This document shows, in pieces, positions 1 to 55,525 of a stretch of DNA of 55,525 nucleotides (the stretch's first letter is position 1; the number at the start of each line of letters is the position of its first letter). Origin of the DNA: Marinisporobacter sp. (GTDB lineage: Bacteria > Bacillota > Clostridia > Peptostreptococcales > Thermotaleaceae); contig JAOARP010000052.1 in assembly GCA_025210525.1 (NCBI GenBank), forward strand, positions 1-55,525, written 5' to 3'. A program made the position numbers and the translations under genes. A model generated the notes under the pieces. That model worked only from the letters and a program-made list of their open reading frames with translations, was not told where the DNA came from and searched no databases.

Positions 1-1350
1 TATATAAGCTTTGAAGTAACACCAGTAGCAAGTAGTGGAACAAGTCCAGGAAGTGCAGTTGAAAGCAGTGTTACAGGAAAAGTCGTAGCAGCAGACGCAG
101 CACCAGTCGCAAGTTGTGTAAGCATCAGTGGAACAGTTCAAGTAGGACAAACACTGACAGGAAGTTATACTTATAATGATGTAAATGGAGATACAGAAGG
201 AACAAGCACATTTAAGTGGTATCGTTCAGATGATGCAAGTGGAACAAATAAAACAGAAATAAGTGGAGCAATAAGTAAGACCTATGAACTAAAAAATACA
301 GAATTAGAAAAATATATAAGCTTTGAAGTAACACCAGTAGCAAGTAGTGGAATAAGTCCAGGAAGTGCAGTAGAAAGCAGTGCTACAGGAGGAGTAGTAG
401 CGGCAGAAGCAGCGCCAGTAGCAAGTAGCGTAAGTATAAGTGGAACAGCTCAGGTAGGAGAAACATTAACAGGAAGCTATACTTATAGTGATGTAAATGG
501 AGATACAGAAGGAACAAGTACCTTTAAATGGTATCGTTCAGACGATGCAAGTGAAACGAATAAGACAGAGATCAGTGGAGCAACAAATAAGACTTATACA
601 TTAACAAGTACAGACCTAGGAAAATATATAAGCTTTGAAGTAACCCCAGTAGCACAAAGTGGAACAAGTCCAGGAAGTGCAGTAGAAAGCAGTGCTACAG
701 GAGGAGTAATAGCAGCAGAAGCAGCTCCAGTGGCAAGTAGTGTAAGTATAAGTGGAACAGCCCAAGTAGGAGAAACTTTAACAGGAAGCTATACTTATAG
801 TGATGTAAATGGAGATACAGAGGGAACAAGTACATTTAAGTGGTATCGTTCAGATGATGTAAGTGGAACGAACAAAACAGAAATAAGCGGAGCAGTAAGT
901 AAGACCTATAAACTAACAAGTACAGATTTAGGAAAATATATAAGCTTTGAAGTAATACCAGTAGCAAGTAGTGGAACAAGTCCAGGAAGTGCAGTAGAAA
1001 GCAGTGCTACAGGAGGAGTAATAGCAGCAGAAGCAGCGCCAGTAGCAAGTAGTGTAAGTATAAGTGGAACAGCCCAAGTGGGACAAACTTTAACAGGAAG
1101 CTATACTTATAGTGATGTAAATGGAGATACAGAAGGAACAAGTACCTTTAAGTGGTATCGTTCAGATGATGCAAGTGGAACGAACAAAACAGAAATAAGT
1201 GGAGCAACAAATAAGACTTATATACTAACAAGTACAGATTTAGGAAAATATATAAGCTTTGAAGTAACGCCAGTAGCACAAAGTGGAACAAGTCCAGGAA
1301 GTGCAGTAGAAAGCAGTGCTACAGGGGAAGTAGTAGCAGCTCCTACTTAT
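1..1350 (+). repeat. 312-bp in-frame tandem repeat
   Basis: The phrase encoding YISFEVxPVA recurs at 1, 313, 625, 937 and 1249, giving an exact 312-bp (104-codon) period. The units differ by scattered substitutions and show no indels, so they look like recent duplications inside the coding frame. The array continues beyond the left edge, so the copy number is unknown. Confidence 0.95.
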
Positions 1351-3933
1351 AGTATTACAGCTATAGGTAATAAGACGATGAATGAAAAAATTGAAGGATA
1401 TGTATCAGGAAGTCAAGAAACAAAGGATATAACTATAACAAAATCAGGAACAGGAAATTTAGTAAATCTATCAGTAGCATTAAGTGGAACAAATGCAAAT
1501 AGCTTTGAGATTACCCAACCAGTAGCAACAACATTAGATGATAGTAAAATATCTACTAGTTTTACAGTAAAGGCAAAGGATGGTTTAGCAGAAGGTACTT
1601 ATACAGCAACTGTAACCGTATCTGCAAATAATATGAATGATGTAACCTTTAACGTAACTCAAGTAGTTGCAGCAAAACCATTATCAACTGATTGTGATGT
1701 AACAGCTATTACAAAACCAAGTGGAGTAACAAAAAATGGAACAAATATTACAGCTAACGTAGCTTATACAACTACAAGTAGCATAGTAGATGTAAGCGTA
1801 AGTAACGATGCAACCTGGAAACTATATAGCGATGCTAATTGTAATAATGAAATAACAAATAAAAGGATGAATCTAAATGTAGGAGATAATACAGCTTATA
1901 TTAAAGTTATAGCAGAGAATGGTACAACTACTAAAACATATAAAATAGAAATAAAAAGATCCGTAGCACCAGATTCATCAGCACCATATATAATAGGGAC
2001 AAACCCTACAAACAATACAGTAAATGTAGAAGTATACAAAAAAATAGAAATAACATTTAGTGAAAAAATATATATAGGTTCAAAAATAGATCTGATGACA
2101 TTGAAAAAAGGAAATACTGTAGTTGAACATGTATATGGTATTGATGATAATAAACTTACGGTAAATCCTAAAATAGATTTAGATTATGGAACTTTCTACA
2201 CATTGACTATACCAGAGCAAACCGTAACAGATGCAGTATACAATTCATTAGAAGATGAATATGTATTAAACTTTACAACAGAAAAAATATTATCAAGTAA
2301 TGCAGATTTATCAAGAATTAATTTAAGTAATGTGTCGTTAACACCAGCATTTAATCCTGACCAAACAAAATATACAGCGGGTGTAGGATATAGTGTAAAT
2401 ACTATAACGATAACACCAACGAAAGATGATAATCATACAAAAATAAGCGTAAATGGAAAAGAAGTAACTAGTGGACAAGCAAGTGAAAGCATCAATCTAA
2501 ATGTGGGAAGCAATACTATAACAATAGTAGTAACAGCAGAAGATCAAACAACAAAAACTTATACGATAGAAGTGACAAGAGAAGCGAAAAAAGATAGTGG
2601 ATCATCTTCTTCAGGAGGATCATCTTCAAGCACGACTCCTTCAGAATCAGAATCACAAACAGGATCAAAAGTTATAGTAAATGGTGAAGAAGAAACAGCA
2701 GGAAAAGAGACAATAAAAGAAGAAAATGGAGAAAAAAATGTGGAGCTTGTTGTTAACTCAGAAATACTTAACAAAAAAATAGAAGAAGCCACTATGAAAG
2801 AAGAAACAAACAATCTAGTAGAAGTTGCTGTAGAAACTAAGGATGCAGATAGAGTTGAAACAGTCCTTACAGGTGATATTGTCAAAAAAATGGATGAAAA
2901 GGAATTCAAATTATCCATAAAAACAGATGAAATAGACTATATTATACCAGCGAAAGAAGTAGGAATCGATCAAGTATCAGAGATACTAGGTGTAAAGATG
3001 GATTCACTAAAAGATATAAAGGTAGAAGTACAAATAGAGAAACTAGATTCTAAAATAGTAAAAGAAATAGAGGAAAAAGCAAAAGCACAGGATTATGAAG
3101 TAGTATTTCCACCAGTTGAATTCAAAGTTGTAGCAAAAACAACTGACACAAGTGGTGAGGTGAAATCTACAGAAATATCAAAATTCTCAAGCTATGTAGA
3201 AAGAGTAATGGAAATACCAGAAGGAGTAGACCCATCAAAGATTACAACAGGAATCGTATACAATGCAGATGGAACCTTCTCCCATATACCAACAGAAGTA
3301 TTTAAAAAAGGTGATAAATGGTTTGCAAAGCTAAATTCACTGACAAACTCAAGCTATTCAGTAATATGGAATCCAATAACAGTAGAATCAGTAGAAAACC
3401 ATTGGTCAAAGGAGTATGTAAATGATTTAGCATCAAGACTTGTTATAAAAAATCCAGAAAGCTTCAAGCCAGATGAATCTATTACAAGGGGAGAGTTTGC
3501 AGAATATATAACAAAAGCTATAGGGGTATATAGAACAAAAGTAGCAAAATCAGGTCAATTTACAGATGTAGAAGTAAATAATGAACTTGCAGATGCAATT
3601 ACTATAGCAGTGGATTATGGTATTATCAAGGGGTATCCAGATGGAACATTTAGACCAGATGGAAAAATAAATAGAGAAGAAGCTATGACCATGTATGCAA
3701 AAGCAATGGATATAGTAAAGCTAAGAGAAGTAGATCATGATCGAATAGAAAGCTACAAAGATAAAAATCAAGTATCACCGTGGGCATATGACTTTGTTAA
3801 AAAGACAATCAGTGCCAATGTTTTCAACGGAAGAACAAAAGAAACAATAGCTCCTCAAGGGACATTTACTTATGCAGAAGCAGCAGCAGCTATAGAAAAT
3901 CTATTGATTGAATCAGGATTAATTAACAAATAA
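1..3933 (+). CDS. S-layer-homology (SLH) surface protein with tandem Ig-like repeats, 5' end outside window
   Basis: The frame is open from base 1, so the true start lies upstream; the ATG at 730 is internal to a repeat and is not the start. The product is a modular, secreted cell-surface protein. In order it has four and a bit 104-residue beta-rich repeats (units starting at 1, 313, 625, 937 and 1249; each contains SYTYxDVNGDTEGTSTFKWY), a cadherin-like beta-sandwich (about 1680-1960), an SbsA-type Ig-like domain (about 1972-2285), a second cadherin-like domain (about 2290-2580), a Ser-rich linker (about 2590-2665), a Lys/Glu-rich region, and three SLH repeats in the last 180 residues (for example DYGIIKGYPDGTFRPDG). 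SLH domains bind pyruvylated wall polysaccharide, so the C-terminus anchors the protein and the repeats project outward. No catalytic domain is visible. A terminator follows directly. Family assignment is secure; the ligand is unknown. Confidence 0.9.
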   Translation, partial: YISFEVTPVASSGTSPGSAVESSVTGKVVAADAAPVASCVSISGTVQVGQTLTGSYTYNDVNGDTEGTSTFKWYRSDDASGTNKTEISGAISKTYELKNTELEKYISFEVTPVASSGISPGSAVESSATGGVVAAEAAPVASSVSISGTAQVGETLTGSYTYSDVNGDTEGTSTFKWYRSDDASETNKTEISGATNKTYTLTSTDLGKYISFEVTPVAQSGTSPGSAVESSATGGVIAAEAAPVASSVSISGTAQVGETLTGSYTYSDVNGDTEGTSTFKWYRSDDVSGTNKTEISGAVSKTYKLTSTDLGKYISFEVIPVASSGTSPGSAVESSATGGVIAAEAAPVASSVSISGTAQVGQTLTGSYTYSDVNGDTEGTSTFKWYRSDDASGTNKTEISGATNKTYILTSTDLGKYISFEVTPVAQSGTSPGSAVESSATGEVVAAPTYSITAIGNKTMNEKIEGYVSGSQETKDITITKSGTGNLVNLSVALSGTNANSFEITQPVATTLDDSKISTSFTVKAKDGLAEGTYTATVTVSANNMNDVTFNVTQVVAAKPLSTDCDVTAITKPSGVTKNGTNITANVAYTTTSSIVDVSVSNDATWKLYSDANCNNEITNKRMNLNVGDNTAYIKVIAENGTTTKTYKIEIKRSVAPDSSAPYIIGTNPTNNTVNVEVYKKIEITFSEKIYIGSKIDLMTLKKGNTVVEHVYGIDDNKLTVNPKIDLDYGTFYTLTIPEQTVTDAVYNSLEDEYVLNFTTEKILSSNADLSRINLSNVSLTPAFNPDQTKYTAGVGYSVNTITITPTKDDNHTKISVNGKEVTSGQASESINLNVGSNTITIVVTAEDQTTKTYTIEVTREAKKDSGSSSSGGSSSSTTPSESESQTGSKVIVNGEEETAGKETIKEENGEKNVELVVNSEILNKKIEEATMKEETNNLVEVAVETKDADRVETVLTGDIVKKMDEKEFKLSIKTDEIDYIIPAKEVGIDQVSEILGVKMDSLKDIKVEVQIEKLDSKIVKEIEEKAKAQDYEVVFPPVEFKVVAKTTDTSGEVKSTEISKFSSYVERVMEIPEGVDPSKITTGIVYNADGTFSHIPTEVFKKGDKWFAKLNSLTNSSYSVIWNPITVESVENHWSKEYVNDLASRLVIKNPESFKPDESITRGEFAEYITKAIGVYRTKVAKSGQFTDVEVNNELADAITIAVDYGIIKGYPDGTFRPDGKINREEAMTMYAKAMDIVKLREVDHDRIESYKDKNQVSPWAYDFVKKTISANVFNGRTKETIAPQGTFTYAEAAAAIENLLIESGLINK

Positions 3934-3942
3934 AAAATAACA

Positions 3943-3986
3943 GAAAAAGCAGGAACTTCAAAGTATTAAAGTTCTTGCTTTTTCAT
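3943..3986 (+). terminator. Rho-independent terminator of the SLH protein gene
   Basis: A 16-bp stem with one G-T pair (arms 3943-3958 and 3969-3984), rich in A on the left and T on the right, starts 9 bases after the stop codon. Confidence 0.8.
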
Positions 3987-4219
3987 TATGAAAAAACACA
4001 TTTAAATTTACTAGTAGTAAATAGGTTATGAATAAATCTTTCATCATATCCAATGTAGTGCTGCTATGGGGGTGTTTTTTAAAAAAATGTTGTAAATTGT
4101 TTAGAATTTGTTGAGACGTGTATGATATGGTAAAAAAAGAAAATGCATACATAATTAGGGTTTGTTTTGTATTTTTGATATTATGCTTATAAATTTTATA
4201 TGAATATGGAGGATGGAAT

Positions 4220-4390
4220 ATGAGTTTATTAATATTTCAAGCAAACATAAATCTGTTACACAATTTCGTTAAAAAACTTGAAAGAGAAAGGATTCCTCTA
4301 TCTACACAAAAAATATTGATAAAAGCTTATGCAGACCATTTAAGGATGGAATTAACAGATGAAATGATTGAAGCGTTAATAAGTGATTAA
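4220..4390 (+). CDS. Small hypothetical protein, 56 aa
   Basis: This frame is ATG to TAA and is preceded by a good ribosome site, GGAGGA at 4208-4213, six bases before the ATG. The product (MSLLIFQANINLLHNFVK...) is predicted helical, with an N-terminal hydrophobic stretch and a charged second half containing KLERER and ELTDEM. I see no export signal, no cysteines and no family I recognise. The length and helical character recall small Firmicute regulators such as Spo0E-like phosphatases, but the Spo0E signature is absent, so I do not assign it. It stands alone between the SLH gene terminator and the dcuC-type operon. The ribosome site makes it likely to be real. Confidence 0.55.
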   Translation: MSLLIFQANINLLHNFVKKLERERIPLSTQKILIKAYADHLRMELTDEMIEALISD

Positions 4391-4750
4391 TATTTAAAAA
4401 CGTACACAAAAGATGTTGACAGCATCTTAATATCTTAATATCTCAAAATATAGAAGTAAAGTAGAACTACTAAAAACTTACAAAAAATTACATAATGAAA
4501 TATAAAAGAATAATGAATACAAAAACGTTTATAACCGTTAGAATCGGATTAGGAGCGTTTTTTTATTTTATTGAATCGTTTAATAGTTGTTGCGCATAAA
4601 ACTACTATTTTTAGAAGAAAATTTTAGAATTTTATATAAAATATGAAAAAATTTTTAATTATAGAAGGAATTTTAAAAATTATGTAGAATAAATAGAAAA
4701 AGGACATAGCCTAAATATGACCTAAATAAAAATTATAAGGAGGATATGGG
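4391..4750. other. Gene-free stretch upstream of the dcuC-type operon
   Basis: No convincing gene is seen on either strand. A TTGACA hexamer lies at 4416-4421, without a good -10 at 16-18 bases. A weak hairpin, AAAAACG/CGTTTTT with a short inner CCG/CGG pair (4521-4566), ends in a T run and could terminate the small gene. The promoter for the downstream operon should lie between here and 4740, but I cannot fix it. Confidence 0.5.
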
Positions 4751-6124
4751 ATGTTAGGAATTTTATTTGCTATTATTGTTATTTTATTTGTAGGAAGATT
4801 AGTCCTGAAGGATTATAAACCTCAAGCTGTTTTAATGCTAGGTGGAATTGTTTTGATGGTATTGGCTGTTTCTTTTGGTCTTGGAAAGATCCTTGCAGAG
4901 GAGCAATCTACAGGACTTGTTTGGTTTGATATTTTTGAATTCATGAAAAATACTTTCAGTAAAACTTCAGCAGGTCTTGGGCTTACAATTATGGCTGTTG
5001 GAGGGTTTGCAAAATATATGAGTACAATTGGTGCAAGTCAAGCTTTAGTTAGATTGACAATCAAACCTCTTCGTAAGATGAATGCACCTTATGTAGTTTT
5101 AGCTGTTGGGTATATGGTAGGTCAATTATTAAATGTATTTATTCCTAGTGCGTCAGGACTTGGTGTATTACTAATGGTAACTATGTATCCAATCCTTATA
5201 AGCTTAGGGGTGAGTCCTTTATCAGCAACAGCGATGATTGGTACTACTGCTTGTCTGGATTTAGGACCAGCATCAGGAAATGCTAATCTTGCTGCAACAA
5301 CAGCAGGAATTGATGTATCTATATATTTTGTAAAATATCAGCTTCCAGTAGCAATTGCAACAATATTAACCATTTCTGGCTTACATTATTTTGTTCAAAA
5401 AAGATTTGATAAAAAGGCTGGATATGGATTAGGAAGTATTCAAAATACAGAAACAGCTGCTACTAAAGAAGATAAAGAAATAGATGTACCAAAAATTTAT
5501 GCGATTTTACCTATGATTCCATTAGTACTGATATTGATTTTTAGTAAACTGTTAGTAAAAAGTGTAAAGATGCATGTTGTAACAGCTATGCTTATTTCTC
5601 TTTTTATCAGTATGGTTTTTGAATACATAAGATATAAAGATGCAAAAAAAGTTTTCGCAAGTCTTCAACATTATTTTGATGGAATGGGAACACAATTTGC
5701 AAAGGTTGTAACACTTGTAGTTGCAGGTCAAACCTTTGCTCAAGGATTAAAGTCTATAGGGGCTATTGATACAGTGATTAAAGCTTCACAATCTGCTGGA
5801 TTTGGAGCAGGGATTATGATTATTATTATGACAGCAATTATTGCAGTATCAGCCATACTTATGGGATCAGGAAATGCGCCTTTCTTTGCTTTTGCTGCAT
5901 TAGCACCAGAAGTAGCAGGACAGTTATCTATTCCAGCTGTAATGATGCTTTTACCAATGCAGCTTGCAGCAGGTATTGCAAGAAGTGTATCTCCTATTAC
6001 TGGTGTAATTGTAGCAGTCTGTGGTATTTCAAATGTTTCTCCTGTTGAATTAGTAAAAAGAACAGCTATTCCAATGGCAGGAGCACTTCTTGTAACGGTA
6101 ATTGCAAATTTCATTTTATTCTAA
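4751..6124 (+). CDS. DcuC-family C4-dicarboxylate / organic-anion carrier
   Basis: An integral membrane carrier of 457 residues, the usual DcuC size, with about a dozen hydrophobic segments throughout and none of the domains of an ABC or PTS protein. Family marks include the polar-glycine stretch GSGNAPFFAFAALAPEVA in the second half and the repeated-half layout. E. coli DcuC exports succinate and exchanges C4-dicarboxylates. Here the next four genes are all amide or peptide-bond hydrolases, so I infer that the substrate is a carboxylated peptide-like or N-acyl compound rather than a plain dicarboxylate. RBS AAGGAGG lies just before the ATG. An intercistronic hairpin separates it from the hydrolase genes. 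Family: confident. Substrate: open. Confidence 0.8.
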   Translation: MLGILFAIIVILFVGRLVLKDYKPQAVLMLGGIVLMVLAVSFGLGKILAEEQSTGLVWFDIFEFMKNTFSKTSAGLGLTIMAVGGFAKYMSTIGASQALVRLTIKPLRKMNAPYVVLAVGYMVGQLLNVFIPSASGLGVLLMVTMYPILISLGVSPLSATAMIGTTACLDLGPASGNANLAATTAGIDVSIYFVKYQLPVAIATILTISGLHYFVQKRFDKKAGYGLGSIQNTETAATKEDKEIDVPKIYAILPMIPLVLILIFSKLLVKSVKMHVVTAMLISLFISMVFEYIRYKDAKKVFASLQHYFDGMGTQFAKVVTLVVAGQTFAQGLKSIGAIDTVIKASQSAGFGAGIMIIIMTAIIAVSAILMGSGNAPFFAFAALAPEVAGQLSIPAVMMLLPMQLAAGIARSVSPITGVIVAVCGISNVSPVELVKRTAIPMAGALLVTVIANFILF

Positions 6125-6132
6125 GAAAAAAA

Positions 6133-6156
6133 GAGGTAGGCACAAGTGTCTACCTC
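6133..6156 (+). promoter_or_regulatory. Intercistronic hairpin after the DcuC-type gene
   Basis: An 11-base inverted repeat (arms 6133-6143 and 6146-6156, one G-T pair) lies nine bases after the stop codon. No T run follows, so it is a poor terminator in the + direction. It is more likely an mRNA-stabilising or partial-stop element that sets carrier expression apart from the hydrolases. Confidence 0.5.
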
Positions 6157-6227
6157 AAATATATTCACAGAATGAGTAAAGGTGTCTTATAACAATTGTA
6201 TATAAGGAAAGAAATGGGGGAGTAAAA

Positions 6228-7373
6228 ATGAAAGCATATAAACTTGATTTGAAGGAATATTTAAAAAATTTAGAGGTTATGGTCAATCAAGATAGTGGTA
6301 GTAAGGACCCAGAAGGAATTAGCAAAATAGCCCTTTTCATGGGAGATTTATATACAAAGATGGAATGGATGGTAAAGGTACATAAATTTCATGAGGAGGC
6401 AGGTCCTTGTTTGGAAATAAGAAACAATCATGAGGATAGTATTGATTTATTATTGATCGGGCATATGGATACGGTTTTTCCTAAAGGAACAGCTAAAGAA
6501 AGACCCTTTAATATAAAAGGAGATTTAGCTTTTGGACCAGGGGTTGTAGATATGAAATCAGGTCTTTTATCTATGTATTATGCATTGAAATCATTAAATT
6601 TAAAGGACCTAGAAAAAGAACCATCTATTTGTGTAGCACTGAATAGTGATGAAGAGATTAGCTCAAGATTTTCTAGAAGCTGGATAGAGTCTCTTGCAAG
6701 AAAAAGTAAATATGCATTTGTATTAGAACCTGCAAGAAAAAATGGTGCTTTAGTAAAAGAAAGAAAAGGAATATTAAAATACAATATTGATTTTAAAGGG
6801 GTTGCAGCCCACGCTGGGGTCAATCCTCAAGATGGAATAAGTGCTATTACAGAGTTAGGGCATTGGATTATAGAGCTTAATAAATTAAATAATTTTGAAG
6901 CAGGAACTACTTTAAATGTAGGTGTTATTTCAGGTGGAAGTGCACCAAATGTTGTAGCAGAAAGGGCAAATGCTATTGTAGATATAAGATTTAAATCTGA
7001 AGATGAGTTAAGGAAGGTGGAAGAGACGGTAGAAAATTTAAGAAAAATACCAAAGCTAGAAGGTATGAAGGTAGATGTAACAAAACTTGGATTCCGTCCA
7101 CCACTTAATCCATCAGAAGAAACAAAAGCACTATATAGAATGGTAGATGGTATTGCGAATGATTTAGGGATTGATATAGAATGGGTAGCTACAGGAGGAG
7201 GATCAGATGCTAATTTTACAGCTGCTTTAGGGGTTCCGACTGTAGATGCTTTAGGACCTATAGGGGGAGGCGCCCATGGTGTTGATGAATATCTTGAAAT
7301 TCCTTCTATTGAACCTAGACTAGAGATGCTAAGAAGATTGATCATAAAGCTTTTAAATATAGAAGAGCGTTAA
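6228..7373 (+). CDS. M20-family zinc metallopeptidase, glutamate-carboxypeptidase (CPG2) type
   Basis: A cytosolic dizinc hydrolase of 381 residues, expected to cleave the C-terminal amino acid from peptides or N-acyl amino acids. Metal-site motifs appear in the family order: GHMDTVFP (His and Asp with the following catalytic Asp), PGVVDMKSG (bridging Asp), SDEEISS (catalytic Glu plus ligand Glu), a Glu in VLEPAR, and the late His in GGGAHGVDE. The middle of the protein carries the lid/dimerisation segment with AAHAGVNPQDG. No signal peptide is seen. RBS GGGGGAG precedes the ATG. It begins a close run with the next three genes (11, 5 and 1 bases apart), indicating one operon. Exact substrate cannot be read from the sequence. 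Confidence 0.85.
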   Translation: MKAYKLDLKEYLKNLEVMVNQDSGSKDPEGISKIALFMGDLYTKMEWMVKVHKFHEEAGPCLEIRNNHEDSIDLLLIGHMDTVFPKGTAKERPFNIKGDLAFGPGVVDMKSGLLSMYYALKSLNLKDLEKEPSICVALNSDEEISSRFSRSWIESLARKSKYAFVLEPARKNGALVKERKGILKYNIDFKGVAAHAGVNPQDGISAITELGHWIIELNKLNNFEAGTTLNVGVISGGSAPNVVAERANAIVDIRFKSEDELRKVEETVENLRKIPKLEGMKVDVTKLGFRPPLNPSEETKALYRMVDGIANDLGIDIEWVATGGGSDANFTAALGVPTVDALGPIGGGAHGVDEYLEIPSIEPRLEMLRRLIIKLLNIEER

Positions 7374-7384
7374 AGGAGTTTTTT

Positions 7385-8653
7385 ATGGAGGATCAAATTT
7401 TAGAAAGACTAATCACCTTAAGAAGAGAATTTCATCAATGTGCAGAAGTTGGATGGCTTGAGTATGAAACAACTATTAAGATCATTCATTATTTAAAATC
7501 ATGTGGGCTGAAGGTTTTGTATGGAAAAAGTATTCATAGTGAAAGAATGGGACTTCCTGATGAACAAACTATGAAGGAGCATAAAAAAAATGTAAACTGT
7601 TTAGAGGTTGATTTTGATACGGAAGAAATATTTATGGGATATACAGGGGCTGTAGGGATTTTAGATACAAAAAGACCAGGACCTACTGTAGCCCTTCGCT
7701 TTGATATTGATAGCAATGCCATAGAGGAAGATGAAAGTCAGGAGCATATTCCTTATAAAGAAAAATTTAGCTCTAAAAATAGGGGAATGATGCATGCTTG
7801 TGGTCATGATGGACATATTGCTATGGGATTAGAAATTGCAAAGAAAATTAGTGAAGAAAAGAATGAACTTTGTGGAAAAATTATGCTTATTTTTCAGCCA
7901 GCAGAAGAAGGGGTAAGAGGAGCTAAGAGCTTAGTCGGTGCAGAAATTCTAAAGGATGTAGACTATATTTTATCTGGACATATTGGATTTATGGCAAAGA
8001 AAAATCAAGTGATTTGTGGGATTGATGGATTTTTAGCTACTTCTAAATTGGATATTCATTATTATGGGAAAGCTTCTCATTCAGGAGCTTATCCAGAAAA
8101 AGGGAAAAATGCCTTATTAGCAGCAGCAAATTGTGCTATAAATTTACATACATTATGTCAATTTAGTCAAGGAATGAGTCGAATCAATGTGGGACTCCTT
8201 CATGCAGGAACAGGAAGAAATGTAGTACCAGCCGATGGAAAGCTTGAGGTGGAAACTCGTGGTGAAACCCAAGAAATCAATGACCAATTGTTAAAAAGAG
8301 TTGATGATGTTATAAGGGGAAGTGCAACCCTTTATGATGTTGATTATGAAGTAATACGTATGGGAAGTGCGCCAGCTTATACTTGTAAAGATAGAAAATT
8401 TGTTTCTCTTGTAGAAAATCTATTGAATAAATACGATTTTGAAGTGATGAATCATGGACATTTTGGTGCATCAGAGGATGTTACTTACATGTTTCATGAG
8501 GTGGAAAAAAATAATGGAAAAGGTATATATATGCTATTTGGAACAAATCTTAAAGCTCCACATCATCATAGTAGCTTTGATTTTGATGAAGATACGTTAA
8601 AAAATGGATATATTGTGTACAAAACGCTCATAGAACATTTTAATAGGAGGTGA
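7385..8653 (+). CDS. M20D-type amidohydrolase (hippurate / aminobenzoyl-glutamate hydrolase-like)
   Basis: A 422-residue member of the M20D group that includes HipO, IAA-amino-acid hydrolases and AbgA/AbgB. Visible metal-binding and catalytic motifs are MHACGHDGHIAMG, FQPAEEG (catalytic Glu pair) and a late HHHSSFDFDE stretch with the final His ligand. The N-terminal HQCAEVGWLEYET matches the family's conserved opening HxxPELxxxExxT. An insert near residues 50-80, before the DIDSNA segment, makes the protein somewhat longer than typical HipO. It hydrolyses an amide bond to an acyl or aryl group in this family; the substrate here is unknown. It follows the CPG2-like gene by 11 bases with AAAGGAG as RBS. 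Expected to be cytosolic. Confidence 0.82.
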   Translation: MEDQILERLITLRREFHQCAEVGWLEYETTIKIIHYLKSCGLKVLYGKSIHSERMGLPDEQTMKEHKKNVNCLEVDFDTEEIFMGYTGAVGILDTKRPGPTVALRFDIDSNAIEEDESQEHIPYKEKFSSKNRGMMHACGHDGHIAMGLEIAKKISEEKNELCGKIMLIFQPAEEGVRGAKSLVGAEILKDVDYILSGHIGFMAKKNQVICGIDGFLATSKLDIHYYGKASHSGAYPEKGKNALLAAANCAINLHTLCQFSQGMSRINVGLLHAGTGRNVVPADGKLEVETRGETQEINDQLLKRVDDVIRGSATLYDVDYEVIRMGSAPAYTCKDRKFVSLVENLLNKYDFEVMNHGHFGASEDVTYMFHEVEKNNGKGIYMLFGTNLKAPHHHSSFDFDEDTLKNGYIVYKTLIEHFNRR

Positions 8654-8658
8654 AAGGA

Positions 8659-10089
8659 ATGAAATATGATTTAGTATTAAAGGGAGGAATGGTTGTTGAT
8701 CCTCTTAATCATATAGAAGAGGTCTTAGATGTAGGGATTATAGATGGAAAGATAGAAAAAATAGGAGAAATAGGGGATAATCAAGGGAAAAAAGTATTAT
8801 ATGTGAATGACAATCTCATTCTACCAGGGCTTGTTGATTCCCATGTGCATGTTATAAAGGATGGTACAGGAAAAGCTGGATATAGAATGCTTGTAAGAGC
8901 TGGAGTAACGACAGCTTTTGATTTTAGAGGTCCTATTGATGCTTTTGAAGAAGAAATTATTCCCTATGGACAGGGGCTGAATGTTGCAGTACTTAATTGT
9001 ATTTTTAATGGTCGTGAAATGAGTCAATATGATGTACCAAGGGAAGAAATTTATAAGGAAGTAAGGGATAGCTTAGAAAAAGGTGCTATTGGTATAAAAA
9101 TAATGGGAGGTCATGCTCCCCTTACACCTAAGACAACAAAGAATGTTATTGAGATTACCAATGAAGAGGGAGGCTATATTGCCTTTCATGCAGGAACGTC
9201 TAAACATGGAAGCAATATAGAAGGAATGGAAGAAGCTGTACATCTTGCAAATGGGTTACCCCTTCATATAGCTCATATTAACTCTTATTGTAGAGGAATG
9301 ATTGAACACCCTCTAGGAGAGGCAAAGAGGGCTTTAACCCTTCTTAAAAATTCACCCAATATTGTATGTGAGTCTTACCTAGCTCCCTTTAATGGAACTA
9401 ATGGAGAACTAAATGAAGAAGGACTCCCTAAAAGTCATGTAACAAGAAACTGCTTGAAAAAACTTGGTTATCCTGTGGGAAAAGAAGGAATTAAAAAAGC
9501 TCTTTTAAATCATTGTGCAGCTGTCTATACGAAGGTAGGAGAAGAAAATCAATTGATTTGGGGAGAAGAAGGATATAATCTATGGGAAGACAAGGGTTCA
9601 AAGGTAAACATGAGCTTTTTGGTGAATTCTCCTGTTGTTGCAGCAGCTTGTGCCGCTGAAAAGGATGATAAAGGACATTTTGTAGTCAATGCACTGAGTA
9701 CAGATGGAGGAGCTATTCCTAGAAACTTTACTTTAAAATATGGATTATCTCTTGTAGCATTTGGAGCTTTGACCTTAAAGGAATTTGCGTGGAAATCTTC
9801 CTATGCACCAGCTCAGCTTATTGGACTGAAAGACAAAGGTCATTTTAGCAAAGGAGCTGATGCAGATATTGTTGTGGTAGATCTTCATAAAAAAGAAGCA
9901 AAGATGACGATTATAAATGGAAAAGTATGTATGATGGATGGGGAGTTAACCCATGAACCAGGAAAAATATTAACTACTGAAAAAGGAGAAAGTTATTTAA
10001 AAGAAAATCATGTTCCTTATGAAGTGATTGATTTAGAAAGAAGCGTTTATAGGAATGGAAAGGATTATCTTTATAGGAGAGGTGAATAG
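8659..10089 (+). CDS. Dihydroorotase/hydantoinase-like amidohydrolase
   Basis: A 476-residue amidohydrolase-superfamily TIM barrel. Recognisable sites are DSHVHV after LPG (HxH metal pair), GIKIMGGHA (candidate carboxylated Lys), FHAGTSKHG and HIAHINS (metal His residues), and STDGGAIP (catalytic Asp). The C-terminal KGADADIVVVD closes the small beta-sandwich domain, as in dihydroorotases and D-aminoacylases. I chose the ATG at 8659 because AGGAGG (8645-8650) sits eight bases before it; an upstream GTG at 8650 overlaps the ribosome site. It probably opens a cyclic amide or deacylates an amino acid. Given three M20 partners, I infer successive hydrolysis of one imported compound. Confidence 0.8.
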   Translation: MKYDLVLKGGMVVDPLNHIEEVLDVGIIDGKIEKIGEIGDNQGKKVLYVNDNLILPGLVDSHVHVIKDGTGKAGYRMLVRAGVTTAFDFRGPIDAFEEEIIPYGQGLNVAVLNCIFNGREMSQYDVPREEIYKEVRDSLEKGAIGIKIMGGHAPLTPKTTKNVIEITNEEGGYIAFHAGTSKHGSNIEGMEEAVHLANGLPLHIAHINSYCRGMIEHPLGEAKRALTLLKNSPNIVCESYLAPFNGTNGELNEEGLPKSHVTRNCLKKLGYPVGKEGIKKALLNHCAAVYTKVGEENQLIWGEEGYNLWEDKGSKVNMSFLVNSPVVAAACAAEKDDKGHFVVNALSTDGGAIPRNFTLKYGLSLVAFGALTLKEFAWKSSYAPAQLIGLKDKGHFSKGADADIVVVDLHKKEAKMTIINGKVCMMDGELTHEPGKILTTEKGESYLKENHVPYEVIDLERSVYRNGKDYLYRRGE

Positions 10090-10090
10090 A

Positions 10091-11314
10091 ATGAAAAGTC
10101 ATTTTGATAAAATTTTAGGGGATGAAAGAGTAAAAAGAGGAGTAGAATTTTTAAAAGAAGATCATGAAAATACTCTTAAGGAGCAAAAAGAAATTTGCGC
10201 TATTTCTTCACCATCCTTTCAGGAGGAGCTTCGTGGAAAGGATTATATGAAAAGATTTCAAGATTTGGGACTTGAGGATGTTCATATGGATGAGGTAGGA
10301 AATGTACTAGGAAAAATATCAGGGAATCAAAATGGACCAAAGCTTGTAGTAGCAGCCCATTTAGATACAGTATTTCCACAGGGGACAGATACTACGGTAA
10401 AAGAAAAAGATGGGTACTTTTATGCTCCTGGAATTGGAGATGATACGAGAGGTCTTGCTGAAATCTTATCCATTATTAGAGCTTTTAAGGAAACAGGGAT
10501 TAAGCCTGTTGGAGATGTGATCTTTTGTGGAAATGTTTGTGAGGAAGGTCTTGGAGATTTAAGGGGGACAAAGCATTTATTTCAAAAACAAAAGGATATT
10601 GACGGATTTATCAGTATTGATGGTACAGGGGCAGATACCATTATTCATGAAGCTACTGGAAGTCATCGATATAAGATTACATACAGAGGCTTAGGAGGAC
10701 ATAGCTTTAAAGATTTTGGTATGCCAAGTGCTATCCATGCTTTAGGAAGAGCCATTGGTAAAATTGGAGATTTAAAGGTTCCAGAAGATCCTAGGACTAC
10801 TTTTACTGTTGGTACAGTAGAAGGGGGAACTTCTGTAAATGCTATAGCAGCTACTGCTAGTATGTATGTAGATATGAGATCTAATTCTGAAGAGGAATTA
10901 TTAAAGTTAGAAAAAGATTTCCTAAAAATTGTTAAAGAATCAGAAGAGGAAGAAAATAATCGTTGGAATCATGAAGAAAAAATTAAGGTAAATATTGAGC
11001 TTTTAGGAAATAGACCAGCAGGAAGTCAATCAGAGAAAGAACCTATTATAGAGGCTACTGTAGAAGCTATAAAAGCCATAGGTCTTGAACCAAAAATAAA
11101 AGGGGCAGCTAGTACAGATGCAAATATTCCTATTTCATTAGGAATTCCTGCTATTGCAGTGGGAAGAGGGGGCATGTCTGGAGAGATTCATACTTTAAAG
11201 GAATGGTTTGACCCAAAGGATGCTTATTATGGTCCACAAAAAACATTTTTAGCTATAGTAGGTCTTGTAGGAGTGAAAAACTTGAGTGAACCTCTTTTAA
11301 GAAAAAGAAAATAA
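10091..11314 (+). CDS. M20-family metallopeptidase (PepT-like)
   Basis: A 407-residue M20 dizinc peptidase. The metal-site order is AAHLDTVFP, GIGDDTRG, CEEGLGD (catalytic Glu pair), ISIDGTG and EIHTLKEWFD (late His). The dimerisation lid carries YRGLGGHSFKDFGMPSA. The PepT-like DDTRG and the final HTxxEW motif distinguish it from the other two M20 proteins in this cluster. The start is ATG 10091, one base after the preceding stop, with AGGAGAGG just before it; a longer frame opening at 10055 lies inside the previous gene and has no ribosome site. It is the last gene of the operon and a strong terminator follows. Having three non-identical M20 enzymes together suggests different peptide-bond positions or stereochemistry. 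Confidence 0.82.
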   Translation: MKSHFDKILGDERVKRGVEFLKEDHENTLKEQKEICAISSPSFQEELRGKDYMKRFQDLGLEDVHMDEVGNVLGKISGNQNGPKLVVAAHLDTVFPQGTDTTVKEKDGYFYAPGIGDDTRGLAEILSIIRAFKETGIKPVGDVIFCGNVCEEGLGDLRGTKHLFQKQKDIDGFISIDGTGADTIIHEATGSHRYKITYRGLGGHSFKDFGMPSAIHALGRAIGKIGDLKVPEDPRTTFTVGTVEGGTSVNAIAATASMYVDMRSNSEEELLKLEKDFLKIVKESEEEENNRWNHEEKIKVNIELLGNRPAGSQSEKEPIIEATVEAIKAIGLEPKIKGAASTDANIPISLGIPAIAVGRGGMSGEIHTLKEWFDPKDAYYGPQKTFLAIVGLVGVKNLSEPLLRKRK

Positions 11315-11323
11315 AAAGAAATG

Positions 11324-11366
11324 AAGCTAAAAGATCAAGAGTGGCTCTTGGTCTTTTAGCTTTATC
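11324..11366 (+). terminator. Terminator of the hydrolase operon
   Basis: An 18-bp stem (arms 11324-11341 and 11345-11362, one mismatch) with a three-base loop lies 10 bases after the last stop of the cluster. The flanking T run is short. Confidence 0.75.
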
Positions 11367-11381
11367 AGGAAAAGATAATGT

Positions 11382-11410
11382 TTGAAAAGGGAAATTTGTC
11401 GAGATATAAT
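11382..11410 (+). promoter_or_regulatory. Sigma-A promoter of the agr-like locus
   Basis: TTGAAA (11382-11387), a 17-base spacer and a perfect TATAAT (11405-11410) lie about 60 bases before the first gene of the locus and just after the previous operon's terminator. Confidence 0.75.
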
Positions 11411-11469
11411 AGAATTTGGATGTGGAAAAAAGTATAAAAAATAGATAAAATAAGAGAGAGGTGAAAAAT

Positions 11470-12294
11470 TTGGAATTGATGAGAATAAGGGATATTATAC
11501 TAGTTGGTTTCCCAGAAATATTTCTAGCAGTATTATTCGGATATAAATTATTAAAAAAAGAGTTTCAGTATAAAGCTGTTTTTCACATCATTTTCTCAAC
11601 GATCTTCATATTAGCTATAGCTGTAATTGTAAGAAATTATTTTAAAGATATTGTAACGATTACATTACTAAATACTATGAGCTACTTTATTGCTTATAAA
11701 ATCATTATGAAATTTAATTGTAGGCAAGCTTTATTTGCAGCGACAATTAGTATGTTTACTATTGTATTAGCTGAAAATGCAACGCTCCTTCCAACATTAT
11801 CAGCGTTAGAAAATCACAATTTCTTTGATACAAGAATTATATGGACCGTTCCTACAAGACTTCTACAATTAATGATTTTGTTATTTGTAATTCATCTAAA
11901 AATCAATTTTGAAAGAAGCCCCTTATTTAAAAATGATTGGAAATATTTATCTAAAGCACAACGAATTACAGTTACGTTATTTTTGTTTTTATCTATAGTA
12001 ACAATTGATTTTGCGTGCAATTATACAGAGGTAGTAATCAAAAACTATATCAATCATCAATTTATGTCTATAAATATGATTAAAATAATGATTGAAAATA
12101 TAATATTTATGTTTGTTGCATTAGTTCTATTGAGTAGAACGATTTATTATGAGGATTTTAAGGATTTTGCATTAAAAACACCTATGGAGCTTTTTAAGCT
12201 GATCCTAAAAAAAAGTAACAAAGAAGATATGAAGCAGTATAAAGTACTGCTTGATGAATATATGAATGAACGAAAGGAGGAGAAAAATAAATGA
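11470..12294 (+). CDS. AgrC-like polytopic membrane sensor lacking a histidine-kinase domain
   Basis: A 274-residue membrane protein with about seven hydrophobic segments followed by a roughly 55-residue basic/acidic cytoplasmic tail ending NERKEEKNK. The segment layout and its place immediately before an AgrD-like gene fit the sensor half of AgrC, the receptor for cyclic peptide pheromones. The DHp helix and HATPase domain that would make it a kinase are absent; the frame stops cleanly with no kinase remnant in any frame downstream. I prefer TTG 11470, because GAGGTG sits six bases before it; GTG 11461 would overlap that site. Its stop codon overlaps the start of the pheromone gene (ATGA). 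The receptor role is inferred from context and topology, not from a family motif. Confidence 0.6.
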   Translation: MELMRIRDIILVGFPEIFLAVLFGYKLLKKEFQYKAVFHIIFSTIFILAIAVIVRNYFKDIVTITLLNTMSYFIAYKIIMKFNCRQALFAATISMFTIVLAENATLLPTLSALENHNFFDTRIIWTVPTRLLQLMILLFVIHLKINFERSPLFKNDWKYLSKAQRITVTLFLFLSIVTIDFACNYTEVVIKNYINHQFMSINMIKIMIENIIFMFVALVLLSRTIYYEDFKDFALKTPMELFKLILKKSNKEDMKQYKVLLDEYMNERKEEKNK

Positions 12295-12410
12295 AAAAAT
12301 GGGTAGTCGTTTTATCTACAGCTATTGTTACATTGATTGCAGGTGTTGTAAATGCAGGTGCATGCTCAAGTGGAGCCTATGAAGATGAAATACCAAATTG
12401 CTTAAAATAG
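12291..12410 (+). CDS. agrD: AgrD-like cyclic (thio)lactone autoinducer precursor, 39 aa
   Basis: A 39-codon gene, ATG to TAG, overlapping the upstream gene by four bases and preceded by AAAGGAGGAG. The product has the three AgrD parts: a hydrophobic N-terminal helix (KKWVVVLSTAIVTLIAGVV), a short NAGA spacer, a single central Cys25, and an acidic tail YEDEIPNCLK. From the ring Cys to the tail Pro the spacing equals that of clostridial AgrD peptides of the CxxxxHQPEEP kind. By that register the mature ring would be the five residues CSSGA, closed between Cys25 and Ala29; this is unusually small and polar for a pheromone. The AgrB-like processing enzyme is two genes downstream. Family: confident from precursor design plus neighbourhood. 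Exact ring: inferred. Confidence 0.8.
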   Translation: MKKWVVVLSTAIVTLIAGVVNAGACSSGAYEDEIPNCLK

Positions 12411-12440
12411 ATAAGGATTTTCCTTATCTATTTAGTATTT
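12409..12440 (+). promoter_or_regulatory. Hairpin overlapping the agrD stop codon, possible partial terminator
   Basis: A perfect 9-bp stem (arms 12409-12417 and 12421-12429) with a TTT loop is followed by a T-rich stretch (TTTAGTATTTT). It is A/T-rich and so weak, which suits a leaky stop that would give more pheromone mRNA than regulator mRNA. Confidence 0.45.
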
Positions 12441-12460
12441 TCCTTGTGAGGAGGTGTCTA

Positions 12461-12997
12461 ATGAAAGTTTTTGTAATAGATGATTTTAAACCATATATTC
12501 ATTTTCTAAAAAGAAATATGCCTCACTTAATAAAAAGAGAGGATGTAAACTTTTACTATTTTTATGATTCAATAGAAGCTTTAAAAGCTATAAAGAAAGA
12601 AAAACCAAGTGTAATCATTACAGATATGGCAATGCCTAAAATGGATGGTTATGCATTCATTGAAAATATAAGAGAGGTGTATCATCCAGTTATTGTTGTA
12701 GTTAGTATACTTCGTAATATAAAAAACATTTCAGTAGATTTTAAAGTCCAAAAACCACTTGTAGATCTCTCTGAGTTTATAGATACGATTAACCAAGCTA
12801 TAGAACTTGCAAAAGAGCAAATGATTTATGAAACTTTAAATGATACAGATTGTTCATTAGAAAATGAAAAATTTTTAAATAGTGCCATATATACTCTTAC
12901 AGATACTATTTCGAAGGATGAAAAAAAAGATAGAGCAAAAGTTGAACAAAAGAATAGTAAAATAAAAAATTTTTTATTCAATTTATTTAAAGTTTAG
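12461..12997 (+). CDS. Receiver-only response regulator with C-terminal tail
   Basis: A 178-residue CheY-like protein. Receiver landmarks are the acidic pair Asp7-Asp8, the phospho-acceptor Asp55 in ITDMAMPKMDGY, Ser82 in VVVSI (the Thr/Ser switch) and Lys98 in QKPL. No DNA-binding domain follows; AgrA would carry a LytTR domain here. Instead there is a polar linker and a short, possibly amphipathic end, KIKNFLFNLFKV. The start is ATG 12461, with GAGGAGGTG before it; the frame extends upstream but overlaps agrD. It may act by protein-protein contact, possibly at the membrane through the tail. It lies 50 bases after agrD and 8 bases before agrB. The kinase that phosphorylates it is not in this window. 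Confidence 0.78.
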   Translation: MKVFVIDDFKPYIHFLKRNMPHLIKREDVNFYYFYDSIEALKAIKKEKPSVIITDMAMPKMDGYAFIENIREVYHPVIVVVSILRNIKNISVDFKVQKPLVDLSEFIDTINQAIELAKEQMIYETLNDTDCSLENEKFLNSAIYTLTDTISKDEKKDRAKVEQKNSKIKNFLFNLFKV

Positions 12998-13005
12998 GTG
13001 ATATT

Positions 13006-13572
13006 ATGGAATGGATGATTCAATATTTAGCAAAAAATGCACAAAATGAGCATTATACATTTGATGAAAGAAAACAGATTTTAAGATATGGATTTAAAAA
13101 ATTATTAACGAATTTATTCATATTGATGATTTTATTTACAATTTCTTTTTTTATGGATACCTTAAAGGTGATGTTTATTTTAATCATAACATTTGTGGTC
13201 TTAAGAATGAAATTTGGGGGATGGCATTCAGAGAGCAAAGGGGTTTGTATAACCCTAACTATTATTGTACCCATTGTATATGTTTTTATCATAAAAGCAT
13301 ATGATTTGCCCCTTATATTTACTTTTATTACTTATCTATTTGCTTACCTTAGTGCGTTTTTAAAGGGAGTAGTGGATAATCCTAAAAAAGAGCTGAGTAG
13401 TGATAAAAAATCAAGATTTAAGCTTCAAGGGATTATTATACTGACCTTTATAGGAGCTATACATATATTTGTACTAAGTAACCATTTAACAAACATAAGC
13501 GAAGGCATGACATTATCTATATTTACATCCTTTATTAATTTATATTTTAATCAAACAAAAACACAATGCTAA
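13006..13572 (+). CDS. agrB: AgrB-like pheromone-processing membrane protease
   Basis: A 188-residue integral membrane cysteine protease. The catalytic pair lies in RMKFGGWHSESKGVC, His74 and Cys81, with the H-x6-C spacing and preceding Arg-x3-Gly-Gly typical of AgrB. A DNPKKELSSDKKSR loop matches the family's DNP-K segment. Four to five hydrophobic segments flank these sites. AgrB cuts the C-terminal tail from AgrD and closes the (thio)lactone ring. The gene follows the receiver gene by eight bases, with AGGTGA as RBS. In staphylococci the order is agrB-D-C-A; here agrB is last, after the receiver. The length is close to family norm and nothing appears truncated. Confidence 0.9.
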   Translation: MEWMIQYLAKNAQNEHYTFDERKQILRYGFKKLLTNLFILMILFTISFFMDTLKVMFILIITFVVLRMKFGGWHSESKGVCITLTIIVPIVYVFIIKAYDLPLIFTFITYLFAYLSAFLKGVVDNPKKELSSDKKSRFKLQGIIILTFIGAIHIFVLSNHLTNISEGMTLSIFTSFINLYFNQTKTQC

Positions 13573-13618
13573 TCCTTTTGATCCAATAGGATTTTAGCGT
13601 AAGTGTTTCTTTTTTTTG
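13568..13618 (+). terminator. Probable terminator of the agr-like operon
   Basis: GCTAATCCT at 13568-13576 can pair with AGGATT-TT-AGC (about 13588-13598), leaving a two-base bulge. A run of eight T follows after a short gap (to about 13618). The fold is imperfect, so the call is moderate. Confidence 0.5.
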
Positions 13619-13630
13619 ATAAAATTAGAA

Positions 13631-13659
13631 TTGACATAAAATAAAAATAAATATAATAT
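13631..13659 (+). promoter_or_regulatory. Promoter of hydrogenase operon 1
   Basis: A perfect TTGACA (13631-13636) has TATAAT 15 bases on (13652-13657) and TAATAT at the better 17-base spacing (13654-13659). A second TATAAT lies at 13665-13670. The first gene starts at 13781. Confidence 0.5.
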
Positions 13660-13780
13660 TTAGGTATAATGGAAAAATATACTAAATAAAAGAATTGCAT
13701 TATATTCAAAAAAATAGGAATAAAACCTATACCCACAAAATAAAAGATATTATGGATTAAAACAAAAGGAGGGGAAAATT

Positions 13781-14254
13781 ATGGCAAAAACCATCTTTAC
13801 GGAAGAAAACTTTAAAAAGTTAGAAGAAGTTATTGTAAAAAATAAAGACAAGCAAGGAGCATTGATTCCTGTACTCAATGAGGCACAAAAAATATTTGGA
13901 TGTTTGCCTATAGAAGTGCAAAAGGAAATATCAAAAGGACTAAATATCCCACTAGCAGAAATCTATGGAGTTGTTACTTTTTATGCCCAATTTTCATTAG
14001 AACCAAAAGGGGAATATACCATTGGTGTATGTTTAGGAACTGCTTGTTATGTAAAGGGGTCACAAAAGGTTTTAGATCGAATTAAAGAAGAGCTAAATAT
14101 AGAAGTAGGAAAAACTTCTAAGGATGGTAAATTCACATTAGAAGCTACAAGATGTATTGGTGCCTGTGGATTGGCTCCTGTTATGACTATTAATGAAGAT
14201 GTTTATGGAAGATTAGTAGAGTCAGATATTCCTTCAATTCTTCAGAAATATTAA
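13781..14254 (+). CDS. hndA: NuoE-like [2Fe-2S] subunit of NAD(P)-linked [FeFe]-hydrogenase, copy 1
   Basis: A thioredoxin-like electron-transfer subunit of 157 residues, called HydC or HndA in different systems and homologous to complex I NuoE. The four [2Fe-2S] ligands are in GVCLGTACY and RCIGACG. The N-terminal helical bundle includes the conserved GCLP-x-VQ and GVVTFYAQF segments. It passes electrons between the flavin subunit and the rest of the complex. RBS AGGAGGGG precedes the ATG. It leads operon 1, and an almost identical protein leads operon 2 at 18935. An overlapping frame at 13900 is a shadow of this gene. Confidence 0.92.
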   Translation: MAKTIFTEENFKKLEEVIVKNKDKQGALIPVLNEAQKIFGCLPIEVQKEISKGLNIPLAEIYGVVTFYAQFSLEPKGEYTIGVCLGTACYVKGSQKVLDRIKEELNIEVGKTSKDGKFTLEATRCIGACGLAPVMTINEDVYGRLVESDIPSILQKY

Positions 14255-14276
14255 ACCTAAAAAGGGGGTAGAATGG

Positions 14277-14642
14277 ATGAAATCATTAGAGGAATTGGCA
14301 AAAATTCGTGAGGAAGCTGTGAAAAAGGTAGATATTAGAAGAAGCCGAGAAGGAACAAGAATCGTTGTAGGTATGGCAACTTGTGGAATTGCAGCGGGGG
14401 CAAGACCTGTTCTTACAGCCCTTTTAGAAGAAGTTAAGGTGAGAAATTTACAAGATGTAATGGTAAGTCAGACTGGATGCATAGGAGTCTGCAGACTTGA
14501 GCCCATTGTTGAAGTGTACAGACCCAAAGAAGAGAAAGTAACCTATGTGAAAATGACACCACAAAAAGCGAAAAAGATCATAGCAGAGCATATTGTCAAT
14601 GGAAAAGTTGTTCATGAGTACACTATTGGAGCAGAGGAGTAA
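14277..14642 (+). CDS. hndB: Thioredoxin-like [2Fe-2S] subunit (HndB type), copy 1
   Basis: A 121-residue ferredoxin-like subunit with one thioredoxin-type [2Fe-2S] site: Cys in MATCGIAAGARP, then GCIGVCRLEP. The gene order NuoE-like, small ferredoxin, NuoF-like, hydrogenase is that of hndABCD, supporting the HndB assignment. The start at 14277 (MKSLEELAK) is chosen over an out-of-frame ATG at 14273 because the operon 2 homologue begins MRSLEELAK. AAAGGGGG precedes it. In this family it relays electrons within the soluble complex; its exact position there is not evident from sequence. Confidence 0.85.
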   Translation: MKSLEELAKIREEAVKKVDIRRSREGTRIVVGMATCGIAAGARPVLTALLEEVKVRNLQDVMVSQTGCIGVCRLEPIVEVYRPKEEKVTYVKMTPQKAKKIIAEHIVNGKVVHEYTIGAEE

Positions 14643-14673
14643 AATTTAAAATAACGGACAAGGGGGTAAAGGA

Positions 14674-16470
14674 ATGGAATTTTACAGAGCACATGTTCTA
14701 ATCTGTGGGGGGACTGGATGTACTTCTTCTGGTTCACAAACATTGATAGAAACTTTTCATGAAGAGTTAGAAAAAAATCATTTAGAAAAGGAAGTAAAAA
14801 TCATAAAAACAGGATGCTTTGGACTTTGTGAAGCAGGACCTATTGTCATCGTTTATCCAGAGGGTGCTTTTTATAGTCATGTAAAGATAGAAGATGTAAA
14901 AAGGATTACAGAGGAGCATTTATTAAAGGGGAGAATCGTAAAGGACTTATTGTTTAAAGAAGCAGTACAAGAAGACCAAATCAGATCTATCAATGAAGTA
15001 GATTTTTATAAAAAGCAAAAAAGGGTAGCACTAAAAAATTGTGGTGTTATTAATCCTGAGGATATTAAAGAGTATATAGCCTTTGATGGCTATAAGGCTT
15101 TAGGAAAAGCACTAACAGAAATGACAAGGGAAGAGGTAATAGACTGTATTAAAAAATCAGGACTTAGGGGTCGTGGTGGTGGTGGATTCCCAACAGGAAT
15201 GAAGTGGGAATTTACTTATAAAGCAAAGGGAGATCAAAAATATGTAGCTTGTAATGCAGATGAAGGAGATCCAGGAGCCTTTATGGATCGATCTGTCCTT
15301 GAAGGAGATCCCCATGCAGTTATTGAAGCTATGGCTATTGCTGGATATGCAGTAGGAGCGAATCAAGGATATGTATATGTAAGAGCGGAATATCCTATTG
15401 CTGTACATAGATTACAAATTGCTATTGATCAAGCACGGGAATATGGACTCCTTGGCAAAAACATATTTGATAAAGGCTTTGATTTCGATGTAGAGATTAG
15501 ACTAGGTGCTGGAGCTTTTGTCTGTGGAGAGGAAACAGCCCTACTTAATTCCATAGAAGGAAAACGTGGAATGCCAAGACCAAGACCACCATTTCCTGCA
15601 AATGCAGGACTTTGGCAGAAGCCAACTCTATTAAATAATGTAGAAACGTATGCCAATATTCCTAAGATTATTTTAAATGGTGCGGATTGGTTCTCTGGTA
15701 TGGGAACAGAAAAGTCAAAGGGAACAAAGGTTTTTGCCTTAGGTGGAAAGATCAACAATACAGGGCTTGTAGAAATTCCTATGGGAACAACTCTAAGAGA
15801 AGTTATTTATGAAATCGGTGGAGGAATTCCGAATGGGAAGAAGTTTAAAGCCGTACAAACAGGAGGTCCATCAGGAGGCTGTATTACGAGTGAACATCTA
15901 GATACGCCTATTGATTATGATAATTTAATATCCCTTGGTTCTATGATGGGATCAGGTGGGATGATCGTTATGGATGAAGACAATTGTATGGTTGATATTG
16001 CAAGATTCTTTTTAGATTTTACAGTAGATGAGAGCTGTGGAAAGTGTCCACCTTGTAGGATTGGAACAAAGAGGATGCTAGAGATTTTGAATAAAATCAC
16101 ATCTGGTAAGGGCGAGATGGAAGATATTGACCGATTAGAGCAGCTAGCAAAAAATATCAAGGCTTCTGCTTTATGTGGATTAGGTCAGACTGCGCCAAAC
16201 CCAGTATTATCAACATTAAGATATTTTAGAGATGAATATGAGGCTCATGTAAAGGAAAAAAGATGTCCAGCAGGGGTATGTAGAGAGTTATTAGCATATA
16301 CCATTGATCCAGAGCTTTGTAAAAAATGTGGCATTTGTGCAAGTAAATGTCCTGAAAATTGTATAACGGGAGTAAAAGGAAAAGAAGTATTTAAAATAGA
16401 TCCAGCTAAGTGTATAAAATGTGGTGCTTGTATGGAAAGCTGTCCATTTAAGGCTATCAGCAAAAAGTAA
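14674..16470 (+). CDS. hndC: NuoF-like flavin/NAD(P)H-binding subunit, copy 1
   Basis: A 598-residue diaphorase subunit. Domains in order are a thioredoxin-like [2Fe-2S] module at the N-terminus (CGGTGCTSSG, then TGCFGLCEAGP), the NuoF FMN/NAD(H) core with GRGGGGFPTGMKW and CNADEGDPGAFMDR, the [4Fe-4S] site ESCGKCPPCRIGT, and two C-terminal ferredoxin clusters (CKKCGICASKCP and CIKCGACMESCP). It exchanges electrons with NAD(P)H via FMN and is the likely site of electron bifurcation with ferredoxin in this family. It follows hndB by 31 bases with AAGGGGG as RBS. A 173-base gap with a tandem repeat separates it from hndD, unlike operon 2, where the gap is 22 bases. Confidence 0.93.
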   Translation: MEFYRAHVLICGGTGCTSSGSQTLIETFHEELEKNHLEKEVKIIKTGCFGLCEAGPIVIVYPEGAFYSHVKIEDVKRITEEHLLKGRIVKDLLFKEAVQEDQIRSINEVDFYKKQKRVALKNCGVINPEDIKEYIAFDGYKALGKALTEMTREEVIDCIKKSGLRGRGGGGFPTGMKWEFTYKAKGDQKYVACNADEGDPGAFMDRSVLEGDPHAVIEAMAIAGYAVGANQGYVYVRAEYPIAVHRLQIAIDQAREYGLLGKNIFDKGFDFDVEIRLGAGAFVCGEETALLNSIEGKRGMPRPRPPFPANAGLWQKPTLLNNVETYANIPKIILNGADWFSGMGTEKSKGTKVFALGGKINNTGLVEIPMGTTLREVIYEIGGGIPNGKKFKAVQTGGPSGGCITSEHLDTPIDYDNLISLGSMMGSGGMIVMDEDNCMVDIARFFLDFTVDESCGKCPPCRIGTKRMLEILNKITSGKGEMEDIDRLEQLAKNIKASALCGLGQTAPNPVLSTLRYFRDEYEAHVKEKRCPAGVCRELLAYTIDPELCKKCGICASKCPENCITGVKGKEVFKIDPAKCIKCGACMESCPFKAISKK

Positions 16471-16472
16471 TG

Positions 16473-16621
16473 GAAATCAAAGATTTCTGTAACAATTAAG
16501 GAAACTCAGCTAATACTGAGTAAGGTGTTACGACGAAATCAAAGATTTCTGTAACAATCAAGGAAACTCAGCTAATGCTGAGTAAGGTGTTACGACGAAA
16601 TCAAAGATTTCTGTAACACCA
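16473..16621 (+). repeat. 62-bp structured tandem repeat between hndC and hndD of operon 1
   Basis: Two full 62-bp units (16473-16534, 16535-16596) and a partial third (16597-16621) begin two bases after the hndC stop. Each unit opens with the palindrome GAAATCAAAGATTTC. Each full unit then has an outer GTAACA/TGTTAC pair enclosing an ACTCAG/CTGAGT stem. The units differ at two positions or so. The element is absent between the same genes in operon 2. Confidence 0.9.
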
Positions 16622-16643
16622 TTAAGAGGGGAGTGAAAAAACT

Positions 16644-18440
16644 ATGGAAAAAGTTACTTTGACCATTGACAATATAAAGGTACAAGTGCCTAAAGACTAT
16701 ACGATTTTAGAAGCAGCAAAGACTGTTGGGATTGATATTCCTACCCTTTGCTATTTAAAAGGAATTAATGAGGTTGGAGCATGTAGAGTCTGTTTAGTTG
16801 AAATAGAAGGGGCAAGGGCCCTTCAAGCTTCCTGTGTACACCCTGTAGGTGAGGGAATGGTTGTAAAAACCAATTCTAAGAGAGTGAGGGATGCAAGAAA
16901 ATCAAATGTAGAACTCATTCTTTCTAATCATAATAGAGAATGTTTAACCTGCATTAGAAATAAAAACTGTGAGCTTCAATCTTTATCAGAAAGCTTAGGG
17001 ATTCGAGACATTCCTTTTGAAGGGGTTCAATCAGAAGGAACTATTGATAATTTTTCTGATTCCATTGTAAGAGATCCAAGCAAATGTATCCTGTGTGGTA
17101 GATGTGTGAGTGTTTGTAGAAATGTGCAAGAAATTGGGATTTTAGATTTTGCTAATAGAGGTTTTGAAACTCAAGTTATGCCAGCTTTTGAAAAGAGCAT
17201 GAAAGATGCACCTTGTACTTATTGTGGTCAGTGTATTGCTGTATGTCCAGTGGCTGCATTAAAAGAAAAGGATGATATAGAAAAAGTTTGGGATGCTTTA
17301 GATGATACAAATAAGCATGTAGTAGTGCAAACAGCTCCAGCAGTAAGAGCAGCTTTAGGAGAATGTTTTGACCTTCCTATTGGTACACGAGTGACAGGAA
17401 AAATGATAGCTTCCCTTAAGCGTCTTGGCTTTGATAAAGTATATGATACAAACTTTGCAGCAGATTTAACCATTATGGAGGAGGGGCATGAATTATTAGG
17501 TAGGATTCAAAAGGGTGGCACATTACCAATGATTACTTCTTGTTCACCGGGATGGATTCGTTATTGTGAATTTAACTATCCAGACTTTTTAGATAATCTA
17601 TCTACTTGCAAATCTCCTCATCAAATGATGGGCGCAATTATAAAATCTTATTATGCAGAAAAAAATAATATTGATCCATTGGACATATTTGTTGTATCCA
17701 TTATGCCTTGTACTTCTAAAAAAACAGAAATCACAAGACCTGAGATGAAGGGAACAGGATATAAAGATGTAGATGCAGTTCTTACTACAAGAGAATTAGG
17801 AAGAATGATTAAAGAAGCAAGAATCAAGTTTACAGAACTTGAAGATGAAAAGTTTGATCAAGATTTATTAGGAGAGTATACAGGAGCTGGTGTTATATTC
17901 GGTGCAACAGGAGGGGTAATGGAAGCGGCATTAAGAACTGTTGCAGATGTTTTAGAAGGAAAATCCTTAGAAGATATTGAGTATAAAGCTGTAAGAGGTG
18001 TTGAAGGAATCAAAGAAGCGGCTATTACTTTAGGAGGAATGGAAGTCAAAATCGCTGTTGCCCATGGGACTGCTAATGCAAAAAAAGTATTAGAGCTTGT
18101 TAGAAATGGCGAAAAAGAATATCATTTTATTGAAATTATGGCATGTCCAGGTGGCTGTGTTTGTGGTGGTGGGCAACCACAAGTAAATGCCAAGACTTTA
18201 ATGGAAGTAGACATAAAGAGTGAAAGAGCAAAAGTATTATATGAAGAAGATAAGAGTCTTCCTTTTAGAAAATCCCATGAAAATCCACAAATTAAGAAAT
18301 TATATGAAGATTTTCTAGAAAAACCAAATAGCCATAAGGCTCATGAATTATTACATACGCACTATCAAGCAAAAGAAAAATTTCCTACAACAATGGAAGA
18401 CTGCTGCATGGAAATTGCTGTTGGAAAAGAAAATAAATAG
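16644..18440 (+). CDS. hndD: [FeFe]-hydrogenase catalytic subunit, copy 1
   Basis: The 598-residue catalytic subunit that reduces protons or oxidises H2. In order it has an N-terminal [2Fe-2S] ferredoxin (CYLKGINEVGACRVC), the His/Cys cluster site HNRECLTCIRNKNC, two [4Fe-4S] motifs (CILCGRCVSVC and CTYCGQCIAVCP), then the H-cluster domain and small-subunit-like C-terminus. The H-cluster motifs are L1 TSCSPGW (Cys300, Ser301), L2 MPCTSKK (Cys356) and L3 MACPGGCVCGGGQP (Cys501, Cys505). L1 reads CS where the textbook motif is CC. RBS AGAGGGGAG precedes the ATG. The protein ends EIAVGKENK, without the Cys-rich tail seen in copy 2. A strong terminator closes the operon. Confidence 0.95.
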   Translation: MEKVTLTIDNIKVQVPKDYTILEAAKTVGIDIPTLCYLKGINEVGACRVCLVEIEGARALQASCVHPVGEGMVVKTNSKRVRDARKSNVELILSNHNRECLTCIRNKNCELQSLSESLGIRDIPFEGVQSEGTIDNFSDSIVRDPSKCILCGRCVSVCRNVQEIGILDFANRGFETQVMPAFEKSMKDAPCTYCGQCIAVCPVAALKEKDDIEKVWDALDDTNKHVVVQTAPAVRAALGECFDLPIGTRVTGKMIASLKRLGFDKVYDTNFAADLTIMEEGHELLGRIQKGGTLPMITSCSPGWIRYCEFNYPDFLDNLSTCKSPHQMMGAIIKSYYAEKNNIDPLDIFVVSIMPCTSKKTEITRPEMKGTGYKDVDAVLTTRELGRMIKEARIKFTELEDEKFDQDLLGEYTGAGVIFGATGGVMEAALRTVADVLEGKSLEDIEYKAVRGVEGIKEAAITLGGMEVKIAVAHGTANAKKVLELVRNGEKEYHFIEIMACPGGCVCGGGQPQVNAKTLMEVDIKSERAKVLYEEDKSLPFRKSHENPQIKKLYEDFLEKPNSHKAHELLHTHYQAKEKFPTTMEDCCMEIAVGKENK

Positions 18441-18478
18441 TAGATGAGAGGATTCTCATTAAAATAAAGGAAAGAGGA

Positions 18479-18520
18479 GCACTATGAAATCTTAATGGAT
18501 TTCATAGTGCTTATTTTTTT
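18479..18520 (+). terminator. Terminator of hydrogenase operon 1
   Basis: A perfect 13-bp stem (arms 18479-18491 and 18498-18510) with a six-base loop is followed by TTATTTTTTT. Confidence 0.92.
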
Positions 18521-18934
18521 GTAAAATTATTCCTTAGTACTGGTTAAAGCTTCTATTATTGATATAGATTTAACGAAGGGAATGAAAAATAAATTGAAAT
18601 TATATGAAAAATAAGATAAAATCAAAAAAATAAATGATTTTGTCATTTTTCATTCAAATATCAAAGATGAGAGAAATATATGTAAAGACTAGGTGAATAT
18701 GATTATCAATATCGCGAAATGAACAAGTTATTATCCTATTGTTCTGAATTTATAAATTTTAAAAAGGAATCTTGCAAAACTGGAAAAAAAAACTTCAAAA
18801 GATTGACAAAAAAATATCGAAAAATGATGAATTATTTGATATAATAAGTTTAATTTGACAAGAAAACAAAAAAATTTTAATACGGTCAAAAATGACAATT
18901 TTCAAATAAAAATAACCAAAAAGGGGGAGGTACT
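18521..18934. other. Gene-free stretch between the two hydrogenase operons
   Basis: I see no gene on either strand; the sequence is very A/T-rich with frequent stops. It contains the candidate promoter at 18817-18845 and two TTGACA hexamers (18803-18808 and 18855-18860) without good -10 partners. No operator-like palindrome stands out. Its length compared with the 160 bases or so upstream of operon 1 suggests a different regulatory region for each operon. Confidence 0.5.
18817..18845 (+). promoter_or_regulatory. Candidate promoter of hydrogenase operon 2
   Basis: TCGAAA (18817-18822), a 17-base spacer and a perfect TATAAT (18840-18845) lie about 90 bases before hndA copy 2. Confidence 0.45.
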
Positions 18935-19408
18935 ATGGCAAAGAATGTTTTTACTGAAGAAAACTTTGCAAAACTAGAAGAAATCATTCAAAAACACAAA
19001 GACACAAAAGGTGCTCTAATGCCTGTGCTAAATGATGCACAAAAATTATTTGGATGTCTTCCATTACAAGTACAAAAGAAAATTTCTAAGGGATTAAATA
19101 TTCCTATGGCAGAAATTTATGGAGTGGTTACGTTCTATGCACAATTTTCACTAGAGCCAAAGGGTGAATATACAATTGGTGTATGTTTAGGTACAGCATG
19201 TTATGTAAAGGGTGCACAAAAGATTATCGACAGAATCAAAAAAGAGATCAACGTAGAAGTTGGAAAAACATCAGCAGATGGCAAATATACACTAGAAGCA
19301 ACAAGATGTATTGGTGCTTGTGGATTGGCTCCAGTACTTACTGTAAATGAAGATGTATATGGTAGATTAGTTGAAGGCGATGTACCTGGTATTTTAGAAA
19401 AATATTAA
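18935..19408 (+). CDS. hndA: NuoE-like [2Fe-2S] subunit of NAD(P)-linked [FeFe]-hydrogenase, copy 2
   Basis: A 157-residue protein of the same length as copy 1 and closely similar along the whole chain, with substitutions mostly conservative and outside the cluster motifs GVCLGTACY and RCIGACG. No indel separates the two. This identifies a duplication rather than an unrelated NuoE. RBS AAGGGGGAGG precedes the ATG. It opens operon 2, whose start is 494 bases after the end of hndD copy 1. Both copies keep every Fe-S ligand, so both should be functional. Confidence 0.92.
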   Translation: MAKNVFTEENFAKLEEIIQKHKDTKGALMPVLNDAQKLFGCLPLQVQKKISKGLNIPMAEIYGVVTFYAQFSLEPKGEYTIGVCLGTACYVKGAQKIIDRIKKEINVEVGKTSADGKYTLEATRCIGACGLAPVLTVNEDVYGRLVEGDVPGILEKY

Positions 19409-19466
19409 GATAAAAGGTAGAAAAGGAAAAGGTTATCAAAGATCCTAAACGAGGAGGGAACCCTTA

Positions 19467-19832
19467 ATGAGATCATTAGAGGAATTAGCAAAAATTCGTG
19501 AAGAAGCGATAAAGAAAGTAGATATAAGGTGTGAGAGAGAAGGTACAAGAGTGGTTGTAGGGATGGCTACTTGTGGAATTTCAGCAGGAGCAAGACCTGT
19601 ACTTATGGCACTACTTGAAGAAGTAAAGGTTAGAAATTTAACAGAGGTTACAGTGAGTCAAACAGGATGTATTGGGGTTTGTAGACTTGAGCCAATTGTT
19701 GAAGTGTACAAACCAGGGGAAGAAAAGGTAACTTATGTAGAAATGACACCGGAAAAAGCGAAAAAAGTAATCGCTGAGCATATTGTTAATGGAAAAGTAG
19801 TAGACGAATATACTATTGGAGCGGCTAAGTAG
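19467..19832 (+). CDS. hndB: Thioredoxin-like [2Fe-2S] subunit (HndB type), copy 2
   Basis: A 121-residue homologue of the copy 1 protein at 14277, equal in length, with the cluster cysteines in MATCGISAGARP and GCIGVCRLEP. An extra Cys (VDIRCER) replaces Arg-Ser of copy 1 near residue 22. It follows hndA copy 2 after 58 bases, with GAGGAGGG before the ATG. Role as for copy 1: electron relay in the soluble hydrogenase complex. Confidence 0.85.
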   Translation: MRSLEELAKIREEAIKKVDIRCEREGTRVVVGMATCGISAGARPVLMALLEEVKVRNLTEVTVSQTGCIGVCRLEPIVEVYKPGEEKVTYVEMTPEKAKKVIAEHIVNGKVVDEYTIGAAK

Positions 19833-19864
19833 ACTGTTAAATTATTTTGTGAGGAGGTTAAAGC

Positions 19865-21661
19865 ATGGAATTTTATAGATCGCATGTCCTAATCTGTGGA
19901 GGTACAGGATGTACATCTTCAGGTTCTCAAACATTGATAGAAGCTTTTGATGAGCATTTAGAGAAAAACAATTTAACAAATGAGGTAAAATTAGTTAAAA
20001 CCGGATGTTTCGGATTATGTGAAGCAGGTCCTATTGTTATTGTTTATCCAGAAGGTGCTTTTTACAGCCATGTAAAGGTAGAGGATGTAAAAAGAATTAC
20101 AGAAGAACATCTTTTAAAGGGAAGAATCGTAAAAGATTTATTATTCAAAGAAGCTATTGAAGAGGATCAGGTTCGTTCTATTAATGAAGTTGATTTTTAT
20201 AAAAAGCAAAAGAGAGTTGCTCTTAGAAATTGTGGGGTAATTAATCCAGAAGATATTAAGGAATATATTGCTTTTGATGGATATAAAGCATTAGGAAAAG
20301 CATTAACAGAAATGACAAGAGAAGAAGTAATCGATTGTATTAAAAAATCAGGACTACGTGGTCGTGGTGGCGGTGGTTTCCCAACAGGACTTAAGTGGGA
20401 ATTTGCTTATAAGTCACAGGATGATCAAAAGTATGTAGCTTGTAATGCAGATGAAGGAGATCCAGGTGCATTCATGGATAGATCTGTTCTTGAAGGAGAT
20501 CCACATGCATTAGTAGAAGCTATGGCTATTGCTGCATATGCAGTAGGGGCGAATCAAGGATATGTATATGTAAGAGCAGAGTATCCAATCGCTGTAAATA
20601 GACTTCAAATCGCTATTGATCAAGCAAGAGAATATGGACTTTTAGGAAAAGACATATTCGGAACGAGTTTTGAGTTTGATTTAGAAATAAGACTAGGTGC
20701 AGGAGCTTTCGTATGTGGAGAAGAAACAGCACTACTTAATTCTATAGAAGGTAAGCGTGGTATGCCAAGACCAAGACCTCCTTTCCCAGCAGTAAAAGGT
20801 CTATGGGGAAAACCAACTATGTTAAATAACGTGGAAACTTATGCAAATGTTCCTCAAATCATCCTAAAGGGTGCTGATTGGTTTGCAAGTATGGGAACAG
20901 AAAAATCAAAAGGAACAAAGGTATTTGCATTAGGTGGAAAGATTAATAATACAGGACTTTTAGAAATTCCTATGGGAACAACTCTAAGAGAAGTAATCTA
21001 TGAAATCGGTGGAGGTATTCCAAACGGTAAGAAGTTTAAAGCGGTACAAACAGGTGGACCATCTGGTGGATGTATTACTGCTGATTACTTAGACACACCA
21101 ATTGATTATGATAACTTAATTGCTCTAGGATCTATGATGGGTTCTGGTGGTATGATCGTTATGGATGAAGACAATTGTATGGTTGACATTGCTAGATTCT
21201 TCTTAGACTTTACAGTAGATGAGTCTTGCGGTAAATGTCCTCCTTGTAGAATCGGAACAAAGAGAATGTTAGAGATTTTAGATAAGATTACAGAAGGTAA
21301 GGGAGAAATGGAAGATCTTGATAGACTTGAAAGATTGGCTAAAAACATTAAGGCTTCGGCTTTATGTGGACTTGGTCAAACTGCTCCAAACCCAGTACTT
21401 TCAACACTAAAATACTTTAGACATGAGTATGAGGCTCACGTAAAGGATAAGACATGTCCAGCTGGCGTATGTCAAGAATTATTATCTTATACAGTAGACC
21501 CAGACCTTTGTAAAAAATGTGGTATTTGTGCAAACAAATGTCCTGCTAATTGTATAGAAGGGGTAAAAGGAAAAGAAGTTTACAAAATAGATAAAGATAA
21601 GTGTATCAAGTGTGGTGCTTGTATAGAAGCTTGTCCATTTAAAGCAATCAGCAAGAAGTAA
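19865..21661 (+). CDS. hndC: NuoF-like flavin/NAD(P)H-binding subunit, copy 2
   Basis: A 598-residue diaphorase subunit, the same length as copy 1 and aligning without gaps by eye. All cofactor motifs are retained: CGGTGCTSSG and TGCFGLCEAGP, GRGGGGFPTGLKW, CNADEGDPGAFMDR, ESCGKCPPCRIGT and the two ferredoxin motifs CKKCGICANKCP and CIKCGACIEACP. Differences from copy 1 cluster in surface-like stretches, such as the segment after KWEF and around GTSFEFDLEI. RBS GAGGAGG precedes the ATG. Only 22 bases separate it from hndD copy 2, with no repeat element. Confidence 0.93.
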   Translation: MEFYRSHVLICGGTGCTSSGSQTLIEAFDEHLEKNNLTNEVKLVKTGCFGLCEAGPIVIVYPEGAFYSHVKVEDVKRITEEHLLKGRIVKDLLFKEAIEEDQVRSINEVDFYKKQKRVALRNCGVINPEDIKEYIAFDGYKALGKALTEMTREEVIDCIKKSGLRGRGGGGFPTGLKWEFAYKSQDDQKYVACNADEGDPGAFMDRSVLEGDPHALVEAMAIAAYAVGANQGYVYVRAEYPIAVNRLQIAIDQAREYGLLGKDIFGTSFEFDLEIRLGAGAFVCGEETALLNSIEGKRGMPRPRPPFPAVKGLWGKPTMLNNVETYANVPQIILKGADWFASMGTEKSKGTKVFALGGKINNTGLLEIPMGTTLREVIYEIGGGIPNGKKFKAVQTGGPSGGCITADYLDTPIDYDNLIALGSMMGSGGMIVMDEDNCMVDIARFFLDFTVDESCGKCPPCRIGTKRMLEILDKITEGKGEMEDLDRLERLAKNIKASALCGLGQTAPNPVLSTLKYFRHEYEAHVKDKTCPAGVCQELLSYTVDPDLCKKCGICANKCPANCIEGVKGKEVYKIDKDKCIKCGACIEACPFKAISKK

Positions 21662-21683
21662 GATGAGAGGAGAGTGAAAAGCA

Positions 21684-23468
21684 GTGGAAAAAGTTACTTT
21701 AACCATTGATAATATAAAAGTAGAAGTACCAAAGAGTTATACAATCCTTCAAGCTGCAAAAACTGCTGGAATAGATATTCCTACTTTATGCTATTTAAAA
21801 GATGTAAACGAAGTAGGAGCTTGTCGTGTATGTTTAGTTGAAATACAAGGAGCAAGAGCACTTCAAGCATCTTGTGTGCATCCTGTTGCTGAAGGAATGG
21901 TAATTAAAACGAATTCTAAAAAAGTAAGAGATGCTAGAAAATCTAACGTAGAATTAATTCTTTCTAATCATAATAGAGAATGTTTAACTTGTGATCGAAA
22001 TAATAAATGTGAGCTTCAAAGCTTAGCAGATCAATTAGGAATCAGAGAAATTCCTTTTGAAGGAGAAAAACTAGAGACGGTTATTGATGATAAATCCTTC
22101 TCTATCGTAAGAGACCCAAGCAAATGTATTCTTTGTGGTAGATGTGTAAGTACCTGTAGAAATGTACAAAATATCGGTATTTTAGACTTTGTAAATAGAG
22201 GATATAATACACAAGTAGCACCTGCTTTTGATAAGAGTATGGCAGATGCGCCATGTATTTATTGTGGACAATGTATTGTTGCCTGTCCAGTAGCTGCTCT
22301 AAGAGAAAAAGATGATATTGAAAGAGTTTGGGATGCTATTGATAATGAAGATGTACACGTAGTAGTACAAACAGCTCCAGCTGTAAGAGCAGCTTTAGGA
22401 GAATTATTTGGTTTACCAATCGGAACAAGAGTTACAGGTAAAATGGTATCAGCACTTAAGCGTCTTGGCTTTGATAAAGTATATGATACAAACTTTGCAG
22501 CAGACCTTACCATTATGGAAGAAGGTCATGAATTATTAGGTAGAATTCAAAATGGTGGAACACTACCAATGATCACTTCTTGTTCTCCAGGATGGATTCG
22601 TTATTGTGAATTTAACTATCCAGAATTTATAGATAATCTATCTAGTTGTAAATCTCCTCATCAAATGATGGGTGCAATCATAAAATCTTATTATGCAGAG
22701 AAGCATAATATTGATCCTAAGAAAATATTTGTAGTTTCTATTATGCCATGTACTTCTAAAAAGACAGAATCTGCAAGAGAAGAAATGAATGTAGAAGGTC
22801 TACGTGATGTAGATGCAGTTCTTACTACAAGAGAATTAGGAAAAATGATTAAACAAGCAAGAATCAAATTCTTAGAGCTAGAAGATGACAAGTTTGATCA
22901 AGATTTACTAGGAGACTACACAGGTGCTGGGGTAATCTTTGGTGCTACAGGTGGAGTTATGGAAGCAGCTCTTAGAACAGTTGCAGAAGTACTAGAAGGA
23001 AAATCTATTGAAAATGTAGAGTACCAAGCAGTAAGAGGAATTGAAGATATTAAAGAAGCAACATTAACATTAGGTGGAATGGAAGTAAAAATTGCTGTTG
23101 CCCATGGAACAGCGAGTGCAGGAAAGCTTTTAGATATGGTTAAAAATGGAAAAAAAGAATATCACTTCATTGAAATCATGGGATGTAGTGGTGGATGTGT
23201 ATGTGGTGGAGGTCAGCCACATGTGGATGCTAAAACTTTAATGGATGTAGATATTAGAGTTGAAAGAGCAAAAGCATTATATGAAGAAGATGAGATTTTA
23301 GAAATTAGAAAATCTCATGAAAATCCACAAATCATTAAGCTTTATGATGACTTCTTAGAAAAACCGAATAGTCATAAGGCACATGAGTTACTACACACAC
23401 ACTATACAAAAAGAGAAAAATATGCTACAGAGGAAGAATGTAGCTGCGGTTGTAACTGCGATTGCTAA
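21684..23468 (+). CDS. hndD: [FeFe]-hydrogenase catalytic subunit, copy 2, with Cys-rich C-terminal tail
   Basis: A 594-residue catalytic subunit with the same domain order as copy 1: [2Fe-2S] ferredoxin, HNRECLTCDRNNKC His/Cys site, CILCGRCVSTC and CIYCGQCIVACP clusters, then the H-cluster domain. L1 is TSCSPGW (Cys300, Ser301), L2 MPCTSKK (Cys356) and L3 MGCSGGCVCGGGQP (Cys501, Cys505). In L3, Ala-Cys-Pro of copy 1 has become Gly-Cys-Ser, a change beside a cluster ligand. The C-terminus is also different: it ends CSCGCNCDC, five cysteines in nine residues, which could bind a metal or an extra cluster. RBS AGAGGAGAG; GTG start at 21684 (ATG would require an internal codon), matching the MEKVTLTIDN opening of copy 1. 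Confidence 0.94.
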   Translation: MEKVTLTIDNIKVEVPKSYTILQAAKTAGIDIPTLCYLKDVNEVGACRVCLVEIQGARALQASCVHPVAEGMVIKTNSKKVRDARKSNVELILSNHNRECLTCDRNNKCELQSLADQLGIREIPFEGEKLETVIDDKSFSIVRDPSKCILCGRCVSTCRNVQNIGILDFVNRGYNTQVAPAFDKSMADAPCIYCGQCIVACPVAALREKDDIERVWDAIDNEDVHVVVQTAPAVRAALGELFGLPIGTRVTGKMVSALKRLGFDKVYDTNFAADLTIMEEGHELLGRIQNGGTLPMITSCSPGWIRYCEFNYPEFIDNLSSCKSPHQMMGAIIKSYYAEKHNIDPKKIFVVSIMPCTSKKTESAREEMNVEGLRDVDAVLTTRELGKMIKQARIKFLELEDDKFDQDLLGDYTGAGVIFGATGGVMEAALRTVAEVLEGKSIENVEYQAVRGIEDIKEATLTLGGMEVKIAVAHGTASAGKLLDMVKNGKKEYHFIEIMGCSGGCVCGGGQPHVDAKTLMDVDIRVERAKALYEEDEILEIRKSHENPQIIKLYDDFLEKPNSHKAHELLHTHYTKREKYATEEECSCGCNCDC

Positions 23469-23472
23469 AATT

Positions 23473-23505
23473 AAGGGGTAGATGTTTGCATCTACCCCTT
23501 TTATA
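23473..23505 (+). terminator. Terminator of hydrogenase operon 2
   Basis: A perfect 12-bp G/C-containing stem (arms 23473-23484 and 23489-23500) with a four-base loop is followed by TTTTATAT. Confidence 0.92.
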
Positions 23506-23788
23506 TAAAATCAGAAAGAAATTAAAATATTAATTTTATAAATCCCATAAATTACTATTGTTATGGATGCTTTTTTTGGGGTAGTATATAAATAGTTATG
23601 ATCTCTGACGAATGAAGTGATTTCATTGGAAGGAGCATAAAAAAATAAAACTAATTGCAAGGATTTTTCTGAGCAAAAGGTAAGAGGGTGATTCAGTTGA
23701 AAATCATTTTATTTTGATGGTTAAACTTTCCTTATCTTTTAAGGGAAGTTTTTTTATTTTTAGAAATAGATAGAAAGGGGTTAAATAT
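23506..23788 (+). promoter_or_regulatory. Leader region of the maturation operon, bounded by two terminators
   Basis: Between the terminator of operon 2 and the first maturation gene lie about 215 bases ending in a second terminator-like hairpin (23722-23757). A short frame, GTG at 23689 or TTG at 23698 to TGA at 23716-23718 (ending LKIILF), sits just before that hairpin. This is the layout of an attenuated leader or a small terminated RNA. I recognise no known riboswitch motif in it. Confidence 0.4.
23722..23757 (+). terminator. Terminator or attenuator hairpin before the hydrogenase maturation genes
   Basis: AACTTTCCTTA (about 23723-23733) pairs with TAAGGGAAGTT (about 23739-23750) with one G-T pair, followed by a run of T. 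It lies 30 bases upstream of the TM1266-type gene, with no gene of its own upstream. Confidence 0.65.
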
Positions 23789-24034
23789 ATGAATAAAAGA
23801 ATAGGTGTTGTAGCAATTATTGTTGAAGAAAAAGATAGTGTAAGCATGGTAAATAAATTATTAAGCGAATTTGGAGAGATTATCCTAGGGCGAATGGGGG
23901 TACCTTATAAGGAAAAGCATGTAAGTGTTATTTCTATTATAGTAGATGGAACAACAGATGAAATAGGAGCACTCACTGGAAAATTAGGAAGAATACAAGG
24001 CGTTACAGTAAAAAGCGCATTGACGAAGAAATAA
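23789..24034 (+). CDS. TM1266-family iron-only hydrogenase system regulator
   Basis: A cytosolic protein of 81 residues with the ACT-like/NikR-C-like fold expected for the TM1266 family, which is found in hydrogenase gene clusters. Visible features are the opening KRIGVVAIIVEE, the middle GEIILGRMGVPYKEKHVSVISIIVDG and the end GRIQGVTVKS, all characteristic of the family. It has no DNA-binding helix-turn-helix, so any regulatory action is through small-molecule or protein binding. The function is inferred in the family, not proven. RBS AAAGGGG precedes the ATG. It is the first gene of the maturation operon, 17 bases before hydG. Confidence 0.85.
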   Translation: MNKRIGVVAIIVEEKDSVSMVNKLLSEFGEIILGRMGVPYKEKHVSVISIIVDGTTDEIGALTGKLGRIQGVTVKSALTKK

Positions 24035-24051
24035 GATAAGGGGGAAAAAAG

Positions 24052-25425
24052 ATGAATACAAATCATATTATCAATGAAGAACAAATAAATGAATATTTAG
24101 AGAAGGGAAAAAAAGCTAGCAAGGAAGAGATCTTAGCTATTATTGAAAAAGCAAGGGATTGTTATGGACTAAGTCTAAAGGAAGCTGCAATTCTTCTTCA
24201 AATAGAAGATGAAAGTATTCTAGAAAGTTTATTTGACACGGCAAGATATATAAAAGACAAAATATATGGCAATCGAATTGTAATCTTTGCACCCCTTTAT
24301 ACAAGCAATGAATGTACAAACAATTGCTTATATTGTGGATTTCGATCAGCAAATAAAGAGCTTCATAGAAGAACACTTAGCAAAGAGGAAATTGTAGCAG
24401 AAGCAAAGGCTATTGAAAATACAGGACATAAGAGGGTTTTATTAGTATGTGGAGAAGATCCTAAAAAGACTCATATTGACCATATTACAGATGCAGTAGC
24501 TGCCATTTATAAGGATGTAGATATTAGAAGAATCAATGTAAATGCTGCACCTATGAGTGTAGAAGATTTTAAAAAGCTAAAAAAAGCAGGCATTGGAACT
24601 TTTCAGATTTTCCAAGAAACCTATCATAGAGAAACCTATGAAAAAATGCATCCAACGGGTTTTAAAAGAGACTATGATTATAGATTGACAGCTATTGAAC
24701 GTGCTTTTGAAGCAGGGATAGATGACTTTGGGATTGGTGCATTACTTGGACTATATGATTACAAATTTGATGTATTAGCAACTTTAATGCATTCGGAATA
24801 TATGGATGAAAAATATAATGTAGGACCTCATACCATATCTGTACCACGATTAAGACCTGCATTAGGATCAGGTCTTAGTGAGACCCCTTATCCTATAAGT
24901 GATTTAGAATTCAAAAAAATTATTAGTGTATATCGCTTAACGGTTCCTTATACAGGGATTATTTTATCCACTAGAGAAGCTGCATCTCTTCGTGATGAAT
25001 TATTATCTTTAGGGGTATCCCAAATCTCAGCAGGCTCTAAGACAAATCCAGGTGGATATGAAGAGGACGATAGAGAAGCTACACAATTTCAGACAAGTGA
25101 TGAAAGAAGTCTTGATGAGATGCTTCAAGTAGTCTGTGAGCAAGGGCATCTTCCAAGCTTTTGTACAGCCTGTTATAGAGCAAATAGAACAGGAGAAGCT
25201 TTTATGGAGCTTGCAAAGGATGCTCATATCCATGAGTTTTGCCAGCCTAATGCTATCCTTACCTTTAAAGAGAATCTAGTACAATTTGCATCAAATGAGA
25301 CAAGGGAAAAAGGAGAAAAAATGATCAAAAAAGAGCTTGAGAAAATTCATGATGAAAAGGTGAAGGAGGAGACTTTAAAGAGATTAGAGAGAATTGAGGA
25401 TGGGGAGAGGGATTTATATTTTTAA
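24052..25425 (+). CDS. hydG: [FeFe]-hydrogenase H-cluster radical SAM maturase HydG
   Basis: A 457-residue radical-SAM tyrosine lyase that makes the CO and CN ligands of the H-cluster. The radical-SAM cluster site is CTNNCLYC (Cys88, Cys92, Cys95). The second, C-terminal cluster has the HydG signature CX2CX22C at Cys371, Cys374 and Cys397. Length is normal. RBS AAGGGGG precedes the ATG. It follows the regulator gene by 17 bases and is separated from hydE by 131 bases that contain a long inverted repeat. With hydE and hydF next to it, the whole H-cluster assembly pathway is encoded here beside both hydrogenases. Confidence 0.96.
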   Translation: MNTNHIINEEQINEYLEKGKKASKEEILAIIEKARDCYGLSLKEAAILLQIEDESILESLFDTARYIKDKIYGNRIVIFAPLYTSNECTNNCLYCGFRSANKELHRRTLSKEEIVAEAKAIENTGHKRVLLVCGEDPKKTHIDHITDAVAAIYKDVDIRRINVNAAPMSVEDFKKLKKAGIGTFQIFQETYHRETYEKMHPTGFKRDYDYRLTAIERAFEAGIDDFGIGALLGLYDYKFDVLATLMHSEYMDEKYNVGPHTISVPRLRPALGSGLSETPYPISDLEFKKIISVYRLTVPYTGIILSTREAASLRDELLSLGVSQISAGSKTNPGGYEEDDREATQFQTSDERSLDEMLQVVCEQGHLPSFCTACYRANRTGEAFMELAKDAHIHEFCQPNAILTFKENLVQFASNETREKGEKMIKKELEKIHDEKVKEETLKRLERIEDGERDLYF

Positions 25426-25431
25426 GCGGGG

Positions 25432-25510
25432 GATAAATATAAAAAGAACGTTCATGCATAAAAATTTTGAGAAAACTTTATAAGCATTCTCTTATCTTTT
25501 TATATTTATC
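25432..25510 (+). repeat. Long inverted repeat between hydG and hydE
   Basis: A perfect 16-bp inverted repeat (25432-25447 and 25495-25510, GATAAATATAAAAAGA on the left) encloses 47 bases that themselves offer a bulged ATGC-ATAAA/TTTAT-AA-GCAT stem. It is A/T-rich, with no T run after it, so it is not a typical terminator. Confidence 0.7.
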
Positions 25511-25556
25511 AACGCAATCTTGAATTTATCATGTAAAAATATAAGGTGGTAAAAAC

Positions 25557-26879
25557 ATGGAGAAAAATAAGATAAAACACTATCTAATCATGGCAGCTTC
25601 TACAAATCATATGTTGAGGGGGGATCAGCTTCTTAAAAATGAGGGACTTACTACGTCGTTAGTTCCTGCTCCTTCTGAATATGGTTCTGTATGTGCCATT
25701 GCTATAAAGGTAAAAACAATAGATTTAGAAAAAGCAGAAATGATTTTAAAAGAGAGTGATATTAAGCTTCAGGGGATTTACCCTGAGAAGATAAAAAAGT
25801 TATCAGGTCTTGTTGAAAAATTAGAGCAATCTATTATATCGGATGATTTTTTAAAAGTATTAAAAAAGATAGAAGAGGGAGAAGAGTTATCGTTTGAAGA
25901 TATAGTGACCCTTCTTAAAAGTGAGAGAAGAGCAGAAAAAGATGCTTTATTTAGTGCAGCAGATCGTATGAGACGTGAAATTATTGGAGATGTAGTAGAT
26001 GTTAGAGGGGCTATAGAATTTTCGAATATCTGTAGAAAAGACTGTAAATATTGTGGCGTTCGAAAAAGTTTAAAAGACCTTGAGCGATATAGAATGAATG
26101 AAGATGAAATCATGGAAGTGGTTCATCAAATACACAATATAGGACTCCAAACGGTAATATTGCAGTCTGGAGAAGATTTATGGTGGACACCAGAAAGAAT
26201 CGTTTCTCTTATTAAAAGAGTGAAAAGAGAAACAGGCATGAGAATTACCTTAAGTATAGGGGAAAGATCAAAGGAAGAATATGCATTATACAAGAAATCA
26301 GGAGCTGATAATTTTTTATTGAAAATTGAGTCAACCAATAAAGAAATTTTTAAATTTATTCATCCAGATGATGATTATGAGCGCCGTGTGAAGTGTTCAA
26401 ATGATTTGAGAGAATTAGGGTATTTGAATGGATCTGGAAATATTATTGGTCTTCCTGGTCAAACTGTAGAAGATATTGCAAAGGATATTTTATTTTTTAA
26501 GGAAATGGGTATTAATATGATCGGTATAGGACCATTTCTTCCTGCAAAGGGGACACCCTTTGAAAAATATCCACCAGGGAGTGTAGAGATGACTCTAAAA
26601 GCAGTAGCTGTAACAAGAATTGTTTGCAAGCGTGTATTTATACCAGCGACTACAGCTTTAGCATCTATTGACAAAGACGGACAAACAAAGGCATTAAAGG
26701 CAGGAGCTAATACGATTATGCTTATTAATACACCTACAAAATATCGAGAGAACTACCAAATTTATAGTGAAAAAAATATGGTAGACTTAAAAAGTGCTGA
26801 TAAAGCCATCAAGGAAGCAGAAAGAAAGTTTCCACCTTATTTAAGATTGGGAGGGAGAAAAGATGCAAAACACACCTAG
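25557..26879 (+). CDS. hydE: HydE radical SAM maturase with N-terminal DUF3343-like domain
   Basis: A 440-residue protein, about 85-90 residues longer than ordinary HydE. The extra N-terminus (roughly residues 6-75) resembles DUF3343, the putative Se/S-carrier-like family: it has ASTNHMLRGDQLLKNEGL, LVPAPSEYGSVCAIAI and a conserved Cys in that last segment. From about residue 95 the chain is HydE, with the radical-SAM site CRKDCKYC (Cys159, Cys163, Cys166), the GEDLWW motif and IIGLPGQTVEDI. HydE helps build the azadithiolate bridge of the H-cluster with HydG and HydF. RBS AAGGTGG lies before the ATG. Its 3' end overlaps hydF by 17 bases. HydE assignment is sure; the fused-domain assignment is by motif. 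Confidence 0.93.
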   Translation: MEKNKIKHYLIMAASTNHMLRGDQLLKNEGLTTSLVPAPSEYGSVCAIAIKVKTIDLEKAEMILKESDIKLQGIYPEKIKKLSGLVEKLEQSIISDDFLKVLKKIEEGEELSFEDIVTLLKSERRAEKDALFSAADRMRREIIGDVVDVRGAIEFSNICRKDCKYCGVRKSLKDLERYRMNEDEIMEVVHQIHNIGLQTVILQSGEDLWWTPERIVSLIKRVKRETGMRITLSIGERSKEEYALYKKSGADNFLLKIESTNKEIFKFIHPDDDYERRVKCSNDLRELGYLNGSGNIIGLPGQTVEDIAKDILFFKEMGINMIGIGPFLPAKGTPFEKYPPGSVEMTLKAVAVTRIVCKRVFIPATTALASIDKDGQTKALKAGANTIMLINTPTKYRENYQIYSEKNMVDLKSADKAIKEAERKFPPYLRLGGRKDAKHT

Positions 26880-28095
26880 AAGTAATCGATTGCATATTGC
26901 TATATTTGGAAAGAGAAATGCAGGAAAATCGAGTCTGATTAATGTGCTGACAAATCAAGACATAGCTCTTGTATCAGATGTTGCAGGAACTACAACAGAT
27001 CCAGTTTATAAGGCAATGGAGATTTTACCAATAGGGCCTGTTGTGATTATTGATACAGCAGGACTCGATGATGAGGGAGCTTTAGGATCTTTAAGAATTA
27101 AAAAGACGATAGAGGTGCTCAATAAAACAGAATTAGCGGTCATTGTGGTAACCGCTGATGAAGGGATCACAACTTTTGATGAAGAAATGATTGCTAAAAT
27201 TAAAGAGAAAAAAATCCCAATGGTAGGAGTTGTGAATAAAGTAGATACCTATGAGCTAGATGAAAATACCATAAAGACATGGGAAAGAAAATATGATTTT
27301 CCTTTTGTAAAAGTAAGTGCTGTGAATAAAGAAGGGATCAATGATTTAAAAGAAAAAATGATTGAGCAGGCAAACATAGAGAAACATGAAAAAGTGATCA
27401 TAGGGGATCTCATTGAACCAAATGACTTTGTAGTACTAGTAACCCCTATTGATAAGGCAGCACCAAAGGGACGAATGATCTTACCGCAGCAGCAAACTAT
27501 CAGAGATATTATTGATCATGGTGCTGTAGCTATTGTTACAAGGGAGATAGAGCTGAAAGAGATGCTAAAAAGCTTAGGGAAAAAGCCAAAGCTTGTTGTG
27601 ACAGATTCTCAAGCATTTAAAAAGGTCAATGAAGATACGCCAAGAGATTTAACTTTAACTTCCTTTTCTATTTTATTTGCAAGATACAAGGGAGAACTTG
27701 AGCCTTTAGTATTAGGGGCTAAGAAAGTTAAAAATTTAAAGCCAGGAGATCATGTATTGATCTGTGAAGGATGTACCCACCATAGACAAGATGGAGATAT
27801 TGGGCGAGATAAAATTCCAAGATGGATTGAAAAGATGGTAGGAGGAAAGCTGAATTTTCAGTGGACATCAGGGACGAAATATCCTACACCTGAGGAAATG
27901 GAAAAGTTTGATTTGATTATTCACTGTGGAGGATGCATGTTAAATCCTAAAGAGATGGAATTTAGAATCAATCAGGCAGTTAAAAATAACATGCCCATTG
28001 TCAATTATGGTGTATTAATCGGGATGGTTACAGGAGTTCTTGAAAGAGCATTAGAACCCTTTCCTAAAGTAAAAGAAATGTTTGAAAAAGAATAA
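26863..28095 (+). CDS. hydF: [FeFe]-hydrogenase maturation GTPase HydF
   Basis: A 410-residue scaffold GTPase on which the diiron subcluster is assembled and delivered to the hydrogenase. The N-terminal GTPase has P-loop GKRNAGKSS (about residues 16-24), GTTTDPV and DTAGLDDEG switch segments and NKVD. The C-terminal cluster site is the HydF signature CTH at Cys304-His306 followed, 47 residues later, by HCGGC (His354, Cys355, Cys358). It overlaps hydE by 17 bases, so the two are translationally coupled. Last gene of the maturation operon. Confidence 0.96.
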   Translation: MQNTPRSNRLHIAIFGKRNAGKSSLINVLTNQDIALVSDVAGTTTDPVYKAMEILPIGPVVIIDTAGLDDEGALGSLRIKKTIEVLNKTELAVIVVTADEGITTFDEEMIAKIKEKKIPMVGVVNKVDTYELDENTIKTWERKYDFPFVKVSAVNKEGINDLKEKMIEQANIEKHEKVIIGDLIEPNDFVVLVTPIDKAAPKGRMILPQQQTIRDIIDHGAVAIVTREIELKEMLKSLGKKPKLVVTDSQAFKKVNEDTPRDLTLTSFSILFARYKGELEPLVLGAKKVKNLKPGDHVLICEGCTHHRQDGDIGRDKIPRWIEKMVGGKLNFQWTSGTKYPTPEEMEKFDLIIHCGGCMLNPKEMEFRINQAVKNNMPIVNYGVLIGMVTGVLERALEPFPKVKEMFEKE

Positions 28096-28128
28096 AAGGC
28101 TTGGAGGTTTTACTCCAATCCTTTTTTT
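28096..28128 (+). terminator. Terminator of the maturation operon
   Basis: An 11-bp stem (arms 28096-28106 and 28113-28123, one G-T pair) begins at the hydF stop and is followed by a T run to 28128. It overlaps the end of the minus-strand gene at 28110. Confidence 0.85.
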
Positions 28129-28271
28129 CTTGAAAACTTAAATCTTCCGCTGGATTCATTGTTTTCAAGGGGAATGATAATACTTTCATCATCCTTTTCA
28201 GTTTGATAATTAGCGGACATGCAGCCTGATTCCTTATAAAGCTTTAGGTATCGTTTTGACTTGTTATTCAT
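28110..28271 (-). CDS. Small hypothetical protein, 53 aa
   Basis: Reads ATG (28271) to TAA (28110) on the minus strand, with AAAGGATG as a ribosome site nine bases or so before the start. The product opens MNNKSKRYLKLYKESGCMS, is strongly basic at both ends and acidic in the middle (EKDDES), and has one Cys. No membrane segment or known domain is seen. It lies 15 bases after the stop of the minus-strand protease gene and is probably co-transcribed with it. Its 3' end runs into the hydF terminator hairpin, so the two genes converge with shared terminal sequence. Function unknown. Confidence 0.5.
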   Translation of the reverse strand: MNNKSKRYLKLYKESGCMSANYQTEKDDESIIIPLENNESSGRFKFSRKKGLE

Positions 28272-28286
28272 TATCTATCATCCTTT

Positions 28287-29264
28287 CTAAATTTTTTTCC
28301 ACCCTTGATTAATAATATTTACATTATTTTGATTTGGATCGTTAGACCTTTGAATGATTCCTTCAAACAAATAGCCATTTGTTCTAGAAATTCCTTCAAT
28401 AATGCCACTACAAACAGCAAACCTTCCACTCATATCCGCATTTTTTTCAGGGAGGAAGGGTTGTTCTAATAGTAAATCATCTCTATATTCTTCATATAAA
28501 TGCCATATTTTTTTTTCTAATAAATCATCACAATAGGTTACAGGAAGATGAATATCCTCTAATGCTTCTTTTCTACTGATCATATAGCTATGGGAAAATA
28601 ATTTTTCTGTAAGATGGTTGATGATTTCTTCTATCTCCATTTCAAGAGATGGATCCATATGCATCTTTAAAAGTTTTTTACTAACGGAGCGAATCAATAA
28701 ATAGGTTCTATGGATACTTCCTAATGCTAAGGGATGGACACTTTCTAAGAGTTGTGAAAATACTTTTGCTAAGGAAGCATCCTCTGTAATCCCTATAGTA
28801 TTTTTAAGAATTGTGATGAAGGAATAAACATCTTCTACGCTTATAGGAATCCTAGCAGAAGGATTATGAGGATCTTGAGGATTAAAAACATTTGTAACAT
28901 TTGGATCTACTGGACTTAATTCAGCCATCTTTGTCATAAGGATTTCTGAGGCACCTAAGGAAATAAGGGTACCAGCACTATAGGATTTAAAGGGAATTAA
29001 AACAGAAAATTGATCTGTATATTCATAAATAAGGTGTACGAGCCTTAAAGCAGTAAGTACATCTCCCCCCTTTGTATATAAGAATAAATCAATGGGCTCT
29101 CCCTTTGGGATTTCTTCTAAATATTCATGAAATATGGGAATAATATCTGGTGCAATTCTGGTGCTCACATTTTGTCGATCTCCAGCTATATAAGAAAGTA
29201 CATGGGATTTTCTGATAGTTGATATTTCTTGAATGAGTTCTTTTCTTCTTTGATGATGCATCAT
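28287..29264 (-). CDS. SppA/ClpP-like serine protease, serine-dehydrogenase-proteinase (SDH) family
   Basis: A 325-residue soluble protein with the ClpP/crotonase-fold protease core in its first half: LYTKGGDVLTALRLVHLI (oxyanion Gly-Gly), FKSYSAGTLISLGA (Ser in SYSAGT as the probable nucleophile) and AELSPVDPNV, the SppA-like segment after the active site. The family PF01972 contains ClpP-class Ser-Lys-type proteases. No signal peptide or transmembrane helix is visible, unlike many SppA relatives, so it is probably cytosolic or peripherally membrane-bound. The C-terminal half has no recognised domain. The gene is divergent from the Hsp20-like gene and convergent with hydF. A protein quality-control job is plausible but inferred. 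Confidence 0.75.
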   Translation of the reverse strand: MMHHQRRKELIQEISTIRKSHVLSYIAGDRQNVSTRIAPDIIPIFHEYLEEIPKGEPIDLFLYTKGGDVLTALRLVHLIYEYTDQFSVLIPFKSYSAGTLISLGASEILMTKMAELSPVDPNVTNVFNPQDPHNPSARIPISVEDVYSFITILKNTIGITEDASLAKVFSQLLESVHPLALGSIHRTYLLIRSVSKKLLKMHMDPSLEMEIEEIINHLTEKLFSHSYMISRKEALEDIHLPVTYCDDLLEKKIWHLYEEYRDDLLLEQPFLPEKNADMSGRFAVCSGIIEGISRTNGYLFEGIIQRSNDPNQNNVNIINQGWKKI

Positions 29265-29418
29265 AGCAACGACCCTTTCTATAGGTTAAGTAATAATCAA
29301 AAATATTATTTGAAATTTATATAAAAAATATTGCTCTTTTTATTGAATAATTTCTAGATTTAAAATCAATAATAGTAAAGGTAAATAAATTAATAAAAAA
29401 AACGAGGAGGAAACAACA

Positions 29419-30063
29419 ATGCATTTCACAAATCAACAAATCTCAGGAACTACTTCAAATCAATTACATTTTGCTCCAGTGGCAAGAACAATTTCTAACA
29501 TGGGTACTACAGTAACTTATAGTTTAAATTCAGCTAATCAAGTAAGTGCTCATAACACAATTAATACTGTATCTGGAAATATGAATATAGCAGGTGCAAA
29601 TCAATTTGTAGCTTATCCTCAAGCTCAATGGAACCAATTAGGACTTAACAATGTAAATACTGCTATCAATGCTAGTCAATTTAATCAATTAACTAGTGGC
29701 GGATTTATTTCAAATACAATGATCCCTTCTCAAGGATATTATGTAAGAAGCTTAATGGTTCAACCATCTATAGATATTTCTGAAACAACTAGTGATGTAG
29801 TTGTTACTGCTTGCGTAGGAAATTTAGGAATTCATGATGTAAACTTAAACGTAACAGACAATTCTGTTACTATTTCAGGTGTTGCATGGACAGGTGCTGA
29901 AAATGTTGTATTAAATAGAACAGTAGCTCTTCCAACTAGTGTAAGAGCAGAAGCTATTGATGCAAACCTACAAAGTGGTATTATGGAAATCAGATGCCCT
30001 AAAATTGAAAAAAGCATTAGACAAAGAACAACTATTAATGCAGATACAATCCAAGCAAAATAA
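29419..30063 (+). CDS. Hsp20/alpha-crystallin-like protein with Asn/Gln-rich N-terminal half
   Basis: A 214-residue protein. The C-terminal 100 residues have the small-heat-shock beta-sandwich: QPSIDISETTSDVVVTACVG, NLNVTDNSVTISG, a LNRTVALPTSV strand pair and SGIMEIRCPK. The N-terminal 110 residues are rich in Asn, Gln, Ser and Thr (for example NQQISGTTSNQLHF) and have no charged clusters, a prion-like composition. Spore-coat and cortex-associated Hsp20 relatives such as CotM in bacilli show similar build, so a sporulation role is possible but is not shown by any promoter I can identify. RBS GAGGAGG. Bidirectional terminator follows. Confidence 0.72.
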   Translation: MHFTNQQISGTTSNQLHFAPVARTISNMGTTVTYSLNSANQVSAHNTINTVSGNMNIAGANQFVAYPQAQWNQLGLNNVNTAINASQFNQLTSGGFISNTMIPSQGYYVRSLMVQPSIDISETTSDVVVTACVGNLGIHDVNLNVTDNSVTISGVAWTGAENVVLNRTVALPTSVRAEAIDANLQSGIMEIRCPKIEKSIRQRTTINADTIQAK

Positions 30064-30090
30064 TTAGAAAACTTAAAAAAGGTTAAAAAG

Positions 30091-30130
30091 AAAGCGAAGA
30101 AAATTTTATTATTTTCTTCGCTTTTCCTTT
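30091..30130. terminator. Bidirectional terminator between convergent genes
   Basis: A perfect 14-bp stem (30091-30104 and 30111-30124) has A-rich sequence on its left and CTTTTCCTTT on its right, so it can end both the Hsp20-like gene and the WG-repeat gene that stops at 30140. Confidence 0.88.
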
Positions 30131-30139
30131 AATATAGAT

Positions 30140-31954
30140 TTACTTTATTAAGTAAGTAGGGAAATAAGAATCAGGAGGAGGTACAGGACATCCTCTATAA
30201 GTAATAGTATAAGGGATTAATAAATCATCCTTTGTAAGAATACTATTTACATGTCCATAGCCATAATGAGATTCTTCATCTTCAAATCCATGTAAAACAA
30301 CGTCTTTTATTCCTACTGGAAGCTTTTCGTCTGGTCTATGGTTAGACCAATTTCCTCCAGTGGGAAGATTGTCTTTTTTACCATCATCCCAAAATTGTAC
30401 AAAATAGCCTGTATTTTCTCTTAAATCATATTGATTGTTATTCTTTTCTTTAGATATTAAAGTTCCTTTTGTATCATAAATATAGAAAGTATCATTTTTT
30501 AAAGCATAGAAGTGATTATTTTTCATAAAAATATGATCAAATTTTTCATCAAGAATGATTTCTCTATTCAAGTCAAGGATACCGTATTTTTTGCCAACCT
30601 TAGAAAATCTAATATATCCTTCTTTGTAGACTCTGATTTTTTTATATTCTGGTGGAAGAAGGAGTCCTTTTTTTATATCCATTAGACCAAAGGTAGCGCC
30701 CTTAAGACCCTCGGAAGAACTACGACCACCATATTCTCCATCTTTTAGAAAAGCAAATAAATTATTATGAACTTTTCCTATATCTCGATAATCTTCACTA
30801 GATATCCTTTTTAAATCTTCATTGACAAGGGCATATTTATTATTAGGAAGCTCAACAACAGCATATCCATTAGAAAATAAATGTATATCAAGGTATTTAT
30901 CCTCTGAAACAATTCCTTGCTCTTTATCTACTACTAAAACTTTGTGAGGGTAAATCCCTTGAGCAAAGATCCTATTTTTTTCTACTCTAAATGCGTTATA
31001 GATAGATTTTTGAAATGTGTAGAATTCTTTGAAAGTATCATTTTCTTTTTTATAAACTTTTCCTATATCCTCTTTTGTCTTTACAAAAATATGGTTTTTA
31101 TCTAAAACATTAATATCCTTGAAATATTCATGGAATAAATCATTGCCATCAAAATCAAATATTTTAGAATGATCTTTTTCTCCGATGTAGCCAAAAATAA
31201 TATAATTTTCTTTTACTTGAACATATATTTTTTCATTATCTTGAATCAGTTTTTTGATGAAATTTCCGTTTCTATCAATGATCCAATAAAAACCATCCTT
31301 TTTTACTAAAAGGCTTTTAGCATTATTTTCAGGAAAGAGTAGTTTATCAAATTGGGGCTTAATGATCAGATTTCCATTAAGGTCTACCACTCCATATCCA
31401 TTAGCTGTGAGTAAGGGGTAAAGCTTTTGGTTATGATTAGTCTCTTTATAGAATAAAAAGAAATAAGGAACTTTTAGTCTTTTTAATTCTTTTAAACCAA
31501 TTAAAGAATATCCATTTGCATTATAGGTGGTCGCTTTCTTGTCACCAATAGATACAGATACATCACTCTTATAAATATTTCTTTTGCTTTTTAAGTGAGC
31601 TGCATTCTTTTTTAAGATTTTCGTATCAATAGAGAAATTCAAATCTTCAATGAAATATTTTTTTTCTTGATCTGCATAAGTTCCCTTTCTTGTGAAAACA
31701 GTTTTTCGACGAGTGGAATGCCATTTTTTTTCATAGCCAAGGGCTTCTAAGTCTTCAATACAGATAAAAACATCTTCTTGTCCATTTATGGTGTAAGTAT
31801 TTAAATAAGTGGTTTGAACACCTGTATTGAAAAGCACTTCATTAGAAGATTTTTCATAAGTTCCCTCAATTTCTTGCTCGGCAAAGCCATGAAAAGGAAA
31901 AAGTAGAATCATTAAAAAACAGATACAACTCAAAAATAATTTTAATTTTTTCAT
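30140..31954 (-). CDS. Secreted WG-repeat protein
   Basis: A roughly 604-residue exported protein. It starts with a typical signal peptide (KKLKLFLSCICFLMILLFPFHGFAEQ, cleavage probably after FA). An N-terminal region of about 170 residues with FICIEDLEALGYEKKWHSTRRKTVF resembles the copper-amine-oxidase-N-like stalk modules found on clostridial surface proteins. The rest carries scattered WG repeats, such as GVVDLNGNLIIKPQFD, YWIIDRNGNFIKK and YGILDLNREIILDEKFD. WG repeats form beta-rich ligand-binding structures of mostly unknown role. Two ATGs overlap; I chose 31954 because GGAGG is five bases before it and only two bases before the ATG at 31957. No cell-wall anchor is seen. Confidence 0.85.
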   Translation of the reverse strand: MKKLKLFLSCICFLMILLFPFHGFAEQEIEGTYEKSSNEVLFNTGVQTTYLNTYTINGQEDVFICIEDLEALGYEKKWHSTRRKTVFTRKGTYADQEKKYFIEDLNFSIDTKILKKNAAHLKSKRNIYKSDVSVSIGDKKATTYNANGYSLIGLKELKRLKVPYFFLFYKETNHNQKLYPLLTANGYGVVDLNGNLIIKPQFDKLLFPENNAKSLLVKKDGFYWIIDRNGNFIKKLIQDNEKIYVQVKENYIIFGYIGEKDHSKIFDFDGNDLFHEYFKDINVLDKNHIFVKTKEDIGKVYKKENDTFKEFYTFQKSIYNAFRVEKNRIFAQGIYPHKVLVVDKEQGIVSEDKYLDIHLFSNGYAVVELPNNKYALVNEDLKRISSEDYRDIGKVHNNLFAFLKDGEYGGRSSSEGLKGATFGLMDIKKGLLLPPEYKKIRVYKEGYIRFSKVGKKYGILDLNREIILDEKFDHIFMKNNHFYALKNDTFYIYDTKGTLISKEKNNNQYDLRENTGYFVQFWDDGKKDNLPTGGNWSNHRPDEKLPVGIKDVVLHGFEDEESHYGYGHVNSILTKDDLLIPYTITYRGCPVPPPDSYFPTYLIK

Positions 31955-32003
31955 CATTACCTCCTTAATAAAAAATAGTATGTATGCTATTTAGAACTTT
32001 TAT

Positions 32004-32012
32004 ATTATAGCA
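32004..32012 (-). promoter_or_regulatory. Extended -10 promoter of the WG-repeat gene
   Basis: Read on the minus strand, TGCTATAAT is a full extended -10 element about 50 bases before the start codon. No convincing -35 accompanies it. Confidence 0.5.
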
Positions 32013-32184
32013 TATCTTACAGAATTATCCTTAAGATGAAGGATTATTCCATACATATAAAGTGAATTTATTGAGATTGATTTATATTATATCAAATAAA
32101 AAAGTAGTTATGTTAGTATTGAAACAAATATGTAAACATTAGAAATATGAATGTGTGCAATTATTACTTTTATTTACACAATAA

Positions 32185-32220
32185 ATAAAAATAAGCTACA
32201 ATCTTGTTGGATTGTAGCTT
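32185..32220 (-). terminator. Terminator of the peroxiredoxin gene
   Basis: An 11-bp perfect stem (32193-32203 and 32210-32220) lies ten bases beyond the peroxiredoxin stop; on the minus strand it is followed by ATTTTTATTT. Confidence 0.85.
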
Positions 32221-32230
32221 GCAATTCATT

Positions 32231-32770
32231 TTATAATAGTTCATCTCCCGGTTGCCAATCCATTGGACATAAGCCACCTGATTGAAGTCCTTGTAGCACT
32301 CTTAATGTTTCATCTACACTTCTACCTACATTTAAGTCATGAATTACGGAATATTTAAGGATACCTTCTGGATTAATGATGAATAGTCCTCTTAAAGCAA
32401 TACCTTCTTCTTCGATTAAAATGCCATAATTTTTAGCTGTTTGTAGTGTTCGATCAGAAGCTAATGGAAATGAAAGCTTTCCGATACCACCATTCTCTAT
32501 AGAGGTATTGATCCAAGCCTTATGAGAATGTTCACTATCTGTACTTACTCCTAAAACTTCTGCATTTAATTTTTTGAATGCATCCATTTTTTTATTAAAG
32601 GCTGTGATTTCGGTTGGACAAACAAAGGTAAAATCTAGAGGATAGAAAAACATCACAAGCCATTTTCCTTTGTAATCATCTAATGAAACTTCTCCAAAAT
32701 TTTCACCAGCCCCATCGATTGTTTTCATTTCAAAATGGGGTGCAGCTTTTCCGATCAATCTTTCTGCCAT
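32231..32770 (-). CDS. 2-Cys peroxiredoxin (AhpC/Prx1 type)
   Basis: A thioredoxin-fold peroxidase of 179 residues that reduces H2O2 and organic peroxides. Peroxidatic Cys51 lies in DFTFVCPTE; the resolving Cys is in SGGLCPMDW near the C-terminus, making it a typical 2-Cys enzyme. The Thr of the active site is in PLDFTF. I chose the start at 32770 because GGAGG precedes it by nine bases; the frame extends 10 codons upstream through that ribosome site. No flavin reductase partner (AhpF) is adjacent, so thioredoxin or rubredoxin-type reductants from elsewhere are presumed. It stands alone, as expected for oxidative stress defence in a strict anaerobe. Confidence 0.92.
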   Translation of the reverse strand: MAERLIGKAAPHFEMKTIDGAGENFGEVSLDDYKGKWLVMFFYPLDFTFVCPTEITAFNKKMDAFKKLNAEVLGVSTDSEHSHKAWINTSIENGGIGKLSFPLASDRTLQTAKNYGILIEEEGIALRGLFIINPEGILKYSVIHDLNVGRSVDETLRVLQGLQSGGLCPMDWQPGDELL

Positions 32771-32888
32771 AAATTCGCCTCCATTATTTTTATTTACCAT
32801 TTTAATATGCCCCTAGAATGAAAAATTTAAACATAAGCATATAGCATACCTATTCATAATAAATATAGGATAGGAGGTGTGTATTGCA

Positions 32889-34241
32889 ATGGAAAAGAAG
32901 AAGGTTGGAGTGAGTACCTTTTTTTTATGTTTCATACTTTGTGCATTTATTATTTTTGGCCCCTTCTATTTTATGAATAGGAAAAACTCTAAAAATATAG
33001 AGGAAAAGGATCAACCATTTAAAGGGGTCATTACCATGTGGGATTATCCTCACCTAGATAGTAAGAGTGGTACTCGATACGGATGGATGCTTGGGAAAAT
33101 TAAAAAATTTGAAAGAGAACATCCAGGGGTTTATATTGAATTAAAAGCAATAAACTTAAAAACAGGGCCTTTTAAAATAGAAACGGCTATCAAAACCAAG
33201 ACTTATCCAGATATTGCTCCTGTTGCATCTGATTATAGCATTGTTCATCAAAAACTATTAGAACCAGTAGATCCGTATTTATCAAAAAAAGAGTTATCGG
33301 ATTATAAACCTCAGGCATTATCTGCTGTCCAAATGGACGGTAAAACCTGGGGGTTTCCTTGTATGATGAGTACCTATACCTTGTTTTTAAATTTAGATTT
33401 ATTTCATGAAAAAGGGGTGAATCCTCCAAAAGGTGGGAACTGGACTTATGATGAATTTGTGAAGACTTTAAAAAAACTTACATATGATGAAGATGGAGAT
33501 GAAAAAATAGATGTATATGGATTCAATTCCTTTATTGGTGTAAATGATTATAATACTTGGGGAATTTTACTTTCTGATGGAGCAAAAATAGTTGATAGAA
33601 GGCGTCGGTATCAGTTTAACAATAAAAAGGCAGTTAAGGGTTTGAAAAAGCTAGTAAATTTGAAGTTGAAATACAAAGTAACTCCTGATAATTTTGGAGA
33701 AAACTCAGAAAAAGAAGCGTGGGAAAGCTTTTATAAAGAAAAAAAAGTAGCTGTTTATCCTACAGGAACTTGGGCTGTAAATGCCCTTAATAAATTAAAA
33801 AATAAAGGAGAGGGATTCGAATTTGATGTAGTAAATTATCCTACAGGAGAAAGAAAAGAGCCAATAGCCATATGTAAAAACACAGCTGCCTATGGGATTT
33901 TTAAACAGAAGGATGAAAAAAAATTAAAAATGTGTGTAGAATTCTTAAAATTTATCAGTCAAGAAAAATTCCAAAAGGAATTAAATCGTTTAGGCACTTT
34001 CCCTGTAAAAAAAAGTGTAGGAGAAATTTATAAAGAAGATCCCTATATGTCAAAAATAGAGAAAAGTTTAGTATATACGAAGAATATTCCAAAGCATTCC
34101 TACTGGTCAGCTATTGAAGATATTCTTCAGAGTCAGATTAGGCAAGTGCTTCTTCAAAAAAAGACAGTAGAAGATGCATTAAGGGATGCAGAAAAGAAGA
34201 TTACAAGTTATAATGAGATTGCTGAAAAAATGATTAAGTAG
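32889..34241 (+). CDS. Family 1 extracellular solute-binding protein, orphan
   Basis: A 450-residue protein related to ABC-transporter sugar-binding proteins (MalE-like). It has one N-terminal hydrophobic segment (about residues 7-27) with no lipobox Cys, so it appears to be held by an uncleaved membrane anchor. Marks of the fold include PDIAPVASDYS, GFPCMMSTYTLFLN, the KGGNWTYDEFVKTLKKL helix, YPTGTWAV and KTVEDALRDAEKKI at the C-terminus. No permease or ATPase gene adjoins it, so it either serves a distant transporter or has a sensory role. Start ATG 32889 lies 11 bases after AGGAGG; the upstream GTG at 32877 overlaps the ribosome site. Confidence 0.78.
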   Translation: MEKKKVGVSTFFLCFILCAFIIFGPFYFMNRKNSKNIEEKDQPFKGVITMWDYPHLDSKSGTRYGWMLGKIKKFEREHPGVYIELKAINLKTGPFKIETAIKTKTYPDIAPVASDYSIVHQKLLEPVDPYLSKKELSDYKPQALSAVQMDGKTWGFPCMMSTYTLFLNLDLFHEKGVNPPKGGNWTYDEFVKTLKKLTYDEDGDEKIDVYGFNSFIGVNDYNTWGILLSDGAKIVDRRRRYQFNNKKAVKGLKKLVNLKLKYKVTPDNFGENSEKEAWESFYKEKKVAVYPTGTWAVNALNKLKNKGEGFEFDVVNYPTGERKEPIAICKNTAAYGIFKQKDEKKLKMCVEFLKFISQEKFQKELNRLGTFPVKKSVGEIYKEDPYMSKIEKSLVYTKNIPKHSYWSAIEDILQSQIRQVLLQKKTVEDALRDAEKKITSYNEIAEKMIK

Positions 34242-34301
34242 ATGCCTTGTATGGTATACTTAAAATAAATAGATATAATTATAGGCTAGGAGTGAACTTA
34301 A

Positions 34302-35216
34302 GTGGATATTAACAATGTTTATAATAAATTAGTAGAAAATATTCAAGGAATAAAAATATTAAAAAATGAACCTATGAAGAAGCATACTTCCTTTAGAATA
34401 GGAGGTCCAGTAGATTTGATGATTCTTCCAAAAACGAAGGAAGAAGTTCAAGGAGCCATAAATATTTGTAAAAAATATCAGGTGAATTATTATATTATCG
34501 GGAATGGTAGCAATCTTTTAGTGAGAGATGGAGGCGTTAGAGGGGTTGTTATCAAGCTTGCTGATAATTTTAATGAAGTGAATATAGAAAAAAATCGTGT
34601 AACGGCACAAGCAGGCGTTTTACTATCTTCTTTATCTAATCGTTTGGTAAAGGAAAGCTTTAAAGGGTTTGAATTTGCAAGTGGTATTCCAGGGACATTA
34701 GGTGGAGCAGTTGTTATGAATGCAGGAGCCTATGGTGGAGAAATGAAGGATGTATTGGCAGGAGCTTATGTTGTAGATGAAAAGGGAAATTTCATTTATT
34801 TAAATAAAGAAGAGTTAGCGTTAGATTATCGAACAAGTGTGATTCAGAAAAAGGGATATGTTGTAGTGGAAGCAGAAATGGTATTTGAAAAGGGTGACAT
34901 GACGGAAATAAAGGAAAAAATTAAGGATTTCACCAAGAAAAGAACGACCAAGCAGCCTCTTCAGTTGCCGAGTGCAGGAAGTACCTTTAAAAGACCCACG
35001 GGATATTTTGCAGGGAAATTAATTGAAGATGCAGGGCTTAAAGGGGTTCGAGTAGGAGGAGCACAAGTATCTCCCCTTCATTCTGGGTTTGTTGTAAATG
35101 TAGAAAATGCTACAGCAGAAGATGTGATTCATTTAATAGAGCTTGTTCAAAAGGTAGTAAAGGATCAATTTGGTGTTACCCTAGAAACTGAGGTAAAGAT
35201 TATAGGGCAAGATTAA
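34302..35216 (+). CDS. murB: UDP-N-acetylenolpyruvoylglucosamine reductase
   Basis: A flavoenzyme of 304 residues that reduces UDP-GlcNAc-enolpyruvate to UDP-MurNAc in peptidoglycan synthesis. FAD-binding motifs are the type IIB pattern: HTSFRIGGPVD, GNGSNLLVRDGGVRG and SGIPGTLGGAVVMNAGAYG. The catalytic Ser lies in LPSAGSTFKRP and the final catalytic Glu in TLETEVKIIG. It starts with GTG 34302; TAGGAG precedes it. It leads a closely spaced set with the PHP phosphoesterase and rapZ, yvcK. Confidence 0.96.
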   Translation: MDINNVYNKLVENIQGIKILKNEPMKKHTSFRIGGPVDLMILPKTKEEVQGAINICKKYQVNYYIIGNGSNLLVRDGGVRGVVIKLADNFNEVNIEKNRVTAQAGVLLSSLSNRLVKESFKGFEFASGIPGTLGGAVVMNAGAYGGEMKDVLAGAYVVDEKGNFIYLNKEELALDYRTSVIQKKGYVVVEAEMVFEKGDMTEIKEKIKDFTKKRTTKQPLQLPSAGSTFKRPTGYFAGKLIEDAGLKGVRVGGAQVSPLHSGFVVNVENATAEDVIHLIELVQKVVKDQFGVTLETEVKIIGQD

Positions 35217-35247
35217 TAGACAAAACAGAAATGGAAGTGAAGGACAA

Positions 35248-35979
35248 ATGAAAATTTTTGCAGATTATCATACCCATACCATCTATAGTCATGGAAAGGG
35301 AACTATAAAGGAAAATGTGGATATGGCAATTCAGAAGGGATTAAGAGAAATTGCTATTTCGGATCATGGCTTTGGACATTTACTATTTGGCGTAAAGAAA
35401 AAGAATTTATCTAAGATGAGAGAGGAAATTGAAGCAATCAATCAGTCTACAGAAAAGATAAAGGTAAAGCTAGGAATGGAAGCGAACATTATTAGTAGAG
35501 ATGGAAAATTGGACATTGGTCACGATACTATAAAACAATTGGACATGGTACTAGCAGGATACCATTTTGGTGCACTTCCTAATAATTTAAAAGATTGTTT
35601 TCAGATGCATGGCAATAATTTCTTAGCAAGATATTTTCCTACAGTAGATAAAAAGGCAAGGGTAATCAACACAGATGCAGTAGTTGCAGCTATTTATAAT
35701 AATCCTATTGATATCCTTACTCATCCAGGAGCAAAGGCGAATATTGATACGAAAGAAATTGCAAAGGCTGCAGCAGCTAGAGGAACGGCACTAGAAATCA
35801 ATAGTAGTCATGGATTTTTAACCGTAGAATATATAAAAATTGCTATGAAAGAGGGAGCAAAATTTGTGATTAGTAGTGATGCCCACAAACCCGTTGATGT
35901 AGGAAATGTAACAAAAGGAATAGAAAGAGCTATACAAGCTGAACTTAGTGTAGACAGAATTATTAATGCAGAAGAGTAG
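35248..35979 (+). CDS. PHP-domain phosphoesterase
   Basis: A 243-residue stand-alone PHP domain with the metal-binding His/Asp clusters: [26 protein letters not shown], a THPGAK segment, EINSSHG and SSDAHKP. Fold and length match the YcdX-like group of small trinuclear-metal phosphatases. Substrate unknown. It sits 31 bases after murB and 14 bases before rapZ, so it is transcribed with them. The PHP domain of DnaE at 42827 is a separate relative. Confidence 0.85.
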
Positions 35980-35993
35980 AGAGGAGGATCACT

Positions 35994-36857
35994 ATGAAAC
36001 TAGTCATTATTACAGGATTATCTGGTGCAGGAAAAAGTCAGGCAATGAAGAGTATGGAGGATATGGGATTTTATTGTGTAGATAATCTTCCTCCAGCGCT
36101 TATACCTAAGTTTGCAGAGCTTTGTACCCATGCACAAGGAGAAATAGAAAAAATTGCTTTAGTGATTGATATAAGAGGTAGAAAATTCTTTGATGATTTA
36201 TTTGAGAGTTTAAATAAAATTCAAAATGAAGGACTTAATTATGAAATATTATTTTTAGAGGCATCTGATCCTGTGCTCATTAAGAGATATAAAGAAACTA
36301 GAAGGGTTCATCCTTTAAGTCCTAGGGGAAGAATTATAGAAGGAATCAATGCAGAAAGAAATAGATTATCTGAATTAAAGAAAAATGCAAAATATATTGT
36401 AGATACGTCTAATTTGACTTCAGCCCAATTAAAAGAAGAAATCAAAAAAATATATATGGAGGGAGAAACAAGTCATAATCTAACTATATTTGTTCAATCT
36501 TTTGGATTTAAAAAAGGAATTTTATTAGATGCAGATCTGGTTTTTGATGTAAGGTTTTTACCGAATCCCCATTATATTGATGAATTAAGGCCTCATACAG
36601 GAAATGATCAACAGGTACGAGATTATGTAATGAAGTGGCCAGAAAGCATTCAATTTGTAGAAAAATTAAATGATTTAATCGATTTTTTAATTCCCTATTA
36701 TATAAAAGAAGGAAAATCCCAATTAGTTATAGGGATTGGGTGCACAGGAGGAAAACATCGATCTGTAACGGTTGCCAATATTTTATATGAGACATTAAAA
36801 GAAAAAGGACATCGTGCTATTATCAATCATAGAGATTCAGTTATTGTAAAGGAATAA
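35994..36857 (+). CDS. rapZ: RapZ (YvcJ) nucleotide-binding adaptor
   Basis: A 287-residue P-loop protein with Walker [11 protein letters not shown] at the N-terminus, the conserved RKFFDDL and RRVHPLSP segments, and the C-terminal [12 protein letters not shown] motif. E. coli RapZ guides RNase E to the GlmZ sRNA and binds glucosamine-6-phosphate; the B. subtilis orthologue YvcJ is a nucleotide-binding protein with a role linked to competence. In a Firmicute without the GlmZ system the job is unclear. GAGGAGG precedes the ATG. It adjoins yvcK by seven bases, the standard arrangement. Confidence 0.94.
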
Positions 36858-36864
36858 TTTAAAA

Positions 36865-38166
36865 ATGGATTGGTTTGATTGGCTAAAGCCTGGATTAAAA
36901 ATAAAGAGGTGGCTTTTTTTAGGATCTTTGGGGATTGCTTTTTTTATACTTGGAGCATATGGTGTGATCAATAAGTTGTTTTTGAGGAATCAATTCTTTG
37001 ATTATTGTGGAATTCTTTTGTTATTAGGAATTTTATTCATTGGAATGAGCTTAAAAAAGGGTGTAGCCTCTATTATCAACTTATTAGATACGCCAGGGAA
37101 TTTAGTAAAATCTAAGATTGATAAAAAGTTATACGAAAAACGTATTTTAAATAAGGGGCCTAAAATGGTAATCGTTGGAGGCGGAACAGGTCTTTCGGTT
37201 CTTTTAAGAGGACTTAAAAAATATACTTCTAATATTACTGCTATTGTGACGGTAGCAGATGATGGTGGTGGATCGGGAATACTAAGGGAAGATTTAGGAA
37301 TGCTTCCCCCAGGAGATATTAGAAATTGTATTTTAGCATTAGCAGATACAGAGCCTATTATGGAAAAATTACTACAATATCGATTTGAGGAAGGTCAATT
37401 AAAGGGACAGAGCTTTGGAAATTTATTGATTGCTGCTATGAATGGTATATCAGATAATTTTGAGGAAGCCATTAAAAAAATCAATCATGTTCTAGCCGTA
37501 ACAGGAAAGGTTTTACCTGTAACGGTAGAGGATATTACCCTCTATGCTAAGTTGGAAAATGGAAAAGTTATTAAAGGAGAATCTCAAATTCCTATAAAGG
37601 TAAAAGAAATAAATAGTGGGATTGATCAGGTTTTTATTAAACCAGGGAATGTAAAGCCCCTAGAAGAATCTATAGAAGAGATCATGAATGCAGATGTGAT
37701 TATTCTAGGACCCGGAAGTTTATACACAAGTATTATACCAAATTTATTAGTAGCAGATATTAGAAAAGCCATTAGGGAGTCAAAGGCTAAAAAAGTTTAT
37801 ATAACCAATGTGATGACCCAACCTGGAGAAACAGATGGATATACTGTATTAGATCATGTTGAAAAGATATTAAAATATTTAAAGAGTGAAAATATTGATT
37901 ATGTTTTTGTAAATGGGGAGAAAATTCCTAAAGAGGTATTAAAAAAATATGCTCATGATAGAGCAGAGCCTATAAGGATGACAAAGGAAGAACGACAAAT
38001 ATTAAGAGAGCGGGATATTCATGTTATAGAAGGGCCCTTTGTAGATATTAAGAAGAAATATATAAGGCATGATGCGGATAAGTTAGCTGAAATGATTACG
38101 AAATTAGTAGAAGAAGAGAAGGACCTTTTAGATAAGAAAAAGATGATGGCGTATTCGTTTAAGTAA
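36865..38166 (+). CDS. yvcK: YvcK-family gluconeogenesis factor with N-terminal membrane segments
   Basis: A 433-residue protein. The core (from about residue 100) has the 2-phospho-L-lactate transferase-like fold with VGGGTGLSVLLRGLK, TVADDGGGSGILRE and PPGDIRNCILALAD. B. subtilis YvcK is needed for growth on gluconeogenic carbon sources and for correct cell-wall synthesis. It binds UDP-sugars and is a PrkC substrate. Before the core there are two hydrophobic segments within residues 15-65, so this member is likely membrane-attached, unlike the shorter soluble B. subtilis protein. It follows rapZ by seven bases. Confidence 0.92.
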   Translation: MDWFDWLKPGLKIKRWLFLGSLGIAFFILGAYGVINKLFLRNQFFDYCGILLLLGILFIGMSLKKGVASIINLLDTPGNLVKSKIDKKLYEKRILNKGPKMVIVGGGTGLSVLLRGLKKYTSNITAIVTVADDGGGSGILREDLGMLPPGDIRNCILALADTEPIMEKLLQYRFEEGQLKGQSFGNLLIAAMNGISDNFEEAIKKINHVLAVTGKVLPVTVEDITLYAKLENGKVIKGESQIPIKVKEINSGIDQVFIKPGNVKPLEESIEEIMNADVIILGPGSLYTSIIPNLLVADIRKAIRESKAKKVYITNVMTQPGETDGYTVLDHVEKILKYLKSENIDYVFVNGEKIPKEVLKKYAHDRAEPIRMTKEERQILRERDIHVIEGPFVDIKKKYIRHDADKLAEMITKLVEEEKDLLDKKKMMAYSFK

Positions 38167-38205
38167 ACAATCGAAAAAGTATAGATGAAAAAAGCTATCA
38201 ATTTA

Positions 38206-38214
38206 TGGTATAAT
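38206..38214 (+). promoter_or_regulatory. Extended -10 promoter of the NUDIX gene
   Basis: TGGTATAAT is a complete extended -10 element about 62 bases before the start codon. Confidence 0.5.
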
Positions 38215-38275
38215 AATTAAAAGTTGGTTATGATCACATCTAAAGATTTTCTCATTGTAGTTAGGGGTGGAAGTT

Positions 38276-38701
38276 ATGAGGGAAGAGATTAGTGCTGGTG
38301 GTGTGGTTGTTTTTGGAAATGCTATACTACTTTTACGTAAATACAATGGAGATTGGGTATTACCAAAAGGAAAAGTAAAAGTAAATGAAAAGATCGATGC
38401 TGCTGCAATTCGAGAAGTCTATGAAGAAGGAAAAGTGAAGGGTGAGATTATAAAATATATTGGAAAAATTAATTATTCTTTTAAAAACTGTTGGCAAGAT
38501 TATGAGGTAGTCAATAAAACAGTTCATTGGTACCTAATGAAAGCAAGAAGTATGGATTGTATTCCTTTAAAAGAGGAAGGGTTTGTAGATGCACGATTTG
38601 TGCATATGAATAGGGCCACTGAGATAGCGAAATATGATGATGAAAGAGAAATTATACAAAAAGCAATCGAAGAAATAAAAAAAGACCTCAGCAGCCAATG
38701 A
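38276..38701 (+). CDS. NUDIX hydrolase
   Basis: A 141-residue Nudix pyrophosphohydrolase. The Nudix box begins at about residue 32 with GKVKVNEKIDAAAIREVYEEGKVKG; it lacks the canonical second Glu pair spacing only slightly (REVYEEG is in place of REVxEEx, which still supplies the metal-binding Glu residues). It opens EISAGGVVVF, as do the diadenosine-polyphosphate and mutT-like members. Substrate unknown. ATG 38276 is preferred to the GTG at 38267, which overlaps the ribosome site AGGGGTGG. B. subtilis also has a Nudix gene, yvcI, next to yvcJ-yvcK-whiA-crh. The terminator overlaps the stop codon. Confidence 0.85.
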   Translation: MREEISAGGVVVFGNAILLLRKYNGDWVLPKGKVKVNEKIDAAAIREVYEEGKVKGEIIKYIGKINYSFKNCWQDYEVVNKTVHWYLMKARSMDCIPLKEEGFVDARFVHMNRATEIAKYDDEREIIQKAIEEIKKDLSSQ

Positions 38702-38712
38702 GGTCTTTTTTG
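38679..38712 (+). terminator. Terminator overlapping the NUDIX stop codon
   Basis: AAAAGACCTCA (ending 38690) pairs with TGAGGTCTTTT (38699-38708 and on), giving a stem that lies partly inside the last codons, followed by TTTTTTGC. Confidence 0.85.
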
Positions 38713-38835
38713 CTTTTTATATGCAAATACAAATATCTAAAACTCATAAAAAAAGTTTTAAATGTTAAAACTAATCCTATTAAAAATTTTTATTATTTAG
38801 ATTCTGTTAAAACTAACGAAAAATTGATAAATCTA

Positions 38836-38844
38836 TGTTATAAT
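38836..38844 (+). promoter_or_regulatory. Extended -10 promoter of whiA-crh
   Basis: TGTTATAAT lies about 82 bases before the whiA start. No good -35 is seen, which is usual for extended -10 promoters. Confidence 0.5.
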
Positions 38845-38925
38845 GATAGAAATGTACTATAAATATAGTCGTACAATAAAGAGGATTTTGTCAGAAATGT
38901 TCAGGTTATGGAAGTGGGTGATGAT

Positions 38926-39894
38926 ATGTCCTTTTCTATGAAGACAAAGAACGAATTGTCTAGGATCATTCCAGAAAAAAAGTGCTGTCAATTAGCCGAA
39001 TTGTCATCATTGATTCGAATGAGTGGGACAATACAATTAATGGGGTATAAAAAATTAAATGTAAAAATTGTTACAGAAAATGCTGCTATTGCAAGGAAAA
39101 TTTTCACATTGCTAAAAAAGTGCTTTGGCATCCATACTGAACTACGAGTAAGAAAAAATAAATTGTTGAAGAAGAATAATCACTATGTAATTATTATCAG
39201 CGGTGATGCAGGGGCAAACGATATCCTGGAAAAAGTAGGGATTTTAAAGATGAATCATCAACAATTTTTAATAGATTACAATGTACCTGAAAAATTAATA
39301 GAGGATAAGTGCTGCAAACGAGCTTATTTGCGAGGTGCATTTTTAGGAGCAGGCTCTGTGAGTGATCCAGAGAAAACCTATCATTTAGAATTTGTTACAA
39401 GTAGTCAAGAACATAGTGAAGGATTAAAAGATTTAATCAATCATTTTGAACTTGGTGCCAAGATTGTGCAGAGAAAAAATAGTTATGTAGTATATTTGAA
39501 AGAAGGAGATCGTATTGTTGATCTACTCAATATTATAGGTGCCCATTTAGCTTTATTAAAGCTTGAAAATATAAGAATTGTAAAACAAGTAAGAAACAAT
39601 GTAAATAGAATTGTAAATTGTGAGACAGCAAATTTAAGCAAAATCGTAAATGCTTCTATTAGGCAAATTGAAAACATAGAATATATCCAAAATAATGCAG
39701 GATTTAAAATACTTCCTAATAATCTTCGAGAAATAGCCGAGTTAAGGCTTGATTATAAAGAAGCTAGTTTAAAGGAGTTAGGAGAAATGCTAAATCCACC
39801 TGTTGGAAAATCAGGGGTAAATCATAGATTAAGAAAAATAGAGAAAATTGCAGAAAAATTAAAGCGGAATGAGGGGGAAAATGTAAATGATTAA
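38926..39894 (+). CDS. whiA: WhiA-family DNA-binding protein
   Basis: A 322-residue protein with an N-terminal LAGLIDADG-like homing-endonuclease-fold domain (RAYLRGAFLGAGSVSDP) and a C-terminal helix-turn-helix (RLDYKEASLKELGEMLNPP, ending SGVNHRLRKIEKIAEKL). In streptomycetes it controls sporulation septation; in Firmicutes it affects division and chromosome segregation. The start is taken at ATG 38926 (MSFSMKTKNELSR), which matches the family start and has GGGTG five bases before it; the frame opens six codons earlier at 38908. Overlaps crh by eight bases. Confidence 0.94.
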   Translation: MSFSMKTKNELSRIIPEKKCCQLAELSSLIRMSGTIQLMGYKKLNVKIVTENAAIARKIFTLLKKCFGIHTELRVRKNKLLKKNNHYVIIISGDAGANDILEKVGILKMNHQQFLIDYNVPEKLIEDKCCKRAYLRGAFLGAGSVSDPEKTYHLEFVTSSQEHSEGLKDLINHFELGAKIVQRKNSYVVYLKEGDRIVDLLNIIGAHLALLKLENIRIVKQVRNNVNRIVNCETANLSKIVNASIRQIENIEYIQNNAGFKILPNNLREIAELRLDYKEASLKELGEMLNPPVGKSGVNHRLRKIEKIAEKLKRNEGENVND

Positions 39895-40153
39895 TAGAGA
39901 AATTACTGTGATGAATGAAGAAGGATTACGTGCAAGAAGAGCAGCCTTATTTGTACAATTAGCAAATAAATTTAGTTCTGATATTTTTGTAGAAAAGGAT
40001 ACAAAAAATGTGAGTGGAAAAAGTATTATGTGCATTATGGCATTAGGGCTATTAAAAGGTGAAAAAATTTTAGTAACTGCTGATGGACCTGATGAGGAAC
40101 AAGCTATAAAAGAGATCGTAGATTTTTTTGAAAAATCACAAGAGGATTTATAA
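39887..40153 (+). CDS. crh: Crh-like HPr paralogue with Arg at the His15 position
   Basis: An 88-residue HPr-fold protein. The site that carries phosphoryl groups in the PTS, GLHARPA in HPr, is GLRARRA here, with Arg15 in place of the phosphorylated His15 and Arg18 in place of Pro. The regulatory site VSGKSIMCIMALG keeps Ser46 exactly at residue 46. This is the Crh pattern: cannot carry phosphate in sugar transport but can be phosphorylated by HPr kinase and bind CcpA. B. subtilis Crh has Gln15. It follows whiA with an eight-base overlap, as in B. subtilis. Its job as carbon-control cofactor is from the family; the Arg variant is unusual. Confidence 0.88.
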   Translation: MINREITVMNEEGLRARRAALFVQLANKFSSDIFVEKDTKNVSGKSIMCIMALGLLKGEKILVTADGPDEEQAIKEIVDFFEKSQEDL

Positions 40154-40183
40154 AAAAACTATTCCATTTGGAATAGTTTTTAT
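40154..40183 (+). terminator. Terminator of whiA-crh
   Basis: AAAAACTATTCC (40154-40165) pairs with GGAATAGTTTT (40170-40180) and runs into a T stretch, immediately after the crh stop. Confidence 0.88.
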
Positions 40184-40346
40184 AAAATGAAGAAAATATG
40201 TAATATTATGTAATAGATATACAGAAGAAATTAGGAATATAGATATAATTTTAGAATACTTAAAATAATTTAAAGGAATTTGTATAATCTTATCGAATAG
40301 GTTAAAAAATGCAATGTTTTTTAACATCTTAGTTTTGGAGGATTTT

Positions 40347-41417
40347 ATGTTTAGAATAAATGTTAACTTTTTAAAACCAGGAATGACTTTAGCAAAAACT
40401 ATTTATGGAAATGATGGACAAGTGTTACTGAGTTCAGGCGTGAATTTAAGAGAAAGCTATATTCAAAAGCTGAAAAAAATTGGTATTAGTAGCTTATACA
40501 TAGATACGAGAGAAACAGCAGATATTGTCATTGAAGATGTTATATGCGAACAAAATAGATTCGAAGCAAAAAATATTATTAGAACAACTATGAACGATGT
40601 TTATAAAGGAAGGTCTATAGAGACAAAGGAAATATTTAATGCGGTGAGCAATATTTTAGATGATCTATTAGGAAATAAAGATATTATGCTAAATCTTTCT
40701 GATATTAAAGCCGCAGATGATTATACCTTTGGCCACTCAGTGAATGTTTGTGTATTATCCCTTGTAACAGGAATTGCTATGGGGTACAATAGGGAAAGAT
40801 TAGAAAAATTGGGAGTTGGAGCTGTTTTGCATGACATAGGAAAAATTGCAATTCCTATAGATATATTAAATAAGCCTGGTAAACTAACAGATACAGAATA
40901 TAAAATTATCCAAGAGCATCCTCGATTAGGATATGAGATTGTAAAAAAACATCCAAGTATTAGTAGCCTTAGTGCTATGGTAGTCCTTACTCACCATGAA
41001 AGATATGATGGAACAGGATATCCATTAGGGAAAAAAGGAGAGGAAATATACGAATTTTCTAGAATTGTTGCTATAGCAGATGTATATGATGCATTAACTT
41101 CTGATAGGGTTTATAAGAAGAAGGCTCTGCCTCATGAAGCAATAGAATATTTAATAGCTATGGGAAACAACCAGTTTGATGGGGATATTGTAAAGAAATT
41201 TATTCAACATGTGGCTCCTTATCCTGTTGGAACAATTGTAAGGTTAAGTACAGGTGTTCAAGGGATTGTTGTAGCGGTAGATAAAAATTGTCCAAATAGA
41301 CCAAAAGTTAGGTGCTTTTGGAATAAACAAGGAGATACATATTTGAACGAGGTAGAGGTGAATCTTGCTAATCTACCATCTATTAAAATCTCAGCTGTGT
41401 TAGAGAAACTTGAATAG
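40347..41417 (+). CDS. HD-GYP domain cyclic-di-GMP phosphodiesterase
   Basis: A 356-residue cytosolic protein. The N-terminal 120 residues have no named enzyme domain (related to regions found on other HD-GYP proteins). The C-terminal HD-GYP domain shows FGHSVNVC, LHDIGKIAIP (HD), HPRLGYEIVKKH, HHERYDGTGYP (the HD-GYP signature) and AIADVYDALTSDR. HD-GYP proteins hydrolyse c-di-GMP to GMP or pGpG. No membrane segment is seen. The start is ATG 40347, with GGAGG before it; the frame opens 11 codons earlier at 40314 but without a ribosome site. It is a single-gene unit with its own terminator. Confidence 0.9.
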   Translation: MFRINVNFLKPGMTLAKTIYGNDGQVLLSSGVNLRESYIQKLKKIGISSLYIDTRETADIVIEDVICEQNRFEAKNIIRTTMNDVYKGRSIETKEIFNAVSNILDDLLGNKDIMLNLSDIKAADDYTFGHSVNVCVLSLVTGIAMGYNRERLEKLGVGAVLHDIGKIAIPIDILNKPGKLTDTEYKIIQEHPRLGYEIVKKHPSISSLSAMVVLTHHERYDGTGYPLGKKGEEIYEFSRIVAIADVYDALTSDRVYKKKALPHEAIEYLIAMGNNQFDGDIVKKFIQHVAPYPVGTIVRLSTGVQGIVVAVDKNCPNRPKVRCFWNKQGDTYLNEVEVNLANLPSIKISAVLEKLE

Positions 41418-41442
41418 TTTTTTTATATAATTTTGATATAAT

Positions 41443-41473
41443 AAGGTATGAACAATTGGTTCATACCTTTTTT
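41443..41473 (+). terminator. Terminator of the HD-GYP gene
   Basis: A perfect 11-bp stem (41443-41453 and 41459-41469) has a five-base loop and is followed by TTTT. Confidence 0.9.
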
Positions 41474-41514
41474 GGGTGTTATTGACCCCATATGCTTAGG
41501 AGGTGGTATATAAT

Positions 41515-42813
41515 ATGACGAAAAATGAACAGATTATCAAACATATAAAAGATTTGCCTGTGGGAAGTAAAATATCTGTAAGAGGAATTGCACAGGATTT
41601 AAAGGTAAGTGAAGGAACGGCTTATAAGGCTATTAAAGATGCAGAAAGAAAGGAACTTGTTAGTACGATTCCTAGAGTTGGAACTATACGAGTTGAAAAG
41701 GTTGAAAAAAAACAAATCGATAAAGTGACCTTTGCAGAAGTATTAAACATTGTAGAAGGACAAATCATAGGAGGACACGAAGGCATTTATAAGATCGTTA
41801 ATAAATTTGTCATTGGAGCCATGTCTATTGATGAAATTGAAAAATACATCAGTGAAGGAGATTTATTAATCGTAGGAAACAGGGATGATGTCCATAAGCT
41901 TGCACTAGATAAAGAATGTGCAATCCTTATTACAGGAGGTCTTTCGTGTAAGGACGAAATAAAGAAAATAGCCAATGAGAAAAAGCTACCAATTCTTTCT
42001 ACCAGCTATGATACCTTTACTATTACAACCATGATTGATCAAGCATTACATGAGAGATTGATTAGAAAAGAAATATTGATCACAGAAGATATTATGCCTC
42101 ATAATATTTATTATTTAAAAGAGGGAGATACAGTCTGTGATATGAAAAATTTGATGAAAAGGACAGGCCATAGTAGATACCCTGTTGTAGATAGTAATTT
42201 ACAGGTAATAGGAATTATATCGCCAAGAGATATTGCAGGAGCAAATCCTGATGAATCCATTACAAAGGTTATGACAAAAGATCCTATTACTGTATCTGTA
42301 AATACATCTGTAGCTTATATTTCTCATGTAATGATTTGGGAAGGGCTAAAAATAGTACCAGTTACAGATGGGAAAAAGCTTGTGGGGGTAATTACCCGTA
42401 AGGATGTTATAAAGGGGCTTAAGCAGATGAAAAATCAACCCCATATGGCAGAGCCCTTTGAAGACATGATTACGAACCAGTGTAATGTAGAAGAGACGGA
42501 ACGGGGAATAAAATTCTCAGGAGAAATTACTCCTATGATGTTAAATGATCGAGGTATTGCTAGTGCTGGTGTTTTGGTACTACTCATGTCTACTGCGGGA
42601 TGTACAGCTATTAAAATGCAGAAGAATTTAGATAGTGTTATTGATAGCTTTATGATTTATTATATAAAGCCCTTACAACTTGAAAGCAAATTTGAAATAT
42701 ATGCAGACATTATCAATGTGAGTAGAAAATTTTACAAAGTAGATATTACAGCTTATCATAATGATGAGATTGTATCGAAAGCCATGATGTCAGCAAAACA
42801 ATTAAGAAGATAG
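41515..42813 (+). CDS. DRTGG-CBS-hotdog regulator (YtoI/SpxR type)
   Basis: A 432-residue cytosolic regulator. Domains in order: winged-helix-like N-terminus (SVRGIAQDLKVSEGTAYKAIKD), DRTGG domain (about residues 85-185, ITGGLSCKDEI), tandem CBS domains (about 190-310: RTGHSRYPVVD, GIISPRDIAGA, VPVTDGKKLVGVITRKDV), and a hotdog thioesterase-like domain at the end. This is the build of B. subtilis YtoI and S. pneumoniae SpxR, which tune metabolism by sensing a nucleotide. The ligand is not known from sequence. ATG 41515 is chosen, with AGGAGGTGG before it; the GTG at 41503 lies inside that site. It precedes dnaE, as ytoI does near dnaE in B. subtilis, by 13 bases. Confidence 0.88.
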   Translation: MTKNEQIIKHIKDLPVGSKISVRGIAQDLKVSEGTAYKAIKDAERKELVSTIPRVGTIRVEKVEKKQIDKVTFAEVLNIVEGQIIGGHEGIYKIVNKFVIGAMSIDEIEKYISEGDLLIVGNRDDVHKLALDKECAILITGGLSCKDEIKKIANEKKLPILSTSYDTFTITTMIDQALHERLIRKEILITEDIMPHNIYYLKEGDTVCDMKNLMKRTGHSRYPVVDSNLQVIGIISPRDIAGANPDESITKVMTKDPITVSVNTSVAYISHVMIWEGLKIVPVTDGKKLVGVITRKDVIKGLKQMKNQPHMAEPFEDMITNQCNVEETERGIKFSGEITPMMLNDRGIASAGVLVLLMSTAGCTAIKMQKNLDSVIDSFMIYYIKPLQLESKFEIYADIINVSRKFYKVDITAYHNDEIVSKAMMSAKQLRR

Positions 42814-42826
42814 GAAGGAGGTAATC

Positions 42827-45800
42827 ATGGGAGATTTTGTCCATTTACATGTGCATACAGAGTACAGCTTATTAGATGGTGCAGCTAGAATCAAATCCCT
42901 TATAAAGACTGTAAAGGATTTAGGAATGAAAGCTATTGCCATAACGGATCATGGTTCCATGTTTGGTGTTATTGACTTTTACAAGGAAGCCAAAAAGGAA
43001 GGGATCAAACCCATTATAGGATGTGAAGTTTATACAGCTGCTAGAAGCCTTCTAGATAAGGACCCCATAAAAGATAAAAGGCAGGGTCACTTAGTCCTTC
43101 TTGCAAAAAATAATGAGGGCTATAAAAACCTTATGAAAATCGTATCATTAGGGTATGTAGATGGTTTTTATTATAAGCCTAGAATAGATGAAACGGTTTT
43201 GAAAAAATATAGTGAAGGGATTATCGCCCTTAGTGCATGTCTTGCAGGGGAAGTTCAACAAAGACTTTTAAATAAGGATTACGAAGGAGCTAAAAAAGAA
43301 GCCTTGAGCCTTCAAAATATATTTGGAAAAGATCATTTTTATTTAGAGCTTCAAGATCATGGAATAGAAGAGCAGAAAATGGTGAATAATCAATTGATTC
43401 GGCTTAGTCAAGAAACAGGTATTCCATTAGTTGCAACTAATGATATCCATTATTTAAAAAAGTCTGATGCAGACATTCATGATATACTTCTTTGTATTCA
43501 AACAGGGAAAAATGTAGAGGATGAAGATCGACTAAAATTTCCTACAAAGGAATTTTATCTAAAATCTCCTGAGGAGATGGAAAACCTCTTTCCCTATGCA
43601 AAGGAAGCTCTAGAAAACAGTGTGAAAATTGCTGATAGGTGCGAGGTAACATTTGATTTTAACCAAATGTATTTACCTAAATATGATGTCCCTGATGATT
43701 ATACTGCAAAGCAGTATTTAAGAAAATTATGTAATGAAGGATTAAAAATACGATACAAGGAAATTACAGAGGAGCTTTTAGAAAGATTAGAATATGAATT
43801 ATCCACTATAGAAAATATGGGATATGTGGAGTATTTCTTAATCGTATGGGATTTTATACGATATGCGAAAGAAGAAAACATTATGGTAGGGCCAGGAAGA
43901 GGCTCTGCTGCAGGAAGTTTAGTTTCTTACACCTTAGGAATTACAGAGATTGATCCTATTAAGTATCATCTCATTTTTGAGCGTTTCCTAAATCCAGAAC
44001 GTGTAACCATGCCAGATATTGACATTGATTTTTGCTTTGAAAGAAGACAAGAAGTAATTGACTATGTAGTTAGAAAATATGGAAAAGAAAAGGTAGCACA
44101 AATTATTACCTTTGGAACAATGGCAGCAAGGGCAGCTATAAGAGATGTGGGAAGAGCACTCAATATGTCCTATGCAGAAGTAGATAATATTGCGAAAAAG
44201 ATTCCGATGCAGCTAGGGATTTCTATCGACAAAGCATTAGAAATAGATAAAGGATTTAAAGAAATATATGAAAGAGACCAGAGGGCAAAATATTTAATCG
44301 ATGCTGCAAGAGCTGTAGAAGGAATGCCAAGGCATGCATCAACCCATGCAGCGGGAGTTGTGATTTCTAAAGAGGCTATTGATGAATATGTTCCTCTGTA
44401 CATGCACAATGAAGGCATCACTACCCAATTTACTATGACAACATTAGAAGAGTTAGGTCTTCTCAAAATGGACTTTTTAGGTCTTAGAAATCTAACGGTT
44501 ATAAGGGATGCCATAGAAAGTATCGAAAAAAATCATGGGGTGAAAATCAATTTTTCAAATAGCAATTATGATGACCAAAAAGCTTATGAAATGATTAGTA
44601 AAGGGGATACTCTAGGGGTATTCCAGTTAGAGAGTGCAGGCATGAGGCAATTTATGAAGGAATTAAAGCCCGATTGCTTTGAGGATATTGTAGCAGGAAT
44701 TTCCCTTTACAGGCCAGGACCCATGGATTCCATTCCTAAATATATAGCTTACAAAAACAATCCAGAAAGAATAGAGTATTTACATCCAAAGCTTGAAAAA
44801 ATCCTCAACGTAACCTATGGATGTCTCATATACCAAGAACAGGTAATGCAGGTAGTAAGGGAGCTTGGAGGGTATTCCTATGGACGAAGTGATTTAGTTC
44901 GTCGTGCTATGGGTAAAAAGAAAATGGCAGTAATGGAGCAAGAAAGACAATATTTTATCCATGGAAAAACAGATGAAAAAGGAAATATTGAAATTGCAGG
45001 GTGTATAAAAAATGGAGTACCGAAAGAAATTGCTAACCAAATATATGATGAAATGATAGAATTTGCTAAATATGCTTTCAATAAATCCCATGCAGCCGCC
45101 TATGCGGTCCTAGGTTATGAGACAGCATACCTGAAAGCATATTATCCTGTAGAATTTATGGCAGCCCTCATTACAAGTATTATGGGTAATACGGCAAAGG
45201 TTGCTCAATATATAGAGGATTGTAAGAAGAAAAATATAGAAATATTACCCCCTAGTGTGAATGAAAGTCATCATAAATTTATGGTACAGGATGGAAAGAT
45301 TCGATTTGGTCTTTTGGCAGTGAAAAATGTTGGATCAGGTGTTATAGATGCTATTGTAAAAGCAAGAGAAGAAAAAGGAAAGTTCTCAAGTTTTACAGAT
45401 TTTTGCGATAAAGTAGATATGAAAGAAATCAATAAAAGAGCTATTGAGAGCCTTATTAAAGCAGGTGCTTTTGATCATTTAGGTGGTAATCGTGCGCAGC
45501 TTTTAGCTATTTATGAAAGAACGATAGATGGAATCGCTCAAGATAGAAAAAGGAATTTAGAAGGTCAGGTTTCACTATTTCAAGCATTTGATACGGTTAT
45601 ACCAGATCATGTTAAAAGAGATGATTTACCAGATATAGCTGAGTTTGCTCAGAAAAACCTTTTGATGATGGAAAAGGAAGTTGTAGGACTTTATATTAGT
45701 GGACATCCCCTATCAGAATATGAAGAGGAAGTAAAAAAAGTTTCAACCATCAATGCAGGAGAGCTTATTGAGATGAGCGAAAATCATGAAAATCCTTCTA

Positions 45801-46303
45801 TAAAGGATGGGTCTTATATTCGAATAGGAGGACTTATTGCCCATCGGAAAAACAAGATCACTAAAAACAACAATATGATGGCATTTGTAGCGTTAGAAGA
45901 TTTGTTTGGCAGTGTTGAAGTCATCGTTTTTCCTCAAGTTTTTGATAAATATATCAATCTTTTACAGGAAGATAGCGTTGTTATTATAGAAGGAAGAATA
46001 AGCATGAAAGAAGAGGAAGAGCCTAAAATTATAGCACAAAAAATATTGCCTCTAATAAAGAAAAATGATGAAGAAATGAAGAAATTATATTTAAAAATTA
46101 GTAGAGGTCAAGACGTAGATCTTTTATTTGAAAAAATTAAGCCAATCCTGAGAAATCATAAAGGAAATGTGTCTGTATACTTATATATAGAAGAAAAAAA
46201 TAAAAAACTAAAAGCTAATAAGGAGCTATGGGTAACATTGCATGATGATTTAATTGAGAAATTGATAGGGATATTAGGAAAAGAATGTGTAAAAATATGT
46301 TAA
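42827..46303 (+). CDS. dnaE: DNA polymerase III alpha subunit, DnaE type
   Basis: An 1158-residue replicative polymerase of normal DnaE length. The N-terminal PHP domain opens HLHVHTEYSLLDGA. The polymerase core has GPGRGSAAGSLVSY, the catalytic PDIDIDFCFERR (Asp pair) and LLKMDFLGLRNLT. The helix-hairpin-helix and OB-fold regions follow, the latter with AFVALEDLFGSVEVIVFP. A 3'-5' exonuclease (epsilon) is not part of DnaE; Clostridia usually also have PolC, which is not in this window. AGGAGG lies before the ATG. It follows the CBS-hotdog gene by 13 bases and is probably cotranscribed. Confidence 0.96.
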   Translation: MGDFVHLHVHTEYSLLDGAARIKSLIKTVKDLGMKAIAITDHGSMFGVIDFYKEAKKEGIKPIIGCEVYTAARSLLDKDPIKDKRQGHLVLLAKNNEGYKNLMKIVSLGYVDGFYYKPRIDETVLKKYSEGIIALSACLAGEVQQRLLNKDYEGAKKEALSLQNIFGKDHFYLELQDHGIEEQKMVNNQLIRLSQETGIPLVATNDIHYLKKSDADIHDILLCIQTGKNVEDEDRLKFPTKEFYLKSPEEMENLFPYAKEALENSVKIADRCEVTFDFNQMYLPKYDVPDDYTAKQYLRKLCNEGLKIRYKEITEELLERLEYELSTIENMGYVEYFLIVWDFIRYAKEENIMVGPGRGSAAGSLVSYTLGITEIDPIKYHLIFERFLNPERVTMPDIDIDFCFERRQEVIDYVVRKYGKEKVAQIITFGTMAARAAIRDVGRALNMSYAEVDNIAKKIPMQLGISIDKALEIDKGFKEIYERDQRAKYLIDAARAVEGMPRHASTHAAGVVISKEAIDEYVPLYMHNEGITTQFTMTTLEELGLLKMDFLGLRNLTVIRDAIESIEKNHGVKINFSNSNYDDQKAYEMISKGDTLGVFQLESAGMRQFMKELKPDCFEDIVAGISLYRPGPMDSIPKYIAYKNNPERIEYLHPKLEKILNVTYGCLIYQEQVMQVVRELGGYSYGRSDLVRRAMGKKKMAVMEQERQYFIHGKTDEKGNIEIAGCIKNGVPKEIANQIYDEMIEFAKYAFNKSHAAAYAVLGYETAYLKAYYPVEFMAALITSIMGNTAKVAQYIEDCKKKNIEILPPSVNESHHKFMVQDGKIRFGLLAVKNVGSGVIDAIVKAREEKGKFSSFTDFCDKVDMKEINKRAIESLIKAGAFDHLGGNRAQLLAIYERTIDGIAQDRKRNLEGQVSLFQAFDTVIPDHVKRDDLPDIAEFAQKNLLMMEKEVVGLYISGHPLSEYEEEVKKVSTINAGELIEMSENHENPSIKDGSYIRIGGLIAHRKNKITKNNNMMAFVALEDLFGSVEVIVFPQVFDKYINLLQEDSVVIIEGRISMKEEEEPKIIAQKILPLIKKNDEEMKKLYLKISRGQDVDLLFEKIKPILRNHKGNVSVYLYIEEKNKKLKANKELWVTLHDDLIEKLIGILGKECVKIC

Positions 46304-46450
46304 TGAGATAATGGATTTTTATTTATTGGAAATAAACATATAGAAAATAATAGAAGTGATAAGTGTTAAAGTACAAGGGTATATTGCAATTTGATTAAAA
46401 TTAGAATAAAATAAAATCAAAATGAATATACTCCAGGGGGAGGACCGATT

Positions 46451-46636
46451 ATGTGGACAGTAGTGTATATGGCACACAATAAAGTAGATGCAAGTAGAAT
46501 TCAATCTCTTTTAATGAATGAAGGATTTTTAGTAAAATTAAGACCTATCGGTAGGGAAGATGAAGGTGTCTTTGAGGTTTTAGTTCCTAATGGGGAAGTG
46601 GAAGAGGCACATGAAGTTTTAGTAAACTTTCAATAA
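46451..46636 (+). CDS. DUF2007-family putative signal-transducing protein
   Basis: A 61-residue protein with the DUF2007 (PII-like ferredoxin-fold) pattern: VVYMAHNKVDASRIQSLLMNEGF and VPNGEVEEAHEVL. Members are small cytosolic proteins of unknown role. It has GGGGGAGG ahead of the ATG and sits alone between dnaE and pfkA, with a long hairpin after it. I consider the gene real from its strong ribosome site and family pattern. Confidence 0.75.
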   Translation: MWTVVYMAHNKVDASRIQSLLMNEGFLVKLRPIGREDEGVFEVLVPNGEVEEAHEVLVNFQ

Positions 46637-46644
46637 AAAGATGC

Positions 46645-46680
46645 TAGGGGAAAGTACCAAAAAATAGGGACTTTCCCCTA
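46645..46680 (+). terminator. Hairpin after the DUF2007 gene
   Basis: A perfect 11-bp stem (46645-46655, 46670-46680) with a 14-base loop lies nine bases after the stop. No T run follows, so termination may be partial and could let transcription reach pfkA. Confidence 0.55.
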
Positions 46681-46706
46681 TAAAATATAGGGAGAATATT
46701 TTATAA

Positions 46707-47702
<996 letters not shown>

Positions 47703-47719
47703 AGAAGGGAGTAAAATTA

Positions 47720-49477
47720 ATGAGAAAAACAAAAATTGTATGTACCATTGGTCCTGCAAGTGAAAGCAAAGAGCTGTTAAAGACGCTTATGGAAAAGGGC
47801 ATGAATGTAACAAGACTTAATTTTTCTCATGGAAATCATGAAGAACATCAAAAACGTATGGATATCATTAAAGAAGTTAGAAATGAACTGAATCTTCCTG
47901 TTGCAATTTTATTAGATACAAAGGGACCGGAAATTAGAACAGGTAACTTTAAAGAGGGAGAAGCTTTTTTAGAGGAAGGCAAAACCTTTACATTGACAAC
48001 AAGAGAGATTTTGGGAGATGTAACTATTGGAAGTATTACTTATAAAGAGCTTCCTAAGGATGTAAAGGTAGGAGACACCATCTTAATAGATGATGGTTTA
48101 ATTGGTCTTGAGGTTTTAGAAATTATTGATGGAACAGATATAAAATGTATCATTAGAAATTCAGGGATGGTAAAAAACCATAAGGGTGTAAATGTTCCAG
48201 GAGTGAAAATTAATCTTCCTGCTATTACGAAAAAAGACCGAGAGGATATTATTTTTGGTATCAAAAATGAAATAGATTTTATAGCAGCTTCCTTTGTTAG
48301 AAAAGCAGAAGATGTATTAGCAATAAGAGGAATTTTAGAGGAATATGAAGCAGAGGATATTCAAATCATTTCTAAGATTGAAAACCAAGAAGGGGTAGAC
48401 AATATAGAAAAAATCATTGAAGTTTCTGATGGAATCATGGTGGCTAGGGGAGATTTAGGAGTTGAAATTCCAACACCGCAAGTTCCCCTTGTGCAAAAAA
48501 TGATTATCAAAAGATGCAATAGTGTAGGAAAGCCAGTAATTACTGCCACACAAATGCTAGATTCTATGATGAGAAATCCAAGACCTACTAGAGCAGAAGT
48601 AACAGATGTAGCTAATGCTATATTTGATGGTACAGATGCCATTATGCTTTCAGGAGAGACTGCTGCTGGAAAATATCCAGTGGAAGCTGTTGTGACTATG
48701 GCGAATATTGCTAAAACTACAGAAAATGAATTAAATTATGAAGCTATTTTAAGAGAAAAAGCTGTAGGGAAGGAAAGAAGTATTACAGATGCTATAAGTC
48801 ATGCAACCTGTAGCAGTGCTCAAGATTTAGGAGCAGCTGCTATTATTACAGCAACAGCATCAGGCTATACGGCAAGAATGGTATCTAAATTCAGACCCAA
48901 AGCACCTATTATTGTTGCTACTAAATGTGAAAAAGTCATGAGAAGGATGGCACTTTCCTTTGGGGCATATCCAATCCTTACAGAAATGGGAAATTCAACG
49001 GATGAAGTTTTTGATTTATCTGTAAATAAAGCAATAGAGGCTGGGTATATTAACCATGGAGATTTAGTAATGATTACAGCAGGTGTACCTGTAGGCGTTG
49101 CAGGAACAACCAATACCATTAAGGTTCATATAGCGGGTAAAGTTTTAGTAAAAGGAATGGGAATTGGTCATGTTGGTGCTGTAGGGAATGTTTGTGTTGC
49201 TATGAATGCAGAGGATGCCAAGGAAAACTTTAAAGAAGGCAATATTCTTGTAACAATTGCAACAGATAAAGAAATGGTTCCCTTTATGGAAAAAGCATCA
49301 GCTATTATTACAGAAGCAGGAGGACTTACTTCTCATGCTGCTATTGTAGGAATCAATATTCATAAACCAGTTATTGTAGGTGCACAGGACGCTACAAAGT
49401 TATTAAAGAACGGAGATATGATCACTGTAGATAGTATAAGAGGTCTTGTATATAGTGGAAAAGCCAATGTCCTATAA
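47720..49477 (+). CDS. pyk: Pyruvate kinase with C-terminal PEP-utilising-type domain
   Basis: A 585-residue enzyme converting phosphoenolpyruvate and ADP to pyruvate and ATP. Core motifs: TKIVCTIGPAS, LLDTKGPEIRTG, MVARGDLGVEIP and DGTDAIMLSGETAAGKYP. It has the extra C-terminal domain of Gram-positive enzymes (about residues 490-585), with GGLTSHAAIVG, which resembles the phosphohistidine domain of PEP synthase/PTS enzyme I. Length fits that of the Bacillus enzyme. AAGGGAG precedes the ATG. A terminator overlaps the stop codon. Confidence 0.97.
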   Translation: MRKTKIVCTIGPASESKELLKTLMEKGMNVTRLNFSHGNHEEHQKRMDIIKEVRNELNLPVAILLDTKGPEIRTGNFKEGEAFLEEGKTFTLTTREILGDVTIGSITYKELPKDVKVGDTILIDDGLIGLEVLEIIDGTDIKCIIRNSGMVKNHKGVNVPGVKINLPAITKKDREDIIFGIKNEIDFIAASFVRKAEDVLAIRGILEEYEAEDIQIISKIENQEGVDNIEKIIEVSDGIMVARGDLGVEIPTPQVPLVQKMIIKRCNSVGKPVITATQMLDSMMRNPRPTRAEVTDVANAIFDGTDAIMLSGETAAGKYPVEAVVTMANIAKTTENELNYEAILREKAVGKERSITDAISHATCSSAQDLGAAAIITATASGYTARMVSKFRPKAPIIVATKCEKVMRRMALSFGAYPILTEMGNSTDEVFDLSVNKAIEAGYINHGDLVMITAGVPVGVAGTTNTIKVHIAGKVLVKGMGIGHVGAVGNVCVAMNAEDAKENFKEGNILVTIATDKEMVPFMEKASAIITEAGGLTSHAAIVGINIHKPVIVGAQDATKLLKNGDMITVDSIRGLVYSGKANVL

Positions 49478-49505
49478 AGCCAAGCTTTTAAGCTTGGCTT
49501 TATAA
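49476..49505 (+). terminator. Terminator of pfkA-pyk
   Basis: A perfect 12-bp stem (49476-49487, 49490-49501) overlaps the pyk stop codon and contains GCCAAGCTT. The T run after it is short. Confidence 0.8.
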
Positions 49506-49614
49506 TTTACAAAAACTTATCGCGCAAAGAAATAGATTATGGCATAATATATAGATGAATATCTATAGTAAAGAGGGAAAAAATGATAGAAAAACAAAAG
49601 GGAGGACAAACTAA

Positions 49615-50040
49615 ATGCATACGAATGATGGATATGTTCGTGTAAGATATGAGGAGACAGATCAAATGGGAGTTGCTTATCATGGTAATTATTACACATG
49701 GTTTGAAGTAGGAAGATCTTCATTTTTTAGATCATTAGGATATACTTATGCTCAATTAGAAGAAGAAGGAATTATTTTACCTGTTATAGAAAGTCATTGT
49801 GCATACAAAATAGCAGCAAAATATGATGAGGAGTTAGCCATTCGAACAAGTATAAAAAAATTAAAAGGCGTAAGACTTGAGTTTTCCTATGAAGTGATAA
49901 GAAAAGAGGATGAGGCAGTCTTAGCAACAGGAAGTACTATTCATGCATTTGTAAATAAAACATTAAAGCCTGTAAACTTTAAAAAAGTAAATCCTAAAGT
50001 ATGGAAGATTCTCAATGATTGTGTAGATGAGGTGAAATAA
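49615..50040 (+). CDS. Hotdog-fold acyl-CoA thioesterase (YbgC/FadM type)
   Basis: A 141-residue thioesterase of the 4-hydroxybenzoyl-CoA family. The active-site segment RVRYEETDQMGVAYHGNYYTWFEVGR has the Asp (D in TDQMG) and the HGNYY helix start typical of YbgC. It probably hydrolyses short- or medium-chain acyl-CoA in the cytosol; the true substrate cannot be read. GGGAGG precedes the ATG. The next gene starts at the base after its stop. Confidence 0.85.
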   Translation: MHTNDGYVRVRYEETDQMGVAYHGNYYTWFEVGRSSFFRSLGYTYAQLEEEGIILPVIESHCAYKIAAKYDEELAIRTSIKKLKGVRLEFSYEVIRKEDEAVLATGSTIHAFVNKTLKPVNFKKVNPKVWKILNDCVDEVK

Positions 50041-50436
50041 ATGCTTATGAAGTTGATTCTTTTATTTACTCTGGTACCGTTAACAGAACTGACTTTATTG
50101 ATGAAGCTAAGTGGATATATAGGGGTTTCATATACAGTAGGAATTGTATTATTTACAGGAGTATTAGGCGCATACTTAGCCAAATCCCAAGGAAAGGAAA
50201 TTCTTTTTCGGATAAGGTATGAAATGCAGCAAGGGAATTTGCCAGGAGAGCAATTGATCAATGGATTATGTGTTTTGATTGGAGGGGCCATGCTCCTTAC
50301 TCCAGGTATTTTGACAGATTTATTTGGTTTTATTTTAGTGATTCCTGTAACTAGAGAAATCATAAAAATATACATAAAAAAGAAATTTAAAAGGATGATA
50401 GAAGAAGGAAATATGAATTTCTATTTTCGCTGGTAA
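50041..50436 (+). CDS. fxsA: FxsA-family cytoplasmic membrane protein
   Basis: A 131-residue membrane protein with three or four hydrophobic segments, including PLTELTLLMKLSGYIG, GAMLLTPGILTDLFGFILVIP (the family signature with PG-TD) and a basic tail. In E. coli FxsA overproduction relieves phage T7 exclusion by plasmid F; its normal role is unknown. Its gene lies right after the thioesterase gene (TAA then ATG), so the two are coupled. In Bacillus an fxsA homologue also adjoins pyk. Confidence 0.85.
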   Translation: MLMKLILLFTLVPLTELTLLMKLSGYIGVSYTVGIVLFTGVLGAYLAKSQGKEILFRIRYEMQQGNLPGEQLINGLCVLIGGAMLLTPGILTDLFGFILVIPVTREIIKIYIKKKFKRMIEEGNMNFYFRW

Positions 50437-50456
50437 AAAACAATTGTCTTTATAGT

Positions 50457-50485
50457 TTGAAAAATATGAAAACGTTTGCTATAAT
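50457..50485 (+). promoter_or_regulatory. Promoter of the LacI-type regulator gene
   Basis: TTGAAA (50457-50462), exactly 17 bases and TATAAT (50480-50485) lie 32 bases before the start codon. The operator GAAAACGTTTGC lies in the spacer, so a bound regulator would block RNA polymerase. Confidence 0.8.
50468..50479 (+). promoter_or_regulatory. Operator 1, GAAAACGTTTGC
   Basis: One mismatch from the palindrome GCAAACGTTTGC seen at four other places. It occupies the spacer of the regulator's own promoter, indicating autoregulation. Confidence 0.75.
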
Positions 50486-50517
50486 GGATACAAAGAAAAA
50501 GAAATAGAGGAATGAAT

Positions 50518-51510
50518 ATGGTAACAATTAAGGACATTGCAAAAAAAATAGGCGTATCTTATACGACCGTATCCCGTGCTTTAAATGGAAAGCCTGGAGT
50601 GAGCCAAGCTACGGTAGAAAAAGTTTTGAAAGAAGCACAAAAAATGGGTTATCAACCTAATGCTATTGCAAGGGGGCTAGTAAAAAAGTCTACGAATACC
50701 ATTGGCTTAGTTATTGGAGATATTACCAACCCTTATTTCCCTGCTATTGCCAGAGGTGTAGAAGATGCTGCGAAAAAGGTTGGGTATAATGTATTTCTAT
50801 GCAATACAAATTATGATAAAGATAATGAAAAAAGCTATTTAAAGACCCTTGAAGAACAAAGAGTTGATGGAATTATTATTAACCCTGCAAAAGACGATGT
50901 TGCTAACATGTATGATGTAAAAACCCCTATGGTTATGATTAATAGTCCTTCTTATACGGGAAATCATAGTACCATAGAGGTTGATAATGCAAAGGGGGGG
51001 TTTTTAGCCACGAAACATCTCATTGAGGCAGGGTACAAAAGGATTGCATTTATAGGTGGAGACTTTGTTTCTTATGTAAATGAAAGAAGAGTAGAAGGAT
51101 ATAAGAGAGCATTAAGACAGTATAATTATCTAGTAGATGAAAAAATTATTGTCTATGGAAGTTTTAAAACAAAGAGCGGATATACATTGACAGAAAAACT
51201 ATTAAAATCAGAAAATCCACCAGATGCAGTTGTAGCAGGAAATGATTTGATTGCTTTAGGTGTATTACATTGTGTAGAAGATTACGGATATCATGTACCA
51301 GATGATTTTGGCGTTGTAGGATTTGATAATGTAGACTTTTCAGAGCTTCCACAAATTCAACTAACGACTATTGATCAACCTAAATATTACATTGGAAAAT
51401 TAGCTTTTGAAATTTTGATGGAGGAAATAAAGCATAAAGAAGAGCGTTTTGTAAAAAAAATAGTATTAGAACCAGAATTAGTGGTGAGAAAAACAACAAG
51501 AATAAGATGA
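50518..51510 (+). CDS. LacI-family transcriptional regulator
   Basis: A 330-residue repressor-type regulator. The N-terminal helix-turn-helix is TIKDIAKKIGVSYTTVSRALNGKPGVS, followed by the hinge helix MGYQPNAIARGLVKK. The effector-binding region of periplasmic-binding fold has TNTIGLVIGDITNPYFPAIARGVEDAA and GVVGFDNVDFSELP. Candidate ligand is a sugar or polyol. Five CG-centred palindromes nearby are probable binding sites, one inside its own promoter. I prefer ATG 50518 to 50512 because TAGAGG is seven bases before it. It controls, by inference, the oxidoreductase and ABC transporter downstream. Confidence 0.9.
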   Translation: MVTIKDIAKKIGVSYTTVSRALNGKPGVSQATVEKVLKEAQKMGYQPNAIARGLVKKSTNTIGLVIGDITNPYFPAIARGVEDAAKKVGYNVFLCNTNYDKDNEKSYLKTLEEQRVDGIIINPAKDDVANMYDVKTPMVMINSPSYTGNHSTIEVDNAKGGFLATKHLIEAGYKRIAFIGGDFVSYVNERRVEGYKRALRQYNYLVDEKIIVYGSFKTKSGYTLTEKLLKSENPPDAVVAGNDLIALGVLHCVEDYGYHVPDDFGVVGFDNVDFSELPQIQLTTIDQPKYYIGKLAFEILMEEIKHKEERFVKKIVLEPELVVRKTTRIR

Positions 51511-51514
51511 TTTT

Positions 51515-51550
51515 AAACTCTAGCAGAATGATGCTAGAGTTTTTATTTTT
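51515..51550 (+). terminator. Terminator of the LacI-type gene
   Basis: A perfect 11-bp stem (51515-51525, 51532-51542) with a six-base loop is followed by TTATTTTT. Confidence 0.9.
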
Positions 51551-51570
51551 ACAAAAATTGAATAGCAACA

Positions 51571-51582
51571 GCAAACGTTTGC
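51571..51582 (+). promoter_or_regulatory. Operator 2, perfect GCAAACGTTTGC
   Basis: A perfect 12-bp palindrome 98 bases upstream of the -35 at 51669. It may serve as an auxiliary operator for looping with operator 3, 142 bases downstream. Confidence 0.7.
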
Positions 51583-51668
51583 GAGTATTCAAGATGGTTT
51601 CAAAATAAAATTATCCCTATGAAACATAGTTAAATGCTATAAACAATAAAATCGAACAAAAATAAGTG

Positions 51669-51697
51669 TTGACAGGATATAGAGAGTATAGTAAGAT
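51669..51697 (+). promoter_or_regulatory. Promoter of the oxidoreductase gene
   Basis: TTGACA (51669-51674), 17 bases, then TAAGAT (51692-51697). The spacer and -10 read AGAGTATAGTAAGATTAT, identical to the promoter at 53185. Confidence 0.75.
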
Positions 51698-51712
51698 TAT
51701 CTTAAATTTGAT

Positions 51713-51724
51713 GCAAACGTTTGC
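51713..51724 (+). promoter_or_regulatory. Operator 3, perfect GCAAACGTTTGC
   Basis: A perfect palindrome beginning 16 bases after the -10 of the 51669 promoter, so just inside the transcript; binding would block elongation or open-complex escape. Same geometry at 53229. Confidence 0.8.
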
Positions 51725-51767
51725 GAAAAGTGTGGGGAAAAATTAAGTAAAGGAGCAAGGATCAAAT

Positions 51768-52781
51768 ATGAAGAAGATAAAAATAGGAGCTGTAGGCTTA
51801 GGAAGACTTGGAAGACAACATGCTAAAAATATTGCTTTTAGAATTCCAAATGCAGAATTATTAGCAGTATGTAGTGTTATTCAAGAGGAAGTAGATGAAG
51901 TACAAAAAGCCTGGGGAATAAAGTATGGATATACTGATTACAATGAAATGCTAAAAAATGAAGAATTAGATGCTATATTTATTGCATCTCCATCAGGACT
52001 GCATTGTCAACAAATATCAGATGCATTAGAGGCAGGATTCCATGTATTTAGTGAAAAGCCACTAGGAACAACTCTAGAAGAATGTAAATTAGCAGAAAAA
52101 GCAGTAGAAAAGCATGAAGATAAAGTATTTATGCTTGGATTTATGAGAAGATATGACCCTTCTTATGCCTATGCAAAGAAAAAAATAGAGGCAGGAGAAA
52201 TCGGAAAACCTATTTTATTTAGAGGATATAGCCAAGACCCTGAAAGTGCCATTGAAGGGGCTATTAAGTATGCAGGTCATAGTGGTGGACAATTTATTGA
52301 TATGGCTGTGCATGATATTGATTTAGCAAGATGGTTCTTAGGTGCGGAAGCAAAATCAATTTATGCAATCGGTGGATGTTATGCACATCCAGAATTTGGT
52401 CAATATGATGATGGGGATAACGTTTCTGCATTAATGCAATTTGAAAATGGAACAATGGCATTTTTATTTGCAGGAAGAACAGCTCCACATGGATACAATG
52501 TAGAAACAGAAATTATCGGAACAAAAGGAATTTTAAGAATTGCATCTGTACCTCAAAAGAACTTAGTAGAAATTCTTGATGAGCATGGTGTAAGAAAAGA
52601 ATGTTCACAAGACTTCTTAGAAAGATTTGACCAAGCTTATGTAGATGAGGTACAAGAATTTGTTAATTGTATACTAGAAGGAAGAAAGCCAGAAGTAACT
52701 GTATATGATGGTACAAAATCAACTATTATTGCTTATGCAGCAACAGAAGCTTTTAAAGAAAATAAATTAGTTACACTATAA
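51768..52781 (+). CDS. iolG: Gfo/Idh/MocA oxidoreductase, inositol 2-dehydrogenase-like
   Basis: A 337-residue NAD(P)-dependent dehydrogenase. The N-terminal Rossmann fold has GAVGLGRLGRQHAKN, the EKP motif in FSEKPLG carries the catalytic Lys, and the C-terminal domain has GGQFIDMAVHDIDLARWFLG, whose Asp and His are the active-site pair of myo-inositol dehydrogenases. This last stretch is close to that of IolG. It would oxidise a polyol to a ketose. The substrate is inferred from motif and the neighbouring binding protein. AAAGGAG before the ATG. Its promoter carries the LacI-type operator. Confidence 0.85.
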   Translation: MKKIKIGAVGLGRLGRQHAKNIAFRIPNAELLAVCSVIQEEVDEVQKAWGIKYGYTDYNEMLKNEELDAIFIASPSGLHCQQISDALEAGFHVFSEKPLGTTLEECKLAEKAVEKHEDKVFMLGFMRRYDPSYAYAKKKIEAGEIGKPILFRGYSQDPESAIEGAIKYAGHSGGQFIDMAVHDIDLARWFLGAEAKSIYAIGGCYAHPEFGQYDDGDNVSALMQFENGTMAFLFAGRTAPHGYNVETEIIGTKGILRIASVPQKNLVEILDEHGVRKECSQDFLERFDQAYVDEVQEFVNCILEGRKPEVTVYDGTKSTIIAYAATEAFKENKLVTL

Positions 52782-52846
52782 AAACTTGATTGAGAAAATA
52801 GATCTCAAAATGAATTGTAGTGAGCCATTTAACGTTGTATTCTTAT

Positions 52847-52900
52847 GATGTAAAAAACACTATGAATAATTATATTCATAGTGCTTTTTTACATCATTTT
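52847..52900 (+). terminator. Terminator of the oxidoreductase gene
   Basis: A long imperfect hairpin (arms about 52847-52869 and 52873-52895; GATGTAAAAAACACTATGAATA on the left) with a T-rich right arm and ATTTT following. Confidence 0.85.
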
Positions 52901-53084
52901 TGTTTTTAAGAGGTATTTTGATGTAGAAATCATGGTATAAAAATTTACCTTTGACAAATAATATTTTTGATGAAGTTTACTTGAGGAAAGGAAAAAATAA
53001 TAAAAAAATACAGAAGAATATAAAAGAAATGTAAAAAAAAGCAAAATATAGTCAAAAAATTAACGAGGTTTAATAGAAGAGGAT

Positions 53085-53096
53085 GCAAACGTTTAC
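53085..53096 (+). promoter_or_regulatory. Operator 4, GCAAACGTTTAC
   Basis: One base from the consensus palindrome; 89 bases upstream of the -35 at 53185, mirroring operator 2 upstream of the other promoter. Confidence 0.65.
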
Positions 53097-53184
53097 ATGA
53101 ATTTTTGCATATAATTCCCTAAAAAAGGAAATCAGGAGGAGGGATTTGATAAATAAATAACAAGTAAATTCTGAAAATTGCGTA

Positions 53185-53213
53185 TTGACATAAAAATTAG
53201 AGTATAGTAAGAT
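53185..53213 (+). promoter_or_regulatory. Promoter of the binding-protein/ABC transporter operon
   Basis: TTGACA (53185-53190), 17-base spacer, TAAGAT (53208-53213). Same -35, spacing, -10 and flank as the promoter at 51669. Confidence 0.78.
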
Positions 53214-53228
53214 TATGTTACAAGCGAT

Positions 53229-53240
53229 GCAAACGTTTGC
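53229..53240 (+). promoter_or_regulatory. Operator 5, perfect GCAAACGTTTGC
   Basis: A perfect palindrome 16 bases downstream of the -10 at 53208, the same position as operator 3. With flanking bases it also fits a CcpA cre site (TG...CG...CA). Confidence 0.8.
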
Positions 53241-53481
53241 ACCGTGAAATGCAAGAAAGTTTCTCTTGTAAGAGGCTTATGAGTACATAGGAAAAGGATC
53301 AAATAGGAGGAGGCAGATAGGTATAAAAAGAATTGTCTAAAAATTTAAATAGAAGAATTTTCCAGAAAAAGACATTGCGTCTAGATCTTAATAACTTTTT
53401 AATATATAAACTCAAGGTCTTTAAATAAAATGAAGGAGCTTGAGCTATATAAAAAAACATAACATAAGGGAGGAAATTATT

Positions 53482-54432
53482 GTGAAAAAGTTTTTTGCAT
53501 TACTATTGATAGTTGTTATGAGTTTTTCATTACTAGCAGGATGTGGCGCTAAAGAAGAAGCACCAGCTGAAGACGGTGCAATGACCATTGGTGTATCTAT
53601 TGCGAGTTTTGATGATACTTTCTTAATGTACATGAAAGATGGTATGGAAAAATACATTTCTGGTTTAGATGAAAAAGTAGAAGTAACTTATGTAGATGCG
53701 AAAGCTGATGCTGCAAAACAATTAGGACAAGTTGAAAACTTTATTTCTCAAGGTGTAGATGCAATCGTTGTTGTTCCTGTAAATACAGAAGCGACTGCAC
53801 CGATGACACAAGCAGCAGAAGAAGCAAAAGTTCCACTAGTATATGTAAACAGATTACCAGATAATTTACCAGAAGATGTTACTTTTGTTGGTTCTAACTC
53901 AATCGATGCTGGTATTTTCCAAATGGAATATATGGCTGAAAAAATGGGTGGAAAAGGAAATGTTGCAATCTTAATGGGAGTATTAGACCATGAAGCAGCT
54001 ATCAAGAGAACTGAAGGAGTAGAAAAGGTTATCAAAGAAAAATACCCAGATATCAAAGTAGTTAAAAAGCAAACAGGTAAATGGTCAAGAGCTGAAGGTA
54101 TGGCAGTTATGGAAAACTGGTTAGCAAGTGGTGAGCAAATCGATGCAGTTTGTGCAAACAATGATGATATGGCAATTGGTGCTATGAATGCTATCGAAGC
54201 TGCCGGTAAATTAGATGAAATATTAGTAGCAGGAGTAGATGCAACTCCAGACGCATTAACAGAGCTTGATAAAGGAAAATTAAATGCAACTGTATTCCAA
54301 GATGCAGAAGGACAAGGTGGCGGTGGTATGGAAGCTGCTGTAAAGATGATAAAAGGTGAAAAAGTAGAAAGCCAAGTTTGGATTCCATTCCAATTAGTAA
54401 CTCCAGAGAACTATAAAGAATTCATGAAATAA
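53482..54432 (+). CDS. Sugar/polyol ABC transporter substrate-binding lipoprotein
   Basis: A 316-residue exported lipoprotein. The signal peptide KKFFALLLIVVMSFSLLAGC ends in a lipobox LLAGC; lipidation of the Cys anchors it to the membrane. The mature protein has the periplasmic-binding fold of the ribose/inositol group (MTIGVSIASFDDTFLMYMKDGM, FISQGVDAIVVVPVNTEATAPMTQ, VCANNDDMAIGAMNAIEAAGK, GVDATPDAL). The match to rhizopine/myo-inositol-binding proteins is stronger than to ribose-binding ones by these segments, in line with the IolG-like neighbour. It begins with GTG 53482 with GGGAGG before it, since the lipobox spacing fits; the frame opens 14 codons upstream. Confidence 0.85.
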   Translation: MKKFFALLLIVVMSFSLLAGCGAKEEAPAEDGAMTIGVSIASFDDTFLMYMKDGMEKYISGLDEKVEVTYVDAKADAAKQLGQVENFISQGVDAIVVVPVNTEATAPMTQAAEEAKVPLVYVNRLPDNLPEDVTFVGSNSIDAGIFQMEYMAEKMGGKGNVAILMGVLDHEAAIKRTEGVEKVIKEKYPDIKVVKKQTGKWSRAEGMAVMENWLASGEQIDAVCANNDDMAIGAMNAIEAAGKLDEILVAGVDATPDALTELDKGKLNATVFQDAEGQGGGGMEAAVKMIKGEKVESQVWIPFQLVTPENYKEFMK

Positions 54433-54445
54433 AAAAATAACCAAA

Positions 54446-54483
54446 GTATAAAGGATATCAATATTTATTGATATCCTTTATAC
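54446..54483 (+). promoter_or_regulatory. Perfect 18-bp intercistronic hairpin
   Basis: GTATAAAGGATATCAATA (54446-54463) and its exact reverse complement (54466-54483) lie between the binding-protein and ATPase genes. The lack of a T run argues against termination. It probably stabilises the upstream mRNA, giving more binding protein than ATPase. Confidence 0.75.
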
Positions 54484-54508
54484 AAGAATAAAAAAAGAGG
54501 TGAAAAGG

Positions 54509-55525
54509 ATGGATAAGGAATATATCTTAGAACTGGAGAATATCACAAAAGAGTTTCCTGGTGTTTTAGCTTTAGATAATGTACAGCTAAAGGTAAGAAA
54601 AGGATCTGTACATTCATTGATGGGGGAAAATGGTGCAGGAAAATCTACATTGATGAAAGCAATTATAGGCATCCATCAACCAACAAAGGGAACCATCAAG
54701 TGGAAAGGGCAACCTGTAAAGATTGAAGGAACAAATCATGCCCTTGATTTAGGGATTTCTATGATTCATCAAGAGCTAAGTCCTATTCCATATATGAGTG
54801 TTTCTGAAAATATATTCTTAGGTCGCGAGCCAGTAAATAAGTTTGGCATAGTAGACCAAAAGAAGATGGATCAAGATACAGAGGAATTATTAAAGAGATT
54901 AGACATTGATATTGACCCTAGAACACAAATGGTAAATTTAAGTATTGCCAATACACAGATGGTTGAGATTGCAAAGGCTATTTCTTATAACTCAGATTTA
55001 ATCATTATGGATGAGCCTACATCAGCTATTACAGAAAAGGAAGTAGATAATCTATTTAAAATTATCAACAAACTAAGAAGTGAAGGGGTAGCAATCATCT
55101 ATATCTCACATAAAATGGATGAGATTTTTAAGATTTCTGATGATATTACTATTTTTAGAGATGGAAAATATATTGCTACAGAGCCAGCAGAAAACCTAGA
55201 TAATGACAAATTGGTTCAATTAATGGTAGGTAGAGAATTAAAACAAGTTTTCCACAAGGAAGAGGCTGAAATTGGGGATGTAATCCTTGAGGTAAAAAAC
55301 TTAACAAGAGAAGGATATTTTAAAGATGTAAGCTTTGAAGTAAGAAGAGGAGAAATTTTAGGAGTTGCAGGACTTATGGGGTCCGGAAGAACAGAAGTAA
55401 TGGAAAGTGTATTTGGAGTAACCAGTAAAGATGCAGGAGAAATATTTATTAATGGGCAAGAGGTAAAAATCAATATACCTGAAGATGCTATTAAGCATAA
55501 AATGGCACTCCTTACTGAAGATAGA
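54509..55525 (+). CDS. Sugar ABC transporter ATPase, two-domain (RbsA/MglA type), 3' end outside window
   Basis: Open from ATG 54509 to the right edge (339 codons). The first ATPase domain has Walker [11 protein letters not shown]-loop region MIHQELSPI, signature-like [15 protein letters not shown], Walker [11 protein letters not shown] and H-loop [10 protein letters not shown] second domain begins at about residue 250, with the degenerate P-loop [10 protein letters not shown] usual in this family's C-terminal half. This is the fused, two-NBD ATPase of monosaccharide and polyol ABC importers. AGAGGTG precedes the start. Its permease gene is expected just beyond the window. Confidence 0.92.

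Follow-up and report, generated by a model that had tools for sequence, protein, structure and literature searches.

Kinase-less AgrC-like proteins have one earlier mention, in phages. The agr cassettes of Davies, Emery and Abouo, described as Paenibacillus phages, are said to include AgrB and AgrD together with possible AgrC homologues without HATPase_C (PMC3901668, in part). The agr1 locus of C. difficile is described as two genes only, agrB1D1 (PMC8534292, in part); its peptide promotes sporulation by a route that is not known, according to the accessible part of PMC11210211, which also names Spo0F as a receiver-only protein. The operon described here bears on the way in which clostridial agr peptides reach Spo0A. 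It lies in a 55,525-nucleotide stretch of Marinisporobacter sp. (contig JAOARP010000052.1), hereafter the window, and we read it, with just short of an even chance of being right, as a complete, selected, kinase-less agr-like pheromone operon coupled to Spo0A, in which the receptor (R) would act through its tail on a partner protein. No description of a kinase-less receptor with a Spo0A-type partner was found among titles and abstract openings of the open-licence literature, and the link to Spo0A was missed in the earlier note on this DNA.

Layout and conservation of the operon

Four genes on one strand (11470-13572) encode R, an AgrD precursor, a receiver protein and AgrB, and the open reading frames of the window bear out both the gene content and the positions that the earlier note had assigned. 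The features of the locus are as follows.

11382..11410, plus strand: promoter-like site TTGAAA-17-TATAAT, 11 of 12 consensus bases
11397..11403, plus strand: heptamer TGTCGAG, Spo0A-box-like with a single mismatch to the core, between -35 and -10
11397..13616, plus strand: cassette shared with genome G003, absent from the corresponding junction of G001
11470 (TTG) or 11461 (GTG) to 12294, plus strand: R, putative seven-TM AgrC-type sensor without kinase, 274 or 277 residues
12136..12291, plus strand: cytoplasmic tail of R, residues 223-274, with the pattern P..L......S..E...Y common to most R proteins
12291..12410, plus strand: AgrD-type peptide precursor, 39 residues, TIGR04223, C-terminal part ACSSGAYEDEIPNCLK
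12405..12433, plus strand: terminator-like hairpin between agrD and the receiver gene, kept in G003
12461 (ATG after GAGGAGG) to 12997, plus strand: receiver protein, 178 residues, Response_reg 46.6 bits
13006..13572, plus strand: AgrB peptidase, PF04647 92.7 bits

The gene overlaps claimed previously are found only between R and agrD (ATGA); agrD and the receiver gene lie 50 bases apart, and the receiver gene and agrB 8 bases apart. The promoter proposed at 11382-11410 scores best among 21 consensus sites in the stretch, a number that is not above chance (17.4 expected from shuffles), and in G003 the -10 is kept and the -35 is not. The assignment of AgrD is a narrow pass, at 19.7 bits against a TIGR04223 cut-off of 19; among five other R loci, L014 and L027 pass, L030 and L031 fall below the cut-off and L028 has no match.

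G003, from the same genus, carries the same four genes at 85% DNA identity over 11397-13616, and the DNA match starts at the Spo0A-box-like heptamer (11397). Between the two genomes, all four genes are under purifying selection, with dN/dS about 0.2 (R 0.21, AgrD 0.23, receiver protein 0.20, AgrB 0.24). Within the receiver protein the 62-residue tail, at 0.56, is much less constrained than the receiver, at 0.12. The genes that flank the cassette (ygeY-like and hydrogenase-like, named by eye) are adjacent in G001 without it, and in G003 the cassette adjoins a gene read as hprK; R has no match in G001 or G002, both of the same genus. Downstream in the window (13781-23468) the operon is followed by two tandem copies of a four-gene hydrogenase-/NADH-dehydrogenase-like cluster (by eye), and a probe from the start of this cluster has two strong matches each in G001 and G003 and one in G002.

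R and its relatives

Neither Pfam nor NCBIfam has a family that R matches at E up to 10, and by Pfam the DHp and ATPase parts of AgrC are absent from it. Six or seven hydrophobic segments were counted in each of eight members, and R ends about 53 residues beyond TM7. Over its first 148 residues R aligns (hhalign 98.0%, E 2.6e-13) with membrane proteins 150-190 residues long, here called small sensors. In G895 and G778, sensor and kinase parts are fused in one 456-residue protein, which in G895, where it was scanned, contains SPOB_a and HATPase domains; along its TM segments R resembles the sensor of such intact GHKL kinases, its profile spanning them at E 2e-6 per genome, though the composition bias is large. 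The G895 stretch showed neither agrB nor agrD, and comparison of R with the single-chain AgrC of L092 was not significant (hhalign). Because it matches both the sensor subunits of split AgrC systems and the TM segments of fused kinases, R looks, from its sequence, like an AgrC-type sensor stripped of its kinase, ending where the kinase would begin. The polytopic sensor-like protein without kinase of the earlier note is thus upheld, as homology to AgrC-type sensors without a kinase domain. A transporter was considered for R and ruled out by its homology to agr sensor subunits and AgrC-type kinases; its conservation with AgrD, and mostly with AgrB, likewise indicates that it is not the unrelated transporter that the note had set against its own reading. 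A sequence search for solved relatives of R returned none that was credible.

In the tail, P, S and Y are kept in five compared sequences with 24-26% identity to the window R, R of L027 departs from the pattern, and dN/dS is 0.28 (window against G003). The tail aligns in the same register as the DHp hairpin, with a local profile score reached by 4 of 300 shuffles and an hhalign comparison that was not significant; this weak resemblance suggests, and only suggests, a possible His-less DHp-like hairpin. The R protein of L029 (4310-5494) has about 120 extra C-terminal residues of a kind that was not recognised; a dead ATPase was considered for them and is unsupported, as they are not similar to the GHKL ATPase domain.

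Twelve small-sensor loci were read, with a GHKL-type kinase directly adjoining in eight and AgrB (partly by eye) in the stretch of seven; the kinases have two TM segments in each of four measured. A small sensor with an adjoining GHKL kinase is, by its gene content, a split AgrC. Four small-sensor loci are without such a kinase. One of these, L010 (G000:C18:743000-756000), is a further agr-like locus of the window's own genome; at 4147-9368 it encodes a small sensor, AgrB and AgrD, followed by a membrane protein that is HD-GYP-like (by eye), with another, larger histidine kinase gene about 0.6 kb upstream. Stand-alone small agr-type sensors lie near tsaE- and tsaB-like genes at L075 (4396), L076 (4744) and L077 (4464), and no GHKL kinase, AgrB or AgrD was recognised in those stretches.

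Counting that of the window, full-length R turned up in 3 of 118 relatives, and in at least 3 of 393 genomes of the order, 4 of 391 of the class (at least six loci) and 1 of 398 of the phylum; the last three counts are lower bounds because at most six candidates were scored per genome, and the four samples overlap. In family f32, three of six genomes carry it, at five loci. Matches in G095, G064 and G120 were dropped for internal stop codons, and L098, L103 and L104 are the loci opened from the phylum-wide search. Phage and plasmid records gave no match to R at E up to 0.01, and a search of genome contigs with the window R yielded no confirmed match.

Eight R loci in six genomes were read, plus the more distant L032, left out of the R profile for its distance. 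The four-gene order that the earlier note had proposed to seek in other Clostridia is there: R-AgrD-partner-AgrB is complete in five of the eight (window, L013, L014, L027 and L028), in diverged Clostridia. L030 and L031 have R, AgrD and partner, with no agrB seen in the stretch; L029 reads agrB-R-agrD and then a 261-residue protein of unrecognised kind, and L032 (G349) agrB-R-agrD with no partner seen. G012, of another genus, has R, AgrD, receiver and AgrB with identities of 27% (R), 27% (receiver) and 21% (AgrB). Some 3 kb separate its cassette from genes for holin and endolysin, and the contig is listed as viral in IMG/VR; among viral contigs, the G012 R matched its own locus only and the window R had no match.

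Partner proteins and a probable Spo0A connection

The Spo0A-box core TGTCGA lies upstream of six of the seven R-first operons, compared with 4 of 143 control genes, and in G003 an exact TGTCGAA takes the same place (-73) as TGTCGAG in the window. The partner genes, too, look Spo0A-related in this and related bacteria. The window receiver has all five signature residues (D7, D8, D55, S82 and K98, numbered from the ATG at 12461) and, as predicted from these, would be phosphorylatable. Its best NCBIfam match is Spo0A by 1 bit, that of the G012 receiver is Spo0A by 14 bits, and in a tree of 22 the window receiver groups with Spo0A and one other regulator at support 0.86. By Pfam the window protein has no output domain, Spo0A_C included, and the locus no AgrA with LytTR output.

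The receiver without output domain that had been claimed therefore holds for the window but is no general rule. The G012 partner is a receiver with about 100 further residues, an extra domain, and the f32 partners are without receivers; one that was modelled (L078 6001-6399, with a TGTCGAA site in its own promoter) has a Spo0A_C-like predicted fold, best matching the Spo0A DNA-binding domain (structure comparison used Foldseek-ranked chains through VIA-align). The output half thus appears changed and not simply missing. No receiver was recognised in the partners of L027, L028, L030 and L031.

By sequence, hhalign comparison of the partners with Spo0A_C gave nothing significant, and a ranking test that had looked positive was rejected, since most of its alignments were off register or within the receiver. 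Full-length alignment to Spo0A_C supports the 102-residue protein of G289 and, weakly, the partners of L028 and L030 (3 and 1 of 150 shuffles), and gives no support for L014, L031, L029 or the tails of the window and G003 receiver proteins; the window tail scores no better than shuffles. As a profile, the f32 partners reach a score against Spo0A_C attained by 2 of 300 shuffles; the G289 protein has no match to that profile directly (150 of 300 shuffles).

In G289 (L027) a spo0A paralogue (3454-4197) lies just upstream of R, and second Spo0A paralogues were also seen at L071 9521-10327 (G223) and L072 5291-6046 (G349). Exact Spo0A-box cores were observed 89 bases upstream of agrB in L096 and 157 bases upstream of the sensor gene in L094; as these are split-kinase agr operons, Spo0A control of agr may be wider.

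Proposed signalling and comparison with known systems

We infer every signalling step of the operon as follows. AgrB would make a cyclic thiolactone peptide from AgrD, as their families suggest, and the peptide would be bound by R, the AgrC-type sensor stripped of its kinase, whose short tail would act on the Spo0A-related partner in place of phosphorylation of a LytTR regulator. Most simply, the Spo0A-type partner would be held or released by the R tail. The partner here is a putative Spo0A-like receiver without its DNA-binding domain, and elsewhere would be either a Spo0A-type DNA-binding domain standing alone or a receiver that carries an extra domain; a DNA-binding partner would act at Spo0A boxes, and a receiver partner would influence Spo0A through competition for its kinases or through pairing with it. 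Because the operon itself would be read from a promoter with a Spo0A-like box, pheromone and Spo0A may form a loop. With no recognised kinase domain in R, and no receiver in several of the partners, the usual phosphotransfer between receptor and partner cannot hold generally, and signalling by contact between R and its partner is plausible. It is possible, though doubtful, that direct contact, without phosphotransfer, lets an AgrC-type receptor control a Spo0A-type DNA-binding protein, that either half of Spo0A can serve as partner and that the unit is a self-contained quorum input to sporulation.

In the main rival explanation, which we consider unlikely, R signals to a histidine kinase encoded elsewhere, an orphan or a split-agr subunit, which phosphorylates the receiver. 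The receiver keeps the residues for this, and orphan kinases are thought to phosphorylate clostridial Spo0A (PMC11210211, in part). This genome has 37 HATPase_c_5 matches at E up to 0.01 and three split AgrC systems, each a small sensor subunit beside a separate 2-TM GHKL kinase:

L011 6107-8294: split AgrC system
L012 5850-7817: split AgrC system
L073 138-1099: split AgrC system, cut by the contig end

However, R already holds both TM parts that split systems divide between two proteins, which is not what one would expect of a missing subunit. Of the four SPOB_a kinases found in this genome, among which a split kinase of the kind suggested in the earlier note might be sought, three stand beside a sensor subunit of their own (one of these is cut by a contig end), and the fourth is a 539-residue protein on C7. 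The receiver-less partners of L027, L028, L030 and L031 also speak against a kinase in trans, though L027 has its upstream spo0A paralogue.

It is improbable that R and the receiver are dominant-negative remnants, R soaking up or blocking the peptides of intact agr systems and the receiver draining phosphate from the Spo0A kinases. The lack of kinase and output domain, the three other AgrB loci in the genome and the retention of sensor and receiver by selection would suit such a brake; yet the locus would make its own peptide, with agrB and agrD kept under selection, and a simple sink would not require that so much of the unit be found again in other families. That the operon is functionless, its kinase and DNA-binding halves lost by degeneration, is very improbable, for although a patchy distribution within the genus and a weakly constrained receiver-protein tail are in keeping with decay, the selection values across each of the four genes disfavour it, as does the same architecture at 21-27% identity with a common tail pattern, hairpin and -10 region.

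If our reading of a kinase-less operon coupled to Spo0A is true, an AgrC-type sensor can signal without a kinase of its own. A direct route from peptide to Spo0A is testable here, since peptide maker, kinase-less receptor, putatively Spo0A-like protein and Spo0A-box-like promoter lie within 2.2 kb. The operon also provides a search image for the missing receptors of agrBD-only loci: a sensor with seven TM segments, about 275 residues long and ending in a P..L...S..E...Y tail.

The phage cassettes of Davies, Emery and Abouo resemble the operon in AgrB, AgrD and putative kinase-less AgrC-like membrane proteins. In Davies, the one retrieved, gp44 and gp45 (219 and 222 residues; L116) have no long tail; at E up to 10 the R profile does not find them, and their matches to that of the small sensors are weak (E 0.01 and 0.04). 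Davies differs from the operon in that no Spo0A-type partner is annotated in the stretch. C. difficile agr1 shares agr peptide genes without agrC or agrA, but has neither R nor a partner gene. Spo0F is likewise receiver-only, and the window receiver differs from it by linkage to an agr operon; the receiver of the window may resemble those of Spo0A, whereas the DNA-binding domain of Spo0A is absent from the window protein. With agr itself (agrBDCA) the operon shares the AgrB and AgrD families and an R homologous to AgrC-type sensors, and it differs in having no kinase domain, no LytTR regulator and a partner that looks Spo0A-related.
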